The position numbers and the translations under genes were made by a program. Under the pieces are notes generated by a model that searched no databases, was not told the DNA's origin, and saw only the letters and a program-made list of their open reading frames with translations. DNA of 64,000 nt from Elusimicrobiota bacterium (GTDB lineage: Bacteria; Elusimicrobiota; Elusimicrobia; UBA1565; UBA9628). The stretch lies in contig JAPLKL010000040.1 of assembly GCA_026388095.1 (NCBI GenBank), forward strand, positions 62,001 to 126,000. The letters are read 5' to 3'. Every line of letters starts with the position of its first letter. Position 1 is the stretch's first letter. This document shows positions 1 through 64,000 of this stretch, in pieces.

Positions 1-603
1 GAAGACACCCTCTCCGTTTGGGCCGCTCTCCAGGACACCCCTTGGCTCAAGAAGGTCCTCATCGGGTTCGGCTGCGTCAACTTCTTCCTCACGCCCATCC
101 TCGTGGTCCTGCCCCTCTACGTCAAGCTCAGCCTGGGCGGCAGCGCGACCTTGCTCGGAGTCCTGGAAGCCGCGATCTGGCTCGGCATACTCGCCGGGAC
201 CTTCGGCTCCAGATGGGTCTCCACCGCAGGGGGGGTGAGCGGCGTCATGCGCCTCGGCTCCGCCTGCATGCTGCTGCTCGGAGCCGCGCTCCTCCTGCCC
301 GGGATCTTCGTGCACCGGGGCCTCTTCTGCGCCGCTCTGCTGGCCGCCGGCGCCGCCGTGGGCGTCAACAACGTCAAGTTCGTCACCCTCTTCCAGGAGC
401 GCGTGCGGCCCGAGCTCAAGGGCCGCTTCTTCGCGCTCATGCAGGCCCTTCTGAGCTTCACCTTCCCCGCCGCGTTCTTCCTCTTCGGACTCCTCGCCGA
501 GCTCATGGCCCCGCCCAAGGTCTGCATCATCCAGGCCCTGGGCGTGCTGGCCCTCTCGGGATTCTTCCTGCGCCTCTCCCAGACCACGGAGGTAGGACCA
601 TGA
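1..603 (+). CDS. MFS-type transporter, C-terminal part (cut by window edge)
   Basis: The reading frame is open from base 1 to the stop at 601-603, so only about 200 C-terminal residues are present. They are strongly hydrophobic, with roughly five to six membrane spans (for example VLIGFGCVNFFLTPILVVL and LLGAALLLPGIFV), and Gly/Ala-rich helices typical of the second half of a major facilitator permease. A charged loop, FQERVRPELKGRFFA, lies before the last two helices, as in MFS proteins of the EntS/macrolide-exporter type. The substrate cannot be told. The stop overlaps the next start (ATGA), so the two genes are probably co-transcribed and coupled. The family call is by eye; another polytopic permease is possible. 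Confidence 0.7.
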   Translation, partial: EDTLSVWAALQDTPWLKKVLIGFGCVNFFLTPILVVLPLYVKLSLGGSATLLGVLEAAIWLGILAGTFGSRWVSTAGGVSGVMRLGSACMLLLGAALLLPGIFVHRGLFCAALLAAGAAVGVNNVKFVTLFQERVRPELKGRFFALMQALLSFTFPAAFFLFGLLAELMAPPKVCIIQALGVLALSGFFLRLSQTTEVGP

Positions 604-1742
604 CCAACAAGAAAGGATTCGAATGCCGCTTCGTCGAGCCGGACGACGCCTTCGACCTGATGCGCCTCTATCAGGGCTCCGTCCCCAGGATAAAATCCGA
701 CGCCATGTTCCTGGACCTGGCGCGCCTGCGCGCGTTGATCGAGACCCAGGGCAAGAATTGGGCCGTGGCCGCGGCCAAGGGCCAGCTCGTCGCCTTGGTG
801 GCTCTCCAGGTCGACGCGGAGAACCGCCTGGGGCGCGTGCGCCGCATGTACGCGGCCGGTCCTGAGACGGAGAGGCGCGAGGCCCTGTCGGCCGCGCTGT
901 CCTTCCTGATGGAGAAGATCGCGGCGGACGGCGCCACCGACATGGTCTATTCCACCACGCGGACCTTGACCCTCGAACAGCAGGACATCGCCCTGGAGCA
1001 GGGCTTCAAGGTCCTGGGCGTGTTCCCCAACGCGGTGTATGCCGACCCCCGGAGGCTCAACGGCCTGAGCGCCTGGTTCGCGCCGGATGTGCTGACCCAG
1101 CGCCGCCATGCGGACTTCTCCCTGCATCCCCTGGTGGAGCCGTTCTTCGAGATCGTGCGCAAGCAATGCGAGCTGCCCAAGCAGGGCACGGCCAAGGTCC
1201 CGGCTCCGCCCCCGGACCTGGAGCCGTGCCCGCCCCTGGAGATGATCGAGGCGCCCCGCTTCGTGGCCGAGCGTTACCGCCAGGTCAAGGCCCGCAAGAA
1301 CCTCTCGGTCAATTTCTTCCCCTTCGAGACGCCCAACATACTCTTCACCAGTCCCGACGGCAGAGTCGAGGTGTTCGTGCGGCTGGTCAAGGAGACGCGC
1401 TTCGCCTGCATCCTGGCCGAGCACCTCACCGCCAGCGTCGATGCCGTGCGCCTCTACCGCGAGGTGGCCCAGATGCTCTACGACCGCCGGGTCATCTACA
1501 TCGAGGTCATCAACGACGCGGCCGACGTCTCCGGCACCGAGTGCATCCTGCGTGCGGGCTTCGTGCCCTGCGGCTACATGCCCTGCCTCAAGCAGACGGG
1601 CGACAAGCGCCGCGACTACGTGGTCTTCGCCCGTTCCTATGAGTACTTCACCTACCCGAAGCTGAAGGTCAACTCGCTCTATCTGGACTACCTGCGGGAA
1701 TACTGCAAGGCCCGGGCGGCGATGTCCGCCCGCGACGCGTAG
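600..1742 (+). CDS. GNAT-like two-domain N-acetyltransferase
   Basis: This 380-residue soluble protein starts at the ATG that overlaps the preceding stop; longer in-frame starts would run through the permease gene. Residues about 6-160 resemble a GNAT fold: an N-terminal FECRFVEPDDAFDLMRLY strand-helix, a central WAVAAAKGQLVALVAL strand pair and a GFKVLGVFPNAVY strand near the end. Residues about 230-360 look like a second, degenerate copy (VEVFVRLVKETRFACILAEH, then ILRAGFVPCGYMPC). The acceptor substrate is unknown. Coupling to the permease suggests a shared pathway, for instance modification of a transported compound, but that is inference. Two strong hairpins follow the stop. Confidence 0.6.
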   Translation: MTNKKGFECRFVEPDDAFDLMRLYQGSVPRIKSDAMFLDLARLRALIETQGKNWAVAAAKGQLVALVALQVDAENRLGRVRRMYAAGPETERREALSAALSFLMEKIAADGATDMVYSTTRTLTLEQQDIALEQGFKVLGVFPNAVYADPRRLNGLSAWFAPDVLTQRRHADFSLHPLVEPFFEIVRKQCELPKQGTAKVPAPPPDLEPCPPLEMIEAPRFVAERYRQVKARKNLSVNFFPFETPNILFTSPDGRVEVFVRLVKETRFACILAEHLTASVDAVRLYREVAQMLYDRRVIYIEVINDAADVSGTECILRAGFVPCGYMPCLKQTGDKRRDYVVFARSYEYFTYPKLKVNSLYLDYLREYCKARAAMSARDA

Positions 1743-1745
1743 CGC

Positions 1746-1803
1746 GCTGACCGTCAACGCACTGCCTTAGGACGGTCAGCACCTGCGTGCTAACGCACGC
1801 AGG
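1746..1803. terminator. Two hairpins between convergent genes, likely bidirectional terminator
   Basis: A perfect 10-bp stem GCTGACCGTC/GACGGTCAGC (1746-1755 with 1771-1780, 15-nt loop) is followed by a perfect 9-bp stem CCTGCGTGC/GCACGCAGG (1782-1790 with 1795-1803, loop TAAC). The second stem covers the stop codon of the minus-strand gene. There is no clear U-tract on either strand, so termination strength is uncertain. Confidence 0.6.
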
Positions 1804-2974
1804 CCCTCTCGCCCTGGAGGATGAGCTCGCGGGCCTCGTCGACCCTGTCCCAGACGTTGCACATGAGCGCGCCCCGGACCCGGCCGTCCTTGAGGTAGTA
1901 GACCGTGCCCTTGCGGTCCTTCTCCTGCCACTCGCAGCGCGTCTCCAGGCTGGCGTCCACGTCGCCTACGGCCTCATAGCCGAAGTCGAAGAGGTCGGAG
2001 AAGAAGTAGGGCAGGTAACCGAAGCTCTCCCGGCCGCCCGCCATGTTGCGCCCGGCGCAGACCCCCTGGCTGCGGGCGTTGTCCCAGTGCTCCATGCGCA
2101 GGCGCCGCCCCAGCGCGGGGCAGGGGAACGCCGCCAGGTCGCCGGCCGCGTAGATCCCCGGCCGGGAGGTCTCCAGGAACCTGTCTACGAGCACGCCGTC
2201 GCGCGCGACCAGGCCGGCCTCGCGGGCCAGGGCGGTCCGCGGCGCGATGCCCACGCCGACGACGACCAGGTCCGAATCGATCTCGTGCCCGGCCCGGGTG
2301 CGCGTGCGCAGGCCCCGGCGCACGCTCTCTATGGAGACGGGCTCGTCGCCGCAGAGCACGTTGACGCCGCGGTCCCGATAGGTCTTCTGCACCGCGCGGC
2401 CCAGGCTTTCGGGGAGCACCCGGCTGCACAGGTAAGGCGATGGGAAGACCATGGTGACGTCCACCTTGTTCAAGGTCAGCGCGGCCGCGAGCTCGGAGCC
2501 GATGAACCCGCCGCCGATGACCACCGCCGACCGTCCGGGCGCCGCTTTCTCGCGCAGATAAAGATAGTCCTCCAGGGTACGGAAATAGCATACGCCTTCC
2601 AGGCCGCTGCCGGGGATGGGCAGGCGCCGGGGCGCGCCGCCCGCGGCCAGGAGCAGCCGTTCGTAGCCGATGCCCTGGCCTTGGGAGTCGATGAGCGTCT
2701 TGTGCCGGGCGTCGATGGCGAGGGCCCGGCGGCCCAGAGCCAGAGCGATGTCCCTCTGCGCGTAGAAGCCCTCGTCATGCAGGCTGATCTGCGCGACGGT
2801 CTTGGCCCCGGTCCAGAGCTTCTTGGACAGCGGTGGGCGGTCGTAAGGAAGCTGCCTCTCGGCGCCCATGAGCAGGACGGCGCCGCTGTGGTCGCGCTCG
2901 CGGATGGCCTGCGCCGCCGAGACCCCCGCCAGCCCCGCGCCCACGATCACGTAACGATAGGATCGAGTCGTCAT
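1790..2974 (-). CDS. FAD/NAD(P)-dependent oxidoreductase, ferredoxin (rubredoxin) reductase type
   Basis: This 394-residue cytosolic flavoprotein has two Rossmann nucleotide-binding motifs in the order expected for class I pyridine-nucleotide reductases: VIVGAGLAGVSAA near residue 9 for FAD and VVIGGGFIGSELAA in the middle for NAD(P)H. It also has the second FAD motif IYAAGDLA and the PPLSKK segment common in ferredoxin, putidaredoxin and rubredoxin reductases and in the AIF group. There is no CxxC redox pair as in thioredoxin reductase. It should pass electrons from NAD(P)H to a small iron-sulfur or rubredoxin partner, but none is encoded next to it. GGGAGG lies 5 nt before the ATG, so unlike many genes here it has a normal ribosome binding site. 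Confidence 0.85.
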   Translation of the reverse strand: MTTRSYRYVIVGAGLAGVSAAQAIRERDHSGAVLLMGAERQLPYDRPPLSKKLWTGAKTVAQISLHDEGFYAQRDIALALGRRALAIDARHKTLIDSQGQGIGYERLLLAAGGAPRRLPIPGSGLEGVCYFRTLEDYLYLREKAAPGRSAVVIGGGFIGSELAAALTLNKVDVTMVFPSPYLCSRVLPESLGRAVQKTYRDRGVNVLCGDEPVSIESVRRGLRTRTRAGHEIDSDLVVVGVGIAPRTALAREAGLVARDGVLVDRFLETSRPGIYAAGDLAAFPCPALGRRLRMEHWDNARSQGVCAGRNMAGGRESFGYLPYFFSDLFDFGYEAVGDVDASLETRCEWQEKDRKGTVYYLKDGRVRGALMCNVWDRVDEARELILQGERACVR

Positions 2975-3036
2975 GGCCGCCTCCCCGATACCATAGGATG
3001 GCGCCGGCGCGGCAAAATAATGTCAAATCCCCGAGG

Positions 3037-5100
3037 TCAGGGGATGACGAAGAGGTAGAGGGCGTCGGTGCCGGTCTCGCTGACGCGCTTGAAGTACTCC
3101 TTGTCGAACTTCCCGTCGGCGGTGGTCTCCACCAGGTGGCCCACGTTGTCCGTCGCGGAGATAAGCCAGGGCCCCCACCAGAGCGACGTGGCCACGGCAT
3201 GGGCTCCCTTGAGGGCGTAGAGACCGGCGGTGGCGCCGGCGGCTCCCTCGGCCACGGCCGCGCCGCCCTGGACCGCGGCCACGGCGTGGCCCAGGCCCAC
3301 GGTGGCCCAGAGGATCGGGTTGCACACGGACTCGCTGACGCTCTCCACCACGCCCATGGCGACACCGCCGGCGGTCAAGGCCGCGCCCTGCCAGCCCGGG
3401 GTCCCGGCGCCCTCATGGATGAGGCGCTTGCCGTAGGTGCTGGCGCCGTATTCGCCGCGCAGCACCGCCGCGGCCTCCTTGGCGTCGATGGGGGCGTCGA
3501 CGATCCGGCTGGCCTGCTCGGGGGAGATGGGGTAGGGCTGGCTGGCCACCGCGCGGCGGCGCTCCGCGCGGACCTTGGCGTAGAGCTCCTGCTTGGCGCC
3601 CGCGGTGAGCCGGTCGATGTGGCCTTGCTCGTCTATCAAGAGGTTCATGAGGGGGTTCTTGGCGTAGCTGCCGCCCGCTTCCAGGCTGTAGGTGTCCGAA
3701 CCCGAGGCCGCGGCCACGATGACCTGCGGGGCTCCCACCAGGCCGGTGTAGAGGGTCTGGGCGGTCTGGTCGCAGAACTTCAGCGTGTCGCCCAGGACCG
3801 GGGTCTCCATGACCGTGTCGCCGGTCCGCCCCAGCCAGGACTTGCCTTCCTTGGTGGTGACGGTCTTGATCGCCCGGGTGCCGCGGCTCTGCCAGCGGCC
3901 GTCGAGCCAGGAGCTTTCGGTCAAAGTGACTTCCTGGAGCTGATTCTGCCGCGCCCAGGGGCCCCAGCCCTTCTCCTCGGTGCGCGCCCGGCCGCCCCAC
4001 TCCAGGCGCCGGTCGTCGCCCGTGTACTGCCGCCAATAGCCCGGGTGGTCCTCCCGGGCCTGACCGTCGGCCGAGAGCTCGATGGGCCCCATCAGGATGA
4101 AGGACTCGGGGCCGGGCTTGCCGTCCGCGCTAATGCCGGGGAGGAACTGGCCCGCCAGTATCCTGCGGCTGTGGTCGCCGCGCTCGAAGATGAGCCGGAA
4201 ATGGTTGCGCCCGTCCATGCTGAGGTGGACGGCCACGGCGCCGGCGGGCCGGTACTCCGCGATGTCGCGCAGGAAATCGGCGAGCGCGGCGGTGCGCCTG
4301 CCGTCGGGCATCCCCAAAGCCGCCAGCGCTTCCCGGGCGATCTGCCGGCTCAGGTCCGTGCGGGACCGGGCGTCGCTCTGGCGCAGCAGGTCCGAGACCC
4401 CGGCCTCGAAGGAGGCGTCGGCGAGCTTGGCGATGCGGGGGCTGATGAAGACCGCGCTGTTCGCGGCGGCCGGGGCCTTCGCCGCGGAGGCTTTCTCGTC
4501 CCGCGCCGGAGACGGGACCGGGATGCGCAGGTCCGTGGCCTTGGCTTGCGGCTTGAAGGGGGCATTAGCGGAGGAGCCGGACCGGGAGCCGGTGTTCGTC
4601 GGGGCAGCGAAGGCGTTCTCGCGGCGCGCGGCCTGCTGGTCGAAGACCAGCGCCGCGGAGCCCGGATCCTTCGCGGCCAGAGGCAGCAAAGAGGCGGCTT
4701 GGTCCAGCCGGCCGGGCTGGGGGGAGGCGGACAGGAGCGCGGCCAGCCGGGAAGCGTCCGCCTTGCCGGTGCGGGCGCCGGTCAGTATCTCGCGGAGCTT
4801 ACGGGCTTCCTCGCTCAAGCCGGCCTGCTCGGCCGGGAGCATGGAGCCCGCGGCCAGCCGGGCTTCCACGACGCGGAGCCGCTCGTCGAGCTGCTCCCAG
4901 GAGGCGGCGGCCTGGCCTTCCAGGCGGGAGAGCACATCCTGGCGCAGGCCCTTAAGATCCAGCCAGGACTGCATCGCGGTGAACGTGGCGGCGGGCGGCA
5001 GCGCCACGGCCGCGGCAGCGGGCGAGACGGCGGCCCAGAATGCCCAGAAGACGAGCAGCGCCCGCGCCGTCCGGCTCCTGGGTCCTCTGGTCCCGCTCAT
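3037..5100 (-). CDS. Large exported protein, paralogue of 27583-29670, function unknown
   Basis: 687 residues beginning with a signal peptide (a basic N-terminus, then a hydrophobic stretch ending near SPAAAAVALPPA). Residues about 30-230 are Ala-rich and partly helical. From about residue 230 it aligns by eye with the protein at 27583-29670: shared blocks include FRLIFERGD, DHPGYWR, EKGWGPWA, SVSESVCNPILWA, LWWGPWLISATDNVGH and the C-terminal end GTDALYLFVIP against GTDAIYYFVIP. Several hydrophobic segments in the last 150 residues suggest membrane association. No catalytic motif is recognised. Upstream are GGCC-type boxes and a weak CACAAT -10 six bases before the ATG. Calling it an exported family member is secure; the function is not known. 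Confidence 0.75.
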   Translation of the reverse strand: MSGTRGPRSRTARALLVFWAFWAAVSPAAAAVALPPAATFTAMQSWLDLKGLRQDVLSRLEGQAAASWEQLDERLRVVEARLAAGSMLPAEQAGLSEEARKLREILTGARTGKADASRLAALLSASPQPGRLDQAASLLPLAAKDPGSAALVFDQQAARRENAFAAPTNTGSRSGSSANAPFKPQAKATDLRIPVPSPARDEKASAAKAPAAANSAVFISPRIAKLADASFEAGVSDLLRQSDARSRTDLSRQIAREALAALGMPDGRRTAALADFLRDIAEYRPAGAVAVHLSMDGRNHFRLIFERGDHSRRILAGQFLPGISADGKPGPESFILMGPIELSADGQAREDHPGYWRQYTGDDRRLEWGGRARTEEKGWGPWARQNQLQEVTLTESSWLDGRWQSRGTRAIKTVTTKEGKSWLGRTGDTVMETPVLGDTLKFCDQTAQTLYTGLVGAPQVIVAAASGSDTYSLEAGGSYAKNPLMNLLIDEQGHIDRLTAGAKQELYAKVRAERRRAVASQPYPISPEQASRIVDAPIDAKEAAAVLRGEYGASTYGKRLIHEGAGTPGWQGAALTAGGVAMGVVESVSESVCNPILWATVGLGHAVAAVQGGAAVAEGAAGATAGLYALKGAHAVATSLWWGPWLISATDNVGHLVETTADGKFDKEYFKRVSETGTDALYLFVIP

Positions 5101-5106
5101 GCCCCT

Positions 5107-5155
5107 ATTGTGAGGCGGAAAGGCCTAGTTCCGCAGTGGCCTAGGACCCAGGCCC
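5107..5155 (-). promoter_or_regulatory. Candidate leaderless promoter with GGCC boxes for 3037-5100
   Basis: On the minus strand, GGGCCTGGGTCC (5155-5144) sits 44-55 nt before the start, AGGCCTTTCCGCC lies at 5126-5114, and CACAAT (5112-5107) is 6 nt before the ATG. The hexamer departs from TANNNT at its first base, so this is weaker than the other promoters of this class. Confidence 0.4.
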
Positions 5156-5190
5156 TTCTGGGTCTTTAGACCTCCTGATTCCGACTTCCT

Positions 5191-5229
5191 GGGACCAAGA
5201 CCCCGATCGGACCCGGCAAAGGCTATAAT
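5191..5229 (+). promoter_or_regulatory. Leaderless promoter of the FGE-fold gene
   Basis: A consensus TATAAT at 5224-5229 is 9 nt before the ATG at 5239, so transcription should start at or within a few bases of the start codon. GGGACCAAG (5191-5199) occupies -48 to -40 from the start codon. No TTGACA-like -35 is present. Confidence 0.65.
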
Positions 5230-5238
5230 ACGGCGCGG

Positions 5239-6045
5239 ATGCCCAGGACTCTTTCCAAGGCTGTCATGGCTGCGGTCTTTCTGTCAGTCGGCGCCGGCTG
5301 GCTCTGGCACCGTCAGCCCCGCTGGGCCGGGACCCCAGGGCCGCGGCAGGCCGAAGTCGTGGTCGGAAAGGCCGGCATCGAGTGGGTGGCCATGCCGGGC
5401 GGAAGCTTCATGATGGGCGCCGACGACGCCGGCGCCGACGCCCAGCCGCCGCATCGGGTGGCCATCGCGCCCTTCCGGATCGCGAGGACGCTCGTCACCA
5501 ACCAGCAGTACCAGGCTTGCGTGGCAGCCGGAGCCTGCAAGGCTCCCGGCGATTGCGGCGAACGGTTCCAGGGGGACGACAGGCCCGTGGTGAACGTGGA
5601 CTGGGGCCAAGCCGAGGCCTTCTCGCGCTGGGCGGGGGGCAGGCTTCCCAGCGAGGCGGAATGGGAATACGCGTCACGCAGCGCGGGCCAAGACTGGAGG
5701 TTCCCGTGGGGCAACGAGGACGCGTCCTGCGAGAGGGCCGCGATCTCCGACTGCAACATAGACGTGACCCAGCCGGTGTGCCGGCGGCCGCGAGGGAACA
5801 CCGCGCAGGGGTTGTGCGACATGGCCGGCAACGCCTGGGAGTGGGTCCGGGACTGCTATCACGGCTCCTATCAGGGGGCGCCCACGGACGGCAGCGCGTG
5901 GGAGACCCCGGCGGTCGCCTTCCGGGTGCTGCGCGGCGGCTCCTGGTTCTCCGACGCCGCCCACGCGCGGTCGGCCCGCCGCAGCAGCCGCGCCTGGGCC
6001 TACCGGAACTGCCATCTGGGCTTCCGGCCGGCCCAGGATCGCTAG
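5239..6045 (+). CDS. FGE/SUMF1-fold protein lacking the catalytic cysteines
   Basis: 268 residues: an N-terminal hydrophobic anchor or signal (MAAVFLSVGAGWLW), then one formylglycine-generating-enzyme (FGE-sulfatase) domain. Diagnostic blocks are in order: MPGGSFMMG, PPHRVAIAPFRIARTLVTNQQY, RPVVNVDWGQAEAF, RLPSEAEWEYA, FPWGN, GLCDMAGNAWEWVRD, RVLRGGSW and HLGFRPA. In true FGEs a cysteine pair follows RGGSW; here that stretch is FSDAAHARSARRSSR with no Cys, so sulfatase activation is unlikely. Other Cys (CVAAGACKAPGDC, CERAAISDC, QPVCRR) may form disulfides, in keeping with export. Such non-catalytic members serve as structural, binding or pigment/peptide-modifying proteins. The stop overlaps the convergent lipoprotein gene. 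Confidence 0.8.
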   Translation: MPRTLSKAVMAAVFLSVGAGWLWHRQPRWAGTPGPRQAEVVVGKAGIEWVAMPGGSFMMGADDAGADAQPPHRVAIAPFRIARTLVTNQQYQACVAAGACKAPGDCGERFQGDDRPVVNVDWGQAEAFSRWAGGRLPSEAEWEYASRSAGQDWRFPWGNEDASCERAAISDCNIDVTQPVCRRPRGNTAQGLCDMAGNAWEWVRDCYHGSYQGAPTDGSAWETPAVAFRVLRGGSWFSDAAHARSARRSSRAWAYRNCHLGFRPAQDR

Positions 6046-7037
6046 AGCTTGCCCCAGCGGTGCTCCATGTCCTGCCTGACGTTGTCCTTGGTGATGAGCT
6101 TGACCGGCGTCAGCTGCACTCCCACCGCGACGCCGTCGTTGTCGAGGGTCGCGTCGACGGCGACGGGCTGCCGGCGGATCAGGCGCAGGGCCGCCTCGTA
6201 GGCGGCGCGGCCGATCTTGGCCGGCATCTTGTCGATATCGGCCGCGAGGCGGCCGGAGGCGACGGCTTCGCACGCGTCCCGGTCCGCATCCGCCCCCACC
6301 ACGAGGGCCGGCCGGGATAGATGGAGCGCCTCCGCGGCGTCCAAGGCTCCCATCGCCATCCCGCTGTTGTTGGCGAGTATCCCTTGGACGGCGTCCGGGT
6401 AGCGCGCATACGCCTCTCGCGCCGTGTCCCGCGCCAGGTCCCGCGACCAGCCCTGATGGGGTCGGCGCAGGAGGATGTTGATGCCCGGGTATCTCGCCAG
6501 GGCCTCGAGATTGCCCTGCGTGATGTCTTGGGCCACGGAGTTGCCGGTCGCGCCCTCCAGCAGGACGATGTTGCCTTTCCCTCCGAGCCTCTGCGCCAAG
6601 TACTCGGCCTGCAGCTGGCCCGCGCGCCGGCTGTCCGCGGTGACGTAGAGCCGCACGTAGACTCCCTTGGGAAGCCGGTCCATCGCGATGACCGGTATCC
6701 CGGCCGTGGTGACTTGCTGCACGAGCTCTCCGACCGTGGCCGTGTCGACCGCGTGCAGGATGAGCACGTCCACTCCTTGCGCGATGAGGCCTTCGACGTT
6801 CGCCTGTTCCCGGGCCGGGCTGTTCTCCGCCGAAGTCCAGATCAGCTCGACCCGGTCGGCCGCCTGCCGCTCGACCATCTCCTGCTGCATGAACGAATAG
6901 ACCGCCTCGTGCATGGTGGCCACGCTGACGCCGATCTTCGGGGTCTTGGCGGGAGCGCAGGCGCAGGCCGCCGACAGCAGGGCGCAGACCGCGGCGAGAG
7001 GCAGTGGGTGCCTGGTTCTCACGTCTTCACGATTCAT
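6042..7037 (-). CDS. Sugar-binding lipoprotein (periplasmic binding protein, RbsB/XylF type)
   Basis: 331 residues with a lipoprotein signal peptide ending LSAAC. The mature part is a periplasmic-binding-protein type 1 domain: KIGVSVATMHEAVYSFMQQ opens the first lobe, QGVDVLILHAVDTATVGELV and AGIPVIAMDRLP match the ribose/xylose-binding pattern, and ILANNSGMAMGALDAAE and VVGADADRDACEAVASG form the second lobe. These proteins deliver a sugar to an ABC permease or act as a chemosensory ligand binder; no permease or ATPase is encoded nearby. It lies directly downstream of the acetyltransferase gene (stop and start share TGAAATGA), so the two are an operon, possibly handling amino sugars. Its 3' end overlaps the FGE-fold gene by four bases. 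Confidence 0.85.
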   Translation of the reverse strand: MNREDVRTRHPLPLAAVCALLSAACACAPAKTPKIGVSVATMHEAVYSFMQQEMVERQAADRVELIWTSAENSPAREQANVEGLIAQGVDVLILHAVDTATVGELVQQVTTAGIPVIAMDRLPKGVYVRLYVTADSRRAGQLQAEYLAQRLGGKGNIVLLEGATGNSVAQDITQGNLEALARYPGINILLRRPHQGWSRDLARDTAREAYARYPDAVQGILANNSGMAMGALDAAEALHLSRPALVVGADADRDACEAVASGRLAADIDKMPAKIGRAAYEAALRLIRRQPVAVDATLDNDGVAVGVQLTPVKLITKDNVRQDMEHRWGKL

Positions 7038-7038
7038 T

Positions 7039-8172
7039 TCATACCTTGATGAATATCCGCTTGCGGTAGAGGAGCCACATCAAGAACCACCACAGGGCCA
7101 CATAAGAGGCGCCCCAGGCCGCGGAGGAGACCCGGTCGCCGAGCCAATGCGGGATCCAGCTCTGATAAAGGCTTTGATACAGATAAGTCTTGAGGCGGAT
7201 GGCGTGCCCCGGGCCGTCTGTCCAGCGGATCCAGACCACGGAATAGGACATGAGCCCCACGCCGACGTAGGCGGCGATGGCGTTGCTGCCGTAGACGATG
7301 AAAGGCTGGGCCCAGGCCCTGATGCCCCGGATATCGATGAGCCAGTAGAACAGCGCCAGGCCCAGGAAGGCCCAGCCCGAGGTGGCCAGGACGTAAGAGG
7401 GCGTCCAAAGATTCTTATTGAGCGGAAGTCCGCGCGCCCAGAGCAGGCCCGCCGCGAGCAGCAAAGACCCGGCTAGGGCCAGGGACCCCAGCTTGCGCGC
7501 AGCGCTGCGGCCCGGCTTGCGCAAGAGCTGCCCGCAGAGCACTCCGGAGAGGGTCGTGGCCAAAGCGCCCAGCGTGGAGAGCAGACCTTCCGGGTCGTGC
7601 CCCAGCCCGGTCTTGCGGTCGATCTCGTATAGCCAGGGCAGCATGAGCTTGCTGTCCACGCGGTCGACGACGTTCGCGAACCTTTCCAATGAGCCCAAGC
7701 GCAGGATGAGTGCGTAGGCGGCCAGCAGGCCCGCGGCCCACAGCGCCTGGCCCAGGGCCTCGGTCCGCAGGACGATGATGGAGGTGCAGAGGTAGCAGAA
7801 AGCGATGCGCTGCAGGACCCCGTAGAAGCGGAAATGCCCGAGGAAGGCGCCCCAGGCGAAGAGGGCCAGGAGCGCGTTGAGGGCCGAGAGCAGGAGGGTG
7901 CGCCGGATGATCGGAGCGATGGGCGGACCGTCCTGGGCGCGCTTGCCGAAACTGTAAGTCATGGCCACGCCCATGATGAACAGGAAGAAGGGGAAGATGA
8001 GGTCCGCGGCGGTGCAGCCGTTCCAGTCCGCGTGCGCCAGGGGGGGGAAGACATGGTCCCAGTCTCCCGCGTTGTTGACCAGGAACATGGCCGCGATGGT
8101 CGCGCCCCGGAAGGCGTCCAGAGACAGGAGGCGTCCGGGCTGGGCTGGCGCGGGGGAGGTCTGCCTGTCCAT
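7039..8172 (-). CDS. NagX/HGSNAT-type transmembrane acyltransferase (heparan-alpha-glucosaminide N-acetyltransferase family)
   Basis: 377 residues with about ten hydrophobic segments. It opens with RLLSLDAFRGATIAAMFLVN, the signature of the DUF5009/HGSNAT group, and contains CTAADLIFPFFLFIMGVAM with a following Arg-rich loop, also typical. Family members move acetyl groups across a membrane to glucosamine termini or are linked to N-acetylglucosamine use (NagX). Here the gene heads a two-gene operon with a sugar-binding lipoprotein, which supports an amino-sugar role. The start is set by TAGACT 6 nt upstream of the ATG, giving a leaderless message. It is divergent from the first potassium importer across only 37 bp. 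Confidence 0.8.
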   Translation of the reverse strand: MDRQTSPAPAQPGRLLSLDAFRGATIAAMFLVNNAGDWDHVFPPLAHADWNGCTAADLIFPFFLFIMGVAMTYSFGKRAQDGPPIAPIIRRTLLLSALNALLALFAWGAFLGHFRFYGVLQRIAFCYLCTSIIVLRTEALGQALWAAGLLAAYALILRLGSLERFANVVDRVDSKLMLPWLYEIDRKTGLGHDPEGLLSTLGALATTLSGVLCGQLLRKPGRSAARKLGSLALAGSLLLAAGLLWARGLPLNKNLWTPSYVLATSGWAFLGLALFYWLIDIRGIRAWAQPFIVYGSNAIAAYVGVGLMSYSVVWIRWTDGPGHAIRLKTYLYQSLYQSWIPHWLGDRVSSAAWGASYVALWWFLMWLLYRKRIFIKV

Positions 8173-8178
8173 GCCGAG

Positions 8179-8199
8179 AGTCTAACAATTTCATATAAT
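8179..8199. promoter_or_regulatory. Back-to-back divergent leaderless promoters in a 37-bp spacer
   Basis: Minus strand: TAGACT (8184-8179), 6 nt from the ATG at 8172. Plus strand: TATAAT (8194-8199), 10 nt from the GTG at 8210. The two -10 hexamers are 9 bp apart, so the RNA polymerase footprints overlap completely and the promoters cannot both be occupied at once. Confidence 0.7.
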
Positions 8200-8209
8200 C
8201 CCATGGCCC

Positions 8210-10168
8210 GTGTTTGACCGGATCCGGCTCCTCCTTTTCGGCGCGCCCCGAGACCTCAACGACCCGCAGCTGCACCATCGCGTCTCGCTGGTGGCCTTCC
8301 TGGCCTGGATAGGCTTGGGCGCGGACGGGCTGTCCTCTTCCTGCTACGGCCCTGACGAGGCTTTCCGGGCCCTAGGCCCCCACTCGCACCTGGCCATCCT
8401 GCTCGCCGTCATGACCGCGGTCACCATCTTCGTCATCGCCGTGGCCTATTCCAACGTCATCGAGCATTTCCCAGGCGGCGGCGGCGGCTACCTGGTGGCG
8501 ACCAAGCTCCTGGGCGAGAAGGCCGGCGTGGTCTCGGGCTGCGCTTTGATCGTGGATTACGTCCTGACCATAACGGTGTCGGTGGCCAGCGGCTGCGACG
8601 CCCTCTGGTCGTTTTTGCCTCCGCATTGGGCGGCCTACAAGCTCTGGGCGGAGTTCTTGGTCCTGGTATTCCTCGTGGTCCTCAATCTGCGCGGGGTCAA
8701 GGAATCCGTCACCGCGCTGGCCCCCATCTTCCTGCTCTTCGTGGGCACGCACGTCTTCCTCATCCTCTACGCCTTGGGCAGCCATCTGACCGGCCTGCCC
8801 GCGATCCTGCACGGGGCGGCCTCCGACCTGCACTCTTCCGTCAGTTCCATCGGAGGCTTGGCCGTGGGACTCATCGTCCTGCGCGCCTACTCCATGGGCG
8901 GCGGCACCTACACGGGCATCGAGGCCGTGTCCAACGGAATCACCATGCTGCGCGAGCCGCGGGTGCAAACCGGCAAGAAGACCATGGCGCTCATGGCCAG
9001 CTCGCTGGCCTTCACGGCCGGGGGTATCCTGATGGGCTACCTGCTGGTGGATGCCATGCCAATGCCGGGCAAGACCATGAACGCGGTCCTGCTGGAGAAT
9101 CTCTTCTCCTCCTGGAGGTTGGGCGGGCTCCCCCTGGGGCAGGTCGTCATCATCACGACCTTGCTCACGGAAACGGCCATCCTTTTCGTGGCGGCGCAGA
9201 CGGGCTTCCTGGGCGGGCCTCCGGTCCTGGCCAACATGGCCGTGGACTCCTGGGCGCCCCGTATGTTCGCGCAGCTTTCGGAGCGTCTGGTGGCCAAGGA
9301 CGGGGTCCTGCTCATGGGCGCCGCGGCCATCGCCGTGCTCTTCTACACCCGCGGCAACATCACGACCTTGGTGGTCATGTACTCCATCAACGTCTTCCTC
9401 ACCTTCTCGCTGACCGAACTGGGCATGACGCGGCTTTGGAGCGGCCTGCGGGGCAAGGACCCGCGCTGGAAGGTCCAGTTGCCCATCCATGTCACGGGAC
9501 TGGTCATGTGCGTGTGCATCCTCGGCGTGACCCTCTACGAGAAATTCTCGGAGGGCGGCTGGGTCACCGCGGCCATCACCGGCTGCGCCATCGGCCTGTG
9601 CCTCCTCATCCGGCGCCATTACAATGCGGTCCGCTTCGAGATGCGGCGGCTCGACAGCCTGCTGGATATCCCCGTGCCCACCAACGGGCCGGCCTTGCCG
9701 GAACTGGACAAGACGGCGCCGACCGCGGTGGTCATGGTGGGCGGCTTCTCCGGCTTCGGCTTGCACCAGGTCCTCTCCATCCAGAGGCTGTTCCCTAACC
9801 ACTTCAAGACCTTCGTCTTCCTATCCGTAGGCGTGGTGGATTCGGGCAACTTCAAGGGCTCCTCCGAGATCCAGCGGCTGGAGGAGCGCACCTCCGGGGA
9901 GCTGCAGCGCTACGTGGACTGGTGCCGGGCCCACGGCTTCCAGGCCGCCTACCGTTTCGCCCTGGACACGGAGACCGTCCCCGCCCTGGAGAGATTGTGC
10001 CTGGAGGTGGGCAAGGAGTTCCCGCGCGCCATCTTCTTCTCGGGCAAGCTCATCTTCAAAGAGGAGAAGTTCACCCAGCGCTTCCTGCACAACGAGACCG
10101 CCCTGGCCATCCAGCGGCGCCTGCAGTTCGACGGCCTGCAGACCGTGGTCCTGCCTATCCGGGCCTGA
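8210..10168 (+). CDS. KimA/YdaO-type APC-superfamily potassium importer, copy 1
   Basis: 652 residues: about twelve membrane spans up to residue 470, then a soluble C-terminal domain. The N-terminal blocks GLGADGLSSSCYGPDEAF, FPGGGGGYLVATKLLG and VDYVLTITVSVASGCDALW correspond to the APC fold and resemble the KimA (YdaO) K+/H+ symporter group. The C-terminal domain (AVVMVGGFSGFGLHQVLSI to LQTVVLPIRA) should lie in the cytosol, where c-di-AMP binds in KimA. The start is GTG: the ATG at 8203 is stopped after four codons, and TATAAT is 10 nt before the GTG. The neighbour at 10396 is a close copy and the kdp operon follows, so K+ uptake is well supported by context. An amino-acid permease role is the alternative. 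Confidence 0.75.
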   Translation: MFDRIRLLLFGAPRDLNDPQLHHRVSLVAFLAWIGLGADGLSSSCYGPDEAFRALGPHSHLAILLAVMTAVTIFVIAVAYSNVIEHFPGGGGGYLVATKLLGEKAGVVSGCALIVDYVLTITVSVASGCDALWSFLPPHWAAYKLWAEFLVLVFLVVLNLRGVKESVTALAPIFLLFVGTHVFLILYALGSHLTGLPAILHGAASDLHSSVSSIGGLAVGLIVLRAYSMGGGTYTGIEAVSNGITMLREPRVQTGKKTMALMASSLAFTAGGILMGYLLVDAMPMPGKTMNAVLLENLFSSWRLGGLPLGQVVIITTLLTETAILFVAAQTGFLGGPPVLANMAVDSWAPRMFAQLSERLVAKDGVLLMGAAAIAVLFYTRGNITTLVVMYSINVFLTFSLTELGMTRLWSGLRGKDPRWKVQLPIHVTGLVMCVCILGVTLYEKFSEGGWVTAAITGCAIGLCLLIRRHYNAVRFEMRRLDSLLDIPVPTNGPALPELDKTAPTAVVMVGGFSGFGLHQVLSIQRLFPNHFKTFVFLSVGVVDSGNFKGSSEIQRLEERTSGELQRYVDWCRAHGFQAAYRFALDTETVPALERLCLEVGKEFPRAIFFSGKLIFKEEKFTQRFLHNETALAIQRRLQFDGLQTVVLPIRA

Positions 10169-10180
10169 CCGCGGATTTGG

Positions 10181-10335
10181 TATAATCACTTAGCACAGCC
10201 TAAAGCCGATGCCTACGGCATCGGCTGCGGGGGACCCAAACTCCCCGGAAGTCACGGGGATGGGGCGCAGGGCGCGAGAAAAGCGCGTCCAGGTCACTTC
10301 CATGACCCAGCCCGTCAGCTAACCTCGCCGGCATT
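10181..10335 (+). promoter_or_regulatory. c-di-AMP riboswitch (ydaO-yuaA class) with its promoter
   Basis: TATAAT at 10181-10186 starts an RNA of about 200 nt ahead of the second importer. The leader carries the class-defining words: GCGGGGGACCCAA (10227-10239), a G-run ATGGGG (10260-10265) in place of the usual UUGGGGUGAAUC, and near the 3' end CCCGTCAGCTAACCTCG (10311-10327) followed by CCGGC. A 9-bp hairpin GCCGATGCC/GGCATCGGC (10205-10225) and a GCGC hairpin (10271-10288) fill variable positions. In Bacillus and many other bacteria this RNA turns off K+ uptake genes such as kimA and ktrAB when c-di-AMP is high. The downstream gene is exactly of that kind. Confidence 0.88.
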
Positions 10336-10367
10336 TGGAAGGGTGATCCTGCCGACCGCCGTCGCGG

Positions 10368-10385
10368 CCCTGGGTCCCCAGGGAG
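10368..10385 (+). promoter_or_regulatory. Hairpin masking the ribosome binding site (riboswitch expression platform)
   Basis: CCCTGGG (10368-10374) pairs with CCCAGGG (10377-10383), and the 3' arm contains part of the only Shine-Dalgarno-like run, GGGAG (10381-10385), before the ATG at 10396. There is no U-tract, so control is more likely translational than by termination. Confidence 0.5.
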
Positions 10386-10395
10386 AGCGACTCGC

Positions 10396-12357
10396 ATGTT
10401 CGACCGGCTCCGGCTCCTGCTGTTCGGCGCGCCCCGCGACCTCAACGACCCGCAACTCTATCATAGGGTCTCTTTGGTCGCCTTCTTGGCCTGGGTCGGC
10501 TTGGGCGCGGATGGGCTGTCCTCCTCCTGCTACGGCCCGGACGAGGCATTCCGCGCTTTGGGCCCGCACTCGCATCTTGCCATCCTGCTGGCCCTGATGA
10601 CGGCCGTCACCATCGGTGTCATAGCCATCGCCTACTCCAACGTCATCGAGCATTTCCCGGGCGGCGGAGGCGGCTACCTGGTGGCGACCAAGCTCCTGGG
10701 CGAGAAGGCCGGGGTGGTGTCCGGCTGCGCCTTGCTCGTGGACTATGTCCTGACCATCGCGGTGTCCATCGCCAGCGGCTGCGACGCCCTCTGGTCCTTC
10801 CTGCCTCCGCAGTGGGCGGCCTACAAGCTCTGGGCGGAATTCGCGGTCCTGGTATTCCTCGTGGTCCTGAACATGCGCGGCGTGAAGGAATCCGTCACAT
10901 TCCTGGTCCCCATCTTCCTGCTCTTCGTCGCCAGCCACGTCTTCCTCATCCTCTACGCCTTGGGCAGCCATCTGACCGGCCTGCCCGCCATAGTCCATGG
11001 CGCCGCCTCGGACCTGCACACATCGGTCCGTTCGATCGGGCCCTTGGCCGTGGGCCTCATCCTCCTGCGCGCCTACTCCATGGGCGGCGGGACCTACACG
11101 GGCATCGAGGCCGTGTCCAACGGCATCAGCATCCTCCGCGAGCCCCGGGTGCAGACCGGCAAGAGGACCATGGCGCTCATGGCCGGGTCCTTGGCCTTCA
11201 CGGCCGGGGGCATCCTGCTGGCCTATCTGCTGGTCGAAGCGGTGCCGGAGGCGGGCAAGACCATGAACGCGGTCCTGCTGGAGCGGCTCTTCGGCTCCTG
11301 GAACCTCGGTCCGCTGCCTCTGGGCAAGGGCATCGTGATAACGACCTTGGTCTCCGAGGCGGTGCTCCTTTTCGTCGCCGCACAGACCGGATTCCTGGAT
11401 GGGCCGCGCGTGCTGGCGAACATGGCCGTGGACTCCTGGGTGCCCCGCCGCTTCTCCCAGCTCTCCGAGCGCCTAGTCACCAAGGACGGCATCCTGCTCA
11501 TGGGCGCCGCGGCCATCGCCGTGCTCTTCTACACCCGCGGCGACATCACCATGCTGGTGGTCATGTATTCCATAAACGTCTTCCTCACCTTCTCGCTGAC
11601 CGAACTGGGCATGGCCCGGCACTGGCTCAAGGAGCGGCAGACACAGCCGCGCTGGAAGAGCCAGTTCGCCATCCAGGCCGCGGGCTTGGTCATGTGCCTG
11701 AGCATCCTCGGCGTCACTCTTTACGAGAAGTTCTCGGAGGGCGGCTGGGTCACGGCGGCCATCACCTGCGGGGTTATAGCCATCTGCTTCCTCATCCGCC
11801 GACACTATAACAAGGTGCGCTATGAGATGCGGCGGCTCGACAGCCTGCTCGACATCCCGGTGCCGCAGGACCAGCGCGAGCTCCCGCCCTTGGACAAGAA
11901 GGCGCCGACCGCGGTGGTCATGGTGGGGGGCTTCTCCGGCTTCGGCCTGCACCAGATACTCTCCATCCAGAAGCTGTTCCCCCAATACTTCAAGAACTTC
12001 GTTTTCCTGTCCGTGGGCGTGGTGGATTCCGGGAATTTCAAGGGTTCCTCGGAGATTCAACGGCTCGAGGAGCGGACCGGCCAGGAACTGCAGCGCTATG
12101 TGGACTGGTGCCAGGCCCACGGCTTTCCCGCCGCCTACCGCTTCGCCATGGACACGGAGGCCGTCGCCGCGCTCGAGGAACTCTGCCGCGAGGTCTTTCG
12201 CGAGTTCCCGCGCGCCATCTTCTTCACCGGCAAGCTGATCTTCAAAGAGGAGAAGTTCACCCACCAACTCCTGCACAACGACACGGCCTTCGCCATCCAG
12301 AGGCGCCTGCAGTTCGACGGCCTGCAGACCGTGATCCTGCCCATCCGGGCCGGTTGA
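10396..12357 (+). CDS. KimA/YdaO-type APC-superfamily potassium importer, copy 2 (riboswitch-controlled)
   Basis: 653 residues, collinear with copy 1 and identical over long stretches by eye, including GLGADGLSSSCYGPDEAF, EHFPGGGGGYLVATKLLGEK and the cytosolic domain. Differences concentrate in membrane helices and loops, for example EAVPEAGKTMNAVLLERLF against DAMPMPGKTMNAVLLENLF. This is a tandem duplication in which only the second copy lies behind a c-di-AMP riboswitch, while the first has a leaderless promoter. The simplest reading is one importer insensitive to c-di-AMP at the RNA level and one shut off by it. Its stop is 3 bp from the convergent kdpE stop. Confidence 0.78.
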   Translation: MFDRLRLLLFGAPRDLNDPQLYHRVSLVAFLAWVGLGADGLSSSCYGPDEAFRALGPHSHLAILLALMTAVTIGVIAIAYSNVIEHFPGGGGGYLVATKLLGEKAGVVSGCALLVDYVLTIAVSIASGCDALWSFLPPQWAAYKLWAEFAVLVFLVVLNMRGVKESVTFLVPIFLLFVASHVFLILYALGSHLTGLPAIVHGAASDLHTSVRSIGPLAVGLILLRAYSMGGGTYTGIEAVSNGISILREPRVQTGKRTMALMAGSLAFTAGGILLAYLLVEAVPEAGKTMNAVLLERLFGSWNLGPLPLGKGIVITTLVSEAVLLFVAAQTGFLDGPRVLANMAVDSWVPRRFSQLSERLVTKDGILLMGAAAIAVLFYTRGDITMLVVMYSINVFLTFSLTELGMARHWLKERQTQPRWKSQFAIQAAGLVMCLSILGVTLYEKFSEGGWVTAAITCGVIAICFLIRRHYNKVRYEMRRLDSLLDIPVPQDQRELPPLDKKAPTAVVMVGGFSGFGLHQILSIQKLFPQYFKNFVFLSVGVVDSGNFKGSSEIQRLEERTGQELQRYVDWCQAHGFPAAYRFAMDTEAVAALEELCREVFREFPRAIFFTGKLIFKEEKFTHQLLHNDTAFAIQRRLQFDGLQTVILPIRAG

Positions 12358-12360
12358 CGA

Positions 12361-13062
12361 TCAATCGCTCGGCGCTTCGAGCCGGTAGCCGACTCCGGGC
12401 TCGGTCTTGATATGGCGCGGCCTCACCGGGTCGCCCTCGATCCTGTGCCTGAGCTGATGCACGCAGATGCGCACGGATTCGGGACTGGCATCGCCTGCTT
12501 CATGCCAGACCTCCCTGATGAGCTGCTTCTGAACCACGACGCGGCCGGCGTTGCGGACCAGCACCGCCAGGAGTTCGTATTGGAGGGGGGACAGGCGCAC
12601 TTCCTTCTTGCGGACCCACACGCGGCGCGCGGCCAGGTCCACTTTAAGGCCTTCGTGCTCATAGACCGGCGGCTGGTCCTCCGGTCTTTGTTCAGCATGG
12701 CGGAAGGCCACGCGCATGCGCGCCAAGAGCTCTTCTACTCCGAACGGCTTGGTCAGATAGTCATCCGCGCCCGCGTCGAGCCCTGCGATCTTGTCGTTTT
12801 CCTGGCCCCGGGCGGAGAGGATGATGACCGGAGCCGCGGTCCATTGGCGCAGGCGCTTCAAGACATCGATGCCGTCCATGTCCGGAAGCATCAGGTCGAG
12901 GAGGACCATGTCGGGCTTGCGCGCGGCGGCCGATTCCAAGGCGCTGCGGCCATCGGTGGCTTCGATGACGCGGAAGCCGTTCTCCTGCAGCGCCGAGCGC
13001 AGGAAGCGCAGGATCGGCAGCTCGTCTTCTACCACCAGGACCGTCCGCTCACTCGCGGCCAT
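12361..13062 (-). CDS. kdpE: KdpE response regulator
   Basis: 233 residues, OmpR/PhoB class. The receiver domain (1-120) has the acidic pair VVEDE, the phospho-acceptor Asp56 in LLDLMLP, and the conserved Lys in YLTKPFG. The C-terminal winged-helix domain has the segment RLSPLQYELLAVLVRNAGRV and ends with the wing KTEPGVGYRLE. Phosphorylated by KdpD, it activates kdpFABC when K+ is limiting. The start chosen is the ATG at 13062, which overlaps the kdpD end by 14 bp; longer in-frame starts lie deep in kdpD. It is the last gene of the operon. Confidence 0.95.
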   Translation of the reverse strand: MAASERTVLVVEDELPILRFLRSALQENGFRVIEATDGRSALESAAARKPDMVLLDLMLPDMDGIDVLKRLRQWTAAPVIILSARGQENDKIAGLDAGADDYLTKPFGVEELLARMRVAFRHAEQRPEDQPPVYEHEGLKVDLAARRVWVRKKEVRLSPLQYELLAVLVRNAGRVVVQKQLIREVWHEAGDASPESVRICVHQLRHRIEGDPVRPRHIKTEPGVGYRLEAPSD

Positions 13063-15709
13063 GAGCCCCTCCCAGCGGCAGTGTGAAGCGGAATACGGCT
13101 CCGCCTCCGGCGCGGTTCTCCGCCCAGATCTTGCCGCCATGGGCTTCGACCACGGCACGACAGATGGCGAGGCCCAAGCCGGCCCCGGCCGAGGCTGATT
13201 TGGCGTGATAGAACTTCTCGAACACCTGCTCCTGCTCGCCTGCCGCCAAGCCGGGGCCGCGGTCCGCCACTTCGATCCGCACCGAATCATTCTCAAGCCT
13301 TGCTGAGAGCGCTATGGCCGTGCCGGCCGGGGTATGGCGGGCGGCGTTCTCCAGCAGATTGACGAAGACCTGTTCCATCAGCACGCTGTCGAGCGGGACC
13401 ATGGGCAGGTCCTCGGGGATGCCCGTGGCCACCTCTCGTCCGGTCAGGGACTTCTCCACTCGCCCCAAAGAAGTGCCCACCAGATCCTCGATGGAGTGCG
13501 GCTCCTTGCGCAACTGGATATTGCCGGAGGTCAGACGCGTGGTCTCGATGAGGTTGTGCACGAGCCGGGAGAGCCGTTCCCCCTCCTCCCGGATATTCTC
13601 CAGGAGCTCCCGTTCATTATCGCCCCTCTGCGCGCCGCTCTGGAGCAGGCTGCTTGCCGAGCCGATGATGGCCGCAAGAGGCGTGCGCAAATCGTGGGAC
13701 ACCGAGCTCAACAGCGAACTGCGCAGGCGTTCCTTCTCCGCGTCCAGTTGGGCCTGCTTGGCGTTGTCCTGCAGGCGGTCGACTTCGAGCGCCAGGGCCA
13801 ACTGGTGCGCGAAGGACTCCAGCAGGAGCATCTGATCCGGGATGAGCAGGCGCTCGCGCACCCGGGGCCGCACGCGCAGGACTCCCACGGAGCCTTCCGC
13901 GCCGATGAGCGGGGCGTAGAGCGCGTCTACGACCGGCAAGGTCTGCGTGCCCAGCCCCGCCGACTGGCCGAGGTCGAAGACCCACTGCGCCACGCTGCGC
14001 TCTTTCTCATCGAGCTCCCGCTTGGCGCCCGAGGCGGCTTTCACCTCGAGCCGGCCGTCCGGTCCCGACATCAAGGCGATGATCTCGCTGTCGAAGACCT
14101 GCGCCACATGGCGCACGGCCACCTCCAGGATGGCGTCCACGCCGCGGGTGCTGGCGAGCTGGCGGCTCAGGGCGTGCATCATGGCCGTGCGCATCTCGCC
14201 GAGCCGGGCCGACTCGGCCTGGGCCCGCATGCGCACGGTCAGCTGACTGATGATCAGGGCCAAGACGAACATGACCAGGAAGGTCAGCAGGTATTGGGTA
14301 TCCGAGACCGAGAGGCTGAACCGAGGCGGCACGAAGCAGAAGTCGAAGGCCAGGACGCCCAGCGCGGCGGAAAGGATGGCGGGCCCGCGGTGTCCCCGCG
14401 TCGCGACCAGAAGGGTGCCGAGGAGATAGACCATGACGAGGTTCGCCAAGGAGACGAAGGGGAACATCCCGAAACAGGCCGCGGTGCAGACTGCCACGGC
14501 CAAGGCGCAGACGCCATATTCCGTGGTCGGTGCGAACCTGGGAGTCAGGACGCCCGGGGAGGGAGCCGCGGGGCCCGGCTCGCCGCGGATCACGTAGACG
14601 TCGATATCTCCGCTGCGGCGTATGAGATCGTCTACGACGCTGCCGGTCATGAGTTCCAGCCAGCGGGGGCGCCCCGTCTTGCCTACGATGATCTTCGTGA
14701 CGTTGCGTTGCCGCGCCAGGTCCAAAGTCCCTTCCACTACGTCGCGTGAGGACAGGGACAAGGTCTCCGCGCCCAGACGCTCGGCCAGGCGCAAGTTCTC
14801 GATGGCGCCGGCGTGCGCGGCCTCCGAGAGCGCCTGCCGCTGGGACTCCACGAAGACCGCGAGCCACTGGGCGCGCAGTCCGGCGGCCAAGCGCTTGGCC
14901 GCGCGCACGAGCTTCGCGGAATTGGGCCCGGGGCCCACGCAGACCAGCAGGCGTTCCGCCGTCGGCCAGATCGTGCCCGGCGCCTGCCGGCGGCGCTGCT
15001 CCTCGACGCTCACGCCGACGCCCTCGGCGGTGGCGCGCAGGGAGAGTTCGCGCAGGGCGTTCAAGTTCGAGAGCTTGAAGAAGCTCTCGACGGCGCGGGC
15101 GGCCTGCTCCGGGATGTAGACCTTGCCCTCGCGCAGGCGTACCAGGAGTTCCTCCGGCGGCAGGTCCACCAGTTCCACGTCGGCGCGCTCCAGCACGGAA
15201 TCCGGGACCGTCTCCTGGACAATCACGCCCGTGATCTGAGCGACCACGTCGTTGAGGCTCTCCAGGTGCTGGACGTTGAGGGTGCTGTAGACGTCGAAGC
15301 CCCGGTCGAGCAGCTCCGCCACGTCCTGCCAGCGTTTGGCGTGGCGGCAGCCCGGGGCGTTGGTGTGGGCCAATTCGTCGATGAGCATGAGGGCGGGCTT
15401 GCGCAAAAGAGCGCCATCGATGTCGAATTCCGTGAGCTTGACGCCCCGGTGGTCGATGCTCTTGCGGGGCAATATCTCCAGCCCCTGGAGCAAGGCCTCG
15501 GTCTCCTGGCGCCCATGCGTCTCGACCAGGCCGATAAGCACGTCGACACCCTCGGCCTTCCTGCCCTGGGCGGCTTGCAGCATGGAGTAAGTCTTTCCGA
15601 CTCCGGGCGCGGCGCCCAGGAATACCTTGAGGCGGCCTCTGCCGTGCCGAGCCTGGTCCTGTCTGGCCTCGGCCAGGAATGCTTCAGGTGAGGGGCGCCT
15701 TGGTTCCAT
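13049..15709 (-). CDS. kdpD: KdpD sensor histidine kinase
   Basis: 886 residues with the full KdpD layout. The N-terminal KdpD domain has Walker A GAAPGVGKTYSML and Walker-B-like LIDELAHTNAPG, followed by the NVQHLES block. Then come a universal-stress-like domain (LLVCVGPGPNSAKLVRAAKR), four membrane spans around residues 390-490, a GAF-like segment, a HisKA box with SSVSHDLRTPLAAI, and a HATPase domain with the ADRGPGL box. It senses low K+ or ionic stress and phosphorylates KdpE. The ATG at 15709 has GGGGG upstream and is preferred over the in-frame TTG at 15724, which would overlap the kdpC stop. In proteobacteria KdpD is stimulated by dephosphorylated EIIA-Ntr, and ptsN heads this operon. 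Confidence 0.95.
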   Translation of the reverse strand: MEPRRPSPEAFLAEARQDQARHGRGRLKVFLGAAPGVGKTYSMLQAAQGRKAEGVDVLIGLVETHGRQETEALLQGLEILPRKSIDHRGVKLTEFDIDGALLRKPALMLIDELAHTNAPGCRHAKRWQDVAELLDRGFDVYSTLNVQHLESLNDVVAQITGVIVQETVPDSVLERADVELVDLPPEELLVRLREGKVYIPEQAARAVESFFKLSNLNALRELSLRATAEGVGVSVEEQRRRQAPGTIWPTAERLLVCVGPGPNSAKLVRAAKRLAAGLRAQWLAVFVESQRQALSEAAHAGAIENLRLAERLGAETLSLSSRDVVEGTLDLARQRNVTKIIVGKTGRPRWLELMTGSVVDDLIRRSGDIDVYVIRGEPGPAAPSPGVLTPRFAPTTEYGVCALAVAVCTAACFGMFPFVSLANLVMVYLLGTLLVATRGHRGPAILSAALGVLAFDFCFVPPRFSLSVSDTQYLLTFLVMFVLALIISQLTVRMRAQAESARLGEMRTAMMHALSRQLASTRGVDAILEVAVRHVAQVFDSEIIALMSGPDGRLEVKAASGAKRELDEKERSVAQWVFDLGQSAGLGTQTLPVVDALYAPLIGAEGSVGVLRVRPRVRERLLIPDQMLLLESFAHQLALALEVDRLQDNAKQAQLDAEKERLRSSLLSSVSHDLRTPLAAIIGSASSLLQSGAQRGDNERELLENIREEGERLSRLVHNLIETTRLTSGNIQLRKEPHSIEDLVGTSLGRVEKSLTGREVATGIPEDLPMVPLDSVLMEQVFVNLLENAARHTPAGTAIALSARLENDSVRIEVADRGPGLAAGEQEQVFEKFYHAKSASAGAGLGLAICRAVVEAHGGKIWAENRAGGGAVFRFTLPLGGAHGRE

Positions 15710-15720
15710 CAGGCCCCCAT

Positions 15721-16302
15721 TCAACCGCTTTTATGCATATTATTCAATTCGAGATTCAATTCCAGGACGTTGACCGCCGGTTCGCCAAGGATGCCGAGCC
15801 ACCGGCCTTGGGTGTGCCGCTCGATGAGGAGCCGTATATCCTCCTCGGGGATGCCGCGATGACCGGCCACCCGGCGGGCCTGATAATACGCGGCTGCCGG
15901 GCTGATGTGCGGGTCCAGGCCGCTGGCCGAAGCCGTGACCAAGTCCACTGGGATCGGGTCCGTGTTGCCGCGGTCCGCGTCCTTGAGCGCCTGGATGCGC
16001 GCCTGCACCGCCTTGAGCAAAGCGGGATTGAGAGGGCCGAGGTTCGAGCCTGAGGAATTGGAGGCGTTGTATGGCACGTCCGTGGCCGAGAGGCGTCCCC
16101 AGAAGAATTTCGGGTCATCGAAGGGCTGGCCTATGAGCTGGGAGCCTGCCGGCTTGCCCTCTCGCAGCAAAAAGCTCCCGTTGGCCTGCCGGGCCAGGCA
16201 CAGCTGCGCCACGGCGGTGACGGCGAGCGGGTAGATGAGCCCGGTCAAAGCCGACAGGACGGCCAGGGCCAGGATCGCGGTCTTCAATTGTCTGATGAAC
16301 AT
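15721..16302 (-). CDS. kdpC: KdpC, potassium-transporting ATPase subunit C
   Basis: 193 residues: one N-terminal membrane helix (LALAVLSALTGLIYPLAVTAVAQ), then a periplasmic domain with family blocks GSQLIGQPFDDPKFFWGRLSA, GSNLGPLNPAL, PVDLVTASASGLDPHISPAAA and an invariant-type NVLELN near the end. It stabilises the KdpFABC complex and promotes ATP and K+ binding. It lies 8 bp downstream of kdpB and just upstream of kdpD. Confidence 0.95.
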   Translation of the reverse strand: MFIRQLKTAILALAVLSALTGLIYPLAVTAVAQLCLARQANGSFLLREGKPAGSQLIGQPFDDPKFFWGRLSATDVPYNASNSSGSNLGPLNPALLKAVQARIQALKDADRGNTDPIPVDLVTASASGLDPHISPAAAYYQARRVAGHRGIPEEDIRLLIERHTQGRWLGILGEPAVNVLELNLELNNMHKSG

Positions 16303-16310
16303 GATTCCCT

Positions 16311-18386
16311 CTATATGAGATGCAGCGCCACGAGCAGCATGTCGATGAGCTTGATGCCGACGAAGGGCGCGATGATGCCGCCCACCCCGTAGATGAGGAT
16401 ATGGTCCCGCAGGAGACGGACCGCGGGCACGGCACGGTAGCGGACTCCCTTGAGGGCCAGAGGGATGAGCAGGATGATGACGAGGGCATTGAAGATCACG
16501 GCCGAGAGGATGGCGCTCTCGGGCGTGGACAGATGCATGATGTTAAGCACCTTCAAGGCGGGATAAGTGCCGGCGAAGGCGGCCGGGATGATGGCGAAGT
16601 ACTTTGACACGTCGTTGGCCACGCTGAAGGTGGTCAGGGCTCCTCGCGTGATCAAAAGCTGCTTGCCGATCTCCACGATCTCGATGAGCTTGGTGGGGTT
16701 GGAGTCGAGGTCCACCATGTTGCCCGCTTCCTTGGCCGCCTGCGTGCCCGCGTTCATGGCCACGGCCACGTCCGCCTGCGCCAGGGCCGGGGCGTCGTTG
16801 GTGCCGTCTCCGGCCATGGCCACCAGGCGTCCGCCGCGCTGGGCCTCGCGGATGAGTTCGAGCTTGGCCTCGGGCGTGGCCTGCGCGAGGAAGTCGTCCA
16901 CGCCGGCCTCGGCCGCGATGGCTGCCGCGGTCATGGCATTGTCGCCGGTGATCATCACGGTCTTGATGCCCATGGCCCGCAGTTGGGCGAAGCGCTCCCG
17001 GATGCCGCCCTTGACGATGTCTTTGAGGTGGATGACTCCCAGGACCTGCTGGCGGTCCGCGACGACCAAGGGCGTGCCGCCGTCCTTGGCGATGCGCTCC
17101 ACGCTGGCCGTGACCTCGGCGGACATGCTGCCGCCCCGTTCCTTGACGTAAGCGGCGATGGCGTCCGTCGCGCCTTTGCGGATATTACGCCCGTCGTGGA
17201 GGTCCACGCCGCTCATGCGGGTCTGGGCCGAGAATGGGATGAAGGCCGCGCCCAGGTCGTGGATGCGGCGCTCGCGGATGCCGTATTTGTCCTTGGCCAG
17301 GACCACGATGCTGCGGCCTTCCGGCGTCTCGTCCGACAGCGAGGCTATCTGCGCCGCGTCAGCCAGCGTTTCGGTCGTCACGCCCTGGGCCGGCAGGAAA
17401 GCCACGGCCTGCCGGTTGCCCAGCGTGATGGTCCCGGTCTTGTCGAGCAGGAGCACGTCCACGTCGCCCGCCGCCTCCACCGCGCGGCCGGACGTGGCGA
17501 TGACGTTGGCCTGGATCATCCGGTCCATGCCCGCTATGCCGATGGCGGCCAAGAGCCCGCCGATGGTGGTGGGGATCAGGCAGACCAAAAGCGCCACCAA
17601 AGCGGTCACGGTGACCGCGCTGCCCCGGCCGGCCGCGCCCACGCTGAAGAGCGAATAGGGCAGCAAGGTCGCGGTGGCCAGGAGGAAGATGATGGTCATG
17701 CCCGCGAGGAGTATGCTCAGGGCGATCTCGTTGGGGGTCTTCTGCCTCTTGGCTCCTTCCACCATGGCGATCATCTGGTCGAGGAAGGTCTCCCCGGGAT
17801 TGGCCGTGACGCGCACCACCAGCCAGTCCGAGAGCACCGTGGTCCCGCCGGTCACCGCGCTGCGGTCGCCGCCGCTCTCGCGGATGACCGGGGCGCTCTC
17901 CCCGGTGATGGCCGCCTCGTTGACCGAGGCCACGCCCTCGATGACCTCGCCGTCCATGGGGATGATGTCTCCGGCCTCGACGAGCACGAAATCGCCCTTG
18001 CGCAGCTCGCCGGAATAGACCTTCGCCGCAGCGGCGTCGCGCTTGGGCCCTGCGAGCTTCTTGGCGAAGACGCTCTGTCGCGACTCGCGCAAGGTGGCGG
18101 CCTGGGCCTTGCCGCGGCCCTCGGCCATGGCCTCGGCGAAATTCGCGAAGACCACGGTGAACCACAGCCAGACCGAGATGCCCAGGATGAAGCCGGCCGA
18201 GGCTTCGCCATGGCCGAGCCAGGCTTGGAAGAAGAGGCCCGTCGTGAGCAGGCTTCCCACTTCCACCACGAACATGACGGGATTCTTGATCTGGTGGCGG
18301 GGATCGAGCTTGCGGAAGGAATCCAGGGCCGCCGGCCAGACGATGGCGGGATCGAACAGCTTCTTCGGCTGGTGCGTATGGATCAT
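16311..18386 (-). CDS. kdpB: KdpB, P-type ATPase catalytic subunit
   Basis: 691 residues, normal length. The actuator motif ITGESAPV, the phosphorylation site [16 protein letters not shown], the nucleotide-binding KGAT motif and the hinge [20 protein letters not shown] are intact, followed by [20 protein letters not shown], which is diagnostic for KdpB. The N-terminus [20 protein letters not shown] is also KdpB-specific. It hydrolyses ATP to drive high-affinity K+ import through KdpA. It follows kdpA with a one-base gap. Confidence 0.97.
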
Positions 18387-18387
18387 A

Positions 18388-20133
18388 TCAGCTCCCGAGC
18401 ATCATGAGATTCTCCGCGATCGGCCCCAAGGCCAGCGCCGGGAAGTAGGTGAGAGCGCCCACGAAGATGACGATTCCCACCAAGAAGAAGACGAACAGCG
18501 GGGTGTGCGTGGGCAAGGTCCCGGCGCTCTCCGGCACATGCTTCTTGCGCGCCAAGGACCCGGCGATGGCCAGCACCGGCAGCGCGATCCAGAAGCGGCC
18601 TAGGAACATGGCCAGAGCCAGGATGACGTTGTAGAACAGCGTGTTGACCGAGAGCCCGGCGAAGGCGCTGCCGTTGTTGTTGGTCGCGGAGGTGAAGGCG
18701 TAAAGGATCTCGCTGAACCCGTGCGGGCCGGGGTTGGCAATGCCGGCTTTGCCCGCGGCCGTCAGCACGCCGATCGCGGTCCCGACCAGCACGACCGAGG
18801 GCGTGACCAGGACGCCGATGGAAGCCATCTTCATCTCGTAGGCTTCGATCTTCTTGCCCAGGTACTCCGGCGTGCGGCCGACCATAAGCCCGGCCAGAAA
18901 CACCGCGATGATGGCATAGAGGAGCATCCCGTAGAGCCCGGAGCCCACCCCGCCGTAGACCACCTCGCCCAACTGCATCATGAACAGGGGGACCATGCCC
19001 CCGAGCGGGGTGAACGAGTCGTGCATAGAGTCGACCGCTCCGCAGGACGCCGCGGTGGTCGCGGTGGCGAAGACGGCCGTGTCCGCGATGCCGAACCGGG
19101 CTTCCTTGCCCTCCATGTTTCCGCCGGGCTGCAGGGCCGAGGCGGCCTGGTCCACGCCCAGCGGGGAGAAAGCGGGATTGCCCCGCTGTTCCATGACCAC
19201 GCAGAACCACATCAGGGGCACGAAGATGATCGTCATGGCCGCTAAAAGGGCCCAGCCTTGGCGCTTGTCCCCGACCATTTGGCCGAAGACGTGGCACAGC
19301 GCCGCGCCGATGAGGAGGAGCCCCACCGTTTCTAGGAAATTAGTCAGGGGCGTCGGGTTCTCGAAAGGATGCGCGGAGTTCGCGTTGAAATAGCCTCCGC
19401 CGTTGGTGCCGAGCATCTTGATGGCTTCCTGGGAGGCCACGGGTCCCAGGGCGATGATCTGCTCGCTCACGGCCTTGCCGTTGGCGTCCTTGGTCGCCTG
19501 CAGGAGCGGGATCGTGGCGCTGGGCTTGAGCGTCTGGGGCGAGCCCTGCCAGACCAGGACGATGGCGAAGACCGCGGACATGGGCAGGAGTATGTAGAGC
19601 GTGGTGCGCACCATATCCACCCAGAAATTGCCGATGGTCTGCATCTGTTTGCGCGCGAACCCCCGGATGAGGGCGACCGCCACCGCGATTCCGGTGGCCG
19701 CGGAGAGGAAATTCTGCACCGTGAGCGCGAGCATCTGGGTGAGATAGCTCATGGTGGTCTCGCCGGTATAGTCCTGCCAGTTCGTGTTCGTGACGAAGCT
19801 GACCGCGGTATTGAAGGAAGAGTCCGGGGCTACCGGGCCCAGGTGCATGGGGTTCAAAGGCAGATGCTGCTGGACGCGCTGGATGAGATAGACCGCGAAG
19901 ATCCCCGCGGCGTTCAAAAGCAGCATGGCCAAGGCATAGGTCTGCCAGGACATCTCCTCGTCTGGATTGGTGCCGCAGAGGCGATAGATGAGCCGCTCGA
20001 TGGGACCCAACGCACGCCCTAGGCCCGGGGCGCGGCCCTCATAGACGCGAGCCATGTAGGTCCCGAGGGGCTTGGACAGCGCCAGGAGCGCGGCCAAGTA
20101 CACGGCGCACTGCAGGAGGTTGTTGGCGTTCAT
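18388..20133 (-). CDS. kdpA: KdpA, potassium-translocating subunit
   Basis: 581 residues, polytopic, member of the SKT potassium-transporter superfamily. Recognisable blocks are [45 protein letters not shown] (one of the four filter repeats) and [12 protein letters not shown]. It forms the K+ selectivity filter and intramembrane tunnel to KdpB. The start at 20133 (MNANNLLQ) overlaps the kdpF stop as AATGA; longer starts would overrun kdpF. Confidence 0.96.
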
Positions 20134-20222
20134 TCGAATATCTCCGGCTTGAGCAAGGCGGCAAGGAGGTAAAGGAACAGCAGGACGCTGACGATCCCTC
20201 CGATCCAATATGTGGCGGTCAT
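20130..20222 (-). CDS. kdpF: KdpF, small stabilising subunit
   Basis: A 30-residue single-span peptide, MTATYWIGGIVSVLLFLYLL continuing [10 protein letters not shown], the usual KdpF length and ending (LLxPExF). AGGAGG lies 5 nt before the ATG and overlaps the stop of the upstream 26-codon ORF. KdpF sits against KdpA and lipid in the KdpFABC complex. Confidence 0.93.
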   Translation of the reverse strand: MTATYWIGGIVSVLLFLYLLAALLKPEIFE

Positions 20223-20232
20223 GGGCTGCCTC

Positions 20233-20313
20233 CTAGAGTATCTCGAAGAGCCGGATCAGCGCCAGAGACCCGCCGACCAAGGCCGCGATGATGGCGATGA
20301 AAAGTATGTCCAT
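20233..20313 (-). CDS. 26-aa single-span membrane peptide upstream of kdpF
   Basis: An ATG-started ORF of 26 codons (MDILFIAIIAALVGGSLALI then RLFEIL) in the operon between the helical sensor-like gene and kdpF. AGAGGAT lies 6 nt before the ATG, and the kdpF ribosome binding site overlaps its stop (TAGGAGG), so translation of the two is probably coupled. Composition is one hydrophobic helix followed by a basic/acidic tail, KdpF-like in size but not in sequence. It may be a second small subunit or regulator of the Kdp complex; that is inference. Confidence 0.7.
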   Translation of the reverse strand: MDILFIAIIAALVGGSLALIRLFEIL

Positions 20314-20326
20314 GGGATATCCTCTG

Positions 20327-21259
20327 CTATCGCGGGTTGGCGGGGGCAGCGGCGATGGGTTCCTGCTGGATGGCTTGCTCCAAGGCGGCCAACGCATCCT
20401 GACAGACCGACGTCACCTTGCGTTTCTGATTCAGGGAGATGGCGAGAGACCGGACATTGGTGTTCGCTCGGGAAAGCTTGAGGATCTGCGTTTTCAAACC
20501 GCTGAACTGACCGTAGCATGACGCGGCGGCCTTAAGATTGGGGTTCCTGCCGGCCTTGAGGAGAACGGCCAGACTATCCAGATCTTTGCGTACTTCGCGG
20601 TCCTCGATCGCCATCAGGGTTTCCAGGTCGCCCATCTTCCGGGGGCTCTCCTCGGCGATGTGCGGCGGCAGCAAAGTCTGGATGCGCAAAGCTCTGATCC
20701 GCGCATCGTTGGCCAGCAGGACGATTCGCCTGGCCTCGGCGGATGCGCCTTCGGCATTGGGGGTCACGACGCGGAGAAGCGCCGCGTCCATTCCCTTGAG
20801 GGCCTCGGCGGCCGGACCAAAGGCGAGGCTGTAAGCCTTGAGGTTGGTGTTCTGCACCGCCAAGTCCAACAACTCTTTGTCGACGCGCTGAAGCTCGGTG
20901 AACGCGCGGGAGAATCGCTCCAGCAGTTCCTCTTCGTCCTTCGAGCCGCTCGCCTGCAGCAGTCCGAGCAACTCCTGGCGTGTGCGCACCAGCGCCGACG
21001 TGGCCGACCGGGATTGCGCCGCGAACGTCTGCGAGTCCTGATCGGTCGTGGCCATGACGGCGCTCTTTTCCGCCTCGGCGGACGAAGCCAGAGCCGAGCG
21101 CATCTGCCCCACTAATGCGATCCGCCTGGCTTGGCGGGCGAGTTGCTCCGCGGGATTCTGCTCCTTGTGGAAATGAAAGATCACCAGCATGATCCCCAGT
21201 TGGATCACGACTCCAACAGCCATCCAGATGGAGAACTTAAGGCCGGGCTTCATTGTCAT
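20327..21259 (-). CDS. Membrane-anchored helical protein in the kdp operon (4-helix sensor-like)
   Basis: 310 residues: one N-terminal membrane helix (SIWMAVGVVIQLGIMLVIFHF), then an almost entirely helical extracytoplasmic region. The first part resembles the ligand-binding four-helix bundle of chemoreceptors (QARRIALVGQMRSALASSAEAEKSAVMATTDQD), and a second helical repeat follows from about residue 150. There is no HAMP, kinase or methyl-accepting domain, so it cannot signal alone. It lies 8 bp after ptsN and 13 bp before the small peptide, inside the kdp operon. It could be a periplasmic input module for KdpD or a stress sensor; no function is established from sequence. Confidence 0.6.
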   Translation of the reverse strand: MTMKPGLKFSIWMAVGVVIQLGIMLVIFHFHKEQNPAEQLARQARRIALVGQMRSALASSAEAEKSAVMATTDQDSQTFAAQSRSATSALVRTRQELLGLLQASGSKDEEELLERFSRAFTELQRVDKELLDLAVQNTNLKAYSLAFGPAAEALKGMDAALLRVVTPNAEGASAEARRIVLLANDARIRALRIQTLLPPHIAEESPRKMGDLETLMAIEDREVRKDLDSLAVLLKAGRNPNLKAAASCYGQFSGLKTQILKLSRANTNVRSLAISLNQKRKVTSVCQDALAALEQAIQQEPIAAAPANPR

Positions 21260-21267
21260 CGCAATCT

Positions 21268-21723
21268 CTATACGGGCAGTTCAGCGAGGATGGCGCGGAA
21301 CTCGGCGGCAGAAGCGGCTTTATTCAGCCGCCGCAACACCTTCTTATCCAGCGCCATCCGGCTCAAAGCCGCCAACACCGCCAAGTGCGACTTGGGGTCA
21401 GCGGCTGGCACGGCCAGCAGAAATATCAATGTGACCGGGTTGCCGTCCGCGGATTTGAAATCAATGGGTTGTGCCGCCCGGGCAACGGCCAAATATGCGG
21501 AATTAATCTGAGCCGTGCGAGCATGCGGAATGGCGACACCGTTGCCGATGCCGGTGGAGCCGGCGGCCTCGCGGGAGAGGATGGCGGCCTTCAGATCATC
21601 GCCACCTTTGGGAACTCCCGGCAAGTCCAAGGCATCGACAAGTAGCGAGACAGTATGCTCGCGGCTTGTGACGTGCAGCGGGACCACGACGGAATTCGGG
21701 CGCAGCAGGTCTGAGAGCATCAT
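21268..21723 (-). CDS. ptsN: PtsN-like EIIA-Ntr phosphocarrier heading the kdp operon
   Basis: 151 residues, a single PTS EIIA type-2 (fructose/mannitol/Ntr) domain. The phosphorylatable His67 lies in GNGVAIPHAR, followed by the family's hydrophobic core LIFLLAVPAADPKSHLAVLAALSR. No sugar-specific EIIB or EIIC domain is attached, as in PtsN. In Escherichia coli and relatives, unphosphorylated EIIA-Ntr binds KdpD and the Trk system and so links nitrogen PTS status to K+ uptake. Placement as first gene of the kdp operon makes that link physical here. TATACT (21731-21726) ends 2 nt before the ATG at 21723 and 5 nt before a second ATG at 21720, so the transcript is probably leaderless and may start at the second ATG. 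Confidence 0.85.
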   Translation of the reverse strand: MMLSDLLRPNSVVVPLHVTSREHTVSLLVDALDLPGVPKGGDDLKAAILSREAAGSTGIGNGVAIPHARTAQINSAYLAVARAAQPIDFKSADGNPVTLIFLLAVPAADPKSHLAVLAALSRMALDKKVLRRLNKAASAAEFRAILAELPV

Positions 21724-21725
21724 CA

Positions 21726-21806
21726 AGTATAGGGTAACCCTGCCCGGCGTTAAGAATCCATTATCGGGGCGTTATGAGGATGTTATCAGCCGGGACTTGG
21801 TATCAT
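21726..21806. promoter_or_regulatory. Divergent leaderless promoters for the ptsN-kdp operon and the sugar kinase
   Basis: Minus strand: TATACT (21731-21726) immediately before ATGATG of ptsN. Plus strand: TATCAT (21801-21806), 8 nt before the ATG at 21815. No KdpE operator was identified with confidence between them, and no GGCC box is seen in this spacer. Confidence 0.55.
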
Positions 21807-21814
21807 AGGCGCTG

Positions 21815-22741
21815 ATGATCCTGGTCCTGAGCCTCAACACCGCGCTCGACAAGACCCTGCTCCTGGGGCGCTTGGCTCGCGGCCGGCGCCATCTCCCCGC
21901 GCAGAACCTGGACCTGGCCGGGGGCAAGGGCGTCAACGCGGCGCGCGCCCTGCGGCGGCTGGGCCGCCAGGCCCGCGTGCTGGGACTGCTGGCCGGCCAC
22001 ACCGGGCGGCACATCGCCGGGCTGCTGGCCGACGAAGGCGTGCCCGCGGATTGGGTCTGGCTGCCGCGCGGCGAGTCCCGGACCTGCCTGACCGTGGTCC
22101 ACGGCGGCATGCTGCCGACCGAGATCAACGAGGCGGGTCCGGCCGTGCCGCGGGCCAGCCTGGCGCGCCTGGAGGCTTTGCTGCGCCGGCGCTTAAAGGG
22201 CTGCCGCTTCCTTCTGCTCTGCGGCCGCCTTCCGCCGGGGGTCCCGGCGGACTACTACGGCCGGCTCATCCGTCTGGCGCGCAGCCGGGGAGTCCCGACC
22301 GCCCTGGACGCGAGCGCGCCGGCTCTGGCCCCGGGCCTGGCCGCCGGCCCGGACCTGGTCAAGCCCAATGCCGTGGAGCTCGCGGAGCTGGGCCTTTCCG
22401 CGCGGCCGAGACACTGGAAAGCCTCCTTGGAGCGCCTCGGCGCTATGGGCGCCAAGGAGGTGTTCGTGACCTTGGGCCCTTTGGGAGCTTTAATGAAGAC
22501 CGGGTCCCAGGCCCTGCACGCTTCAGGGCCCAGGTTCCGGGGCTGCCCCCTGGGTTCCGGGGACACCTTCCTAGCCGCCGCGGTGCACGGCCTGTTGGCG
22601 GGCTGGCCTGCCGAGCGCAGGCTCGCTTTCGCGGTAGCGGCCGCTTCCGCCAACGTGCGCACCCTCGGCGCGGGCGTATTCCTTAAGAAGCACCTCCGCG
22701 CGCTCCTGCCCAAGGTCCGGGTCCGGCGGCTCCAGGCCTAG
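21815..22741 (+). CDS. PfkB-family sugar-phosphate kinase, 1-phosphofructokinase-like
   Basis: 308 residues, ribokinase/PfkB fold. The N-terminus MILVLSLNTALDKTLLL is the pattern of the 1-phosphofructokinase/tagatose-6-phosphate kinase group, GGKGVNAARALRRLG is PfkB signature 1, and GSGDTFLAA holds the catalytic Asp with its anion hole. The predicted reaction is ATP-dependent phosphorylation of fructose 1-phosphate or a related hexose phosphate in the cytosol. No PTS fructose permease lies nearby, so the substrate is open. The start codon follows TATCAT by 8 nt. Confidence 0.85.
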   Translation: MILVLSLNTALDKTLLLGRLARGRRHLPAQNLDLAGGKGVNAARALRRLGRQARVLGLLAGHTGRHIAGLLADEGVPADWVWLPRGESRTCLTVVHGGMLPTEINEAGPAVPRASLARLEALLRRRLKGCRFLLLCGRLPPGVPADYYGRLIRLARSRGVPTALDASAPALAPGLAAGPDLVKPNAVELAELGLSARPRHWKASLERLGAMGAKEVFVTLGPLGALMKTGSQALHASGPRFRGCPLGSGDTFLAAAVHGLLAGWPAERRLAFAVAAASANVRTLGAGVFLKKHLRALLPKVRVRRLQA

Positions 22742-22808
22742 GCTTTTTGGGCCCCTTTCCGGTACCCAAAGTCCTAAATCAGCCTGGGCCCATTTGCAGG
22801 CCCTTCGT

Positions 22809-22852
22809 GGCCCAGCCGGCCCAGGGCGGCTTCCGGGCAAGGGATGTATACT
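22809..22852 (+). promoter_or_regulatory. Leaderless promoter of the PrcB-domain gene
   Basis: TATACT (22847-22852) is 6 nt before the ATG at 22859. A GGCCCAGCC word lies at 22809-22817, -50 to -42 from the start codon, the position of the box seen at other exported-protein genes. Confidence 0.55.
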
Positions 22853-22858
22853 GGGACC

Positions 22859-23413
22859 ATGATGAATAAGACGATCTTGATGGCGCTGATGCTCCTCCCC
22901 TCTTTCGCGTCCGCGGCTTCGGCTTGGGACAAGATCTCCGGACAGAACGCCGGCGTCCGGGAGAAGCTCTTCGTGGTCGTGCGCTCCCAGCAGGAATGGG
23001 GCGCCCTCTGGATCAAGCACACCGGCGGCAAGCCCCAGGCCCGGCCGGCCGTCGATTTCACCAAAGAGATGGTGGTGGCCGTGTTCCTGGGCGAGCGCCG
23101 CACCGGCGGCTACAAGGTCGAGATCACGCTCATGGCCGACCCGCTGGAGCCCAAGAGCCGCGTGGTGGTCTTCTACCGCGAGGTCCCGCCCGCCGGCAAC
23201 AGCTTCAACGTGCAGATGGTCTCGCAGCCTTACGTGATGGTCAAGATCCCCCGCAAGCCCAAGGTGGATTTCGAGGAAGACGGGACCATGTCCATCCCCG
23301 AACTGCAATCCGCGCCGCAGAGCGTCTTCTCCCCCGAGGAGAAGATGCACATCCAGAAGACCATGGACGGCCTGCAGTCCATGGCCGCGGACTCCCAGGC
23401 CCTCTTCAAGTAA
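22859..23413 (+). CDS. Exported PrcB-like domain protein
   Basis: 184 residues with a signal peptide (MALMLLPSFASAASA) and one domain resembling the PrcB C-terminal family, named after a Treponema dentilisin-complex chaperone. The characteristic run is an SQQEWGALWIKH helix, PAVDFTKEMVVAVFLGERR and then TGGYKVEI. PrcB-like proteins assist maturation of exported proteases; a chaperone or inhibitor role is plausible but not shown. The start is set by TATACT 6 nt upstream; ATG occurs twice in tandem and the first is used here. Confidence 0.7.
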   Translation: MMNKTILMALMLLPSFASAASAWDKISGQNAGVREKLFVVVRSQQEWGALWIKHTGGKPQARPAVDFTKEMVVAVFLGERRTGGYKVEITLMADPLEPKSRVVVFYREVPPAGNSFNVQMVSQPYVMVKIPRKPKVDFEEDGTMSIPELQSAPQSVFSPEEKMHIQKTMDGLQSMAADSQALFK

Positions 23414-23424
23414 CCAGCAGGCCT

Positions 23425-24723
23425 CTAGCCGCGCCCCCGCCTCTTCGACCAGCGGAGCTCTTCAGCTATGCGGCTGAGCAGGCACACGGCCCCCTCGAAG
23501 CCCAGATAGGGGCGGTCGTGGAAGGCGTGGCTGTGGTAGGATGGGAAACCGAGCTCGACCGCGCGCCGGCCGTCTCTGCCCTCCTGGCGCTGCTGCTGGG
23601 CGCCGAGCATGCAATCGAACCCGTCCGCTTCGGACCAGCCGCGCATGAGCTCCGCGTAGCTCGCCTCGGTCGGGGCCTCGTGCACGGGGAACGGCAGGTC
23701 GTCCCAGGCGCCGAGTTCCCGCCGGTGCTGAGGCCCCGCCATGGCGACGGCCCCCACCATGCGCCCGCCGACCTCCGAGAGCTGGCGGGCCAGGGGCCGC
23801 ACCAGGACGGGGTCTCCGGTGAACACGAAAGTCGAGTGCAGGAACAGCTCCTCCACTGCCCATTCGAGCCGGGGCAGCAGGCGCGCGAGTTCCTGGTCGG
23901 CGAAGGCCTGCGCTTGCGCCTGGCGGCCCACGGCCGCTCCCACCTTGACCAGCCAGTCCGCCGAGGCGCCCAGGCCGAGCGGCAGCCCGCACTCGACTAC
24001 AGGCACCCCGAGCCGCCCGGCGAGGCGGGCCGCCGCTTCGCGACCGTAAGGCAGCGACAGGATACTGCCCGCGCTCGCCGCGGCGCTGAGCCCCCCGAGG
24101 TCGGTGCCGCCCGGCCACACCGAGACCAGGTTGAGGCCGATGGCCGCCAGCATGCGCCGGAGCTCCAGGAGGTTGGCGGCATGGTCGCGCTCTCCGCGGT
24201 CGTGCATATAGCCCACGATGGCGACGTCCTCCGGCCGACGCTCGCGCTCCGGCAGGGGCATCCCCTTGGCCAAGGCCAGCAAGGTGTGGGCATAGCCGTC
24301 GAGCCAGTCGTCGGAGACGGCTCCCCCCAGGACCGGGAAGAAGGGGACCTTAGGCTTGGGCTCGAGGCCGCGCCAGACCGTCTCATAGGGCGCGCCCGAT
24401 ATCCGCGCCATGGGGTAACCCGCGGCCAGGACCGCGCCGCAGCCGGGGACCGCCGCCAGCCTGCCCAGCCGGAGCGCGAGATCCTTCAGGTTGCCCGAGA
24501 CGACCAGTTCAGTCATGGTGCCCGAGACCTGGACCCGGTCGGCGCCCCCGCTGTCCCAGAGCGTCGAGGTCGCGTCGTGGCTGCCTTGGATGAATCCCGG
24601 CCGCCAGAGCGCGCAGGTCGGAGCGTCGAGCAGGAGGAAGGCGTCGCTCACCGCGTTGACGGCGAGCTCGACTCCGGTGGAGTAGGGGTGGTTGAGCACC
24701 GCCGTGGGGCCCGGTGTCTTCAT
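23425..24723 (-). CDS. Nitrogenase component 1-like protein (NifK/NifE type), third gene of the operon
   Basis: 432 residues, oxidoreductase/nitrogenase component 1 fold. Recognisable parts are HPYSTGVELAVNAVSDAF, DAPTCALW with Cys37 at the first P-cluster position, VSGTMTELVVSGNLKDL, VPGCGAV (Cys95) and the later GFPSYHSHAFHDRPYLGFEG, which resembles the NifK/BchB end (RPxxGYEG). It has fewer cysteines than nitrogenase MoFe beta, so the cluster set differs. It is coupled to the upstream gene by ATGA. With the neighbours it should form a two-component reductase; the substrate is unknown. Confidence 0.78.
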   Translation of the reverse strand: MKTPGPTAVLNHPYSTGVELAVNAVSDAFLLLDAPTCALWRPGFIQGSHDATSTLWDSGGADRVQVSGTMTELVVSGNLKDLALRLGRLAAVPGCGAVLAAGYPMARISGAPYETVWRGLEPKPKVPFFPVLGGAVSDDWLDGYAHTLLALAKGMPLPERERRPEDVAIVGYMHDRGERDHAANLLELRRMLAAIGLNLVSVWPGGTDLGGLSAAASAGSILSLPYGREAAARLAGRLGVPVVECGLPLGLGASADWLVKVGAAVGRQAQAQAFADQELARLLPRLEWAVEELFLHSTFVFTGDPVLVRPLARQLSEVGGRMVGAVAMAGPQHRRELGAWDDLPFPVHEAPTEASYAELMRGWSEADGFDCMLGAQQQRQEGRDGRRAVELGFPSYHSHAFHDRPYLGFEGAVCLLSRIAEELRWSKRRGRG

Positions 24724-26540
24724 GGATCTCCTCGCAGGCGCCTTGAGTTCTCGCGGAAGAACGGCAGCTCGCAGCGCTCCACCAGCCGCCTGAGGCTGCG
24801 CAGCGCGCCGGCCAATCCCATCTCCAGGTCTCTCAGCGAGAATCCCGCCAGGCCGTTGCGAGTGAGGCGGCGGTCGTTCCTGACGTTCGAGTAGACGATG
24901 GCCAGCCCTCCCTTCCGGAAGCTCTGGAGCAGCTCGTCGGGGCCGCTGAACGGGACCACGCGGTGCCGGTCAGCTTCCGGCAGGCCGGCGAGCAAAGACG
25001 CCAGGGTCGGGTCATCGGGCCGGCCGCTCTCCCGGAACGCCAGGAAATCGAGGCCGAACCCCATCTCGGCCAGCAGGGCCGGCACCTGGACCCCGCCGGA
25101 GAGCCCGGGGTCGGCCAGCCGCGCCGCGTCGCCGGGCCCCACCACGAAGCCGGCCCGATGCGCGGCGGCGCGTTGGCGCAGACGGTCCCACTCCGGCTGG
25201 AACGTCTTGTCGAGCCCGGCCAGCGAGGACTCCAGGCGGGCCGCCACGGCGCCTCCCAGACAGGTACCGACCTCGCGCAGCCATCTCAGCGCGCCGTCCC
25301 GGCCGTAGGGCGCGCAGCCCTGCATCGTGCGCAGACCTTGGGCCTCGACGAGCACCTCGTAGACCTCGCGGTAGTAGGCGTTGGGCATGAGGACCTGCAC
25401 CGCGGCCTTCCGGTAATCGGCCAGGCTCTCCGGGGAGACCTCGGGCAGGATGGCGGCGTTGAGCTCGGCGCCGATGTCGGCGAGCAGGCTCACGAGCTCG
25501 TCGCGGCCGCGCGTGCGCCGGAAGCCCGCGAGATTGAAGCGGCCGTCCTGAGCCCGGGAAGGGGTCGGGGGCGCGGCGGAGAGCTCCTTGAGGATATGCC
25601 GGGAGAGGCTCTCTTGATGGCAGTTCACGGAAGACATGTCGCTGAACACGACCTTCCGCCCGGTCCGCTCCTGGAACCGCGCCAGCGGCCCCCGCACGTC
25701 GTCGCCGGTCATCATGGGGATGCAGCAGTTGTAGAACTGGAGGCTGAGCCGCGAGGGGTCGTCCTGGAGGAGTTCCAGGATGCCTTCGACCTTGCGCACC
25801 CCCGTGCCGTGGATCACGTCCTGGTCGTCGATCAAGGCCAGGTACTCCGGGGGCCCGCCGGTCGGGCTCGCGCCGCCCGCGTCCTTGGTGAACGCCCAGG
25901 GGGTCTGGGCGACGCCGTCGATGTAAAGATGCCCTTTCTGGCACTCCAGGTCGCCGTAGCGGATGGAGCACGTAGCGCCCGAGAGCATATAGGCCCCCAG
26001 GAAGGTCTCTCCCGGGCACCACTCGATGGCCGAGAAACAGCAGAACTCCCGCCATTGGTCGGGATGGGCCCAGTCCTCGCAGTGGGGCCCCGGCAGGGGC
26101 GGCTCCTTCTCGCCCGGCGCGGACGCATGGGGGGCATGGAGGGGCTGGGCCGGCACGGCCCGCGACTCGACGAGCTTTAAGAAGCGCTCGAAGGGGGTGC
26201 CGTCGAGCCGGGCTCCCAGCCGCGCCAAGGCGAACTGGTGCAGCGCCGTGAAGCCTCCTTCCTGCGGTTGGGGGGAGAGCTTCAAGGTCCGGCCGTTGAA
26301 GGCCCACGGCTCGCCGCCGGCCGGGGACATGGCGAGCCAGGCCTCCGCGCCGGAGTCGTCTTGGAACACGAACCAGAGCACGGAATCGCTCTCGACTCCG
26401 ACCCCGACCAGCCTGGCCCCGGCGCTTTCAGGGTCTCCGGCCAGGCCGAGATGCCTATCGATGAGGGCCAGGACCTGTTGCGGGGCGCGCCCTTTGCAAT
26501 GGGGTAAGCCGGCCTTCGGGGCCTGGGCCGTCGGGCTCAC
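24720..26540 (-). CDS. Nitrogenase component 1-like protein with extra N-terminal domain
   Basis: 606 residues, GTG start overlapping the previous stop (GTGA). Residues 1-130 form a domain I do not recognise. Residues about 150-600 are component-1-like: a Cys-rich segment (Cys154, 167, 168, 175, 191, 200) spans FSAIEWCPGETFLGAYMLSG, and FYNCCIPMMTGDDV (Cys272/273) matches the NifD/BchN motif C-xx-xxIGDD at the third P-cluster cysteine. LMPNAYYREVYEV and TMQGCAPYGRDG follow. It presumably pairs with the 23425-24723 product. The unusual length and cysteine-dense stretch set it apart from nif, bch/chl and cfb proteins. Confidence 0.72.
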   Translation of the reverse strand: MSPTAQAPKAGLPHCKGRAPQQVLALIDRHLGLAGDPESAGARLVGVGVESDSVLWFVFQDDSGAEAWLAMSPAGGEPWAFNGRTLKLSPQPQEGGFTALHQFALARLGARLDGTPFERFLKLVESRAVPAQPLHAPHASAPGEKEPPLPGPHCEDWAHPDQWREFCCFSAIEWCPGETFLGAYMLSGATCSIRYGDLECQKGHLYIDGVAQTPWAFTKDAGGASPTGGPPEYLALIDDQDVIHGTGVRKVEGILELLQDDPSRLSLQFYNCCIPMMTGDDVRGPLARFQERTGRKVVFSDMSSVNCHQESLSRHILKELSAAPPTPSRAQDGRFNLAGFRRTRGRDELVSLLADIGAELNAAILPEVSPESLADYRKAAVQVLMPNAYYREVYEVLVEAQGLRTMQGCAPYGRDGALRWLREVGTCLGGAVAARLESSLAGLDKTFQPEWDRLRQRAAAHRAGFVVGPGDAARLADPGLSGGVQVPALLAEMGFGLDFLAFRESGRPDDPTLASLLAGLPEADRHRVVPFSGPDELLQSFRKGGLAIVYSNVRNDRRLTRNGLAGFSLRDLEMGLAGALRSLRRLVERCELPFFRENSRRLRGDP

Positions 26541-27415
26541 TTCCGGGGGAGTTTCGGGCGTGATGGGATCCTCTTCCGCGCCGGCCGGACGGATTTCCTT
26601 GCGGCCGGCGGCTCGGCCTCGCTCAGGAACCGGTCCAGGGCCGCGTCGTCGAGCGGCTTGGGCAGGGGCAAGGCGGCGGGGTCGAGGCCGCGCAGCCTCT
26701 CGGCCAAGCGGGCGAACTCCGCGCTGACCTTGGACTTGGGCGCGAACTGGGAGACGGTCTGATTCGCGCGCTCCGCGCTGCGCACCAGAGGCTCGGCTCC
26801 GAAATTGGCCAGCAGGCTCGTCCCCAGGCGCTCCGCGAAGCTCTCCAGCACGCCTTGGGCCGCCTCGGCGTCGTAGCGGCAGTTGCCGATGAGCCCGGCC
26901 AGAACCGCTCCGCTGCCGGCGTAGGTGCAGACCATGCGCGCGAGGTTGTTGGCCGCGAAGAGCGACATCGGCTCGTCGGAGAGGACCACCGCCACTTTGC
27001 GCACGAAGCCGTTCCGCAGGGGCGCGGCGAAGCCGCCGCAGACGAGGTCCCCGAGCACGTCGAAGACCGCGACGTCGTAGCGGTCTTCCTCGAGCAGGCG
27101 CAGGCGCTCGAAGTGCTCCATGGCCATGATGATGCCGCGCCCCGCGCAGCCGACGCCGGGCACCGGCCCCCCGGTCTCCACGCAGTCGATGCCGTCGGCG
27201 GAGCGCTCGATGGCCTGGCGCGGGTCTCCCGGGAAGGCCACGTCCGCCACGCTGGTGCGGGCGCGCCGGCCCAGCAGCCGGAGCGTCGAGTCGCGCTTCG
27301 GGTCGCAGCCCACGTGGAACACGCGCAGGCCGCTCTTGGCGTAGAGGTAGCTGAGGTTGGTGGCTATGGTCGACTTGCCGCCGCCGCCCTTCCCGAACAG
27401 CGCTATCCGTTCCAT
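26537..27415 (-). CDS. NifH/BchL-like iron protein (nitrogenase paralogue reductase)
   Basis: 292 residues. The P-loop is GKGGGGKST (8-16), and GCDPKRDST follows strand 2 as in NifH. The two [4Fe-4S] ligands are intact: Cys90 in PGVGCAGRGI and Cys126 in VLGDLVCGGFA. The C-terminus is a basic tail (KRIPSRPKLPRK) not found in NifH. It should be an ATP-dependent electron donor to the two component-1-like proteins downstream, which overlap it as GTGA and ATGA. No nifB, nifEN-type maturase pair or nif regulators are present, so nitrogen fixation is unlikely. Confidence 0.88.
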   Translation of the reverse strand: MERIALFGKGGGGKSTIATNLSYLYAKSGLRVFHVGCDPKRDSTLRLLGRRARTSVADVAFPGDPRQAIERSADGIDCVETGGPVPGVGCAGRGIIMAMEHFERLRLLEEDRYDVAVFDVLGDLVCGGFAAPLRNGFVRKVAVVLSDEPMSLFAANNLARMVCTYAGSGAVLAGLIGNCRYDAEAAQGVLESFAERLGTSLLANFGAEPLVRSAERANQTVSQFAPKSKVSAEFARLAERLRGLDPAALPLPKPLDDAALDRFLSEAEPPAARKSVRPARKRIPSRPKLPRK

Positions 27416-27455
27416 TTTTCGCGCGCGGGGATGCCGCCCCCGCTGACGACAAGGT

Positions 27456-27575
27456 ATGATAGCATCTTGCCTCGTCTGCCGAACTAAGCCCTCCGGCCCA
27501 CTCCGGCTTGGGCCATCTACCCGAGAGGCGCTGGGTCTTTCGCCACTCGGCCGCCGCAGACCCCCTTGTTACACT
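27456..27575. promoter_or_regulatory. Divergent promoters: nitrogenase-like operon (-) and exported-protein gene (+)
   Basis: Plus strand: box GGGTCTTTCGC (27533-27543) at -50 to -40 and TACACT (27570-27575), 7 nt before the ATG at 27583, leaderless. Minus strand: TATCAT (27461-27456), which would give a 5' leader of about 35 nt before the NifH-like ATG at 27415; this second assignment is weaker. Confidence 0.5.
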
Positions 27576-27582
27576 CTCGCAT

Positions 27583-29670
27583 ATGCTCTCAGCGCGCAGG
27601 CCGGAGCTGCGGGTCGCGCTCTGCCTTCTGCTCGCGGGCGCGCAACTGGCGCCCGCCGCTCCCGCCGCGGCCGCCGTCATCCAGGCGCAAGGCGTCCGGA
27701 CCGTCGCCGCCCCCGGCGTCAACGGCCTGCCCTTCTGGTCCGCCCCGGAGACACAGGCGGCTCTCCGCCTGGGCTCGGCGCTAGCCCCCGGCCTCTCCGG
27801 CAGCATCCCGGTCTTGCCCGCTCCCGCGGTCCGTGCCGAGACGAAGCTCGTCATAGCGGCCGTGCCGCAGGCCGCCGCGATCCCCGCATCAGTCGCCGCG
27901 CTCGCCGCCCCCGCGTCTGAAAACTCCCCGGTCTCCGTGGTCGCGGGTCTGGCCCGCACGGGGTCTGCGATCAGCGGCGAGCAGGATCGCGGCGGGGAGA
28001 AGACCGGCGCGGCCCTAGACTCCCTCTACAGCGGGCAGGCTCGGCCCGTCGCCGCGGAGCCCGCAGCCGTCGCCGCTGAGCCGCAGGCGGCCTCGGTCCC
28101 GGCTCTTTTCCCGGCGCGCCGCGCCGCGGTCGGCTTCGCCGATCCGGCCTCGCCGCGCATCGTCCGGATCATCGACGAAGCGGGACAGGACCCCCAGATC
28201 GAAGTCGGCGTCTCGGACCTGCTGCTCCCCGCGGACGCGCAGTCCCGTGCGGACTTGAGCCGCCAGGTCGCCCGGGAGGCCCTGGGCGCCCTCGGCTCGG
28301 AGGACCCGGCCGGCAGGCAGGCCGCCGCGCTCGCCGATTTCCTGCGCGACACCGCGGATTATCGCCCGGAGGGCGCGGTGTCGGCGCGCTTGGAGATGGA
28401 CGGGCAGAATCATTTCCGGCTCGTCTTCGAGCGCGGCGACGGCGGCCGCAAGGTCCTGCTGGGGCAGTTCCTGCCCGGCACCGCGCCGGATGGCCGGACC
28501 GGACCCGCGGCCTTCATCGTCATGGGACCCGCCGAGGTCTCCGCGCACGACAAGGTCCGGCAGGACCACCCCGGCTACTGGCGGGAGTACGCGGGCGGGG
28601 GCCTGCGTCTGGAGTGGCGCTCTGTGGCGCGCGCCGAGAAGAAGGGCTGGGGGCCCTGGGCGTATGAGCTGGGGCTTCGGGACGCATCGCTGACGGAGCA
28701 GGCCTGGCGCGACGGCGGCTGGCAGGACGGGGAGACTCGGCCGGTCAAGACCGTGACCGCCGTGCAGACCCGATCCTGGCTGGGCCGCGCCGCGGCCGGG
28801 TTCTTGAAGGTCCCGGTCCTGGGCCACATCCTCAGATTCTCCGACGGCGTGGCCGAGACCGTCCTGACCGGGCTCATGATCGCCCAGCACATGCTCGCCG
28901 CCGCTTTCGGGGGCCCGCGCTGGCATCACATCGAAGCCGCCGCGGACTTGGCGAAGAACCCTTTGCTCAAGCTCCTGACGCGAGACCAATGGCATCTCGA
29001 CCGGCTCAGCCCGGCGGCCCGGGAGAAGCTTTTGGCCAAGGTGCGCGAGGAGCGCGCCGCAGCCGTCGCCGGGCAGCTCTTCCCGGTCGCGCCCGAGCTG
29101 GTCCGGCAGCTCGTAGACGCCCCCATCGATGCGCGGGAGGCCGTGGCCGCCCTGCGCAGCCAATACGGCATAGGGACCTTCGGCAGGCGCCTCATCCACG
29201 CGGGCTCCGCGGCCAAGGGCTGGAAGAGCGCGGGGCTCATCGCCGCCGGGGTCTTGACCGGCGCCCTGGAAGGCGCGGCGGAGAGCGTGTGCAACCCGAT
29301 CCTGTGGGCCATGCTGGGGCTGGGCTCGGCCGTGGGCGCGGCCGGCAAGGCGGCTCCGGCCCTCACGGCGTTGGGTGCGGCGCCCTGGGTCATGGCCTTC
29401 AGCGGCGACGCTCTCATGGGCCTCGCTCTGTTCTGCAGCGAGCTGGTGGCCACGGTGCGGGGAACCTCGGGCGCGCTCGCCGGCCTCTATGCCCTCAGGG
29501 CCGCCCATGCCACGGCCACGGCTCTTTGGTGGGGGCCCTGGCTCTTCTCCGCCACGGACCATGTGGGCCGCATGGTGCAGTTGACCGCCCGGGGCGAGTA
29601 CGATAAGGACTACTTCAAGCAACTGAGCAAAGCCGGCACCGACGCTATCTACTACTTCGTCATCCCTTGA
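27583..29670 (+). CDS. Large exported protein, paralogue of 3037-5100, function unknown
   Basis: 695 residues starting at the ATG 7 nt after TACACT; the longer in-frame start at 27508 lies upstream of the promoter. Signal peptide (LRVALCLLLAGAQLAPAAPA), then the N-terminal region common to the exported family: LPFWSAPE, LGSALAPGLSGSIPVLPAPA and, at 137-149, GGEKTGAALDSLY. From about residue 210 it aligns with 3037-5100 (FRLVFERGDG, DHPGYWREY, EKKGWGPWAYE, ESVCNPILWA, LWWGPWLFSATDHVG, end GTDAIYYFVIP). It has an extra hydrophobic insert near residues 585-620. No catalytic motif is visible. Confidence 0.78.
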   Translation: MLSARRPELRVALCLLLAGAQLAPAAPAAAAVIQAQGVRTVAAPGVNGLPFWSAPETQAALRLGSALAPGLSGSIPVLPAPAVRAETKLVIAAVPQAAAIPASVAALAAPASENSPVSVVAGLARTGSAISGEQDRGGEKTGAALDSLYSGQARPVAAEPAAVAAEPQAASVPALFPARRAAVGFADPASPRIVRIIDEAGQDPQIEVGVSDLLLPADAQSRADLSRQVAREALGALGSEDPAGRQAAALADFLRDTADYRPEGAVSARLEMDGQNHFRLVFERGDGGRKVLLGQFLPGTAPDGRTGPAAFIVMGPAEVSAHDKVRQDHPGYWREYAGGGLRLEWRSVARAEKKGWGPWAYELGLRDASLTEQAWRDGGWQDGETRPVKTVTAVQTRSWLGRAAAGFLKVPVLGHILRFSDGVAETVLTGLMIAQHMLAAAFGGPRWHHIEAAADLAKNPLLKLLTRDQWHLDRLSPAAREKLLAKVREERAAAVAGQLFPVAPELVRQLVDAPIDAREAVAALRSQYGIGTFGRRLIHAGSAAKGWKSAGLIAAGVLTGALEGAAESVCNPILWAMLGLGSAVGAAGKAAPALTALGAAPWVMAFSGDALMGLALFCSELVATVRGTSGALAGLYALRAAHATATALWWGPWLFSATDHVGRMVQLTARGEYDKDYFKQLSKAGTDAIYYFVIP

Positions 29671-29720
29671 GCTGAGTCCTTCAGCCCAATAACTCTTAGG
29701 CCTTCTACCTTGACGGCCTT

Positions 29721-29764
29721 GGGCCTTTCGCTTCTTCGGGCGCCGCGCGCGTTCGTGATAGACT
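29721..29764 (+). promoter_or_regulatory. Leaderless promoter with GGCC box for the M28 peptidase gene
   Basis: Box GGGCCTTTCGC (29721-29731) at -52 to -42 and TAGACT (29759-29764), 8 nt before the ATG. The 27 bp between box and -10 contain no TTGACA. Confidence 0.65.
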
Positions 29765-29772
29765 CTGCCCAT

Positions 29773-31251
29773 ATGACCACCTCTCGCCGGCCTTGGCTCA
29801 GGGTCCCCCTTTGCTCGCTCCTCGCGGTCTCCGGGCTATCTCCCGCGGCTCCGGCCTTCTCCGCCACTGTCCAGACTCAGAGCGCGGTGCAGAGCGCCGT
29901 GCCCCGCATCGGAGGCATCCCCGTCTGGTCGAACCCGGGCGGCCTCGGCTCACCCCAGCTGGGCGGCTCCTTGCTGGCCCCGAGCCTGCTGAGCAGCATC
30001 CCGTATCTGCCCGCTCCTGAGGTCAAGGTCGGCTCGCCCTTGAGCGCGCCGGTCGCCGCTGCCGCAGTCTCTTTGGCGGCAATCCCGCTGGCCGCGCCGC
30101 AATCCCTGGCTCCGGCGGAGCAGAAGGCTCCGGTCTCTTTGTTCCAAGGCTTGCTCCAGACCGATTCTTCGATTTCCACCGCCCAGGACCAGGGCGGGGA
30201 GAAGACGGGCAAGGCCCTGGATGCGCTTTACGGCGAGAGTTCCAAGCGTCAGGCCGAGGTCTCCGACCCTGTGACGGGCACGGAGGGCCCGGCCGCCCAC
30301 CTCCAGCCGCGCGGCGTCGCGGCGCCATCCGATGCCAAGACCGCGCCTCCCGCTGCCGCCCAGCCCGCGGCGGAGCTGTCGAGCCTCGACAAGTTCGTAG
30401 CTTTCGCCAAGGGCCTGTTCTTCCCGGATGGCCGCGCAGCCGGTATCATCTCCCATCGGGGCGTGCATCCGGAGGGCATGCCCACGGACGAGCAGATGTA
30501 CAAGGACATGGAGCTCTCCCCGCTGACCTACGAAGAGCGTCTCAACGCCGTCATCGAACTCTTCAAGAAAGGCGGCGCCAAGCCCGAGGAGATCATCACC
30601 CAGGACGTGGGCGCGGGACAGAAGAACGTGTACGTGGTCAAGAAGGGCCGCACGGACCGCGTCATCGTGGTGGGCTCCCACCACGATAAGGTCGACGTGG
30701 GCGCGGGCACCATAGACAACTGGACCGGCACCACAATGGTGACCAACCTCTATCAGGCCATGCACGACATGGACACCGAGGCCACCATCATCTTCGCGAG
30801 CTTTGCGCGCGAGGAGGACGGCCTCATCGGCTCGGCCAAGTTCCTCAAGGCCCTGACTCCGGCCCAGCGCAAGAAGATCGACGCCAACGTCAACCTCGAC
30901 ACCTTGGCCGTGGACGGGACCTTCTCCTGGCAGAACAACTCCACGCGCTCGCTGCTGGACCTCGTCCAGAAGGTCGCCACCCAGTCGAAGCTCGACCTCA
31001 AGGAGGCGTACCTCGATGGGGGGGACGCGGATTCGAGCTCGTTCAGGCGCTACGGCATAGCGGCCGTCACTCTTTTCGGCGCCTCCATGGACGTCATCTT
31101 CGACATCATCCATTCCGAGCGCGATACCATGGCGGCCTTCTCCATGCCGCACTACAAGAACGCCTACCTGCTGACCTTGGCTTTGCTCAAGATGCTCAAC
31201 CTGACGCCGGTGGGGCCCGACAACCTGGCCCCGGCGGCCGCCGCGGCCTAG
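29773..31251 (+). CDS. Exported M28-family zinc aminopeptidase
   Basis: 492 residues. Signal peptide (VPLCSLLAVSGLSPAAPAFSA), family N-terminal region (IPVWSNPG, GGSLLAPSLLSSIPYLPAPE, and GGEKTGKALDALY at 141-153), an Ala/Pro linker, then an M28 peptidase domain from about residue 205. All five zinc ligands and the catalytic acids can be placed: His303 in GSHHD, Asp in DNWTG, the Glu pair in REEDGLIGS, Asp in NLDTL and His in IIHSERDT. It should remove N-terminal residues from peptides outside the cytoplasm. The start at 29773 is fixed by TAGACT 8 nt upstream; the in-frame codon at 29710 lies before the promoter. Confidence 0.88.
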   Translation: MTTSRRPWLRVPLCSLLAVSGLSPAAPAFSATVQTQSAVQSAVPRIGGIPVWSNPGGLGSPQLGGSLLAPSLLSSIPYLPAPEVKVGSPLSAPVAAAAVSLAAIPLAAPQSLAPAEQKAPVSLFQGLLQTDSSISTAQDQGGEKTGKALDALYGESSKRQAEVSDPVTGTEGPAAHLQPRGVAAPSDAKTAPPAAAQPAAELSSLDKFVAFAKGLFFPDGRAAGIISHRGVHPEGMPTDEQMYKDMELSPLTYEERLNAVIELFKKGGAKPEEIITQDVGAGQKNVYVVKKGRTDRVIVVGSHHDKVDVGAGTIDNWTGTTMVTNLYQAMHDMDTEATIIFASFAREEDGLIGSAKFLKALTPAQRKKIDANVNLDTLAVDGTFSWQNNSTRSLLDLVQKVATQSKLDLKEAYLDGGDADSSSFRRYGIAAVTLFGASMDVIFDIIHSERDTMAAFSMPHYKNAYLLTLALLKMLNLTPVGPDNLAPAAAAA

Positions 31252-31265
31252 GCCTTTTGGCCTAG
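31248..31265. terminator. Hairpin at the end of the M28 peptidase gene
   Basis: CTAGGCC (31248-31254), loop TTTT, GGCCTAG (31259-31265): a perfect 7-bp stem that includes the stop codon. No U-tract follows, so it may be a terminator, an mRNA end protector or one of the GGCC/CTAG words of these spacers. Confidence 0.4.
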
Positions 31266-31273
31266 ACAAGCGT

Positions 31274-31315
31274 GGGCCTTAGGTCCCTGGTTTCCTGGGT
31301 CCAAAGCACTAAACT
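31274..31315 (+). promoter_or_regulatory. Promoter with GGCC box upstream of the structured leader
   Basis: GGGCCTTAGG (31274-31283) and TAAACT (31310-31315) are 26 bp apart, the same spacing as at the leaderless genes. Here transcription would begin near 31322, leaving a leader of about 130 nt. Confidence 0.55.
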
Positions 31316-31321
31316 ATCCCT

Positions 31322-31452
31322 GACCTTGTAATCCCTGGGATTGGCCGGGGAGCATCCACCTCCGGACCGGAATCCGGAGTCACCAGGGGGACCGGCAGAA
31401 GCTTGCTGCCCCCCTATTTTGTTGCAAGGAGTCGGAAGGGGAGGGCTGCAAG
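31322..31452 (+). promoter_or_regulatory. Structured 5' leader with terminator-like hairpin before the exported nuclease
   Basis: Successive hairpins: AATCC/GGATT (31330-31342), CTCCGGA/TCCGGAG (31360-31379), and GGCAG/CTGCC extended by GGGG/CCCC across a 3-nt bulge (31386-31414), followed by TATTTT (31415-31420) like an intrinsic terminator. A Shine-Dalgarno run GGGGAGG (31438-31444) precedes the ATG at 31453. I do not recognise a known riboswitch class; attenuation is inferred from layout. Confidence 0.45.
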
Positions 31453-32127
31453 ATGAAAAAGAAACTAGGCAAGTTTCTCGCAGCAATCGGATTCTTCGCC
31501 GTGCTGGCCGGGGGTCTGTCCGCAGGCGCGGCCCCGCAGGCCAAGTCCGCGGGGCTCGGCAGCTCCGCCGTCCTATCCAAGCTGGACCTTACCGGCGGCG
31601 GCGTCTTCGCGGCTGTTCCCTCAGCCTTCGACATCCAGGCTCCCGCCTCGGTCCCGGGCGCTCCGGTGCCCACCGTCGCCGCGCCGGCCGCCGCGGACAA
31701 CGGCCGCCAGGCTCCGGACTGGTCCTTCACTCCGGGCCGGCTTTGCACCGCGAGCGACTCGGACTTCAAGGAGTATCGCTACGCCGAGCACATCCCCTAC
31801 TGCAACCGCAACGTGACCCAGCAGATGAAGCAGGAGGTCGCGGCGCACTACGGGGTCCCGCAAAGCGACTGGCCCAAGTACGAGTTCGACCACCTCATCC
31901 CCTTGTGCATAGGCGGAAATAGCCACGTTGAGAACCTCTGGCCCCAGCCGCGCGGGCAGAACGGGGGCAGCGACGAGAAAGACAAGCTCGAGCTCGACCT
32001 CTACAAGCAGATGGTGGCGGGCACCATCACCCAGGCCGAGGCGGTGCGGCAGACCTACGCCTGGTTCGGCGTCGCTCCTCAGATGCGCAGCATGCCGTCC
32101 ACCGCGGTCGCGGCGGTTTCGCGCTGA
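31453..32127 (+). CDS. Exported HNH-type nuclease
   Basis: 224 residues. Signal peptide MKKKLGKFLAAIGFFAVLAG, an Ala/Pro/Val-rich segment like that of the neighbouring exported proteins, then a compact C-terminal domain with the HNH signature: EFDHLIPLCIGG (Asp146-His147), then NSHVENLWPQP as the Asn/His arm. Such DHxIPLxxGG proteins are non-specific or phage-type endonucleases, here facing the periplasm or outside. Cysteines in RLCTASDS and PYCNRN may pair. A likely role is degradation of external DNA for nutrients or defence. It has a true ribosome binding site and a strong terminator. Confidence 0.78.
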   Translation: MKKKLGKFLAAIGFFAVLAGGLSAGAAPQAKSAGLGSSAVLSKLDLTGGGVFAAVPSAFDIQAPASVPGAPVPTVAAPAAADNGRQAPDWSFTPGRLCTASDSDFKEYRYAEHIPYCNRNVTQQMKQEVAAHYGVPQSDWPKYEFDHLIPLCIGGNSHVENLWPQPRGQNGGSDEKDKLELDLYKQMVAGTITQAEAVRQTYAWFGVAPQMRSMPSTAVAAVSR

Positions 32128-32154
32128 AGCAAGTTTTTACGGGGTTCGGGAACC

Positions 32155-32189
32155 GGGGCGGGCGCTGAAGCGCCCGCCCCATGCTTTTT
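32155..32189 (+). terminator. Intrinsic terminator after the HNH nuclease gene
   Basis: A perfect 11-bp stem GGGGCGGGCGC/GCGCCCGCCCC (32155-32165 with 32170-32180), loop TGAA, then ATGCTTTTTG. It is only 16 nt before the next start codon. Confidence 0.85.
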
Positions 32190-32205
32190 GGGCTGGGGGA
32201 GGTCC

Positions 32206-32874
32206 TTGATAAAGAGACACTTGAGGCTGGCAGGGGTCCTGATGGGGATGGGAGCACTCATGGGGAGCGTTCTCCCTCGGAGCTCGGCGCTGGAAGCGCC
32301 GAAAGGAAGGGTTCCTGCCTCGGTGGCGGATGTCGGGGAATCCGCCGAGAATGTCTATGATCTCGCCAAGGAGAAGGCCTGGGGCAAGGTCGCGGACCAG
32401 GTCAGCATCCTGACGGCCGCAACTGGGCGACTCATGATGGAGTTGAGACCGGCGGAAGCGAACCGGAAAGGTCTTGAAGATGCCCTGGCCGCCCTCGACA
32501 AAGCCGTCGCTGCCAAGGACCGTTTGGCGGCCATGCGTCAGGCCAATCGAGCCACGAAGCTGGCCGCGGACCTCAGCGAACCTTTCCACCCGCAAGTGCC
32601 GGCCGCGGTCGCCCGGCTCGATTACTATGGCCGGGAACTGGAGATATGGGTCGTGGCGAAGGATAAGACCAAGCTGCAGCTGACCAAGGACGCCATGTTC
32701 AAGGAATGGAGCGGCCTGCGTCCGGCCGTGAAGTCCCGCAATGAGAAGGCTTCGGAGCGTTTTGGCGCGCTCATGGCCAGGCTCCAAGCCGCTCAGTCCC
32801 GCGAGGAGTACGGCCGGCTCGCAACGCCCATCCTGGACGCGGTCGACGCGTTGGAGGGGGTCTTCAAGAAGTAG
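32206..32874 (+). CDS. Exported small helical protein, unknown function
   Basis: 222 residues from the TTG at 32206, chosen because GGGGGAGG lies 3 nt upstream; an in-frame TTG at 32188 is inside the terminator tail. Signal peptide RLAGVLMGMGALMGSVLPRSS, then a helix-only mature domain rich in Ala, Lys and Glu (for example LEDALAALDKAVAAKDRLAAM). It resembles small periplasmic four-helix-bundle proteins such as the cytochrome b562 shape, but there is no heme-binding CxxCH and no clear Met/His pair. No partner is obvious. No promoter was found between the preceding terminator and the start, so expression may rely on read-through. Confidence 0.6.
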   Translation: MIKRHLRLAGVLMGMGALMGSVLPRSSALEAPKGRVPASVADVGESAENVYDLAKEKAWGKVADQVSILTAATGRLMMELRPAEANRKGLEDALAALDKAVAAKDRLAAMRQANRATKLAADLSEPFHPQVPAAVARLDYYGRELEIWVVAKDKTKLQLTKDAMFKEWSGLRPAVKSRNEKASERFGALMARLQAAQSREEYGRLATPILDAVDALEGVFKK

Positions 32875-32959
32875 TCCGGTTCTGGGGCCCATTTCCTCCT
32901 AGGCCCTTTGTCGCTCTGCTCCTGCCCCTGCGGCCCAACCTTTCCTTTAGAGACCCTGC

Positions 32960-32965
32960 TACTCT
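32960..32965 (+). promoter_or_regulatory. -10 element of a leaderless promoter (HAD-MFS gene)
   Basis: TACTCT lies 6 nt before the GTG at 32972. GGCC words are present (TAGGCCCTTTG at 32900, GGCCCAACC at 32932), but the nearer one is about 10 bp closer to the start than in the other genes. Confidence 0.55.
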
Positions 32966-32971
32966 AATAGC

Positions 32972-35900
32972 GTGGAGACCAAAGTCCTTAGCTGCAGCCG
33001 CAAGATACTGAGCGCCGCCATCGTCGCGGCGCTCTTCGTGCTCTCGCCCGGCCTGGGCTGCTACGAGGCCGTGGCCGCGGTCATCCACAGTCAGACTGGC
33101 TCGGCGCAGGCCCCGGTGACGGTCCCCGGCCAGATCGGCGGCCTGACCAGCCTGCCCAACGTCAGCGTCTCGCTCAAGCTCTCCCCTGCCGGCCTCGCCG
33201 CGCCGCTGGCCACACTCCAGCAGGCCCCCTCCGTCGTCGCGACCCAGGCTCCCGCTCTCAGCGCCGCTCTGCCCGTCCTGGCCGCCCCGGCCGCCGTCTC
33301 GCAGACTCTCGCGCCCGCGGCGCAGGCCGCGCCGCAGGCCCCGGTCACGGCCCAGCAGGTCCTGCAGGCCGGCGCGGACAAGCTCGCCAAGGCCCCGGCT
33401 GAGAGCGAGAAGAAGACCGTCCTCGATGAGGTCTACGCCGGCGCCAAGAAGTCCGCCGACGCCGCCGGCGCGGTCACCGTCCCCGAGCTTTCCGGAACCG
33501 CCGCCCTGACCTCGGGCCTGACCGCCGCGGTCCCCGCTTCCCAGAAGTCCGTCGCCGAGCTCCAGGCCGTCGCCAATGATACCGCCCGCCCCTTCGCCGA
33601 GCGCGTCGACGCGGTCAAGGCCATCGCCGCGGTCGCAGACGAGCCGGCCAAGGCCAGCCTCAAGTCCATCGGCCAGGCCAACCCCGAGGGCAATGCGGTC
33701 GACTACGAGGTCAAGCGCAAGGCCCTGCAGTCCTTGGCGCAGCTGGGCGAGGTCGTCAGCCTGCCCGCCATCTCCCGCGCCCACGCCGACGAGATCCTCA
33801 AGACCCTTTCCGCGGACAAGCCCCAGGCCGCCATCTTCGACTACGACGGGACTCTGGAAGCCAACCAGGTCAAGGCCTCGGCCGAGACCGCCGCGGCCTT
33901 GAAAGCCTCGGCCGACGCGGGCGTGGACACCATGGTCCTGACCGCGCGCTCGGACCTGCCCGGCGACCTCAAGGGCAGCACGGTCCTCGAATCCCTCAGC
34001 ACCCTCACCCCGGAGCAGAAGGCCGGCCTGGTAGTGGGCTCCAACCGCGGCTCCCGCATGCTGGTCTTCGACAAGAAGGGGGGGGGCCGGCTCATCTACG
34101 CCGCCCCGGTCTGGACCTCTCAAGAGCGCGAAGCCATCGGAGCCGTGGCCGCCGAGGTCAAGGCGCGCTACGGCGAGGCCGCTTTCAAGGGCAAGGTCGG
34201 GCAGATGACGGACTACGGCTATTCCCTCTTCCTGCCTGTGGGCACCAGTGCCGCGGACGTGGAGGCGGCCTCCGAGATGCTCCGGGCCGGGCTGGCCGAG
34301 CGCGGCGTCAAAGCCGACGTCGAGGGCCGCACCGCGCTCAACCCCCGCAATCCCTCCTATTTAGTGGTCAGCAAGTTCAATAAGTCCCACGGCGTAGAGA
34401 TGATGCGCAAGAACAGCGACCTCTACGGCCGCATGCGCGACGTGGTCCAGAAGCTGCCCGGCAAGCTCCAGGGCTTGGGGACCAAGATCGTCGCCGTCCT
34501 GCCCCGCAGCGCGGTTCCGGAGTCCAAGACCATCGTGGTCGGCGACCATATGTTCGGGATGCGCTCCGAGGACCTGGACATGGCCAAGGCCGCGCCCAAG
34601 GGTATGGCCCTGGCCGTAGGCGGGACCGCGGACCCGCGCGCCGAGCGCGTCTTCGTCTGGCCCACCCAGGGCCACGCCGCCACGCAGGAGATCCTGGGCG
34701 CCCTGGGACGCCGGGACTCCGGCGGCGTAGACAAGAAATCGCTCTTCGGCATCTTCACCTCGCGCACGGCCAGCATCGCGGCCTTCTTCCTCACCTCCAC
34801 CGCCTACGCTTTCATCGCCATCCCGGCCGTGGGTCTGGCCTCCTACGGGGCTTTGATGGCTCTGGGCCCGCTGGCCGCCATCGCGATGGGCCCCCTGAGC
34901 GGCATGCTGGCCAAGAAGCTCTCCGCGCGCAACGCCATGGCGCTCAACACGGTCTTCAGCGTCGTCCTGCTCCTGGCTCTGCCCGTCATGAGCGCCTTCG
35001 GCATAATCAATTTCTGGACCCTCCTGGTCGCCTCCATCGGCAACGGCTATGTGCTCTCCTCGGTCATGACCACCGAGGGCATCTACATCAAGCGCTTCTC
35101 CGGCAAGTACCTGGGCACGGTCAACGCGCTGACCATGATCGACTACCTGTCGATCCAGTCCCTGCTGGGCCTGATCCTGCGCGCCGGCCGGCTGACCGAC
35201 TATCTGCAGGCCACGGTCCCGCACCTGCTGGCTCCTTATCTCATCGCCGCCGGGGTCAACCTCCTGGTGGTGCTGCCCTTGATCTGGAAGTTCGTCTCCA
35301 ACGCCAAGGCCGCGGACGCCGCGGCCCCGGGCCAGACGGCCAAGCCCGCCAAGACCTGGGCCGAGAGGCAGGACGCGGCTAAGGCCTTCCTCAAGAAGTA
35401 TTGGAAAGAGGCCCTCATCTTCAGCGCCAGCCTCGCGCTGTTCCCGGTGCTGCACACCACCTTGCCCGCGGTCATCGGCCTGCTCAACTGGGTGGCCCAC
35501 ACCGAGGGCTTCAAGACCCTTTGGGCCAACAAGCCTCTGCGCTACGCGCTGCTGGCCAACAGCGCGCTGGCCGTGCTCTCGTATCCGATCCAGTCCTTCG
35601 GCCTGCCCTTGATGGCCGGGGCCTTGGCCGGCGCGGCGGGCAAGTCGCAGCTGCTGGGCCAACTGCTGGGCGCCCTGTTCTTCGGCCAGCTCATCTCCAG
35701 CACCTCGCAGGCCCAGCTCTCCGAGATCCGCATCCCCTTCATCGGGAAGGTGAAGGTCCAGCGCTTCATCCAGGCGGGCGTGCTGGGCCTGTTGGGGACC
35801 TGGACCTTCCTGACCTTGGCTCCGGGCAGCATCCTGCTGGCCGCGGTGGCCGCGGCGGCGGGCGCGGGCTTGATGGCCTTGACCGGCAAGCTCACGGACC

Positions 35901-36295
35901 GCGGCTGGATCAAGTACGTGGGCGCGGGCCTGGCCTTCCTGGCCCTGCCGCTCATGCTCTGGGGCAACATCCCGGCGCTCTTCGCCGCCGTCTTGATGAT
36001 GGGCGTGTTCCTGGGGCCCACCTACAACGCCCTGGGGACCTATTTCTACAAGAACATCCCGGCCGGCAAGTCCGAGGGGACCATCGCGGTGCGCGGCTCG
36101 ATCTTCAACGGCGCCATCTCCATGGGCTACGCGGTCATGAGCCTGCTGACCTCGGGCCTGCACATGGCCTTCCCGGTCCTGCTCTGGCCCCTGGTGGCCG
36201 CGGCATTGGTGCTCGGCCTGGGCTTCCTGTTCCTGCCCAAGCTGCTGCCCGGCCTGCCGGACAAGTCCCTGAAGGACAAGCAGGCGGACCGCTAG
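32972..36295 (+). CDS. Exported HAD-like domain fused to an MFS transporter
   Basis: 1107 residues, GTG start set by TACTCT. Order: signal peptide with LSPGLGCYEA (Cys30); Ala/Pro-rich family segment to about residue 250 with EKKTVLDEVY near 150; a HAD-superfamily domain with motif I FDYDGT (Asp290), motif II VLTARSD and motif IV region TIVVGDHMFGMRSEDLDMA, the trehalose-6-phosphate-phosphatase/Cof layout; then from about residue 595 twelve hydrophobic spans of MFS character. A signal peptide on a HAD domain joined to a permease suggests extracytoplasmic phosphate removal coupled to uptake. This fusion is unusual and the substrate is unknown. Confidence 0.72.
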   Translation: METKVLSCSRKILSAAIVAALFVLSPGLGCYEAVAAVIHSQTGSAQAPVTVPGQIGGLTSLPNVSVSLKLSPAGLAAPLATLQQAPSVVATQAPALSAALPVLAAPAAVSQTLAPAAQAAPQAPVTAQQVLQAGADKLAKAPAESEKKTVLDEVYAGAKKSADAAGAVTVPELSGTAALTSGLTAAVPASQKSVAELQAVANDTARPFAERVDAVKAIAAVADEPAKASLKSIGQANPEGNAVDYEVKRKALQSLAQLGEVVSLPAISRAHADEILKTLSADKPQAAIFDYDGTLEANQVKASAETAAALKASADAGVDTMVLTARSDLPGDLKGSTVLESLSTLTPEQKAGLVVGSNRGSRMLVFDKKGGGRLIYAAPVWTSQEREAIGAVAAEVKARYGEAAFKGKVGQMTDYGYSLFLPVGTSAADVEAASEMLRAGLAERGVKADVEGRTALNPRNPSYLVVSKFNKSHGVEMMRKNSDLYGRMRDVVQKLPGKLQGLGTKIVAVLPRSAVPESKTIVVGDHMFGMRSEDLDMAKAAPKGMALAVGGTADPRAERVFVWPTQGHAATQEILGALGRRDSGGVDKKSLFGIFTSRTASIAAFFLTSTAYAFIAIPAVGLASYGALMALGPLAAIAMGPLSGMLAKKLSARNAMALNTVFSVVLLLALPVMSAFGIINFWTLLVASIGNGYVLSSVMTTEGIYIKRFSGKYLGTVNALTMIDYLSIQSLLGLILRAGRLTDYLQATVPHLLAPYLIAAGVNLLVVLPLIWKFVSNAKAADAAAPGQTAKPAKTWAERQDAAKAFLKKYWKEALIFSASLALFPVLHTTLPAVIGLLNWVAHTEGFKTLWANKPLRYALLANSALAVLSYPIQSFGLPLMAGALAGAAGKSQLLGQLLGALFFGQLISSTSQAQLSEIRIPFIGKVKVQRFIQAGVLGLLGTWTFLTLAPGSILLAAVAAAAGAGLMALTGKLTDRGWIKYVGAGLAFLALPLMLWGNIPALFAAVLMMGVFLGPTYNALGTYFYKNIPAGKSEGTIAVRGSIFNGAISMGYAVMSLLTSGLHMAFPVLLWPLVAAALVLGLGFLFLPKLLPGLPDKSLKDKQADR

Positions 36296-36321
36296 GCGTT
36301 CCCCTCCGCCGCAGAAATTGG

Positions 36322-36327
36322 TAATAT
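36322..36327 (+). promoter_or_regulatory. -10 element of a leaderless promoter for 36336-37003
   Basis: TAATAT lies 8 nt before the ATG at 36336, just after the end of the upstream gene. No GGCC box is seen at the usual distance; the products are not exported. Confidence 0.5.
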
Positions 36328-36335
36328 CATCCGCC

Positions 36336-36665
36336 ATGTCCGTCATCCCCCGCATCCGCAACATCGAGTTCCTGTCGGCCCCGCCGGAGAACCGGGATTC
36401 GGGGGGAGCTGAAGTGCGCGTCAATCTGGAGGACGGCAGCGCGTCGGCCTTCGGGGTGCTGACGCCGAGCCACGTGGGCCACCGGATGAACGAGGCGGGC
36501 CAGGACTTCTCCTACGGCACCCCGGCGCTGTTCGTCAAGCGGCTGGACCAGGAGGGCTTGGCCAAGGCGGCGCAGGCCATGGCCTCCGACATGAGCGGCT
36601 TCTGGCTGCGCTACTACAACTCCAGACGCGACGAGAAGAAGAAGGCCAAGGGCAGGAAGAAGTGA
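36336..36665 (+). CDS. Small cytosolic protein of unknown function, first of a tandem pair
   Basis: 109 residues, no signal peptide. The start is the ATG 8 nt after TAATAT; an in-frame TTG at 36318 is inside the promoter. Blocks RIRNIEFLSAPPEN, EVRVNLEDGSASAFGVLTP, YGTPALFVKRLD and WLRYYNSRRDE are matched in the same order in the next gene, so the two arose by duplication. The fold is probably alpha/beta with strands around EVRVNL and ALFVKRL. The tail is Lys-rich. I do not recognise a family. Confidence 0.6.
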   Translation: MSVIPRIRNIEFLSAPPENRDSGGAEVRVNLEDGSASAFGVLTPSHVGHRMNEAGQDFSYGTPALFVKRLDQEGLAKAAQAMASDMSGFWLRYYNSRRDEKKKAKGRKK

Positions 36666-37003
36666 GCCCGAAACCGCGCGTCGACGCCATAGAGCTCACC
36701 CAGATCGAGCCCCCCGAGAACCCCGGCCTTTGCAGCGCCGTGGTGCAGGTGAGCCTGGCCGACGGCAGGGAGTTCTCCCTGCTCGCGGCCACGCCTTCGT
36801 GGTTCGCGGAGGCCTTCGCCAAGCTGGGCCTGGATTTCTATTTCGGCCCGCTGGTCCTATTCGTGCGCACCATGGACCCGGGCTTGGTGCGCCGAGCCGT
36901 CACGGACATGGTCAAGGACGGGGACCAGTGGCTCTGCCGCCACGACACGCCCCGCACCACCCTCGGCAAGGTCCTGGCCGAGTTCAAGGCCAAGCACCCC
37001 TAA
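36662..37003 (+). CDS. Small cytosolic protein of unknown function, second of a tandem pair
   Basis: 113 residues, GTG start overlapping the upstream stop (GTGA), so translation is coupled. It parallels the previous protein: RVDAIELTQIEPPEN, AVVQVSLADGREFSLLAATP, FGPLVLFVRTMD and WLCRHDTPR, with low but even similarity along the whole length. The pair probably forms a heterodimer; that is inference. No known domain. Confidence 0.6.
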   Translation: MSPKPRVDAIELTQIEPPENPGLCSAVVQVSLADGREFSLLAATPSWFAEAFAKLGLDFYFGPLVLFVRTMDPGLVRRAVTDMVKDGDQWLCRHDTPRTTLGKVLAEFKAKHP

Positions 37004-37017
37004 GGCCCCGCCGCGCT

Positions 37018-37061
37018 TAGGCCTTTCGCTCCTGGCTGTCGGCACGCCCGCGCGCTACCCT
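37018..37061 (+). promoter_or_regulatory. Leaderless promoter with GGCC box for the C39 peptidase gene
   Basis: Box TAGGCCTTTCGC (37018-37029) at -52 to -41, TACCCT (37056-37061), 8 nt before the ATG. TATCCT at 37061-37066 is an alternative -10 but would leave only 3 nt. Confidence 0.65.
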
Positions 37062-37069
37062 ATCCTCAG

Positions 37070-38080
37070 ATGCGGTCCAGCGGATCATTGTTGCTGGGGG
37101 CCCTGCTCTGGGTCAGCGCAGGCCCCCCTGCAGTCGCCGGCGTGGCGCCGGTGACCGCGCCCTTGCGCCTCAACGCCTCGCTCGGCGCGGCCGCGGCCGT
37201 CCCGCTCGTGGCCCCGGGCTTGTTGCGGCTCGCCTTCTACCAGGGGCTCGCCTTGAGCCTCGCGGCGCCGGGAGCCCTGGCCGTGCCGCTGCCGGTCCCG
37301 GTGCCAGTTCCGGCTCTTCCGCCCGCGCCCGTCCTGCAGGATTTGACCGGAGTCACGGGCCGCTTGGCCGAGAAGACAGGTGCGTCGGGCAAGGATGGCA
37401 GGCCGGTGCTCGACGGCTTCTTCGACGCGTCCGGGGTCCGGTTCTCCGCGCCCGCGGTCTCCGGCCTGCCCGAGCCGGGCATCCCGTCCGACTATCTGCC
37501 CCTGCCGATCACGGTCCAGGAGACCAACTACAGCTGCGGCGCGGCCGCGGCCCTCTCCGTGCTGCGCTATTGGCAGGCCTATGGCGGCGACGAACAATCC
37601 CTCTACAAGCTGCTGGAGACCAGTCCCAAGGACGGCACGCCTCCTGAGAACATCGCCCGCGGGCTCTCTCAGCTCGGTCTGCAAGCGGCTCTGCGGGAGA
37701 ACATGACTCTCGACGATCTGCGCGCCGCCTTGCGCCGCGGCGATTCGGTCATCCTGGACATCCAGGCTTGGCGCAACGACGAGGACACGCCCTGGTCCCA
37801 GCGCTGGGAGGACGGCCATTACGTCGTGCTGGCCGGCATGGACGAGCATTACGCCTACCTGATGGACCCTTCCACCGAGGGCCGCTACACCTATCTGCCG
37901 CTCTCCGAACTCCTGGAGCGTTGGCACGACTACGAGGACCGTGGCGGCCAGGTGCGTCGCTACTACCAGGCCGGCATCGTGGCCCATGGCTCCCAGCCCC
38001 TGCCCAGACCGTCCGAGCCGCCCCTGCCCCCCGAGCCCATCAAGATGACGCTCGGTCCGCGCTCCCTGTCCTCCCGCTGA
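37070..38080 (+). CDS. Exported C39-like cysteine peptidase
   Basis: 336 residues. Signal peptide (LLLGALLWVSAGPPAVAG), a hydrophobic Ala/Leu/Pro segment with the EKTG-type motif at 101-104 and LDGFF after it, then a papain-like C39 domain. The oxyanion Gln and catalytic Cys156 are in VQETNYSCGAAAALSVLRYW, His250 in DGHYVVLAG and Asp266 in LMDPS. A stand-alone C39 domain without an ABC transporter suggests cleavage of peptides outside the cytoplasm, possibly after Gly-Gly. The C-terminus is Pro-rich (PLPRPSEPPLPPEP). Confidence 0.82.
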   Translation: MRSSGSLLLGALLWVSAGPPAVAGVAPVTAPLRLNASLGAAAAVPLVAPGLLRLAFYQGLALSLAAPGALAVPLPVPVPVPALPPAPVLQDLTGVTGRLAEKTGASGKDGRPVLDGFFDASGVRFSAPAVSGLPEPGIPSDYLPLPITVQETNYSCGAAAALSVLRYWQAYGGDEQSLYKLLETSPKDGTPPENIARGLSQLGLQAALRENMTLDDLRAALRRGDSVILDIQAWRNDEDTPWSQRWEDGHYVVLAGMDEHYAYLMDPSTEGRYTYLPLSELLERWHDYEDRGGQVRRYYQAGIVAHGSQPLPRPSEPPLPPEPIKMTLGPRSLSSR

Positions 38081-38139
38081 GCCCGCCCCTGGTGGGCCCA
38101 TGGGGCCCGATGTCCTGGGCCGAATAACCGGCCGTCCTT

Positions 38140-38183
38140 AGGACCTAAGACCCGAGGGGGATAGGGTGGCAGAGCGATAGAAT
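38140..38183 (+). promoter_or_regulatory. Leaderless promoter with box for the M48 peptidase gene
   Basis: AGGACCTAAG (38140-38149) within the palindrome-like TTAGGACCTAAG lies at -51 to -42; TAGAAT (38178-38183) is 7 nt before the ATG. Confidence 0.6.
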
Positions 38184-38190
38184 AGACACC

Positions 38191-41100
38191 ATGAAGAGAT
38201 TCCTCGCCACCCTTATCGCCGCCGCCCTTATCCTCACCGCCCCCGGCCTTCCCTGCTACGCCGCTGCGGGCGCCATCGTCAGCCAAGGTTCGGTCGCATC
38301 CGTCCCCGCCGGCCTGCAGGGCCCGGTGCGCGGCGTCACCCCCGTCAACCAGCTTTCCAACATATCGGTCGGCCTCACTGCCATAGGGCTCAAGGGCTCT
38401 TTGGCCCCGCAGACCGCTGTTCCCACGCCAGTGGTCCAAGGTTTCGCGGCCCCCATGGCCGCCCCGTCCGTCAAGATCGATGAGTCCGAATCCGTGCCCG
38501 TGCCCGGCCCGGCGCTGGGCGAGCTCAACGCCACTCCCGTCAAGTCCATCGCAGGCGCCGCGGCTGCCGCGCCGAAGTTGAACGAACTCCTCGGCGAGAA
38601 AGAGAAGCTCACTTTGACCGCGGACCAGCTCGGCTCCATGTCCGAGGGCACGGCCAAGACCTCGGCCGCCTCCATCATGGACCGCATACTCGGCATCCGG
38701 AACGCCGCGCAGGCTTCCGATGATGCCGTGGCCGCTCCCGCACTCTCCGCTGCGCAGGGCCATCTTGCCCCGGCCTCGGTCCAGGGACAGTCCGACTCCC
38801 GCGTCGTGCCGCAGTCCCAGGCCGAGCCGGCCTGGAAGACGCAGAAGAAACGCGAGCTCGTGACCGCCCTCGGCTCGTTCGCGGGCATCGCCGCGGGCTT
38901 CGGCGTCAAGGTCCTGATTCCCGCTTTCGCGGTCGCTCCCATCGTCGGCTGGCTCGCCGGCGGCCTGCTCGGCGCGTACCTTTCTTCTCGGATCCTGAGC
39001 GCGCTCGGTGCGAAACACGGCCGCGTCTTCGGCGCCTTCACCACGGTCGGCCGCGTGGCGCTCGCCGGCGGCGCGGTCTTCGGCCTGCAGGCGCTGGCCG
39101 TGGCCGCCTTGCCCGCCATCTTCGGCCTGGTGCCCGTCGCCGCGGTCTGGGCCGTGAGCTCCGGAATCCTGCTCCTGCCCGCAGCCCTTTACGCCCGCTA
39201 CCGGCTCTCTTTGCGCGACTCGCCGCGCCTGACCCCGGTCAAATGGGTCATGGACATCGCCATCGGCGCTTTCCTGGGCGCGGCCGCCATCGCGGCGCCG
39301 AGCTTGGCCGCGATCGTCACGCTGCAGCAGTTGGCCGCCGCGGGATTGCCGCTGGCGGGCCTCATCGCCGGCCGGTCCTTGGGCTCCGGAGCCAGCGTCC
39401 TTGACAGCCTGGGGACCTGGGGCGCGCTGGCCGTCCTGCCGGCCATCATCGGCGTGGCCGCGGCTGGCATCATCGGCATCGGCCCCCTGCTGGGCATGAT
39501 GACGCTCCCGGTCATGACCACTTTGTCCTTCTTCCTGGGCACCATCATCCACGCCGCCGAGACCGGCCGACCCTTCTCCGTGCCGGGCAGCCTGCAGAAG
39601 ATGCGCTTCCCGAGCTTCCAGTGGGTGATGACCGGAGTGGTCTTCGCCTTGCTGACGGGCCTTGGCGCGGTCTACACGACTCCCGCCTTCATCGCCTGGC
39701 AGTTCTTGGGCAGCAAGACCTATGGCTGGGACAAGAGCGCCCCGCTCTGGAAGAACCTGGTCTACAACGTGCTCAACTTCAACACCCTCTACCTGGGCGT
39801 GCTGGCCTTCACGGCCGCCACCGCCTTCACCAGCCCCCTGACCTTCCTGGTGCTGGCCTTCGCCCCGGAGCGCGCCGCGTCCTGGACCGAGGCCCTGCTG
39901 GGCAAGCTCCTGCCCAAGGCCGCGCCCGCGCCTTCCACCGCGGTCAAGCCTCTGGCCGACCCGAACGCGGCTGCGGACAAGCCGACGCGCTGGCCGAACT
40001 TCCACTACTGGCTCAAGACCGGCTTGCTCATCGGGTCCATGGCCATCATGGGCTTCGGGATGGGCGCCGCAGTCTTCGGCCTCGTCAGCCTGGCCAAGAA
40101 CCTGGGTATCGCCGCGGTGCTGGCCGGAATCCCCTTCTTCTTCGCGACCAAGATCATCAAGCTGGTGATGAAGACCAAGCCCGCCGACGAAAGCCAGGAC
40201 CCGGAGTTCTTCGCCATCATGAAGGACCTGCGCGGTCTCATCAACGCCAAGCGCGAGGCCAAGGGCCAGAAGCCCATCCCCGCCCCGGAGATGGTCATCG
40301 ACCCGCTCACCGCCCCCAACGCCTACGCCACGGGACGCACCCCCTTCCACGCCTTGGTGGGAGTGACCCAGGGCATCAAGGAGATGCTCCTCGACGGCGA
40401 GAACCTTCGCGCGGGCCTCATGCGTCTCCTGGCCGCTTCCGACCCCGGCAGTAAGTCCTATAAGGTCTTCCGTATGGCCATCGCGGAGTCCATCCCGGGC
40501 GTGGCCGTAGACGCCACCCCGGTGCAGGTCGCCGAAGCGGTCAAGAACGCCAGTGCCGAGGACATCAAGAAGCTGGGCGTGCGCGCCCTGCGCGGCGTGC
40601 TCGCCCATGAGTTCAGTCACGTGATGGACCGGCACATGCTGCTCAACGCCATCGCCGGCTCCATCAGCTCCGGGGTCGCCTTCGCGGCCTACGGCGTGAT
40701 GTGGGCCGTGGGCCATGCCCAGGCCGCGGCCAAGAAGCTCAAGGACAGCATCTTCCCGGCGCCGAAGTCCGTGGGCGACCCGACCCTTGACCAGATGATC
40801 CGCAAGAGCGGGACGATCGTCAACGGGATGTACGCGGCGGTGAGCCTGATGCCGTTAGCGGCTTTGGGCGCGGGCATCCTGTTCCTGCTCAACATGCCGC
40901 TCTTGGGATTGGCCAGCGCCGCCGTCGCCGCCGTCTCCTTGGGCAGCTTTCTCTACCTGCATCAGGCCTTCGAGCGCAACCAGCAGGCGATGGTGGACCA
41001 TGTCTCCCTGCCGCGGTCCGTTCGCTACGGCATCGAGCCCATCTCCACGGGCCTGAGCGTGAAGTCCTTGCCCGCTCTGCTGCGGGTGTTCGCGGCCCTT

Positions 41101-41712
41101 TGGGGTCCGATCGTGCTGCAGATCACGCAGATGGCGTCCTCCCGGCAGGATGAGGGCATGGCCGACGCGGACGGGGCCAAGCTCAGCAACGACCCCGAGG
41201 CGCTGGCTTTGGCTCTGGGTCTGCTGACGACCTGGCGGCCCAAGACGCTCGGCCCGGCCATCGCGGCCGAAAGGCTGCCGATCGTGGCGGCTAACTCGCA
41301 TCTGTTCACCGTGAACCCGGTCGAGCAGATGCAGAAGGCCGGCGCCCTGCCGAAGTCCGACCCGCTCTCCGACATGGTGGTGGGCAAGCAGGACGACTTC
41401 CTTTTCAACCTTTTCATCACGCACCCGGACACCACTCAGCGCATCGAGCGGCTGGGTGAGATGGCCCAGGCGAAGGACTCGCCTGCCGCCGCTCAGGCCG
41501 TTGATGGGCTCCTGGCCCTGGACCGCGAGGTCTCCGGCAAGGTGAAGGACGCCGCGGTCAAGGGTGTCCTGGCCACGCTGCTCGCCGCGGCTGCCTTCTT
41601 CATCCACCCGGTGCTGACCGTGGGCGTGGGGCTGGTGGCCCTGGCCCAGTATTACCGCATGGTCAAGTTCATGCTCCTGCGCAGCAGGCTCCAGAAGACC
41701 ATCCAGAAATAG
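38191..41712 (+). CDS. Polytopic membrane M48-family metallopeptidase
   Basis: 1173 residues. Signal peptide with APGLPCYAAAG (Cys22), an Ala/Pro-rich segment to about residue 215, then some ten hydrophobic spans (about 230-670) before the peptidase domain. The zinc site is complete: His806-Glu-Phe-Ser-His810 in LAHEFSHVMDRHML and the third-ligand region SSRQDEGMADADGAKL, both typical of M48 (HtpX/Ste24). More membrane spans surround the active site, and the last 30 residues are hydrophobic then basic. HtpX-like enzymes degrade misfolded membrane proteins; a protein of this size with a large membrane N-terminal half is atypical. A strong terminator follows. Confidence 0.85.
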   Translation: MKRFLATLIAAALILTAPGLPCYAAAGAIVSQGSVASVPAGLQGPVRGVTPVNQLSNISVGLTAIGLKGSLAPQTAVPTPVVQGFAAPMAAPSVKIDESESVPVPGPALGELNATPVKSIAGAAAAAPKLNELLGEKEKLTLTADQLGSMSEGTAKTSAASIMDRILGIRNAAQASDDAVAAPALSAAQGHLAPASVQGQSDSRVVPQSQAEPAWKTQKKRELVTALGSFAGIAAGFGVKVLIPAFAVAPIVGWLAGGLLGAYLSSRILSALGAKHGRVFGAFTTVGRVALAGGAVFGLQALAVAALPAIFGLVPVAAVWAVSSGILLLPAALYARYRLSLRDSPRLTPVKWVMDIAIGAFLGAAAIAAPSLAAIVTLQQLAAAGLPLAGLIAGRSLGSGASVLDSLGTWGALAVLPAIIGVAAAGIIGIGPLLGMMTLPVMTTLSFFLGTIIHAAETGRPFSVPGSLQKMRFPSFQWVMTGVVFALLTGLGAVYTTPAFIAWQFLGSKTYGWDKSAPLWKNLVYNVLNFNTLYLGVLAFTAATAFTSPLTFLVLAFAPERAASWTEALLGKLLPKAAPAPSTAVKPLADPNAAADKPTRWPNFHYWLKTGLLIGSMAIMGFGMGAAVFGLVSLAKNLGIAAVLAGIPFFFATKIIKLVMKTKPADESQDPEFFAIMKDLRGLINAKREAKGQKPIPAPEMVIDPLTAPNAYATGRTPFHALVGVTQGIKEMLLDGENLRAGLMRLLAASDPGSKSYKVFRMAIAESIPGVAVDATPVQVAEAVKNASAEDIKKLGVRALRGVLAHEFSHVMDRHMLLNAIAGSISSGVAFAAYGVMWAVGHAQAAAKKLKDSIFPAPKSVGDPTLDQMIRKSGTIVNGMYAAVSLMPLAALGAGILFLLNMPLLGLASAAVAAVSLGSFLYLHQAFERNQQAMVDHVSLPRSVRYGIEPISTGLSVKSLPALLRVFAALWGPIVLQITQMASSRQDEGMADADGAKLSNDPEALALALGLLTTWRPKTLGPAIAAERLPIVAANSHLFTVNPVEQMQKAGALPKSDPLSDMVVGKQDDFLFNLFITHPDTTQRIERLGEMAQAKDSPAAAQAVDGLLALDREVSGKVKDAAVKGVLATLLAAAAFFIHPVLTVGVGLVALAQYYRMVKFMLLRSRLQKTIQK

Positions 41713-41722
41713 GACCAGCTAT

Positions 41723-41760
41723 ACGCCCCCGGAAGCAGGAACTCCGGGGGCGTCCTATTT
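41723..41760. terminator. Intrinsic terminator between convergent genes
   Basis: A perfect 11-bp stem ACGCCCCCGGA/TCCGGGGGCGT (41723-41733 with 41743-41753), 9-nt loop, then CCTATTT. It ends the M48 gene and overlaps the stop of the minus-strand gene. Confidence 0.85.
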
Positions 41761-42015
41761 CCCGGGGCGGGTGGCCTCTTCCCAGGCCTCCAGGAGGGCC
41801 AAGGCTTGCGCCTGGCTGGAGCCGCAGACTTCGTGACCCGGCCTGAACCGGCGGCAGACTTCAGGGTAGTCGGCGCGTCCCCATATGTCGCAGGCAAGGT
41901 CCGGCAGCAGATGAGGGCACCTAAGACCCGCGGGCTTGCCTTTGGGCAGGCCGGGCAGCGGGCTCGAGATGGAAGGCGCTATGCAGCAGGCCGCGCAGCC
42001 GGGGCGGCAGTCCAT
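41755..42015 (-). CDS. YkgJ-type cysteine-cluster protein (metal-binding)
   Basis: 86 residues starting at MDCRPGCAACC; AGGAG lies 5 nt before this ATG, while the longer in-frame start overlaps the upstream gene. The CxxxCxxCC cluster, then RCPHL, CDIW and the end motif YPEVCRRFRPGHEVCG are the YkgJ/UPF0153 pattern of small zinc- or iron-chelating proteins. It follows the thioredoxin-like gene within 17 bp, so they form an operon. The function of the family is unknown; metal binding is predicted from the cysteines. Confidence 0.82.
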   Translation of the reverse strand: MDCRPGCAACCIAPSISSPLPGLPKGKPAGLRCPHLLPDLACDIWGRADYPEVCRRFRPGHEVCGSSQAQALALLEAWEEATRPGK

Positions 42016-42032
42016 AGCGCTCCTGGAGCCGG

Positions 42033-42908
42033 CTAGGGCAGCCCCAATTCCCTGGCCCACTTGGCGATATCCACGGGGCCTTCGTAAGCTCTGGCGTTCT
42101 CCTCGATGATGCCCCCGTCATCGTATATCGCGTAGAAGTGCGGCAGGCCTTCGGCCGGGACGGTCCCCCCGGGGTCGAGCAAGGTGTCGTCGCCGAATTC
42201 CGCCGCGAACCCGCGCACGGCCCCCAGCGAGTCCTTGCCGACCACGATCTTCGTGGCGACGCCGCGCGAATTGAGATAGTCCCGCAAGGTCTTGATGTTC
42301 TTGGCCGCGCTGTGGCAGCGGGAGTTCCCGGGGGACAGGACCACCACCAGGCATTTCTTCGTTGGGCAGGCTGCCAGCGGGACCGTCTTCTCGTTCAGAG
42401 CGTTCAGCACCAGATTGGGCAAGGAGCCGGTGGTGCGCTGCCGGGGGCCTTTGTGCGGGGAGCTCTTTACGGCGGCCACGAGCGGCTGCGCCGCGGACGC
42501 GGCCCGCTTTGCGGCGGCCGCGTAGTCGATGCGCTCATCGAGGCCGAGCCAATGCACGCTGGTCACCCGCCGGCGGTCCCCGCCGAGGTCCACGATGAAC
42601 TCGGCGCGCCGGGGCTTGCGGCTGCCGGCCTCGCGCAGCCGGACCAAGGCCACGAAGACGCCGGGGGAGAGGGCCTTGACGCTGCTTTGGTCGATCGCCT
42701 CGAACTCGAGGCGCGTGGCCTTGCCCCGTCGTCCTGGATTCTCCATCCAGTCTCGGTCGGCGCCGTGTCTGAGGATGTGGGCTGACACCACGTTCTCCAC
42801 ATTGGAGGCGTTTTCGGAGAGGGGCGGCAGGCTTTCCTCCTGGCACCGGGCGGCGATGGCCGCAGTCATCGCCGCGATGAGGATCAAAGCACGGGGGCGC
42901 AGTTTCAC
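42033..42908 (-). CDS. Exported protein with C-terminal thioredoxin-like domain
   Basis: 291 residues. The start is GTG (VKLRPRALILIAAMTAAIA), not the upstream ATG at 42977: TATGAT is 6 nt before the GTG and the signal peptide begins there. Residues about 20-150 form a domain of unknown type. Residues about 185-285 look like a thioredoxin fold: KKCLVVVLSPGNSRCHSAAK, with a single active-site-like Cys instead of CxxC, then TKIVVGKDS and GLPHFYAIYDDGG with the cis-Pro position. It is not a standard disulfide reductase; it may be peroxiredoxin- or DsbE-like. It is in an operon with a Cys-cluster protein. Confidence 0.6.
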   Translation of the reverse strand: MKLRPRALILIAAMTAAIAARCQEESLPPLSENASNVENVVSAHILRHGADRDWMENPGRRGKATRLEFEAIDQSSVKALSPGVFVALVRLREAGSRKPRRAEFIVDLGGDRRRVTSVHWLGLDERIDYAAAAKRAASAAQPLVAAVKSSPHKGPRQRTTGSLPNLVLNALNEKTVPLAACPTKKCLVVVLSPGNSRCHSAAKNIKTLRDYLNSRGVATKIVVGKDSLGAVRGFAAEFGDDTLLDPGGTVPAEGLPHFYAIYDDGGIIEENARAYEGPVDIAKWARELGLP

Positions 42909-42914
42909 GGTACA

Positions 42915-42959
42915 ATCATACCGCTGTGCCGGGATTTCGCGATATAGGTCTTTGGGCCC
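42915..42959 (-). promoter_or_regulatory. Leaderless promoter with GGCC box for the thioredoxin-like gene
   Basis: Minus strand: GGGCCCAAAGACC (42959-42947) at -51 to -39 and TATGAT (42920-42915), 6 nt before the GTG. The 26-bp distance from box to -10 is the same as at 27583, 31453 and 37070. Confidence 0.65.
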
Positions 42960-42991
42960 AGCAGGCACTAGGCCCAAAGTCTTATTTACTC

Positions 42992-43007
42992 TAGGCCCTA
43001 GGGCCTA
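42992..43007. promoter_or_regulatory. 16-bp perfect palindrome overlapping a TATAAT
   Basis: TAGGCCCTAGGGCCTA is self-complementary and its last bases run into TATAAT (43006-43011) on the plus strand. The spacer between the divergent genes 42033-42908 and 43108-43491 is full of such words, so this may be an operator. Confidence 0.45.
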
Positions 43008-43057
43008 TAATAAAAAACTGGCTGCGTGATAGAATACGATAGGCCTAAAGACCTGTA

Positions 43058-43068
43058 GGGCCTAGGTC
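43058..43068 (+). promoter_or_regulatory. GGCC box upstream of the small exported protein
   Basis: GGGCCTAGGTC lies at -50 to -40 from the GTG at 43108, the usual position. The -10 is poor (AGAGAT at 43096-43101). TATAAT at 43006 and TAGAAT at 43030 would give longer leaders. Confidence 0.4.
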
Positions 43069-43107
43069 TGAAGGCCCAGCCGCAAAGCGGGCCCAAGAGA
43101 TAAAAGA

Positions 43108-43491
43108 GTGAAGATGGCAAGGCGCTACCAGAAGGCGATAACGGTCGCTCTGCTCCTCCTCAATATCAGCGGAGCTCGCGTCGTGGCTGTCACCGACAGC
43201 TGCGAACATTGCCGGAGCTTCTTCGTCCCCGCTTCGAGCTTCAGGGCCATCGCCAAGGTCGTGACTCATCAGCAGTGGAAGCGGCACGCGCCGCACTCCT
43301 TGGGCGCCCGCGCCAACCGCTACTCGAGCCAGGACCTTCAAACCGTCAGGCGCGAGAGGCCGGTGCTTCCCCTCGCCATCCTGCCCCCCGTCAACATCGC
43401 GCTCGGTACCGAGCTCTCCCGCAACAGGCTCGTCTATGCCTGGAGGCTCCCCAGGGACCGCAGCCCCGTCTTGTCCCCGCAGTTGAATTGA
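43108..43491 (+). CDS. Small exported protein with CxxC motif, unknown
   Basis: 127 residues, GTG start (an ATG two codons later is possible). Signal peptide (QKAITVALLLLNISGARVVAV), then DSCEHCRSFF, a CxxC pair just after the cleavage region, and a basic middle part (HQQWKRHAPHSLGARANRY). No domain is recognised. It could bind metal or form a disulfide. A hairpin follows the stop. Confidence 0.5.
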   Translation: MKMARRYQKAITVALLLLNISGARVVAVTDSCEHCRSFFVPASSFRAIAKVVTHQQWKRHAPHSLGARANRYSSQDLQTVRRERPVLPLAILPPVNIALGTELSRNRLVYAWRLPRDRSPVLSPQLN

Positions 43492-43500
43492 GCCCCTCCT

Positions 43501-43521
43501 ACCGGACCTCCTAGGTCCGGT
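43501..43521 (+). terminator. Hairpin after the small exported protein gene
   Basis: ACCGGACCT/AGGTCCGGT, a perfect 9-bp stem with loop CCT, 10 nt after the stop; a short pyrimidine run with TCTTT follows at some distance. Confidence 0.5.
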
Positions 43522-43585
43522 CCGACCGTCTTTCCCTGAGCCGTACCTTAAGGAAGCAGGAATACCAAATAGAGCAAGAGGTGTC

Positions 43586-44931
43586 ATGATCAAGAAGTCG
43601 AAATTAATAGCCGTCGTTCTGGCAGCGGCCTATGCGCAGAGCTCTTTCGCCTCCGCGGCCGTCGTCCAGAACTTCACGGAGATAGAGAGAGCTTCGGCCA
43701 TCGATCTCCTTCAAGCCGTCAAGAATGCCCCCAAGAAGGTCAACAAGAGCAAGGCGACGAAAGCCTCGTTCTCGACCTTGGGCTTCCCTGGCGGAAACCA
43801 TGGCGGCGGACCCGGCCCGCAGCCGCACCCGCAGCCTCAGCCGCCGCATCCGCAGCCTCAGCCGCCGCATCCGCAGCCTCAGCCGCCGCATCCGCAGCCT
43901 CAGCCGCCGCATCCGCAGCCTCAGCCGCCGCATCCGCAGCCTCAGCCGCCGCATCCGCAGCCTCAGCCGCGCAGCCGCCGCACCCGCAGCCTCAGCCGCC
44001 GCACCCGCAGCCTCAGCCGCCGCACCCGCAGCCTCAGCCGCCGCACCCGCAGCCTCAGCCGCCGCACCCGCAGCCTCAGCCGCCGCATCCGCAGCCTCAG
44101 CCGCCGCACCCGCAGCCTCAGCCGCCGCATCCGCACCCGCAGCCGCATCCGCATCCGGTGCCGCCGCCGCACCCGCACCCGGGACCGGACCCGTGGCACC
44201 CTGGTCCCTGGCACCCCGGCCCTTGGCATCCTGGGCCGTGGCACCCCGGGCCGTGGTATCCGTATCCTTACCCGTACCCGTATCCTTATCCGACCCCGGT
44301 TCCGCCGCCTCCGCCCGCGCCGACGCCTGACCCGAGCGCGAAGGTGTACAAGAGCCCGGACGGGACGAGGAAGGTCGTGGTCTCTGGAGAAAGCCAGATG
44401 GCCTATCTCTACGACACCGCGTATGTGCCGGCCTTCGACCCGGTCTATCTGGGTTCCGGCGTCAATGACGTGCAGTTCCAGCTGGATGACCAAGGCCAGC
44501 TCGACGGCATCGTGACCGTACTGGACGATGGCGCGCTCAACATGTTCGACCAGAACGGCAAGCCGACGGGGCAGATCGTATACAGCCCCGACCGCACGAG
44601 GAGGGTGGACATCTCCGGCGACGACCGGGATGCCTACCTGAACGACACCGCGGATTCACCGGCCTTCGATCCGGTGTTCCTGGGCGCCAAGGTGCTCGCA
44701 GTGCAGTTCCAGTCGGACGAACTAGGGCGGCTCGTCGTCCTAGTCCTCAACGAGGACGGCAGCACCAACTCGTACAACAGCTACGGGACCTTGATCGACA
44801 GCCAGCCCGCGCCGCAAGCGGCGTCGGCCACGGACGACCAGGCAGGCGCCTCAGCAGCCTCCTCGGTCGGCCAAGGCCTGGAGAAGTCGGCCCTCTTCAA
44901 CGCACTGAAGACCGGCAATATCAGCTGGTAG
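43586..44931 (+). CDS. Exported Pro/His/Gln-repeat protein, reading frame broken in the repeat
   Basis: The ORF starts at the ATG 5 nt after AAGAGGTG with a signal peptide (LIAVVLAAAYAQSSFASA) and runs in frame 2 through six PPHPQPQ repeats. Near 43966-43973 the array reads CCGCGCAG where CCGCCGCAG is expected, one base short. After this the same repeat and the sensible C-terminus continue in frame 1 to 44931: four WHPGP units, a YPYPYP run, and two copies of a ~75-residue module (KVYKSPDGTRKVVVSGE... and IVYSPDRTRRVDISGDD..., each with AFDPVYLG or AFDPVFLG). Restoring one base gives 448 residues. It is either a sequencing or assembly slip, a phase-variable switch or a recent pseudogene. It resembles cell-surface Pro-rich adhesins. 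Confidence 0.6.
43841..44142 (+). repeat. 21-bp tandem repeat encoding PPHPQPQ, about 14 copies
   Basis: Unit CCGCCGCATCCGCAGCCTCAG; six copies at 43841-43966 and eight at 43975-44142, separated by the 8-base CCGCGCAG. The third codon alternates CAT/CAC between the two blocks, so the second block is a separately expanded variant. Confidence 0.9.
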
Positions 44932-44953
44932 CCGTCTAGAGGCTATCGCACGG

Positions 44954-44987
44954 GGCCCAGACCCTCACGGGTCTGGGCCTCCCTATT
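44954..44987 (+). terminator. Intrinsic terminator after the repeat-protein gene
   Basis: A perfect 11-bp stem GGCCCAGACCC/GGGTCTGGGCC (44954-44964 with 44969-44979), loop TCAC, followed by TCCCTATT. Confidence 0.8.
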
Positions 44988-45015
44988 GACAGGGCCCTGG
45001 AGTCCTGTCTAGACT
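44986..45015 (+). promoter_or_regulatory. Canonical sigma-70-type promoter of the GH3 gene
   Basis: TTGACA (44986-44991), 18-bp spacer, TAGACT (45010-45015). The start point near 45022 gives a leader of about 19 nt that contains AGGAGG (45031-45036). This is the only clear -35/-10 pair in the window. Confidence 0.75.
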
Positions 45016-45040
45016 GTGCGCACAGTCGATAGGAGGCATC

Positions 45041-47254
45041 TTGAACGGAATGCTCTTGACCGCCGCGGCTTTTTTGATCCTTTGGGAGCCCGGGCGCCTC
45101 TGGGCCGGGGCTCCGGCCGACATCGAGCGGCGCGTCAACGGACTGCTGCGCGGCATGACCGTGGCGGAGAAGCTCGGCCAGCTCCAGCAGCTCGACGGCG
45201 AGGCTGACGGCAGCAGCCGGCCCGAGCACTTCGACCTGGCACGCCAGGGCCGGCTGGGTTCCACTTTGAACGTGCGCGGCGCCAAACGGGTCAACGAGCT
45301 GCAGAAAGCCGCGGTCGAGGGCTCGCGGCTGCGCATCCCCATCCTCTTCGGCTACGACGTCATCCACGGCTACCGCACGATATTCCCCATCCCCCTGGCC
45401 GAGGCCGCGAGCTTCGACCCGGCCATGGCGCAGCGCGACGCGGCCGTGGCCGCGGCCGAGGCCGCGGCGGCCGGCGTGCGCTGGACCTTCGCCCCCATGG
45501 TGGACATCGCGCGCGACGCGCGCTGGGGCCGCATCGCGGAGGGCTCGGGCGAGGACCCCTTTCTGGGCTCCGCTCTGGCCCGCGCGCGCGTCCTAGGCTT
45601 CCAGGGGCAGGACTACTCCGCCCCGGACAAAGTCGTGGCCTGCGCCAAGCACTGGGCCGCCTACGGCGCGGCCGAAGCCGGCCGGGACTACAACACCACC
45701 GAAGTCTCCGAGAACACTTTGCGCAACGTGTACTTCCCGCCCTTCCGCGCGGCCGTGGCTGCCGGCGTGGGCACCTTCATGAGCGCTTTCAACGACCTGG
45801 GGGGAGTGCCCTCCTCCGCCAATCCCTTCACTTTGACCTCGGTCCTGCGCAAAGAGTGGGGCTTCGACGGCTTCGTGGTCAGCGACTACACTTCGGTGGC
45901 GGAGCTCATCAAGCACGGATTCGCCGCGGACGGCTCCGAGGCCGCGCGCAAGGCCCTGAGCGCGGGAGTGGACATGGAGATGGTCAGCCGCCTCTATGAC
46001 CAGAACGGCGCCGCGCTCATCAAGGGAAAGCAGCTCTCCGAGACGGTCCTCGACGAGGCCGTGCGCCGCGTCCTGCGGGTCAAGTTCCGGGCCGGGCTCT
46101 TCGAGAGGCCTTACGCTGATGAGGCCGCGGAGAAGTCCCTGCTTTCTGCCGAGAACCTGCGCGCGGCCCGCGAGGCCGCGGGCCGGAGCATGGTCCTGTT
46201 GCGCAACAAGGGCGAGGTCCTGCCATTGGCCAAGGACCTGCGCGCGCTGGCCGTCATCGGCCCGCTGGCCGACGACAAGGCGGCGCTGCTGGGCTCCTGG
46301 ATCGGCGACGGCAAAGCCGCAGACGCCGTCAGCATACTCGACGGCATCCGCGCCGCGGTCTCCCCCAAGACCAAAGTCGTCTTCGCGCGCGGCTGCGAGG
46401 TGGCGGGCGGCGGTGCCGAGGGCATCGCGCAAGCCTTGAAGCTCGCCCGCAAGAGCCAGGCCGTGGTCCTGGTGCTGGGCGAGGCTCCGGACATGAGTGG
46501 AGAGGCCTCCTCGCGCTCCGACATAGGCCTGCCCGGCCGGCAGGTGGAACTGGCCCGCAGCGTGGCCGCGCTCGGCGTGCCCACGGCCGTCGTCCTGCTC
46601 AACGGACGGCCCCTGGCCTTGACCGGGCTCGCCGATGCGGTCCCGGCCCTGCTCGAGGCTTGGCAGCCCGGGACTCAGGGGGGCCTAGCCGTGGCCGACG
46701 TCCTTTTCGGCGCCGTGAACCCGGGCGGCAAGCTTCCGGCCAGCTTCCCGCGCAGCGTGGGGCAGGAGCCGCTCTACTACAACCATAAGAACACGGGCCG
46801 GCCCAGCGACGAGAAGAATAAGTATAGCTCGAAATACCTGGATGTGCCGTTCACGCCGCTCTATCCTTTCGGCTACGGATTGAGCTACACCAGCTTCGCC
46901 CTCTCCAACCTGAGCCTCAGCTCCGACTCCATCCCGGTCGACGGCCGGCTCAAGGTCTCGGTCCAGGTCGAGAACTCGGGCCGCCGCGCCGGAGACGAGG
47001 TGGTCCAGCTCTACATCCGCGATCTGGCCGCCAGCGTGACCCGACCGGTCCGCGAGCTCAAGGGCTTTGAGCGTGTGAGCCTGGCCCCGGGAGAAGAGCG
47101 CGTCGTGGAGTTCCAGCTGGGACCGGAGGAACTGGGCTTCTACGGCCTGGACGACCGCTTCCAGGTCGAGCCCGGCCGGTTCCAGCTTTTCGTGGGGGAC
47201 TCCTCGGTCGGGGGGCTGGAGACTTCCTTCACGGTGCGCCCTAAGGGGTCTTGA
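45041..47254 (+). CDS. GH3-family beta-glycosidase (BglX-like), exported
   Basis: 737 residues. TTG start 4 nt after AGGAGG (ATG at 45050 is the alternative). Signal peptide (LLTAAAFLILWEPGRLWAG), then a GH3 N-terminal TIM-barrel domain with VAEKLGQLQQLDGE, PILFGYDVIHGYRTIFPIPL, the KHWAAYG block and the nucleophile Asp in GFDGFVVSDYTS. The alpha/beta sandwich (RAAREAAGRSMVLLRNKGEV) follows, and a C-terminal fibronectin type III-like domain (QVENSGRRAGDEVVQLYIRD). Domain order and length match periplasmic beta-glucosidase BglX. It should hydrolyse beta-linked gluco- or xylo-oligosaccharides outside the cytoplasm. The TPR gene follows after 3 bp. Confidence 0.93.
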   Translation: MNGMLLTAAAFLILWEPGRLWAGAPADIERRVNGLLRGMTVAEKLGQLQQLDGEADGSSRPEHFDLARQGRLGSTLNVRGAKRVNELQKAAVEGSRLRIPILFGYDVIHGYRTIFPIPLAEAASFDPAMAQRDAAVAAAEAAAAGVRWTFAPMVDIARDARWGRIAEGSGEDPFLGSALARARVLGFQGQDYSAPDKVVACAKHWAAYGAAEAGRDYNTTEVSENTLRNVYFPPFRAAVAAGVGTFMSAFNDLGGVPSSANPFTLTSVLRKEWGFDGFVVSDYTSVAELIKHGFAADGSEAARKALSAGVDMEMVSRLYDQNGAALIKGKQLSETVLDEAVRRVLRVKFRAGLFERPYADEAAEKSLLSAENLRAAREAAGRSMVLLRNKGEVLPLAKDLRALAVIGPLADDKAALLGSWIGDGKAADAVSILDGIRAAVSPKTKVVFARGCEVAGGGAEGIAQALKLARKSQAVVLVLGEAPDMSGEASSRSDIGLPGRQVELARSVAALGVPTAVVLLNGRPLALTGLADAVPALLEAWQPGTQGGLAVADVLFGAVNPGGKLPASFPRSVGQEPLYYNHKNTGRPSDEKNKYSSKYLDVPFTPLYPFGYGLSYTSFALSNLSLSSDSIPVDGRLKVSVQVENSGRRAGDEVVQLYIRDLAASVTRPVRELKGFERVSLAPGEERVVEFQLGPEELGFYGLDDRFQVEPGRFQLFVGDSSVGGLETSFTVRPKGS

Positions 47255-47257
47255 CGC

Positions 47258-49120
47258 ATGAGCCAGTCCGATCCCGACCAGGAGCAGGCGAGGGGGCCTT
47301 CGACTATTCTTCAGCCCCTGGTGGAGTCCGGCCGGCTCCAGGACGCTGCGGCGGCCCTGACGCGGCTGGAAAAGGAAGGCGCCCCGTCCTGGGAGATGCT
47401 CCTGTGGCGGGCCCGCATCGCCGAGAAGGAGCAGCGCTGGGACGACGCCCTGCGGGACTTCCGCAGGGCCGTGGCCGCCCGGCCCGAAGCGGTGGACCTG
47501 GCTCTAGATCTGGCCAGGTTCCTCGAAGCGCGGGGCCGGCTGGCCGCGGCGCAGAGATGCCTGCGGCGGGCTGTGAAGCTTCCGGGACGGGCCGGAGAGG
47601 CCCGCCTGGCCTTGGCCCGTCTGCAGAGCAAGCTGGGCCGCGGCGCGGCGGCCTTGGAGCATCTGCGCCTGGCCGCGCAGGCCGACCCCGCCGCGCCCGC
47701 GCCCCTGCTAGACCTGGCCCGGCTGTCGGAGGGGCGGCCCCTTCCGGCCAAGGACCTCAGGCGCATGGAGTCCGCGGCGCGCGCCGCCCTCGCCGCTCAG
47801 CCTCGGCAGGCCGGGACCCGGACGATCCTCGCCGGGGTGCTCCTGGCGCAGGGCCGGCCGGCCCAGGCCGAGAGCCAACTGGCGCGGGCCCTGGCGGAGA
47901 GTCCCGCCGGCGTCCCGGAGGGCTGGGTCTCGGCGCTGCTGCGCCTCATCGCAGCGGGCCGCTACGGCCGGGGTCTGGAGCGGGCCATGCTGAAGGCGGC
48001 TCCCGACGGAGCCCCCCGGAGCTGGACGCAGGTCTTCTCGGCCCTGCTCTGCGCCGGACGCTACCCTCAGGCCTTCCGGCTCGCGGAGGCCATGCTGCTC
48101 CGTCTGGGACCGCCGGAGGTCCCCACGGACTTCCTGTGGCCGTGGTCTCCCAAGGCGCGGCGGGCGGTGGGAGAGCAGGGCTTCTGCGCCGCGGAATTGG
48201 AGCGCGTCCGACGAGCCGGGCGCGGCGGGCTTTTCCCGCATTGGTTCGCCTACTGCCGCGCCGTCCTCCTCGACCAGCTGGGCCGCAAGCGCGAGGCCTT
48301 GGCCGAGCGCCGGGCGGTGAGCCGGCGGCCTGAATCGCGCTACTGCTGGATGCAGCAGGTCTTCGTGCTGCCGCTCTTGAGCCTGGAGGACTTCGCTTCA
48401 GTCATAGCCGTCAGCCGGCGCATCCTCAGGCACTCGCCCCGGAATTGGTGGGTGCGCTGCCGAACGGCCGAGGCCCTTCTGGCCGCGGGGCGCGCCGGGG
48501 AGGGCCGCCGCGAACTCGAAGAGGCCCAGCGCCTGGCCGCGGAGGCCGAGAGGCCCGAGGTCCTGACCTGGTACGGAGAGGTCCTGCTCTGGCAGGGCCG
48601 CTACCGGGAGGCGCTGGCCAAGTTCGACGAGTCCGTGCGCTTGGGGGGCCAGACCTTCGTCTACGGCTGGCGCGGGGCCGCGCGTCTGAAGCTGGGCGAC
48701 CTGCACGGGGCGCTGGCGGACCTCGACCGGGCTCGGGAGCTCGACCGCAAGGACTTCGAGACCTTGGTCTGGCGTGGAGAGGCCTACCGGCTCCTGGGCC
48801 GGCACGCCGAGGCCTTGCGGGAGCTCGACGCCGCCGTGGCTCGCGCTCCCGGCTCCTGCTGGGGCTATTTCAACCGTGGCTTGGTCCGCGCCGCTCTCGG
48901 CGACCGGGAGGGCCTGGCCGCGGACCTGGGCATGATCCCCAAGGACATCACGGCCTTCCTGCGCCGCCGGCTGGGCCTGCGGCAGGACCGGCCTTTGAGC
49001 CCGAGGGACATGAGCCGTCTACTTGCCGCTGGCCTGGATCTGGCGCGGGGCATACGGCGCACAGAGAGCTATCTCGGACGCCTCTGGATGCGGCGCCGGG
49101 CTCCGGATTTGCTAAAATAG
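47258..49120 (+). CDS. TPR-repeat protein
   Basis: 620 residues, no signal peptide, built almost wholly of helical TPR units such as LLWRARIAEKEQRWDDALRDFRRAVAARPE and, near the end, WRGEAYRLLGRHAEALRELDAAVARAPG with GYFNRGLVRAALGDREG. Pattern residues (W/L-G-Y-A-F-A-P) are kept in at least ten units. Probably a protein-interaction scaffold in the cytosol. Immediate placement after the GH3 gene implies co-transcription, but a functional link is not evident. Confidence 0.82.
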   Translation: MSQSDPDQEQARGPSTILQPLVESGRLQDAAAALTRLEKEGAPSWEMLLWRARIAEKEQRWDDALRDFRRAVAARPEAVDLALDLARFLEARGRLAAAQRCLRRAVKLPGRAGEARLALARLQSKLGRGAAALEHLRLAAQADPAAPAPLLDLARLSEGRPLPAKDLRRMESAARAALAAQPRQAGTRTILAGVLLAQGRPAQAESQLARALAESPAGVPEGWVSALLRLIAAGRYGRGLERAMLKAAPDGAPRSWTQVFSALLCAGRYPQAFRLAEAMLLRLGPPEVPTDFLWPWSPKARRAVGEQGFCAAELERVRRAGRGGLFPHWFAYCRAVLLDQLGRKREALAERRAVSRRPESRYCWMQQVFVLPLLSLEDFASVIAVSRRILRHSPRNWWVRCRTAEALLAAGRAGEGRRELEEAQRLAAEAERPEVLTWYGEVLLWQGRYREALAKFDESVRLGGQTFVYGWRGAARLKLGDLHGALADLDRARELDRKDFETLVWRGEAYRLLGRHAEALRELDAAVARAPGSCWGYFNRGLVRAALGDREGLAADLGMIPKDITAFLRRRLGLRQDRPLSPRDMSRLLAAGLDLARGIRRTESYLGRLWMRRRAPDLLK

Positions 49121-49232
49121 CTCAAGCGGTCGAGGGCGTCCCCACCTTCGCAAGGCCGCCGGCAGGTCCCATCGCGAGCCAGCCTTCAGCTCGTTGCCGC
49201 GGGAAGACCCAGTTTCGCAAGGAAGGAGGCTC

Positions 49233-50315
49233 ATGCCTGGAGTTTTGCAGCCGCTGCGCATCGGAGACCTGAAGGTCGAACTGCCCATCGTGCAGGGCGG
49301 CATGGGTGTAATGGTGTCCACCGCCGCGCTGGCTTCGGCCGTGGCGGAGTGCGGGGCCGCCGGCACCATCGCGGGCGTGGCTTTGGGCTACGGCACGCCG
49401 GAGAACGAGAGCGATTACCTGGCCGCCTCGCGCAAGGCCTTGCGCGCAGAGATCCTCAAGGCCAAGGCCGCCACTGACGGCGTCGTCGGCGTCAACCTCC
49501 TCGGAGCGCTGACCAACTACGAAGAGCTCGCGCTCACCGCTGCCCAGGCCGGGGCGGACTTCATCGCCTCGGGAGCCGGGCTGCCCCTGTGCCTGCCCGA
49601 GCAGGCGGAAGGGACCGACACGCGCCTGATCCCGATCGTCTCCTCCGGCCGGGCCGCCGCCGTCATCGCCCGGAGGTGGAAGAAGCGCTATGACCGCATC
49701 CCGGACGCTTTCATAGTGGAAGGCCCGATGGCCGGCGGGCATCTCGGCTTCCGTAAGGAGGACGTCCGAGCCCCGGTCCCGGGAGTCCTGGAGGGGCTGG
49801 TCCGCGAGGTCCTGGCCGTGGCGCGGGACTGCGCGGCGACCCCGGTCCCCGTGATCGCGGCGGGCGGCATCTTCGACGGCAAGGACGCGGCCCGTTTCCT
49901 GGCTCTGGGCGCCTCCGGGGTGCAGATCGCCACCCGGCTGGTGGCCACTTTCGAGTGTTCGGTCGCGCAAGCCTTCAAGGACCTCTACCTCTCGGCGCGG
50001 CCCGAGGACGTGGTCATCATCGACAGCCCGGTGGGCATGCCGGGACGGGCCATCCGCACGCCCTTCATCGACCGCCTGCTGCGCGGGGAAGGAGAGCCCT
50101 TCCATTGCGGCTACCAGTGCCTCAAGACCTGCAATCCGCGCACGGCGCCCTACTGCATCGCCAAGGCCCTGTTCAACGCGGTCAAGGGCAACCTCGAGCA
50201 TGCGGTGGTCTTCGCCGGCTCCAACGTCTCCCGGGTCCGGGAGATCGTCTCCACGCGCGCTCTTCTGGAAGGCTTCGCCGCCGAGGCCAGGGCCGAGCTG
50301 GCCTGCCTTGCCTGA
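49233..50315 (+). CDS. FabK/nitronate monooxygenase-type FMN oxidoreductase
   Basis: 360 residues. AAGGAGG lies 3 nt before the ATG; longer in-frame starts lack a ribosome binding site. TIM-barrel FMN protein of the 2-nitropropane dioxygenase group: LPIVQGGMGVMVSTAALASA at the N-terminus, AGADFIASGAGLPL, EGPMAGGHLGF with the conserved His, PVIAAGGIFDGKDAARFLALGASGVQIATR for phosphate binding. A Cys-rich segment near residue 290 (FHCGYQCLKTCNP) is an addition seen in some homologues. Either enoyl-ACP reductase II or nitronate monooxygenase; sequence alone does not decide. TAAAAT at 49113 would give a leader of about 110 nt. Confidence 0.82.
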   Translation: MPGVLQPLRIGDLKVELPIVQGGMGVMVSTAALASAVAECGAAGTIAGVALGYGTPENESDYLAASRKALRAEILKAKAATDGVVGVNLLGALTNYEELALTAAQAGADFIASGAGLPLCLPEQAEGTDTRLIPIVSSGRAAAVIARRWKKRYDRIPDAFIVEGPMAGGHLGFRKEDVRAPVPGVLEGLVREVLAVARDCAATPVPVIAAGGIFDGKDAARFLALGASGVQIATRLVATFECSVAQAFKDLYLSARPEDVVIIDSPVGMPGRAIRTPFIDRLLRGEGEPFHCGYQCLKTCNPRTAPYCIAKALFNAVKGNLEHAVVFAGSNVSRVREIVSTRALLEGFAAEARAELACLA

Positions 50316-50319
50316 GGCC

Positions 50320-51219
50320 TCAGCCTTCGGGCCAGACCACGTTCTTGAACCGCCGGTGGATCCACAGCCATTGCTCGGGATGCCGGCGCACCCAGGTCTC
50401 CACTTTCGCGGCCAGGATCGCGGTGGCCTGCTCCGTGTCGGACAAGGCCGGCCCCAGGTCGAGCTCGGGCTCCACGACCACCACCGCGGTCCCATCCTCG
50501 TCCCGGTAGCAGGAGACGGGCACGATCGCGGCGCCCGTCCTCTGGGCGATGGGCGCCACGGCGGCCAAGGTGTTGGGCTTGACCCCGAAGAACGGGACCG
50601 GGATGCCCATGGGCGGCCCGGCGTACTGGTCGTTCATGAAAGCGACGGACCCGCCCCGGCGCAGCTCCCGCAGGACCTGGGGCACGGAGCCCGGATGATA
50701 CGCCGCGCGCACGCCCGTGGAAAGGCGGCAAGCCGTGATCTGGCGGTCGAGCCAGACCGGCTTGAGCACGGTCGTCACCACCAGCGGCGAGAACCCCTCC
50801 AAGCCGCCGGCCGCAGCCAGCATCTCCCAGAAGCCCACGTGGCAGGAGACGAAGAGGACGCCCCTGCCCTTGGCGCGGGCCCGCTCCCAGTTCTCTTTGC
50901 CCTCGAGCCTGCAGATGCTCCGGGCGTAGCTCCGGTAGTGCCCGGGCAGCGGGCAGAAGAAGTGCAGGAACTCGAAGAAAAGCATCCCGTAATGCTCCTG
51001 GTTCCGTCGCAGAAGGGATTCCCGTCTTGCGGGCCCCAGTTCGGGGAAGCAGTGGCGGATGTTCTCGGCGGCGATTCGGCGCTTGAATCCGCCGCAGGCG
51101 AGCGCCAGGCGCCCCAGCCGCTTGCCCAGCCAGAGCTCGGCCGGCCGCGGCAGGAGCGCGGCCGCGAGCCCGCAGACGAATAGGATGACCCGCAGCGGCG
51201 CCGAGAGGAAGATGGACAC
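50320..51219 (-). CDS. Lipid A biosynthesis acyltransferase (LpxL/HtrB family)
   Basis: 299 residues from the GTG at 51219, which follows TAATAT by 10 nt. An N-terminal membrane helix (LRVILFVCGLAAALLP) precedes the acyltransferase domain with catalytic HxxxxE: His127 and Glu132 in VSCHVGFWE. Later blocks VAFMNDQYAGPPMGIPVPFFG and the C-terminal RRHPEQWLWIHRRFK are diagnostic for LpxL/LpxM. It adds a secondary acyl chain to lipid A at the inner membrane, which implies a lipopolysaccharide-bearing outer membrane. Its stop is 5 bp from the convergent FMN oxidoreductase gene. Confidence 0.9.
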   Translation of the reverse strand: MSIFLSAPLRVILFVCGLAAALLPRPAELWLGKRLGRLALACGGFKRRIAAENIRHCFPELGPARRESLLRRNQEHYGMLFFEFLHFFCPLPGHYRSYARSICRLEGKENWERARAKGRGVLFVSCHVGFWEMLAAAGGLEGFSPLVVTTVLKPVWLDRQITACRLSTGVRAAYHPGSVPQVLRELRRGGSVAFMNDQYAGPPMGIPVPFFGVKPNTLAAVAPIAQRTGAAIVPVSCYRDEDGTAVVVVEPELDLGPALSDTEQATAILAAKVETWVRRHPEQWLWIHRRFKNVVWPEG

Positions 51220-51229
51220 AGGAAACGAT

Positions 51230-51272
51230 ATATTATCACTTTGCCGGCGGGCCAAAATCGCCGTGCTATAAT
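51230..51272. promoter_or_regulatory. Divergent leaderless promoters for the lpxL-like gene and engB
   Basis: Minus strand: TAATAT (51235-51230), preceded by TGA as an extended -10, 10 nt before the GTG at 51219. Plus strand: TATAAT (51267-51272), 10 nt before the ATG at 51283. No GGCC box at the usual place. Confidence 0.6.
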
Positions 51273-51282
51273 GACGCCCCCC

Positions 51283-51867
51283 ATGCCCGAATACTATCAG
51301 TATCTCATCAGCGAGACCGATCCGCAGCGGCTCGGACCTTGCGCCGCCGAGGTGACCTTCGTCGGGCGCTCCAACGTGGGCAAGAGCTCCTTGCTCAACG
51401 CGCTCTGCGGCAAGGATCTGGCGCGCGTCTCCAACACCCCGGGGCGCACGCGCGCCATCAACGTGTTCACGGCCGGCCGCGACCGCTGGCTGGTGGACCT
51501 GCCCGGCTACGGCTTTGCCGAGGGCGCGGCGGCCCAGCGCTCCGGCTGGGGCCCGATGATCGAGAGCTACCTGACCGGTCGGCCGTCTTTGCGCATGGTC
51601 TTCGCATTGGTCGACGCCAAGGTCGGCCCGACCCGGCTGGACCTGCAGATGCTCGACTGGCTCCAGGACAAGGGCCTGCCCTGGCGCAGCGTGGCGACCA
51701 AGACCGACCAGGTCAAATCCTCGCGCGCCGCGGCCCAGCGGCGGGACGTGGCCGAGGTGCTGGGCCTCAAGCCCGAGGCCCTGGCCTGGGTCAGCGCCGC
51801 GCAGAACAGCGGCGTGCGCGAGCTGCGCGCCGAGCTGGCCGCTTTGCTCGCAGGGACTCATGCCTGA
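51283..51867 (+). CDS. engB: EngB/YsxC ribosome-biogenesis GTPase
   Basis: 194 residues, normal EngB length. G1 GRSNVGKSS, G2 region NTPGRTRAINVF, G3 DLPGYGFA and G4 TKTDQ are all present. It is a GTPase for late 50S subunit assembly. The start at 51283 is chosen because TATAAT lies 10 nt upstream; earlier in-frame starts are inside or before that promoter. It overlaps the next gene by 8 bp, and both products act on the large ribosomal subunit. Confidence 0.95.
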   Translation: MPEYYQYLISETDPQRLGPCAAEVTFVGRSNVGKSSLLNALCGKDLARVSNTPGRTRAINVFTAGRDRWLVDLPGYGFAEGAAAQRSGWGPMIESYLTGRPSLRMVFALVDAKVGPTRLDLQMLDWLQDKGLPWRSVATKTDQVKSSRAAAQRRDVAEVLGLKPEALAWVSAAQNSGVRELRAELAALLAGTHA

Positions 51868-52876
51868 GGCCCTGCGCGGACTGCTGGCCGCGGCCTTGGA
51901 GCGGCGCGCCGAGCTGCTCGGCCGCCTGCACGCCGAAGACACCGATGCCTACCGGCTGTTCCACGGCACGGTGGAGGGGGCGGCTGGACTGACCGTGGAC
52001 CGCTACGGCGACTTGCTGCTCGTGCAGAGCTTCCACAGCCCGCTGCCCGCGCCGCAACTGGCCGCGCTGGAAGCCTTCTACGCCCAGGCCTGGCCGGGCC
52101 TGGGCGTGGTCTACAACGACCGCAGCCGGCCCAATTCGCGCATCGCCAACGCGCTCTCTCCGGGCATGCAGACCGTTGCCGCGGCGCCGCGCCTGGCCCG
52201 GGAGCTGGGTTTGGGCTACCGCATCCAGGGCCGGCACGCGGGCCAGGACCCGTGGCTCTTTCTCGACATGCGCGCCGCGCGCCGGCGCGTGATGACGGAG
52301 GCGGCGGGCAAATCTTTGCTCAACGTGTTCGCCTACACCTGCGGGGTGGGGGTGGCCGCGGCCAAGGCTGGGGCGAGCTCCGTGGCCAACGTGGACTTCT
52401 CGCTTTCCAGCCTCGCGGTCGGCGGGGAGAACGCCCGGCTCAACGACCTGCCCATCAAGATGGAGTTCGTGCACAGCGACGCCTTCGCCGCCCTGCGCCA
52501 GCTCTCCGGGCTGGGCCAGAGCCAGGTGGTGCGGGGGCGGCGTCTGCCGCCGTTCCCGAAGCTGGAGCCGCGGCGCTTCGACCTGGTGTTCCTCGACCCG
52601 CCCCGCTACGCCCAGAGCCCGTTCGGGGTGGTGGACGTGATCCAGGATTATCCGGCGGTGTTCAAGCCCGCCCTGCTCTGCGTCGCCGAAGGCGGCGCGA
52701 TGTTCTGCTGCAACAACGCGGCTCGGGCCGAGCGCGAGGCTTGGCTGGCCCAGCTGGAGCGCAGCGCGCGCAAGGCCGGCCGCCCCATCCGCGAGGCGGA
52801 ATGGATCATGCCGGAGGACGACTTTCCCAGCCTTGACGGGCGGCCGCCGCTGAAGGTCGCGCTGCTGAGGCTGTAG
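51860..52876 (+). CDS. Class I rRNA methyltransferase, RlmI/RlmK-like
   Basis: 338 residues. The N-terminal part (TDAYRLFHGTVEGAAGLTVDRYGDLLLVQSFH) is the EEHEE domain of RlmI-type 23S rRNA cytosine-C5 methyltransferases. The SAM-binding motif is LLNVFAYTCGVGVAAAKAGA, motif IV DLVFLDPPRY, and a cysteine at motif VI (MFCCNNA) fits the catalytic position. The usual N-terminal PUA domain is missing, so it is shorter than RlmI (about 396 residues). It is co-transcribed with engB, consistent with ribosome maturation. Confidence 0.85.
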   Translation: MPEALRGLLAAALERRAELLGRLHAEDTDAYRLFHGTVEGAAGLTVDRYGDLLLVQSFHSPLPAPQLAALEAFYAQAWPGLGVVYNDRSRPNSRIANALSPGMQTVAAAPRLARELGLGYRIQGRHAGQDPWLFLDMRAARRRVMTEAAGKSLLNVFAYTCGVGVAAAKAGASSVANVDFSLSSLAVGGENARLNDLPIKMEFVHSDAFAALRQLSGLGQSQVVRGRRLPPFPKLEPRRFDLVFLDPPRYAQSPFGVVDVIQDYPAVFKPALLCVAEGGAMFCCNNAARAEREAWLAQLERSARKAGRPIREAEWIMPEDDFPSLDGRPPLKVALLRL

Positions 52877-52899
52877 GGCCGATTCAAGGAGACGACATC

Positions 52900-54183
52900 A
52901 TGGGCTTCACTTCATTCAACTTCGACGCCAAGATCACCGCCGGAATCCGCGCGCTGGGCTACTCCAAGCCCACGCCGATCCAGCTGCAGTCCATGGCGCC
53001 CATACTCCAGGGCCGCGACGTGATGGGGTTGGCGCAGACCGGGACCGGCAAGACCGCGGCCTTCGCCCTGCCCATACTCCAGCGCCTGCTGACCGGCCCC
53101 CGCGGAGTCACGCGGGCGCTGATCCTGGCGCCAACGCGCGAGCTGGCCGAGCAGATCCATCAGGCCTTTGTGGAACTGGGCCGGCAGACCGGCCTGCGCA
53201 GCATCACGGTCTATGGCGGGGTGGGCGCCGGCCCCCAGGTCAGCGGGCTGCGCGCCGGCGTGGAGATCGTCGTCGCCTGCCCGGGGCGCCTGCTCGACCA
53301 CATGCAGCACGGCGCCTTCAAGCCGTCGCGCCTGGAAGTCCTGGTCATCGACGAGGCCGACCGCATGTTCGACATGGGATTCTTGCCCGACATCCGCAAG
53401 ATCCTCAGGCAGCTTCCCGCGCACCGGCAGACCTTGCTCTTCTCGGCCACCATGCCCGACGACATCCGCAAGCTCGCCCACGAGATCCTGCGCCAGCCGG
53501 TCACCGTGCAGGTGGACCACACCGTGCCCCTGGCCACGGTGTCCCACGCTCTCTACCCGGTCGTCGAGCACCTCAAGAGCGAGCTGCTGGCCAAGCTCCT
53601 GGCGCAGGCCGGGGGCTCGACCGTGCTGATCTTCACGCGCACCAAGCACCGCGCCAAGCGCCTGGCCCAGCGCCTGCACGACCAGGGTTTGGACGTCACC
53701 TCCCTGCAGGGCAACCTCTCCCAGAACCGGCGCAAGGCCGCGCTGGAGGGCTTCCGGGAGGGCAAGTTCAACATCATGGTCGCCACGGACATCGCCTCGC
53801 GGGGCATCGACATCTCCCAGATCACGCACGTGATCAACTTCGACGTGCCGGACACCACCGAGGCCTACACCCACCGCATCGGCCGCACGGGCCGCGCGGC
53901 CAAGACCGGCGACGCCTTCACCTTCGTGACCCACGAGGACGAGTCCATGGTGCGCGACATCGAGCGCGCCTTGGGCTCCAAGATCGAGCGCCGCAAGCTC
54001 GAAGGCTTCGATTATTCAGCCCGGCAGGCTGCCGCACCCCAGCGTCCGCAGCATCACGCGCATCATGCGCACCACGGCGCGCAGGCGCCCAGGCATCCGG
54101 CGCCGGTCGAGGCGGGGAAGAAGCCCGCGGGCGGCTTCCACGGGCGTTTCGGCAGGTTCCGCTTCCGCAGGCGCCGGCCGTAA
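52900..54183 (+). CDS. DEAD-box RNA helicase, RhlE-like
   Basis: 427 residues. Motifs in order: Q motif YSKPTPIQ, motif I AQTGTGKTA, Ia APTRELAEQ, Ib CPGRLLDH, II VIDEADRMFDMGF, III FSATMP, V ATDIASRGIDI, VI HRIGRTGRA. The C-terminal tail is His/Ala- then Arg/Phe-rich (RFGRFRFRRRRP), an RNA-binding extension as in RhlE. It acts in ribosome assembly or mRNA turnover; neighbours engB and the methyltransferase agree with ribosome work. AAGGAG lies 8 nt before the ATG. Confidence 0.93.
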   Translation: MGFTSFNFDAKITAGIRALGYSKPTPIQLQSMAPILQGRDVMGLAQTGTGKTAAFALPILQRLLTGPRGVTRALILAPTRELAEQIHQAFVELGRQTGLRSITVYGGVGAGPQVSGLRAGVEIVVACPGRLLDHMQHGAFKPSRLEVLVIDEADRMFDMGFLPDIRKILRQLPAHRQTLLFSATMPDDIRKLAHEILRQPVTVQVDHTVPLATVSHALYPVVEHLKSELLAKLLAQAGGSTVLIFTRTKHRAKRLAQRLHDQGLDVTSLQGNLSQNRRKAALEGFREGKFNIMVATDIASRGIDISQITHVINFDVPDTTEAYTHRIGRTGRAAKTGDAFTFVTHEDESMVRDIERALGSKIERRKLEGFDYSARQAAAPQRPQHHAHHAHHGAQAPRHPAPVEAGKKPAGGFHGRFGRFRFRRRRP

Positions 54184-54206
54184 GGAAATCCGTCCGGGAC
54201 GGCGGG

Positions 54207-54452
54207 TCAGTCGTCCTTGAGCGAGCGGCGGATATGCTGTTTGCTGGCGCCGGTCTCGCCGGCCACCTTGTCGATGAGTTCGGACCGGCTCAGGCCGCGG
54301 CCTATGGAAAGGCCGTATTTGTTGTGGCCGCGCCAGCGCTTCATGCTGGCCTGGATCACCTTCTCGTTCTCCCTGGTCTGCGCGAGCACTCCGGACGGCG
54401 AGCCGGCACGCGGGCGGCGCCCTTTCTGCTCTTGGGCCTTGTTGTCGTTCAT
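54207..54452 (-). CDS. Small basic protein, unknown
   Basis: 81 residues, no signal peptide. Basic N-terminal half (QKGRRPRAGSPSG) and a helical C-terminal part (GLSRSELIDKVAGETGASKQ, then HIRRSLKDD) that looks like a small helix-turn-helix. It is third of three small genes on this strand (4-bp gap from the previous). A DNA-binding role is possible but unproven. Confidence 0.55.
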   Translation of the reverse strand: MNDNKAQEQKGRRPRAGSPSGVLAQTRENEKVIQASMKRWRGHNKYGLSIGRGLSRSELIDKVAGETGASKQHIRRSLKDD

Positions 54453-54456
54453 GAGT

Positions 54457-54708
54457 TCACTCCCGGTGCCGTCCGGTCTTCGGGTTGGTCGTGCTCTTGC
54501 TCCCGAACCGGAAGATGGTGACCTGCTTCTTGTGCTGCAGCTGGGCGTAGAGCTCGGAGAGAAGGTTGCCGAGGCAGTTCAAACGGCCCAGCTCCGGCTC
54601 GGACGCAGAGGCGGAGAGCCGGTCGACCAGCCGGAGCTGGTCCTGGATGTCCGGCAGGCCCACGACGATGCGGCAGTGCGGCCCTTGGGCCTTGTCAGAG
54701 TTTGCCAT
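54457..54708 (-). CDS. Small protein, unknown
   Basis: 83 residues. AGGAGG lies 4 nt before the ATG. Contains QDQLRLVDRLSASASEPELG, predicted helical, and ends with KQVTIFRFGSKSTTNPKTGR. No family recognised. Middle gene of a three-gene set. Confidence 0.55.
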   Translation of the reverse strand: MANSDKAQGPHCRIVVGLPDIQDQLRLVDRLSASASEPELGRLNCLGNLLSELYAQLQHKKQVTIFRFGSKSTTNPKTGRHRE

Positions 54709-54735
54709 TCTGCCTCCTGAGAGCTGTCCGGGACG

Positions 54736-54900
54736 TCAGGGCCTGCCGCCGCCGGCGTCGAGCGCGGCTTTCCGGTCCCGCATGGTCCTGTGGTGCACGC
54801 AAAGGGTGCGCTTGCCGATCTTCTTGAGCCCGCTGCTCTTGAGGCAGCGATGCGCCTCGGAATAGGTCGAGGCGAGGGTCTGGGCTTCGCACTGGTTCAT
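54736..54900 (-). CDS. 54-residue protein with CxxxxxC and HH motifs, unknown
   Basis: MNQCEAQTLASTYSEAHRCL followed by a basic stretch with CVHHRTMRDRK. AGGAG lies 8 nt before the ATG and TATCAT (54934-54929) about 28 nt upstream gives a short normal leader. First of the three small genes. Cys4, Cys19, Cys34 and the adjacent His pair could bind zinc; that is a guess. Confidence 0.5.
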   Translation of the reverse strand: MNQCEAQTLASTYSEAHRCLKSSGLKKIGKRTLCVHHRTMRDRKAALDAGGGRP

Positions 54901-54997
54901 CTTCGAGTCTCCTAGGGCAGTATCCGCTATGATACCTGGTCAAAGTATACCAGTTTATGAATGGGGCGGGGGGATGCGGGCGCCCGGCCTTTGCCGG

Positions 54998-55840
54998 TCA
55001 GACCGACTGCTCGACCTGTTCGGCGAAGAGTCGGGCCTCGTCTTCGATGGCCTGGGTGCTGCCCTTCCGTGCCGCTTCCGTCATCTCCTGGTTGAAGACG
55101 TTCCACACGGAAAGGATCCGGCGGATCTGACCGTCGAGAGGCTCTCCGGGCTTGAGCATGGCCTTGACCAGGCGGACCACCTGGGCCTGGACCGTGCGCG
55201 CGGCCGCGTAGGCTTGCGGGCTGGGCGCCTTGGATCGGTACTGCTCGGCGTAGCGGGCCAGGCCGGCGTCGAGCATGTCGAGGAAATCCTGGCCCTGCAT
55301 CCGGCTGGACTTGAGGCCGCGTTCCGCGCCCCAGTCCTCGGCCAAGGTGGCGAGGTCCAATGCGGCTTTGGCCGTGAAAGCCAGCTCTTCTTGCGAAGCT
55401 TGCGGCGCGGCCGGGACGGGCTCGGCGGCGCGGCTGCGTCCGGTGAGGATGTCCTCGACCTGGTCGCCCGCTTCGCGCACCTGCGCCGGAGCCGGGGCAT
55501 TCAGGCGCGAGAGCCCCTCCGTGACCGCCTGCACTCCCGCGCTCATGACCGCGAGCTTGACCGCGGGAGTCCCAGGCGCGGCCGGGAGGTCTTTCGGGGT
55601 CATGGCGACCAAGGGCGCGGGGAGGACCGGAATGAATGGCGGCGCGGACAAGGAAAGGCCGGAAGCGATGGTCAGCGCAGAGGGCGAGGCGAGAGCGGGT
55701 CCGCCCGCAGTCTGCAAGACGATGGTCTGGGGCGCGGCGCCGTAGGTCGCGGGCCTGAGCATGAGCTGGGCAGCCAGGGGCCGTGCTGAGACGCAGACCG
55801 TGAGCGAAGCCGCGAAGATGAGAGGGTGTGGCAAGCGCAT
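54998..55840 (-). CDS. Exported protein of the Ala/Pro-rich family, helical C-terminus, unknown
   Basis: 280 residues from the ATG at 55840, 8 nt after TATCAT; longer in-frame starts lie upstream of the promoter. Signal peptide (LPHPLIFAASLTVCVSARPLAA), then the family segment (ALTIASGLSLSAPPFIPVLP, ending in APL) and a helical domain from about residue 125 (QASQEELAFTAKAALDLATL, LDMLDAGLARYAEQYRSKAP). No known domain or catalytic motif. It is divergent from the TraB/TIKI-like gene. Confidence 0.65.
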   Translation of the reverse strand: MRLPHPLIFAASLTVCVSARPLAAQLMLRPATYGAAPQTIVLQTAGGPALASPSALTIASGLSLSAPPFIPVLPAPLVAMTPKDLPAAPGTPAVKLAVMSAGVQAVTEGLSRLNAPAPAQVREAGDQVEDILTGRSRAAEPVPAAPQASQEELAFTAKAALDLATLAEDWGAERGLKSSRMQGQDFLDMLDAGLARYAEQYRSKAPSPQAYAAARTVQAQVVRLVKAMLKPGEPLDGQIRRILSVWNVFNQEMTEAARKGSTQAIEDEARLFAEQVEQSV

Positions 55841-55848
55841 CGGTGCAT

Positions 55849-55990
55849 ATGATACCCCGCCCGGCGCGCCGGCTCCTGGGCCGAACGGGGCAGCCGCTCG
55901 TGAGGAATTGGACCTGCCCATGCTTGGGCCGAATGCCGTGAGACTCTGGGACCGATTGCCCTTCTGCGCGGCCATCGGTGGCGGTAAACT
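55849..55990. promoter_or_regulatory. Divergent leaderless promoters for two exported proteins
   Basis: Minus strand: TATCAT (55854-55849), 8 nt before the ATG at 55840, with a GGCCCAGGA word at 55883-55875. Plus strand: GGGACCGAT (55948-55956) at -49 to -41 and TAAACT (55985-55990), 6 nt before the GTG at 55997. Confidence 0.55.
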
Positions 55991-55996
55991 TCCCCC

Positions 55997-57262
55997 GTGC
56001 TCTTGTTAGCGCTGGCCCTGCTCTTGCCCGCACGCCTGGGAGCAGCCCAGATCGAAGCGCGCGCCGTTTCAGGGCCCGTAGGCCTTAACGCCTACTGGGC
56101 GGGCCCGCGCACGCCGGGCGTCGGCCAGTCCCCGGCCCTGTCGCTCCTCGCCCCCAGCCTCAGCCCCTCCGTCCTGACGCCCCTCCCGCAACTCGCCGCC
56201 CCGACAGTCACTTTCCAGCCCTTGGCCGCGGCGCCCCAGCTCCCGGCCGGAGCCCCGGCAGTCCCCGTCCTCTCCGGTCTGGAACTCTGGTACTCCCAGA
56301 CCTCCGAGAAGTCCGCGCCGCAGGCCTCGGCTTTGGCCGCGTTATGGGACGGCTCCCAGATCAAGGCCCCGGCTTCAGCCGCGGACGTCGTGTCTCCCGT
56401 CTCCGGCTCGGGCGAGGCTTCGGCCCTGGTCAAGGCCGCGCCGGAGACCTCCGGCTCATTCGATCTCTCGCCCGGCAGCATATTCGATTGGAAGCCGGTC
56501 GCGCAGTCGCCAGGCCACGGCTTGCCGCCCATTGACCGGCTCATCCGCTGGCTGCTGGGCCGCGAGGACGGGCGTTTCCGGCAGGGCTATGAGATGAGCA
56601 ACGCGGCGCGGCGCGAGGACGCGCAGGTGTTCTTCTACGGCGAGCGGCATACGGATAAGGGCCTGATCCGCGAGAACATGCGCCGCATCGCGGCTGACAT
56701 CCGTCCCGGCCGCGGGGCCCTGGTGCTCGATGAGGGATACTTCGGCCCCAAGCTCTTCGGCAGCGCGGCTGTCGAGTACCTGGAGAAAAAGGGGCTCGAT
56801 CCTGAATGGCTCGGACCTTCGGCCGCCTTCGTCGCGGGCCTCGAACTGGCGGGCTGGGACGAGGAAGACGCCTACGACGAGTCCAAGCATCCGCTTCTGC
56901 AGCACCACATGAACCTTCTGGACATCAACGGACATCTCTACAGCACGGAGCGGGGGCTGCGCTACTATACGGAGCTGGCGCGCAAGGCTCTGGCGACCTT
57001 CAAGAACTGGCGGGTCCTGCGGCGCTTGGCCATCACGGAGCGCAACCTGGTCTTGGACCGCAGCGTGGCCGCGGCCCTGGAGCAGGCTCAGCGCACAGGC
57101 CAGAGCCTGCACGTCATCGCCGGGGCCGAGCATCTCGTTGAGCGGCCTTTGCTCGCTGGTTTTCCTGTGGTCGGCCGGCCGCACATGCGCCGCAGCCTCA
57201 TTGAGGCTTTGGGCGGGCGGCCTTATTGGACCGGCAAGCCCGCTGACTCCGCCTCGGAATAA
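55997..57262 (+). CDS. Exported TraB/TIKI/ChaN-superfamily-like protein
   Basis: 421 residues, GTG start. Signal peptide MLLLALALLLPARLGAAQ, then the family segment (NAYWAGPRTPG, ALSLLAPSLSPSVL, and SEKSAPQASALAALWDG) to about residue 150. The C-terminal domain has FFYGERHTDKGLI with Glu216 and His218, LVLDEGYFGPKL, and VIAGAEHLVERPLL with His379. The paired GExH and GAxHL motifs are those of the TIKI/TraB/EreA/ChaN superfamily, whose members are metal-dependent hydrolases or heme/ligand binders. Activity cannot be fixed from sequence. Confidence 0.65.
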   Translation: MLLLALALLLPARLGAAQIEARAVSGPVGLNAYWAGPRTPGVGQSPALSLLAPSLSPSVLTPLPQLAAPTVTFQPLAAAPQLPAGAPAVPVLSGLELWYSQTSEKSAPQASALAALWDGSQIKAPASAADVVSPVSGSGEASALVKAAPETSGSFDLSPGSIFDWKPVAQSPGHGLPPIDRLIRWLLGREDGRFRQGYEMSNAARREDAQVFFYGERHTDKGLIRENMRRIAADIRPGRGALVLDEGYFGPKLFGSAAVEYLEKKGLDPEWLGPSAAFVAGLELAGWDEEDAYDESKHPLLQHHMNLLDINGHLYSTERGLRYYTELARKALATFKNWRVLRRLAITERNLVLDRSVAAALEQAQRTGQSLHVIAGAEHLVERPLLAGFPVVGRPHMRRSLIEALGGRPYWTGKPADSASE

Positions 57263-57302
57263 GGGCCCAAGCAAAGGCCGGGCCCAGGACCCACAGCCCC
57301 CC

Positions 57303-57344
57303 GGCCTTTAGACCCCTTCCAAACCTCAGAACGACTGTTATTCT
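57303..57344 (+). promoter_or_regulatory. Leaderless promoter with GGCC box for the PQ-loop gene
   Basis: GGCCTTTAG (57303-57311) at -52 to -44 from the ATG at 57355; TATTCT (57339-57344), 10 nt from that ATG and 4 nt from an in-frame GTG at 57349. Box-to-hexamer distance is 27 bp. Confidence 0.6.
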
Positions 57345-57354
57345 TAAGGTGAGG

Positions 57355-58803
57355 ATGACTATGAAGGCCCCTATCAGCAGGCTCAAGCAAGGCGTCGCGG
57401 CGGTCCTGGCCGCGGCCCTCATCCTTTTGAGCCCCGGCCTGGGCTGCTACGAGGCTTTCGCCGAGGTGGTCGCAAGCCCCATATCCGGCACGGCCCCGGT
57501 CGGCACGGCCCCGGCCAAGATGGGCTCCGCCTCTGTCCTGGGGCAGTCGACGCTTTCCGACAACGCGCGCTCGCTCTCGCTGGCCCCCGCGGCGCTCTCC
57601 CAGCTCCCCGTTTCCAACCCGACAGTCGTGGATCACGCCCAGCCGGTGCTCTTGGCGGCGCCGGTCGAATCCCAGATACCCTCAGCCGTCCCGGTCTTGG
57701 CGCGCTCCGCCGCGCTCCTTGCGGCCCCGGCCTCGGAAAAGCCCCAAGAGCCCGCGGCCAGCCCTCTGGCCAGCCTGCAGACGAGCCAGGACCAAGTCTC
57801 CGCCGTCCTGTCGCGCCAAGTCTCCAACGAAGACGCGACCACGGCTGCGGCCATGCCCTTCGAGGGCGATATCCGGACCGGAGCCATTGAGGCCGAAGCG
57901 TCCCCCTTGGAAGTCCCGGTGGCCGCCGCCCCGGCCGCGTCCAAGAGGACGACTTCGGGCCTGCGCCGCGCCGGCATCAACCTCGCCGGCGGCGCCGCGA
58001 CCGGCATCGCTTTCATCGGCATCCAGCATGCCTTCACCAGCGCCGCCGTCCAAGTCCCGTCCTGGACCGCAGTCCTGGACCTGGTCGGCACGGCCGGCTA
58101 CTACATCGGCAACGGCCTGGCTTTCGTCTTCGCGGTGCCGCAGATGCTCAAAACCTTCGAGGACGGGCATCACGGGGCCACGCCCATCAAGCGGGCTCTT
58201 CTGGGCATGAGCGCATCCTTGGCTTTGGGCCTCATCAGCGCGCCCTTGGCCGGACAGCTTTTCTGGGGCGTGCAGAACATCTTCGGCGCCCTGACCTTGG
58301 TCGCGCCGCTCTTGATCGGCAAGGTGCTGGCGCATGAGGGCGTGACGCTTTCAGGCGCCAGGGCCGTGGCTGCCACCGCCGCGGCCAGCGCGGCCTTGCT
58401 GGCCGTGAGCTTCGGTCTCTACGCGGCCGCCGCGGCCGTGCTGCCCGCTCTTCTGCCGGCCCTGCTGGGCAAGGCCGGCGTCTCCGCGCTGACCTTGGCC
58501 ATCCAGGTGGCGACCGGCGCGGCCTTCCTGTTCCTTTTCGCCCCGGACGTCTCGGCCATCTTCAAGAGGAAGGCGCCCACGGGCTTCACGCCCTTCTTCA
58601 GCCTGCTCTTCTCCGCCGCTTCCGCCGGCTTCATCGCCTGGACCTTGCAGAAGGCCATAGAGGCGCCGGCCGGCTCCCCGCAGCGCCTGCAGTTCATCAT
58701 CTACGCGGCCCAGAACATCTTGTACGCCGCGGTGGCCTGGATGAGCTACGTGTACAGCCGGAAGCACGAGCAGAAGGCCAAGGCCGGAAAGCTCTCGGCA
58801 TGA
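57355..58803 (+). CDS. Membrane protein with PQ-loop-like repeats and exported-family N-terminus
   Basis: 482 residues. Signal region LLSPGLGCYEAFAEV (Cys31) as in the HAD-MFS gene, Ala/Pro-rich segment to about residue 200, then about eight hydrophobic spans. GNGLAFVFAVPQMLKTFEDG matches a PQ-loop (SWEET/cystinosin type) first repeat, and the second repeat has FLFAPDVSAIFKRKAP with Pro-Asp instead of Pro-Gln. These folds carry sugars or amino acids. GTG at 57349 is an alternative start. It overlaps the next gene by 4 bp (ATGA). Confidence 0.65.
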   Translation: MTMKAPISRLKQGVAAVLAAALILLSPGLGCYEAFAEVVASPISGTAPVGTAPAKMGSASVLGQSTLSDNARSLSLAPAALSQLPVSNPTVVDHAQPVLLAAPVESQIPSAVPVLARSAALLAAPASEKPQEPAASPLASLQTSQDQVSAVLSRQVSNEDATTAAAMPFEGDIRTGAIEAEASPLEVPVAAAPAASKRTTSGLRRAGINLAGGAATGIAFIGIQHAFTSAAVQVPSWTAVLDLVGTAGYYIGNGLAFVFAVPQMLKTFEDGHHGATPIKRALLGMSASLALGLISAPLAGQLFWGVQNIFGALTLVAPLLIGKVLAHEGVTLSGARAVAATAAASAALLAVSFGLYAAAAAVLPALLPALLGKAGVSALTLAIQVATGAAFLFLFAPDVSAIFKRKAPTGFTPFFSLLFSAASAGFIAWTLQKAIEAPAGSPQRLQFIIYAAQNILYAAVAWMSYVYSRKHEQKAKAGKLSA

Positions 58804-59810
58804 TCGTCTGGCTCGCTCTCGTCCCGGCCCTGGCCGCCTGCGTCCAGGCCGCGGACGTATATGACGCGCCCTTCGCCACGGCTGCCCGCGCCGCGCCGCG
58901 CGCGGTCCTGCGCGTGAGCCGCAGCCACGGCCTCTGGAACTTCCTCTGCGCCTTGACCAGCCGCCAGGATTGGGACCAACGCGACCTCGGCGAGCTCTTC
59001 GACAAGAGCCGGTTCAACACCCCCGAGCTGCGCAACGACTTCCACCGCTACAAGCCGGCCTGCGACGAGCCCGGGCTCTGGAGGGACATCACCGTCGCTG
59101 CGGCCAAGTCCCGCGACATGCAGGACTTCCGCCGCAAGCTCCGCCGGGTCATGCCCAAGCCCAGGGACGCGCAGATCATGCGCGAGGTCCTCTCCGACTT
59201 CGAGCCGGCCTACGAAGAGCTGGTCTGGCGGCCCTCGCTGGACAAGGTCCGGGCCTTCCAGGACCAGCTGGCCGAGCTTTCCCGCAAGACCGACTTCGCC
59301 GCGCTGCACGCCAAAGCTGCGGCGTTCTTCCAGGCCAAGAACGACGCCCCTTTGCTCATCGCGCTGGCGCCCGTGCCGGGCGGGCACGGCGGCCGCCAGC
59401 CGCTGCTCGGAGACGTCTTCAGCCTCGAGATGCCGATCGACGAAGACACGCTCAGCGAGGAGCAGCTGGCCAGCAGCTACGGCGTCATCTTCCACGAGAT
59501 GTGCCACCTGCTCGACGACCGCAGGCCCAAGAAGCTGGCCCGCCTGCGCGAGGCGATCGCGGGCAGCGGGCTCCATGGCCTGCTCGACGAGCCCCTGGCG
59601 CTGAACGCCGGCATCTGGGCCGAGGTGAAGGTCACGGGCAAGGAGAAGGACTGGTGGAAGGATTGCGGCTACGACCAGCGCACCTGCGGTCTGGCCAAGG
59701 CCCTGCAGGGCCGCATCCGGGCCTACCTCGACGCCGGCAAGCCCATGGATGAGGATTTCCTGCGCTTCGCCCGCGAGCAGTACGACCTGTTGCCTTTGCC
59801 GCCGCAATAG
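58800..59810 (+). CDS. Putative zinc metallopeptidase lipoprotein (HEMCH)
   Basis: 336 residues, ATG overlapping the PQ-loop gene stop. The N-terminus WLALVPALAACVQA fits a lipoprotein signal with Cys in ALAAC. The mature protein is helical with YGVIFHEMCHLLDDRRPKK (His232-Glu-Met-Cys-His236), a classic HExxH zinc site, and a downstream LLDEPLALNAG where a Glu could be the third ligand. It does not fit a named peptidase family by eye. Cys near the end (DCGYDQRTCG) may form a disulfide. Coupled translation with the PQ-loop protein suggests a joint membrane role. Confidence 0.65.
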   Translation: MIVWLALVPALAACVQAADVYDAPFATAARAAPRAVLRVSRSHGLWNFLCALTSRQDWDQRDLGELFDKSRFNTPELRNDFHRYKPACDEPGLWRDITVAAAKSRDMQDFRRKLRRVMPKPRDAQIMREVLSDFEPAYEELVWRPSLDKVRAFQDQLAELSRKTDFAALHAKAAAFFQAKNDAPLLIALAPVPGGHGGRQPLLGDVFSLEMPIDEDTLSEEQLASSYGVIFHEMCHLLDDRRPKKLARLREAIAGSGLHGLLDEPLALNAGIWAEVKVTGKEKDWWKDCGYDQRTCGLAKALQGRIRAYLDAGKPMDEDFLRFAREQYDLLPLPPQ

Positions 59811-59813
59811 TCC

Positions 59814-59819
59814 TATACT
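59814..59819 (+). promoter_or_regulatory. -10 element upstream of the 1380-residue membrane protein
   Basis: TATACT lies 36 nt before the ATG at 59856, giving a leader of about 30 nt; GGGGG precedes the ATG. This gene is therefore not leaderless. Confidence 0.5.
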
Positions 59820-59855
59820 CGGCCCAAGCTGGAATCTCTCGGTCCAGGGGGCCTC

Positions 59856-62800
59856 ATGAAGGATCTGCCCGCCAAGTTCTCCTCTTTCCTCATCATCCTC
59901 GGCCTGACCGCCTCCGCCGCGGCCGCTCCCATCGCCCGTGAAGACGTCCCCGGACCCCTGCAGGGCTGGATCTCCTGGGTGCTCAAAGGGCAGGAAGGCG
60001 CCTTGTGCTCCTTCTTCCACGGCCAGGACCGCAAGGAATGCCTCTGGCCCGGCGCCTTGAAGCTGGCCTTGGATGAGAAGGGCGGCCGCTTCGAGCAAGG
60101 CTGGCGCGTGGAGGCTCCGGGCTGGGCCGTGCTGCCGGGCGGCTCCGAGCATTGGCCGCAGGACGTGCGGCTCGACGGCGGCCCGGGCCTGGTGCTGCGC
60201 CGCGGCGATAGCCCCGCGCTTTTCCTCAAGAAGGCCGGCGCGCATGTGATCACCGGTTCTTTCCGCTGGGAGCGCCTGCCCGAGCAGTTGGTGGTCCCGC
60301 CGGAGACGGGCCTGCTGGCGCTCGCGGTGCGCGGCGAGGCGGTGGAGTTCCCGCAGCGCGATGAGCTCAACCATCTTTGGCTGCAGGCCAAGGCCAGGCC
60401 GGTGACGAGCCGCGAGGAGGCCCGCATCGTGGTCACGGTGCATCGCCGCCTCGTAGACGAGGTGCCCCTGCAGCTGTTGACGCGCGTGCAGCTCAAGGTC
60501 TCGGGACCGGATCGCGAGGCCGTGCTGGGCCGCGCCTTGCCCGAGGGCTTCACGCCCATGGCCCTGGTCAGCCCCATCCCGGCCCGTCTGGACCCGGACG
60601 GGCATCTGCGCGTGCAGGTGCGCGCGGGCCTTTGGGACGTGGCCCTTTCCGCCCGGCGCGCGAGCCAGGAAGAAGAACTGCGCGCTCCGGTTCCGGGGGG
60701 GACCTGGGACAACGACGAGGTCTGGGTCTTCGACGCCAAGCCGGACCTGCGCCAGGCGGACCTGGAAGGCGCGCCGGCGCTGGACCCGCAGCAGACGCAG
60801 CTGCCCGAGGATTGGAAGAGCCTGCCCGCTTTCTTGGTCAAGCCGGGGACCGTCCTGCGGCTGGTCCAGCGCCGGCGCGGCGACGACCCGCCGCCCGCGG
60901 ACCGGCTGAGCCTTTCGCGCGAGCTCTGGCTGGATTTCGACGGACGGGGCTTCTCCGCGCGCGACCGCATCAAGGGCACCTTGAACCGGAGCTGGCGGCT
61001 GGATGCGGCGCCGGGCACGGACCTGGGCCGGGTCTCCGTGGACGACGAGGACCAGTTCCTCACTTCCTTGACCAGCGGCGCCGCAGCCGGGCTGGAGATG
61101 CGCAGGCAGGAGGTCAACGTGACGGCGGACAGCCGTTTCGAAGGCCGGCGTCCGCCGGCGGCGGGCTGGCGGCATGACTTCGAGTCCGTGTCGGCCCTAC
61201 TGCATCTTCCTCCGGGCTGGCGCTTGTTCGCGGCCGGCGGCGTGGACCAGGCCTCCTCGACCTGGACCGGGGCCTGGACCTTGCTGGATTTCTTCTTGCT
61301 GCTCATCGCCGTGGCCGCGTTCCAGAAGCTCTTCGGCCGGCCTTGGGGGCTGACCGCCTTGGTGGGGCTGGGCTTGGCTTGGCATGAGCCGGGGGCTCCG
61401 CGCTGGCTGTGGCTGTTGGTCATTTTGTGCGCTGCGCTGCACCGGGCTTTGGCCGAGCATCCCTCCGCGGGCAAGACGGTGCTGTGGGCCCGCCGGGGCG
61501 CTTGGGCCGTCCTGGCCATGGTCTGCCTGCCCTTCTTCCTGACCCAGGCGCGCACGGGTCTCTTCCCCATCTTGGAACACCCTCTCTCCGTCCAGCCGCG
61601 AGGTGGAGACATGGTCGAGCCTGCGTCGCCGGCCGAGACCGTGTCGGACGAGGCTCAGATGGAGACCGAAGTGGACGCGGGCCGGAATATGCCGGCCGCG
61701 CCGGCCATGCAAATAGCGGCTTCGCTTGGCTCCGTGGAAAAAGCTCTCAAGAGGAGCTCTGCCAGACAGATGCAGATGAATTATGTGCGGGCCTACCCGG
61801 GGAGGAATCTCCTGCAGAACCAACTCGCTCGCGACCCCAACGCGCGGGTGACCACTGGCCCCGGAATCCCGTACTGGCAGTGGAGCACGGCGTCTCTGAC
61901 CTGGAGCGGACCGGTCCCGCAGGGCCACCGCATGCGCCTTTGGCTGCTTTGCCCGGCCGCGAACCTCGTCCTGGCCTTCGCGCGCATCTTCTTCATCGCC
62001 GCGCTGGCTTTGCTCTTGGGCGGCTTCCCGGTCGAGGATTGGCTCAGGCGCCTGCGCGCGCTGGGTCCCCGTCCCAAGATGAGGGCCGCCGCGCTGTTGC
62101 TCATCGCCGTCCTGCCTATGAGCGCCGGCGCGCAGAGCTTCCCGCCGCGCGAGCTGCTCGACGAGCTGCGCGGCAGGCTGCTGGAAAAGCCCGAATGCGC
62201 TCCGCTCTGCGCGGAGAGCCCGCGCCTGCAGGTGACGGCCGCGGGCAGATGGCTCAGCCTCAAGCTGGAAATCCAGGCCGCCGCCGCGACAGCGGTACCC
62301 ATCCCCACGGGCGGCCGCGACTGGACCCCCACGCGCGCCTCTTTGGATGGAACCGGCGCATCGGTGCGCCGGGCCGAGGACGGCCAGCTGTGGGCCGTCA
62401 TACCCGCCGGCTCGCACCAGCTGAACTTGGAAGGCCCTTTGCCGGATAGCGACGCGGTGCAGGTCTCCTTGCCCCTGCGGCCGCGCCGCGTGGACGCTTC
62501 CGTCTCCGGCTGGACCTTGCACGGAGTGCGCGAGGACGGCCGGCCCGAGGCCAACCTCCAGCTTTCGCGCTCGCGCAGCGCGGCCGCGGTCCCGACCGCC
62601 TCGGCCCGGGCCCAGGGGACTTTCCCGCCCTTCCTCATGGTCCAGCGCACCTTGCGCTTCGGCCTCTCCTGGACCGTGGACACCTTCGTGACGCGCCTGA
62701 CGCCCACGGGCACGCCCGTGGTGGCGGAGATCCCTTTGCTGCCCGGCGAGTCCGTGACCTCTTCCGATCTGCGCGTGGTCAAAGGCAACGCCCAGGTCAA

Positions 62801-63998
62801 CATACCGGCCCAGGCCATGACCGTGGTCTGGTCCTCGGTGCTCAAGGAGACGCCGTCTTTGGCCTTGTCCGCGCCCAGGAACACGCTCTGGGCCGAGTCC
62901 TGGCGCGTCGAGCCCGGCCCTCTGTGGCATGTCACGGCCGAGGGGGTGCCGGCCATGCATCAGGAACCCGGCGCGGCGCCACGTTCCTACGCCTTCCGCC
63001 CCTGGCCGGGCGAGTCCGTGGCCGTGACGATCAGCCGGCCGGCCGCCGCCATGGGCCAGACCTTGACCATGGACCAGAGCGTGCTGGAGCTCAAGCCCGG
63101 CCTGCGCGCGACCGAGGCGGCCTTGACCGTCGCCTTGCGCAGCAGCCGCGGCGGCCAGCATGTGCTGGCCTTGCCCGCGGGCGCCGACCTGCTCTCCGTG
63201 CGCATCGATGGGGCCGCGCGGCCGATACGGCTGGAGGGCGACAAGCTGTCGGTGCCGGTGGCGCCGGGCGCGCACACGGTCGAGGTCTCCTGGCGCCAGG
63301 ACGGCGGCGCGCGCCTCTTCTACCGCGCGCCAGCCGTCGACCTGGGCGCGCCGAGCGTCAACTCCCATGTCTCCATCACCATGCCGGCGCGGCGCTGGGC
63401 CTTGCTGCTGGGCGGCCGGGGCATGGGACCGGTGGTGTTGTTCTGGAGCTTCCTGGTCGTATCGGCGTTGGTCTGCTTCGGACTTTCCAGGACCGGCTTG
63501 ACGCCTTTGACCTGGGGGGCGTGGTTCCTGCTCTCGGTGGGCATGATCCAGGCCAGCCTCATGGGCTCGGCCTTGGTGGCCGGCTGGTTCCTGCTGGTGG
63601 GACTGCGCGGCGCGCTCGTGCCGAAGAGATGGAGGGACCACCAGTTGGCGCAGATGGCCTTGGCGGTCTTGACCTTGGCGGCGGCCGTGGCCTTGTTCAT
63701 GGCCATCAAGCAGGGCCTGCTGGGACAGCCGGACATGCAGATCGCGGGCAACGGCTCCCATGCCTCCTTGCTCCGGTGGTACAACGACCGCGCCGGCCCG
63801 GTCCTGCCTCGGCCTTGGGCACTGACCTTCCCGCTGTGGTTCTACCGTCTGGGCATGCTGGCCTGGTCCCTGTGGCTGGCGCAGGCCTTGATCTCCTGGG
63901 CGCGCTGGGCTTGGGGCTGCTACTCGGCCGGCGGCCTGTGGCGCAGGAAGGAAGATGCCCCCAAACCTCCGGACCTGAGCCAGCCGAAAGCGGCCTAG
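59856..63998 (+). CDS. Very large exported/membrane protein, unknown function
   Basis: 1380 residues, complete. Signal peptide (FSSFLIILGLTASAAAAP), a beta-rich extracytoplasmic region to about residue 465, a first membrane block around 470-570 (LLDFFLLLIAVAAFQKLFG, WLWLLVILCAALHRAL), a Met/Gln-rich linker, another span near 705-725, a second beta-rich region about 750-1170 and a C-terminal block of six or so spans ending in a Lys/Pro tail. The architecture of two periplasmic beta domains between membrane bundles suggests a cell-envelope assembly or signalling protein. No enzyme motif was found. Confidence 0.7.
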   Translation: MKDLPAKFSSFLIILGLTASAAAAPIAREDVPGPLQGWISWVLKGQEGALCSFFHGQDRKECLWPGALKLALDEKGGRFEQGWRVEAPGWAVLPGGSEHWPQDVRLDGGPGLVLRRGDSPALFLKKAGAHVITGSFRWERLPEQLVVPPETGLLALAVRGEAVEFPQRDELNHLWLQAKARPVTSREEARIVVTVHRRLVDEVPLQLLTRVQLKVSGPDREAVLGRALPEGFTPMALVSPIPARLDPDGHLRVQVRAGLWDVALSARRASQEEELRAPVPGGTWDNDEVWVFDAKPDLRQADLEGAPALDPQQTQLPEDWKSLPAFLVKPGTVLRLVQRRRGDDPPPADRLSLSRELWLDFDGRGFSARDRIKGTLNRSWRLDAAPGTDLGRVSVDDEDQFLTSLTSGAAAGLEMRRQEVNVTADSRFEGRRPPAAGWRHDFESVSALLHLPPGWRLFAAGGVDQASSTWTGAWTLLDFFLLLIAVAAFQKLFGRPWGLTALVGLGLAWHEPGAPRWLWLLVILCAALHRALAEHPSAGKTVLWARRGAWAVLAMVCLPFFLTQARTGLFPILEHPLSVQPRGGDMVEPASPAETVSDEAQMETEVDAGRNMPAAPAMQIAASLGSVEKALKRSSARQMQMNYVRAYPGRNLLQNQLARDPNARVTTGPGIPYWQWSTASLTWSGPVPQGHRMRLWLLCPAANLVLAFARIFFIAALALLLGGFPVEDWLRRLRALGPRPKMRAAALLLIAVLPMSAGAQSFPPRELLDELRGRLLEKPECAPLCAESPRLQVTAAGRWLSLKLEIQAAAATAVPIPTGGRDWTPTRASLDGTGASVRRAEDGQLWAVIPAGSHQLNLEGPLPDSDAVQVSLPLRPRRVDASVSGWTLHGVREDGRPEANLQLSRSRSAAAVPTASARAQGTFPPFLMVQRTLRFGLSWTVDTFVTRLTPTGTPVVAEIPLLPGESVTSSDLRVVKGNAQVNIPAQAMTVVWSSVLKETPSLALSAPRNTLWAESWRVEPGPLWHVTAEGVPAMHQEPGAAPRSYAFRPWPGESVAVTISRPAAAMGQTLTMDQSVLELKPGLRATEAALTVALRSSRGGQHVLALPAGADLLSVRIDGAARPIRLEGDKLSVPVAPGAHTVEVSWRQDGGARLFYRAPAVDLGAPSVNSHVSITMPARRWALLLGGRGMGPVVLFWSFLVVSALVCFGLSRTGLTPLTWGAWFLLSVGMIQASLMGSALVAGWFLLVGLRGALVPKRWRDHQLAQMALAVLTLAAAVALFMAIKQGLLGQPDMQIAGNGSHASLLRWYNDRAGPVLPRPWALTFPLWFYRLGMLAWSLWLAQALISWARWAWGCYSAGGLWRRKEDAPKPPDLSQPKAA

Positions 63999-64000
63999 CC

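Follow-up and report, generated by a model that had tools for sequence, protein, structure and literature searches.

A three-gene nitrogenase-like operon of an Elusimicrobiota bacterium, an isolated branch of a little-described reductase family

Locus and gene structure

The window, meaning the whole stretch of 64,000 nucleotides that was analysed (G000:C40:62001-126000), belongs to an Elusimicrobiota genome of 4.6 Mb that is 97.6% complete, and it carries a trio of genes, here called H, D and K. The H gene (26537..27415, minus strand) encodes a NifH-like ATP-dependent reductase of 292 aa with the P-loop GKGGGGKST and the cluster cysteines Cys90 and Cys126, both of which are kept in all rows of the joint alignment. 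It is followed by D (24720..26540, minus strand), a component-1 alpha-like subunit of 606 aa with a GTG start in a GTGA overlap with H, and by K (23425..24723, minus strand), a component-1 beta-like subunit of 432 aa with an ATG start in an ATGA overlap with D. The initial annotation had described this overlapping H-D-K arrangement and the NifH-like protein with its two cluster cysteines, and the coordinates, lengths, overlaps and residues all proved exact. An orthologous trio, 71-83% identical, was found in a groundwater Elusimicrobia genome (G229; MAG NC_groundwater_1678, Elusimicrobia bacterium), with 4-base overlaps at both junctions.

Pfam assigned H to Fer4_NifH (PF00142, E 1.7e-66) and both D (E 2.3e-13) and K (E 2.7e-34) to Oxidored_nitro (PF00148), in each case well above the cut-off. 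Among the NCBIfam equivalogs, every score of H was far under the cut-off, including those for CfbC (233 bits, cut-off 402), NifH (231 bits, cut-off 394), BchL (153 bits, cut-off 345) and BchX (143 bits, cut-off 331), and the CfbD model was matched by neither D nor K in the same search.

Cysteine pattern and predicted folds

The D protein has 13 cysteines, six of which (C154, C167, C168, C175, C191 and C200) lie within the 47 residues 154-200 (25941..26081, minus strand), a density seen in 1% of trials when D itself was shuffled. This stretch had been pointed out beforehand together with the motif NCCIPMMTGDD (residues 271-281; 25698..25730, minus strand), which includes C272 and C273, and both are present in the 606-residue protein as described. 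All six stretch cysteines are kept in the G229 ortholog and most of them are absent from the other subtypes, so the stretch is, as judged from the aligned sequences, a feature of the subtype, which is known from two sequences.

Three cysteines recur across the family, namely the invariant D C200 (57/57 sequences) and D C273 (60/60) and the nearly invariant K C37 (49/55), and the residue preceding C200, E199 in the window, is Glu or rarely Asp throughout. In alignments, all three coincide with P-cluster cysteines of both Nif and methylthio-alkane reductase (Mar), the Mar ligands being MarD C66/C91/C158 and MarK C32/C56/C121 (PMC12552129), and C273 corresponds to the third P-cluster Cys of NifD/MarD. 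In the joint alignment K keeps one of the three K-side P-cluster Cys positions, the other two being absent. The first D-side ligand would be C175 by spacing, as it stands 25 residues before C200 (compare MarD C66-C91), and C168 by the joint alignment, in which C168 pairs with a Cys of NifD and a Cys of BchN. Such extra cysteines vary: C168 of D is shared by the window type with several H-D fusions, other subtypes have K C106, and most Myxococcota members have Cys at neither position. No Cys was found in the window D at the cofactor-ligand position (MarD C270, NifD C275), where Met385 or a neighbour is placed; the cofactor ligands of Mar are Cys270/His429. At the level of sequence, the pattern would fit the three cysteines plus one carboxylate or Cys of a [4Fe-4S]-only site of the DPOR/COR type. 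DPOR and CfbCD are reported to contain only [4Fe-4S] clusters and to be without the full Cys set (PMC12552129), and the DPOR cluster has 1Asp-3Cys ligation according to published work cited in PMC11423573. By analogy with that site of one Asp and three Cys, a single [4Fe-4S] cluster would be the simplest reading for D-K.

Models of D and K were obtained using AlphaFold2, with mean pLDDT values of 81 and 89, respectively. In Foldseek searches the D model matched NifE (in NifEN, the best match), MarD and NifD, and the K model matched VnfK, AnfK and NifN, with NifK and BchB also matched; these neighbours support the assignment of the two subunits. The N-terminal domain of D (about residues 17-126; 26163..26492, minus strand) is predicted as a small alpha/beta unit, mostly with pLDDT 73-92, in which a loop of about residues 71-95 is of low confidence. 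It had been called unrecognised and has no Pfam match; it is not peculiar to the window D, since other unfused D proteins of the family have a similar domain. Alignment by hhalign to the N-terminal domain of Myxococcota D gave a probability of 72 (E 3.4e-5), and the latter aligned to the corresponding domains of two other unfused subtypes with probabilities of 98 and 82. Uniqueness of the domain to the window D was rejected on the same hhalign comparison with Myxococcota. In the main H-D fusions only a short linker is found where unfused D proteins have the domain, and it therefore seems to belong to the unfused D proteins; that it helps D to bind H may be guessed. Derivation of the window D from a broken H-D fusion was also considered and is unsupported, as D has the N-terminal domain that fusions lack and is not nested within a fusion clade with support in the trees.

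Family distribution

Relatives of D were detected in 45 of 341 genomes of the phylum, but the ortholog only in G229, which is of the same genus (72% identity); the next best long matches in the phylum were 33-35% identical. Named genomes were scanned using the K alignment, because the D alignment was too diverse, and 76 loci were obtained from Elusimicrobia, many Myxococcota/Deltaproteobacteria (including Bradymonadales, Polyangia and an Anaeromyxobacter MAG) and a spirochaete. For some high-GC loci, genes were called with the codon usage of the window, and one locus (L177) was read from the list of open reading frames. Myxococcota have separate genes in H-D-K order; a radical SAM gene is often close by, and at some loci none lies within about 8 kb. 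Many relatives encode H and D as a single fused protein, which indicates that H and D act together. A literature search for links between nitrogenase-like genes and Myxococcota or biosynthetic clusters brought up nothing new.

Fused H-D proteins of about 740-880 aa occur in several clades of the family (for example L009 13650-16052, on G000:C69). In two Myxococcota operons (L153 9316-12240 and L148 6055), a gene for a double radical SAM protein of about 975 aa comes after H, D and K. Another protein, membrane-like and about 400 aa long (MI.....FLGLGLVVSFEDW), is found repeatedly between the radical SAM genes of the clusters (L088, L098, L101 and others; for example L101 10135-11349), and its L086 copy has no NCBIfam match.

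Genome context

The genome of the window encodes five NifH-like proteins over the Pfam cut-off and seven component-1 pairs. In the window, neither a radical SAM gene nor a nitrogenase-like gene adjoins the trio; nitrogenase-like pairs also occur at other loci of the genome, several of which are rich in radical SAM genes. The locus C64:30-43 kb holds two D/K pairs and a single H, together with radical SAM genes and a fusion of carbamoyltransferase and radical SAM; an H-D fusion of 800 aa with K, another H and radical SAM genes lie at C69:54-63 kb; a different nitrogenase-like set, termed NFL2, lies with six radical SAM genes at C64:55-69 kb; and further nitrogenase-like loci are found at C64:46-49 kb and C57:8-11 kb. 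A radical SAM protein that accompanies Myxococcota operons has its best match in this genome (45%) at C64:62330, beside another nitrogenase-like locus and not near the trio. No match to the nifB model TIGR01290 was found anywhere in the 97.6% complete genome. The earlier statement that nif maturation genes are missing thus extends, for nifB, to the whole genome, but relatives of the trio sit among radical SAM genes; likewise, the lack of partner genes is borne out within the window and not for the genome, given its other nitrogenase-like pairs. For tetrapyrrole genes, HemB and two tetrapyrrole-methylase family proteins are encoded in the genome.

Nitrogenase paralogues have reportedly been described from groundwater Elusimicrobia, where the nitrogenase-like genes are said to lie near radical SAM genes. 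The trio shares phylum and habitat with that paralogue, but has no radical SAM neighbours. The locus at C64:55-69 kb presumably fits the description better than the window trio, and NFL2 may be the published paralogue. The NFL2 set (L008, G000:C64:52001-72000, positions 3012-16642) consists of an H of 278 aa, a short D of 335 aa and a K of 413 aa; its H scored 350 bits on the nifH model, below the cut-off of 394, and three of its six radical SAM genes have a B12-binding domain match.

The carbamoyltransferase fusions (L007 15979-19353 and L084 2204-5539) combine a NodU-like carbamoyltransferase, a ferredoxin-like stretch and a radical SAM domain in one protein of 1110-1124 aa, are 63% identical between the two genomes, and are located next to D/K pairs. 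Two TPR proteins (window 47258-49120 and L084 11304-13148; 46% identical) share a contig with the trio in both genomes, at distances of 20 kb and 3 kb, possibly by coincidence.

Phylogeny

The tree of H proteins placed the window H outside a clade formed by Nif, Anf, Mar and a group IV reference (support 99/96). Concatenated H-D-K trees covered Nif, Mar, a group IV reference, DPOR and COR, with CfbCD and Isr left out, and recovered a family of 42 operons as monophyletic (100/99 with LG+G4; 99 with a mixture model). The window trio falls within this family and carries its E/D199-C200 and C273 in D and its C37 in K. With G229 it makes up an isolated pair, whose stem in the concatenated trees has a length of about 1.0, and the stem branch of the trio is long in every tree. 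Approximately unbiased (AU) tests rejected the grouping of the window pair with Nif, Mar and group IV (p 4.8e-5), its grouping with DPOR and COR alone (p 6.4e-5) and the placement of the window rows outside their own family (p 0.0019), p-values that are somewhat optimistic since the groups were named after the tree was seen. The earlier suggestion of a nitrogenase-like reductase outside the known functional clades holds for the tested Nif, Mar, group IV reference, DPOR and COR.

The DPOR and COR clade was the sister of the family (96/96 with LG+G4; SH-aLRT 95 with the mixture model). When COR was removed DPOR became unplaced (support 24), and when DPOR was removed COR stayed; for this reason DPOR/COR are named with moderate confidence as the nearest known clade, across long branches. 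On the aligned sequences, the trio is an isolated subclade with G229 in a little-described family, here mainly of Elusimicrobiota and Myxococcota with one spirochaete. The alternative offered initially, an Elusimicrobia group or a new branch, survives as to the isolated branch, but the family is not confined to Elusimicrobia and includes Myxococcota with the same H-D-K order. The superfamily tree would gain a group near DPOR/COR that is useful for the question of gain or loss of the P-cluster and cofactor.

Comparison with known systems

The trio resembles the group V enzymes DPOR (BchLNB) and COR (BchXYZ) in having an ATP-dependent H with a heteromeric D-K, and in a predicted cluster site of few cysteines with neither the full P-cluster set nor the cofactor Cys. 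It differs from them in lying outside the DPOR+COR clade, in an H that falls far under the BchL and BchX cut-offs, in the extra N-terminal domain of D, in a K-side ligand that is Cys in the window and Asp at that place in BchB, and in that no bch/chl partners are seen with it. CfbCD of F430 biosynthesis is similar in that the CfbC and NifH models score H about equally, and putatively also in being a [4Fe-4S]-only reductase; it is unlike the trio in its CfbC component, as H remains far under that cut-off, and in CfbD being a homodimer whereas the trio has a separate K. Compared with Nif, Vnf and Anf (groups I-III), the window H is below the NifH cut-off and outside the Nif/Anf clade, the six P-cluster cysteines are incomplete, D is without the cofactor Cys, and nifB is absent.

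Proposed function and alternative explanations

We consider it fairly likely that the trio encodes an ATP-driven, two-component, [4Fe-4S]-only reductase of the nitrogenase-like superfamily that is DPOR/COR-like rather than nitrogenase-like, and nitrogen fixation is probably not its function; the presence of a nifH-like gene in these phyla should not be taken as a sign of nitrogen fixation. By homology, H would form a dimer with one [4Fe-4S] cluster held by Cys90 and Cys126, hydrolyse ATP and hand low-potential electrons to the D-K complex. The latter would hold one small Fe-S cluster at the D/K interface, most likely [4Fe-4S], on D C200, D C273, K C37 and a fourth ligand, which may be D C168 (or C175) in the window subtype or the family-wide acid D E199. 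Since the full P-cluster site, the cofactor Cys and nifB are all missing, the active site would probably be a pocket between D and K in which an organic substrate is reduced directly; by default, one would guess that a C=C or C=N bond undergoes two-electron reduction. As substrate, a radical-SAM pathway intermediate is favoured because relatives of the trio sit in such clusters, weakly so for the window copy; a tetrapyrrole substrate, which HemB in the genome might bring to mind, has no direct support.

A fuller version of this proposal is offered tentatively, and we hold it as possible rather than probable. The trio would be an isolated subtype of a separate [4Fe-4S]-only group of nitrogenase-like reductases that spans Elusimicrobiota and Myxococcota, numbers six pairs in this genome after an expansion, and acts on natural products made by radical SAM enzymes through an unusual Glu-Cys/Cys/Cys site; the subtype would have rebuilt the cluster site with D-side cysteines. 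To our knowledge, the reaction has been established for only a few nitrogenase-like enzymes. The reactions are the reduction of protochlorophyllide and chlorophyllide, a step of F430 biosynthesis, and the C-S chemistry of Mar and Isr. New reductive chemistry would come from a further family that is large, has a cluster-ligand pattern of its own and is present in many copies per genome, often next to radical SAM enzymes.

A second or larger cluster is possible, as 12 of the 13 D cysteines are kept in the ortholog. In its specific form, in which the six cysteines of D 154-200, C272/C273, K C37 and K C95 together bind more than four iron atoms, it draws on the retention of all of these residues, including K C95, in G229 and on the absence of most of them from other subtypes, but a subtype of two sequences tests conservation weakly and the prediction for D residues 131-157 and 176-183 has low confidence, so that this form is unlikely.

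Slightly less likely still is a scaffold or maturase role, with D-K resembling NifEN and building or repairing a cofactor for another nitrogenase-like pair of the cell. NifEN is the best Foldseek match of D, the D profile finds NifE (after Mar), and the six other component-1 pairs of the genome are possible customers; however, NifEN acts on the L-cluster made by NifB, for which this genome has no gene, and similar operons stand alone in Myxococcota.

The G229 trio lies at a contig end and shares its contig with further D/K pairs, with radical SAM genes and with a fusion of carbamoyltransferase and radical SAM, and the window trio is without such neighbours and has a long stem branch, as might be expected of a paralogue of a biosynthetic-cluster reductase that became separated from its partners and is now drifting or without function. 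We regard such a stranded copy as improbable, since the frames are intact, the 4-base overlaps occur in both species, and dN/dS between the window and G229 (H 0.26, D 0.35, K 0.34) points to purifying selection.

Least probable is a cofactor-bearing reductase of the methylthio-alkane or isethionate reductase type that cleaves C-S bonds with a large Fe-S cluster: MarHDK of R. rubrum (PDB 9FMG/9D9U; PMC12552129) is, in sequence, the solved structure closest to the profiles of D and K, and some QVFC-subtype paralogues of this genome have a Cys near the cofactor-ligand position, but the window trio lacks the Cys270 equivalent, keeps one of three P-cluster cysteines in K, and belongs to a separate clade (the Nif, Mar and group IV grouping being rejected), and the genome has no gene matching the NifB model, the type of the MarB partner.

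A mar-like operon with the same H-D-K gene order as the trio was noted on a plasmid of Candidatus Chlorohelix (L126, NZ_CP128401.1). It is annotated as nifB-nifH-'nitrogenase component 1' and is probably a methylthio-alkane reductase operon, its H scoring 501 bits against MarH (9FMG) and 287 bits against the best NifH.
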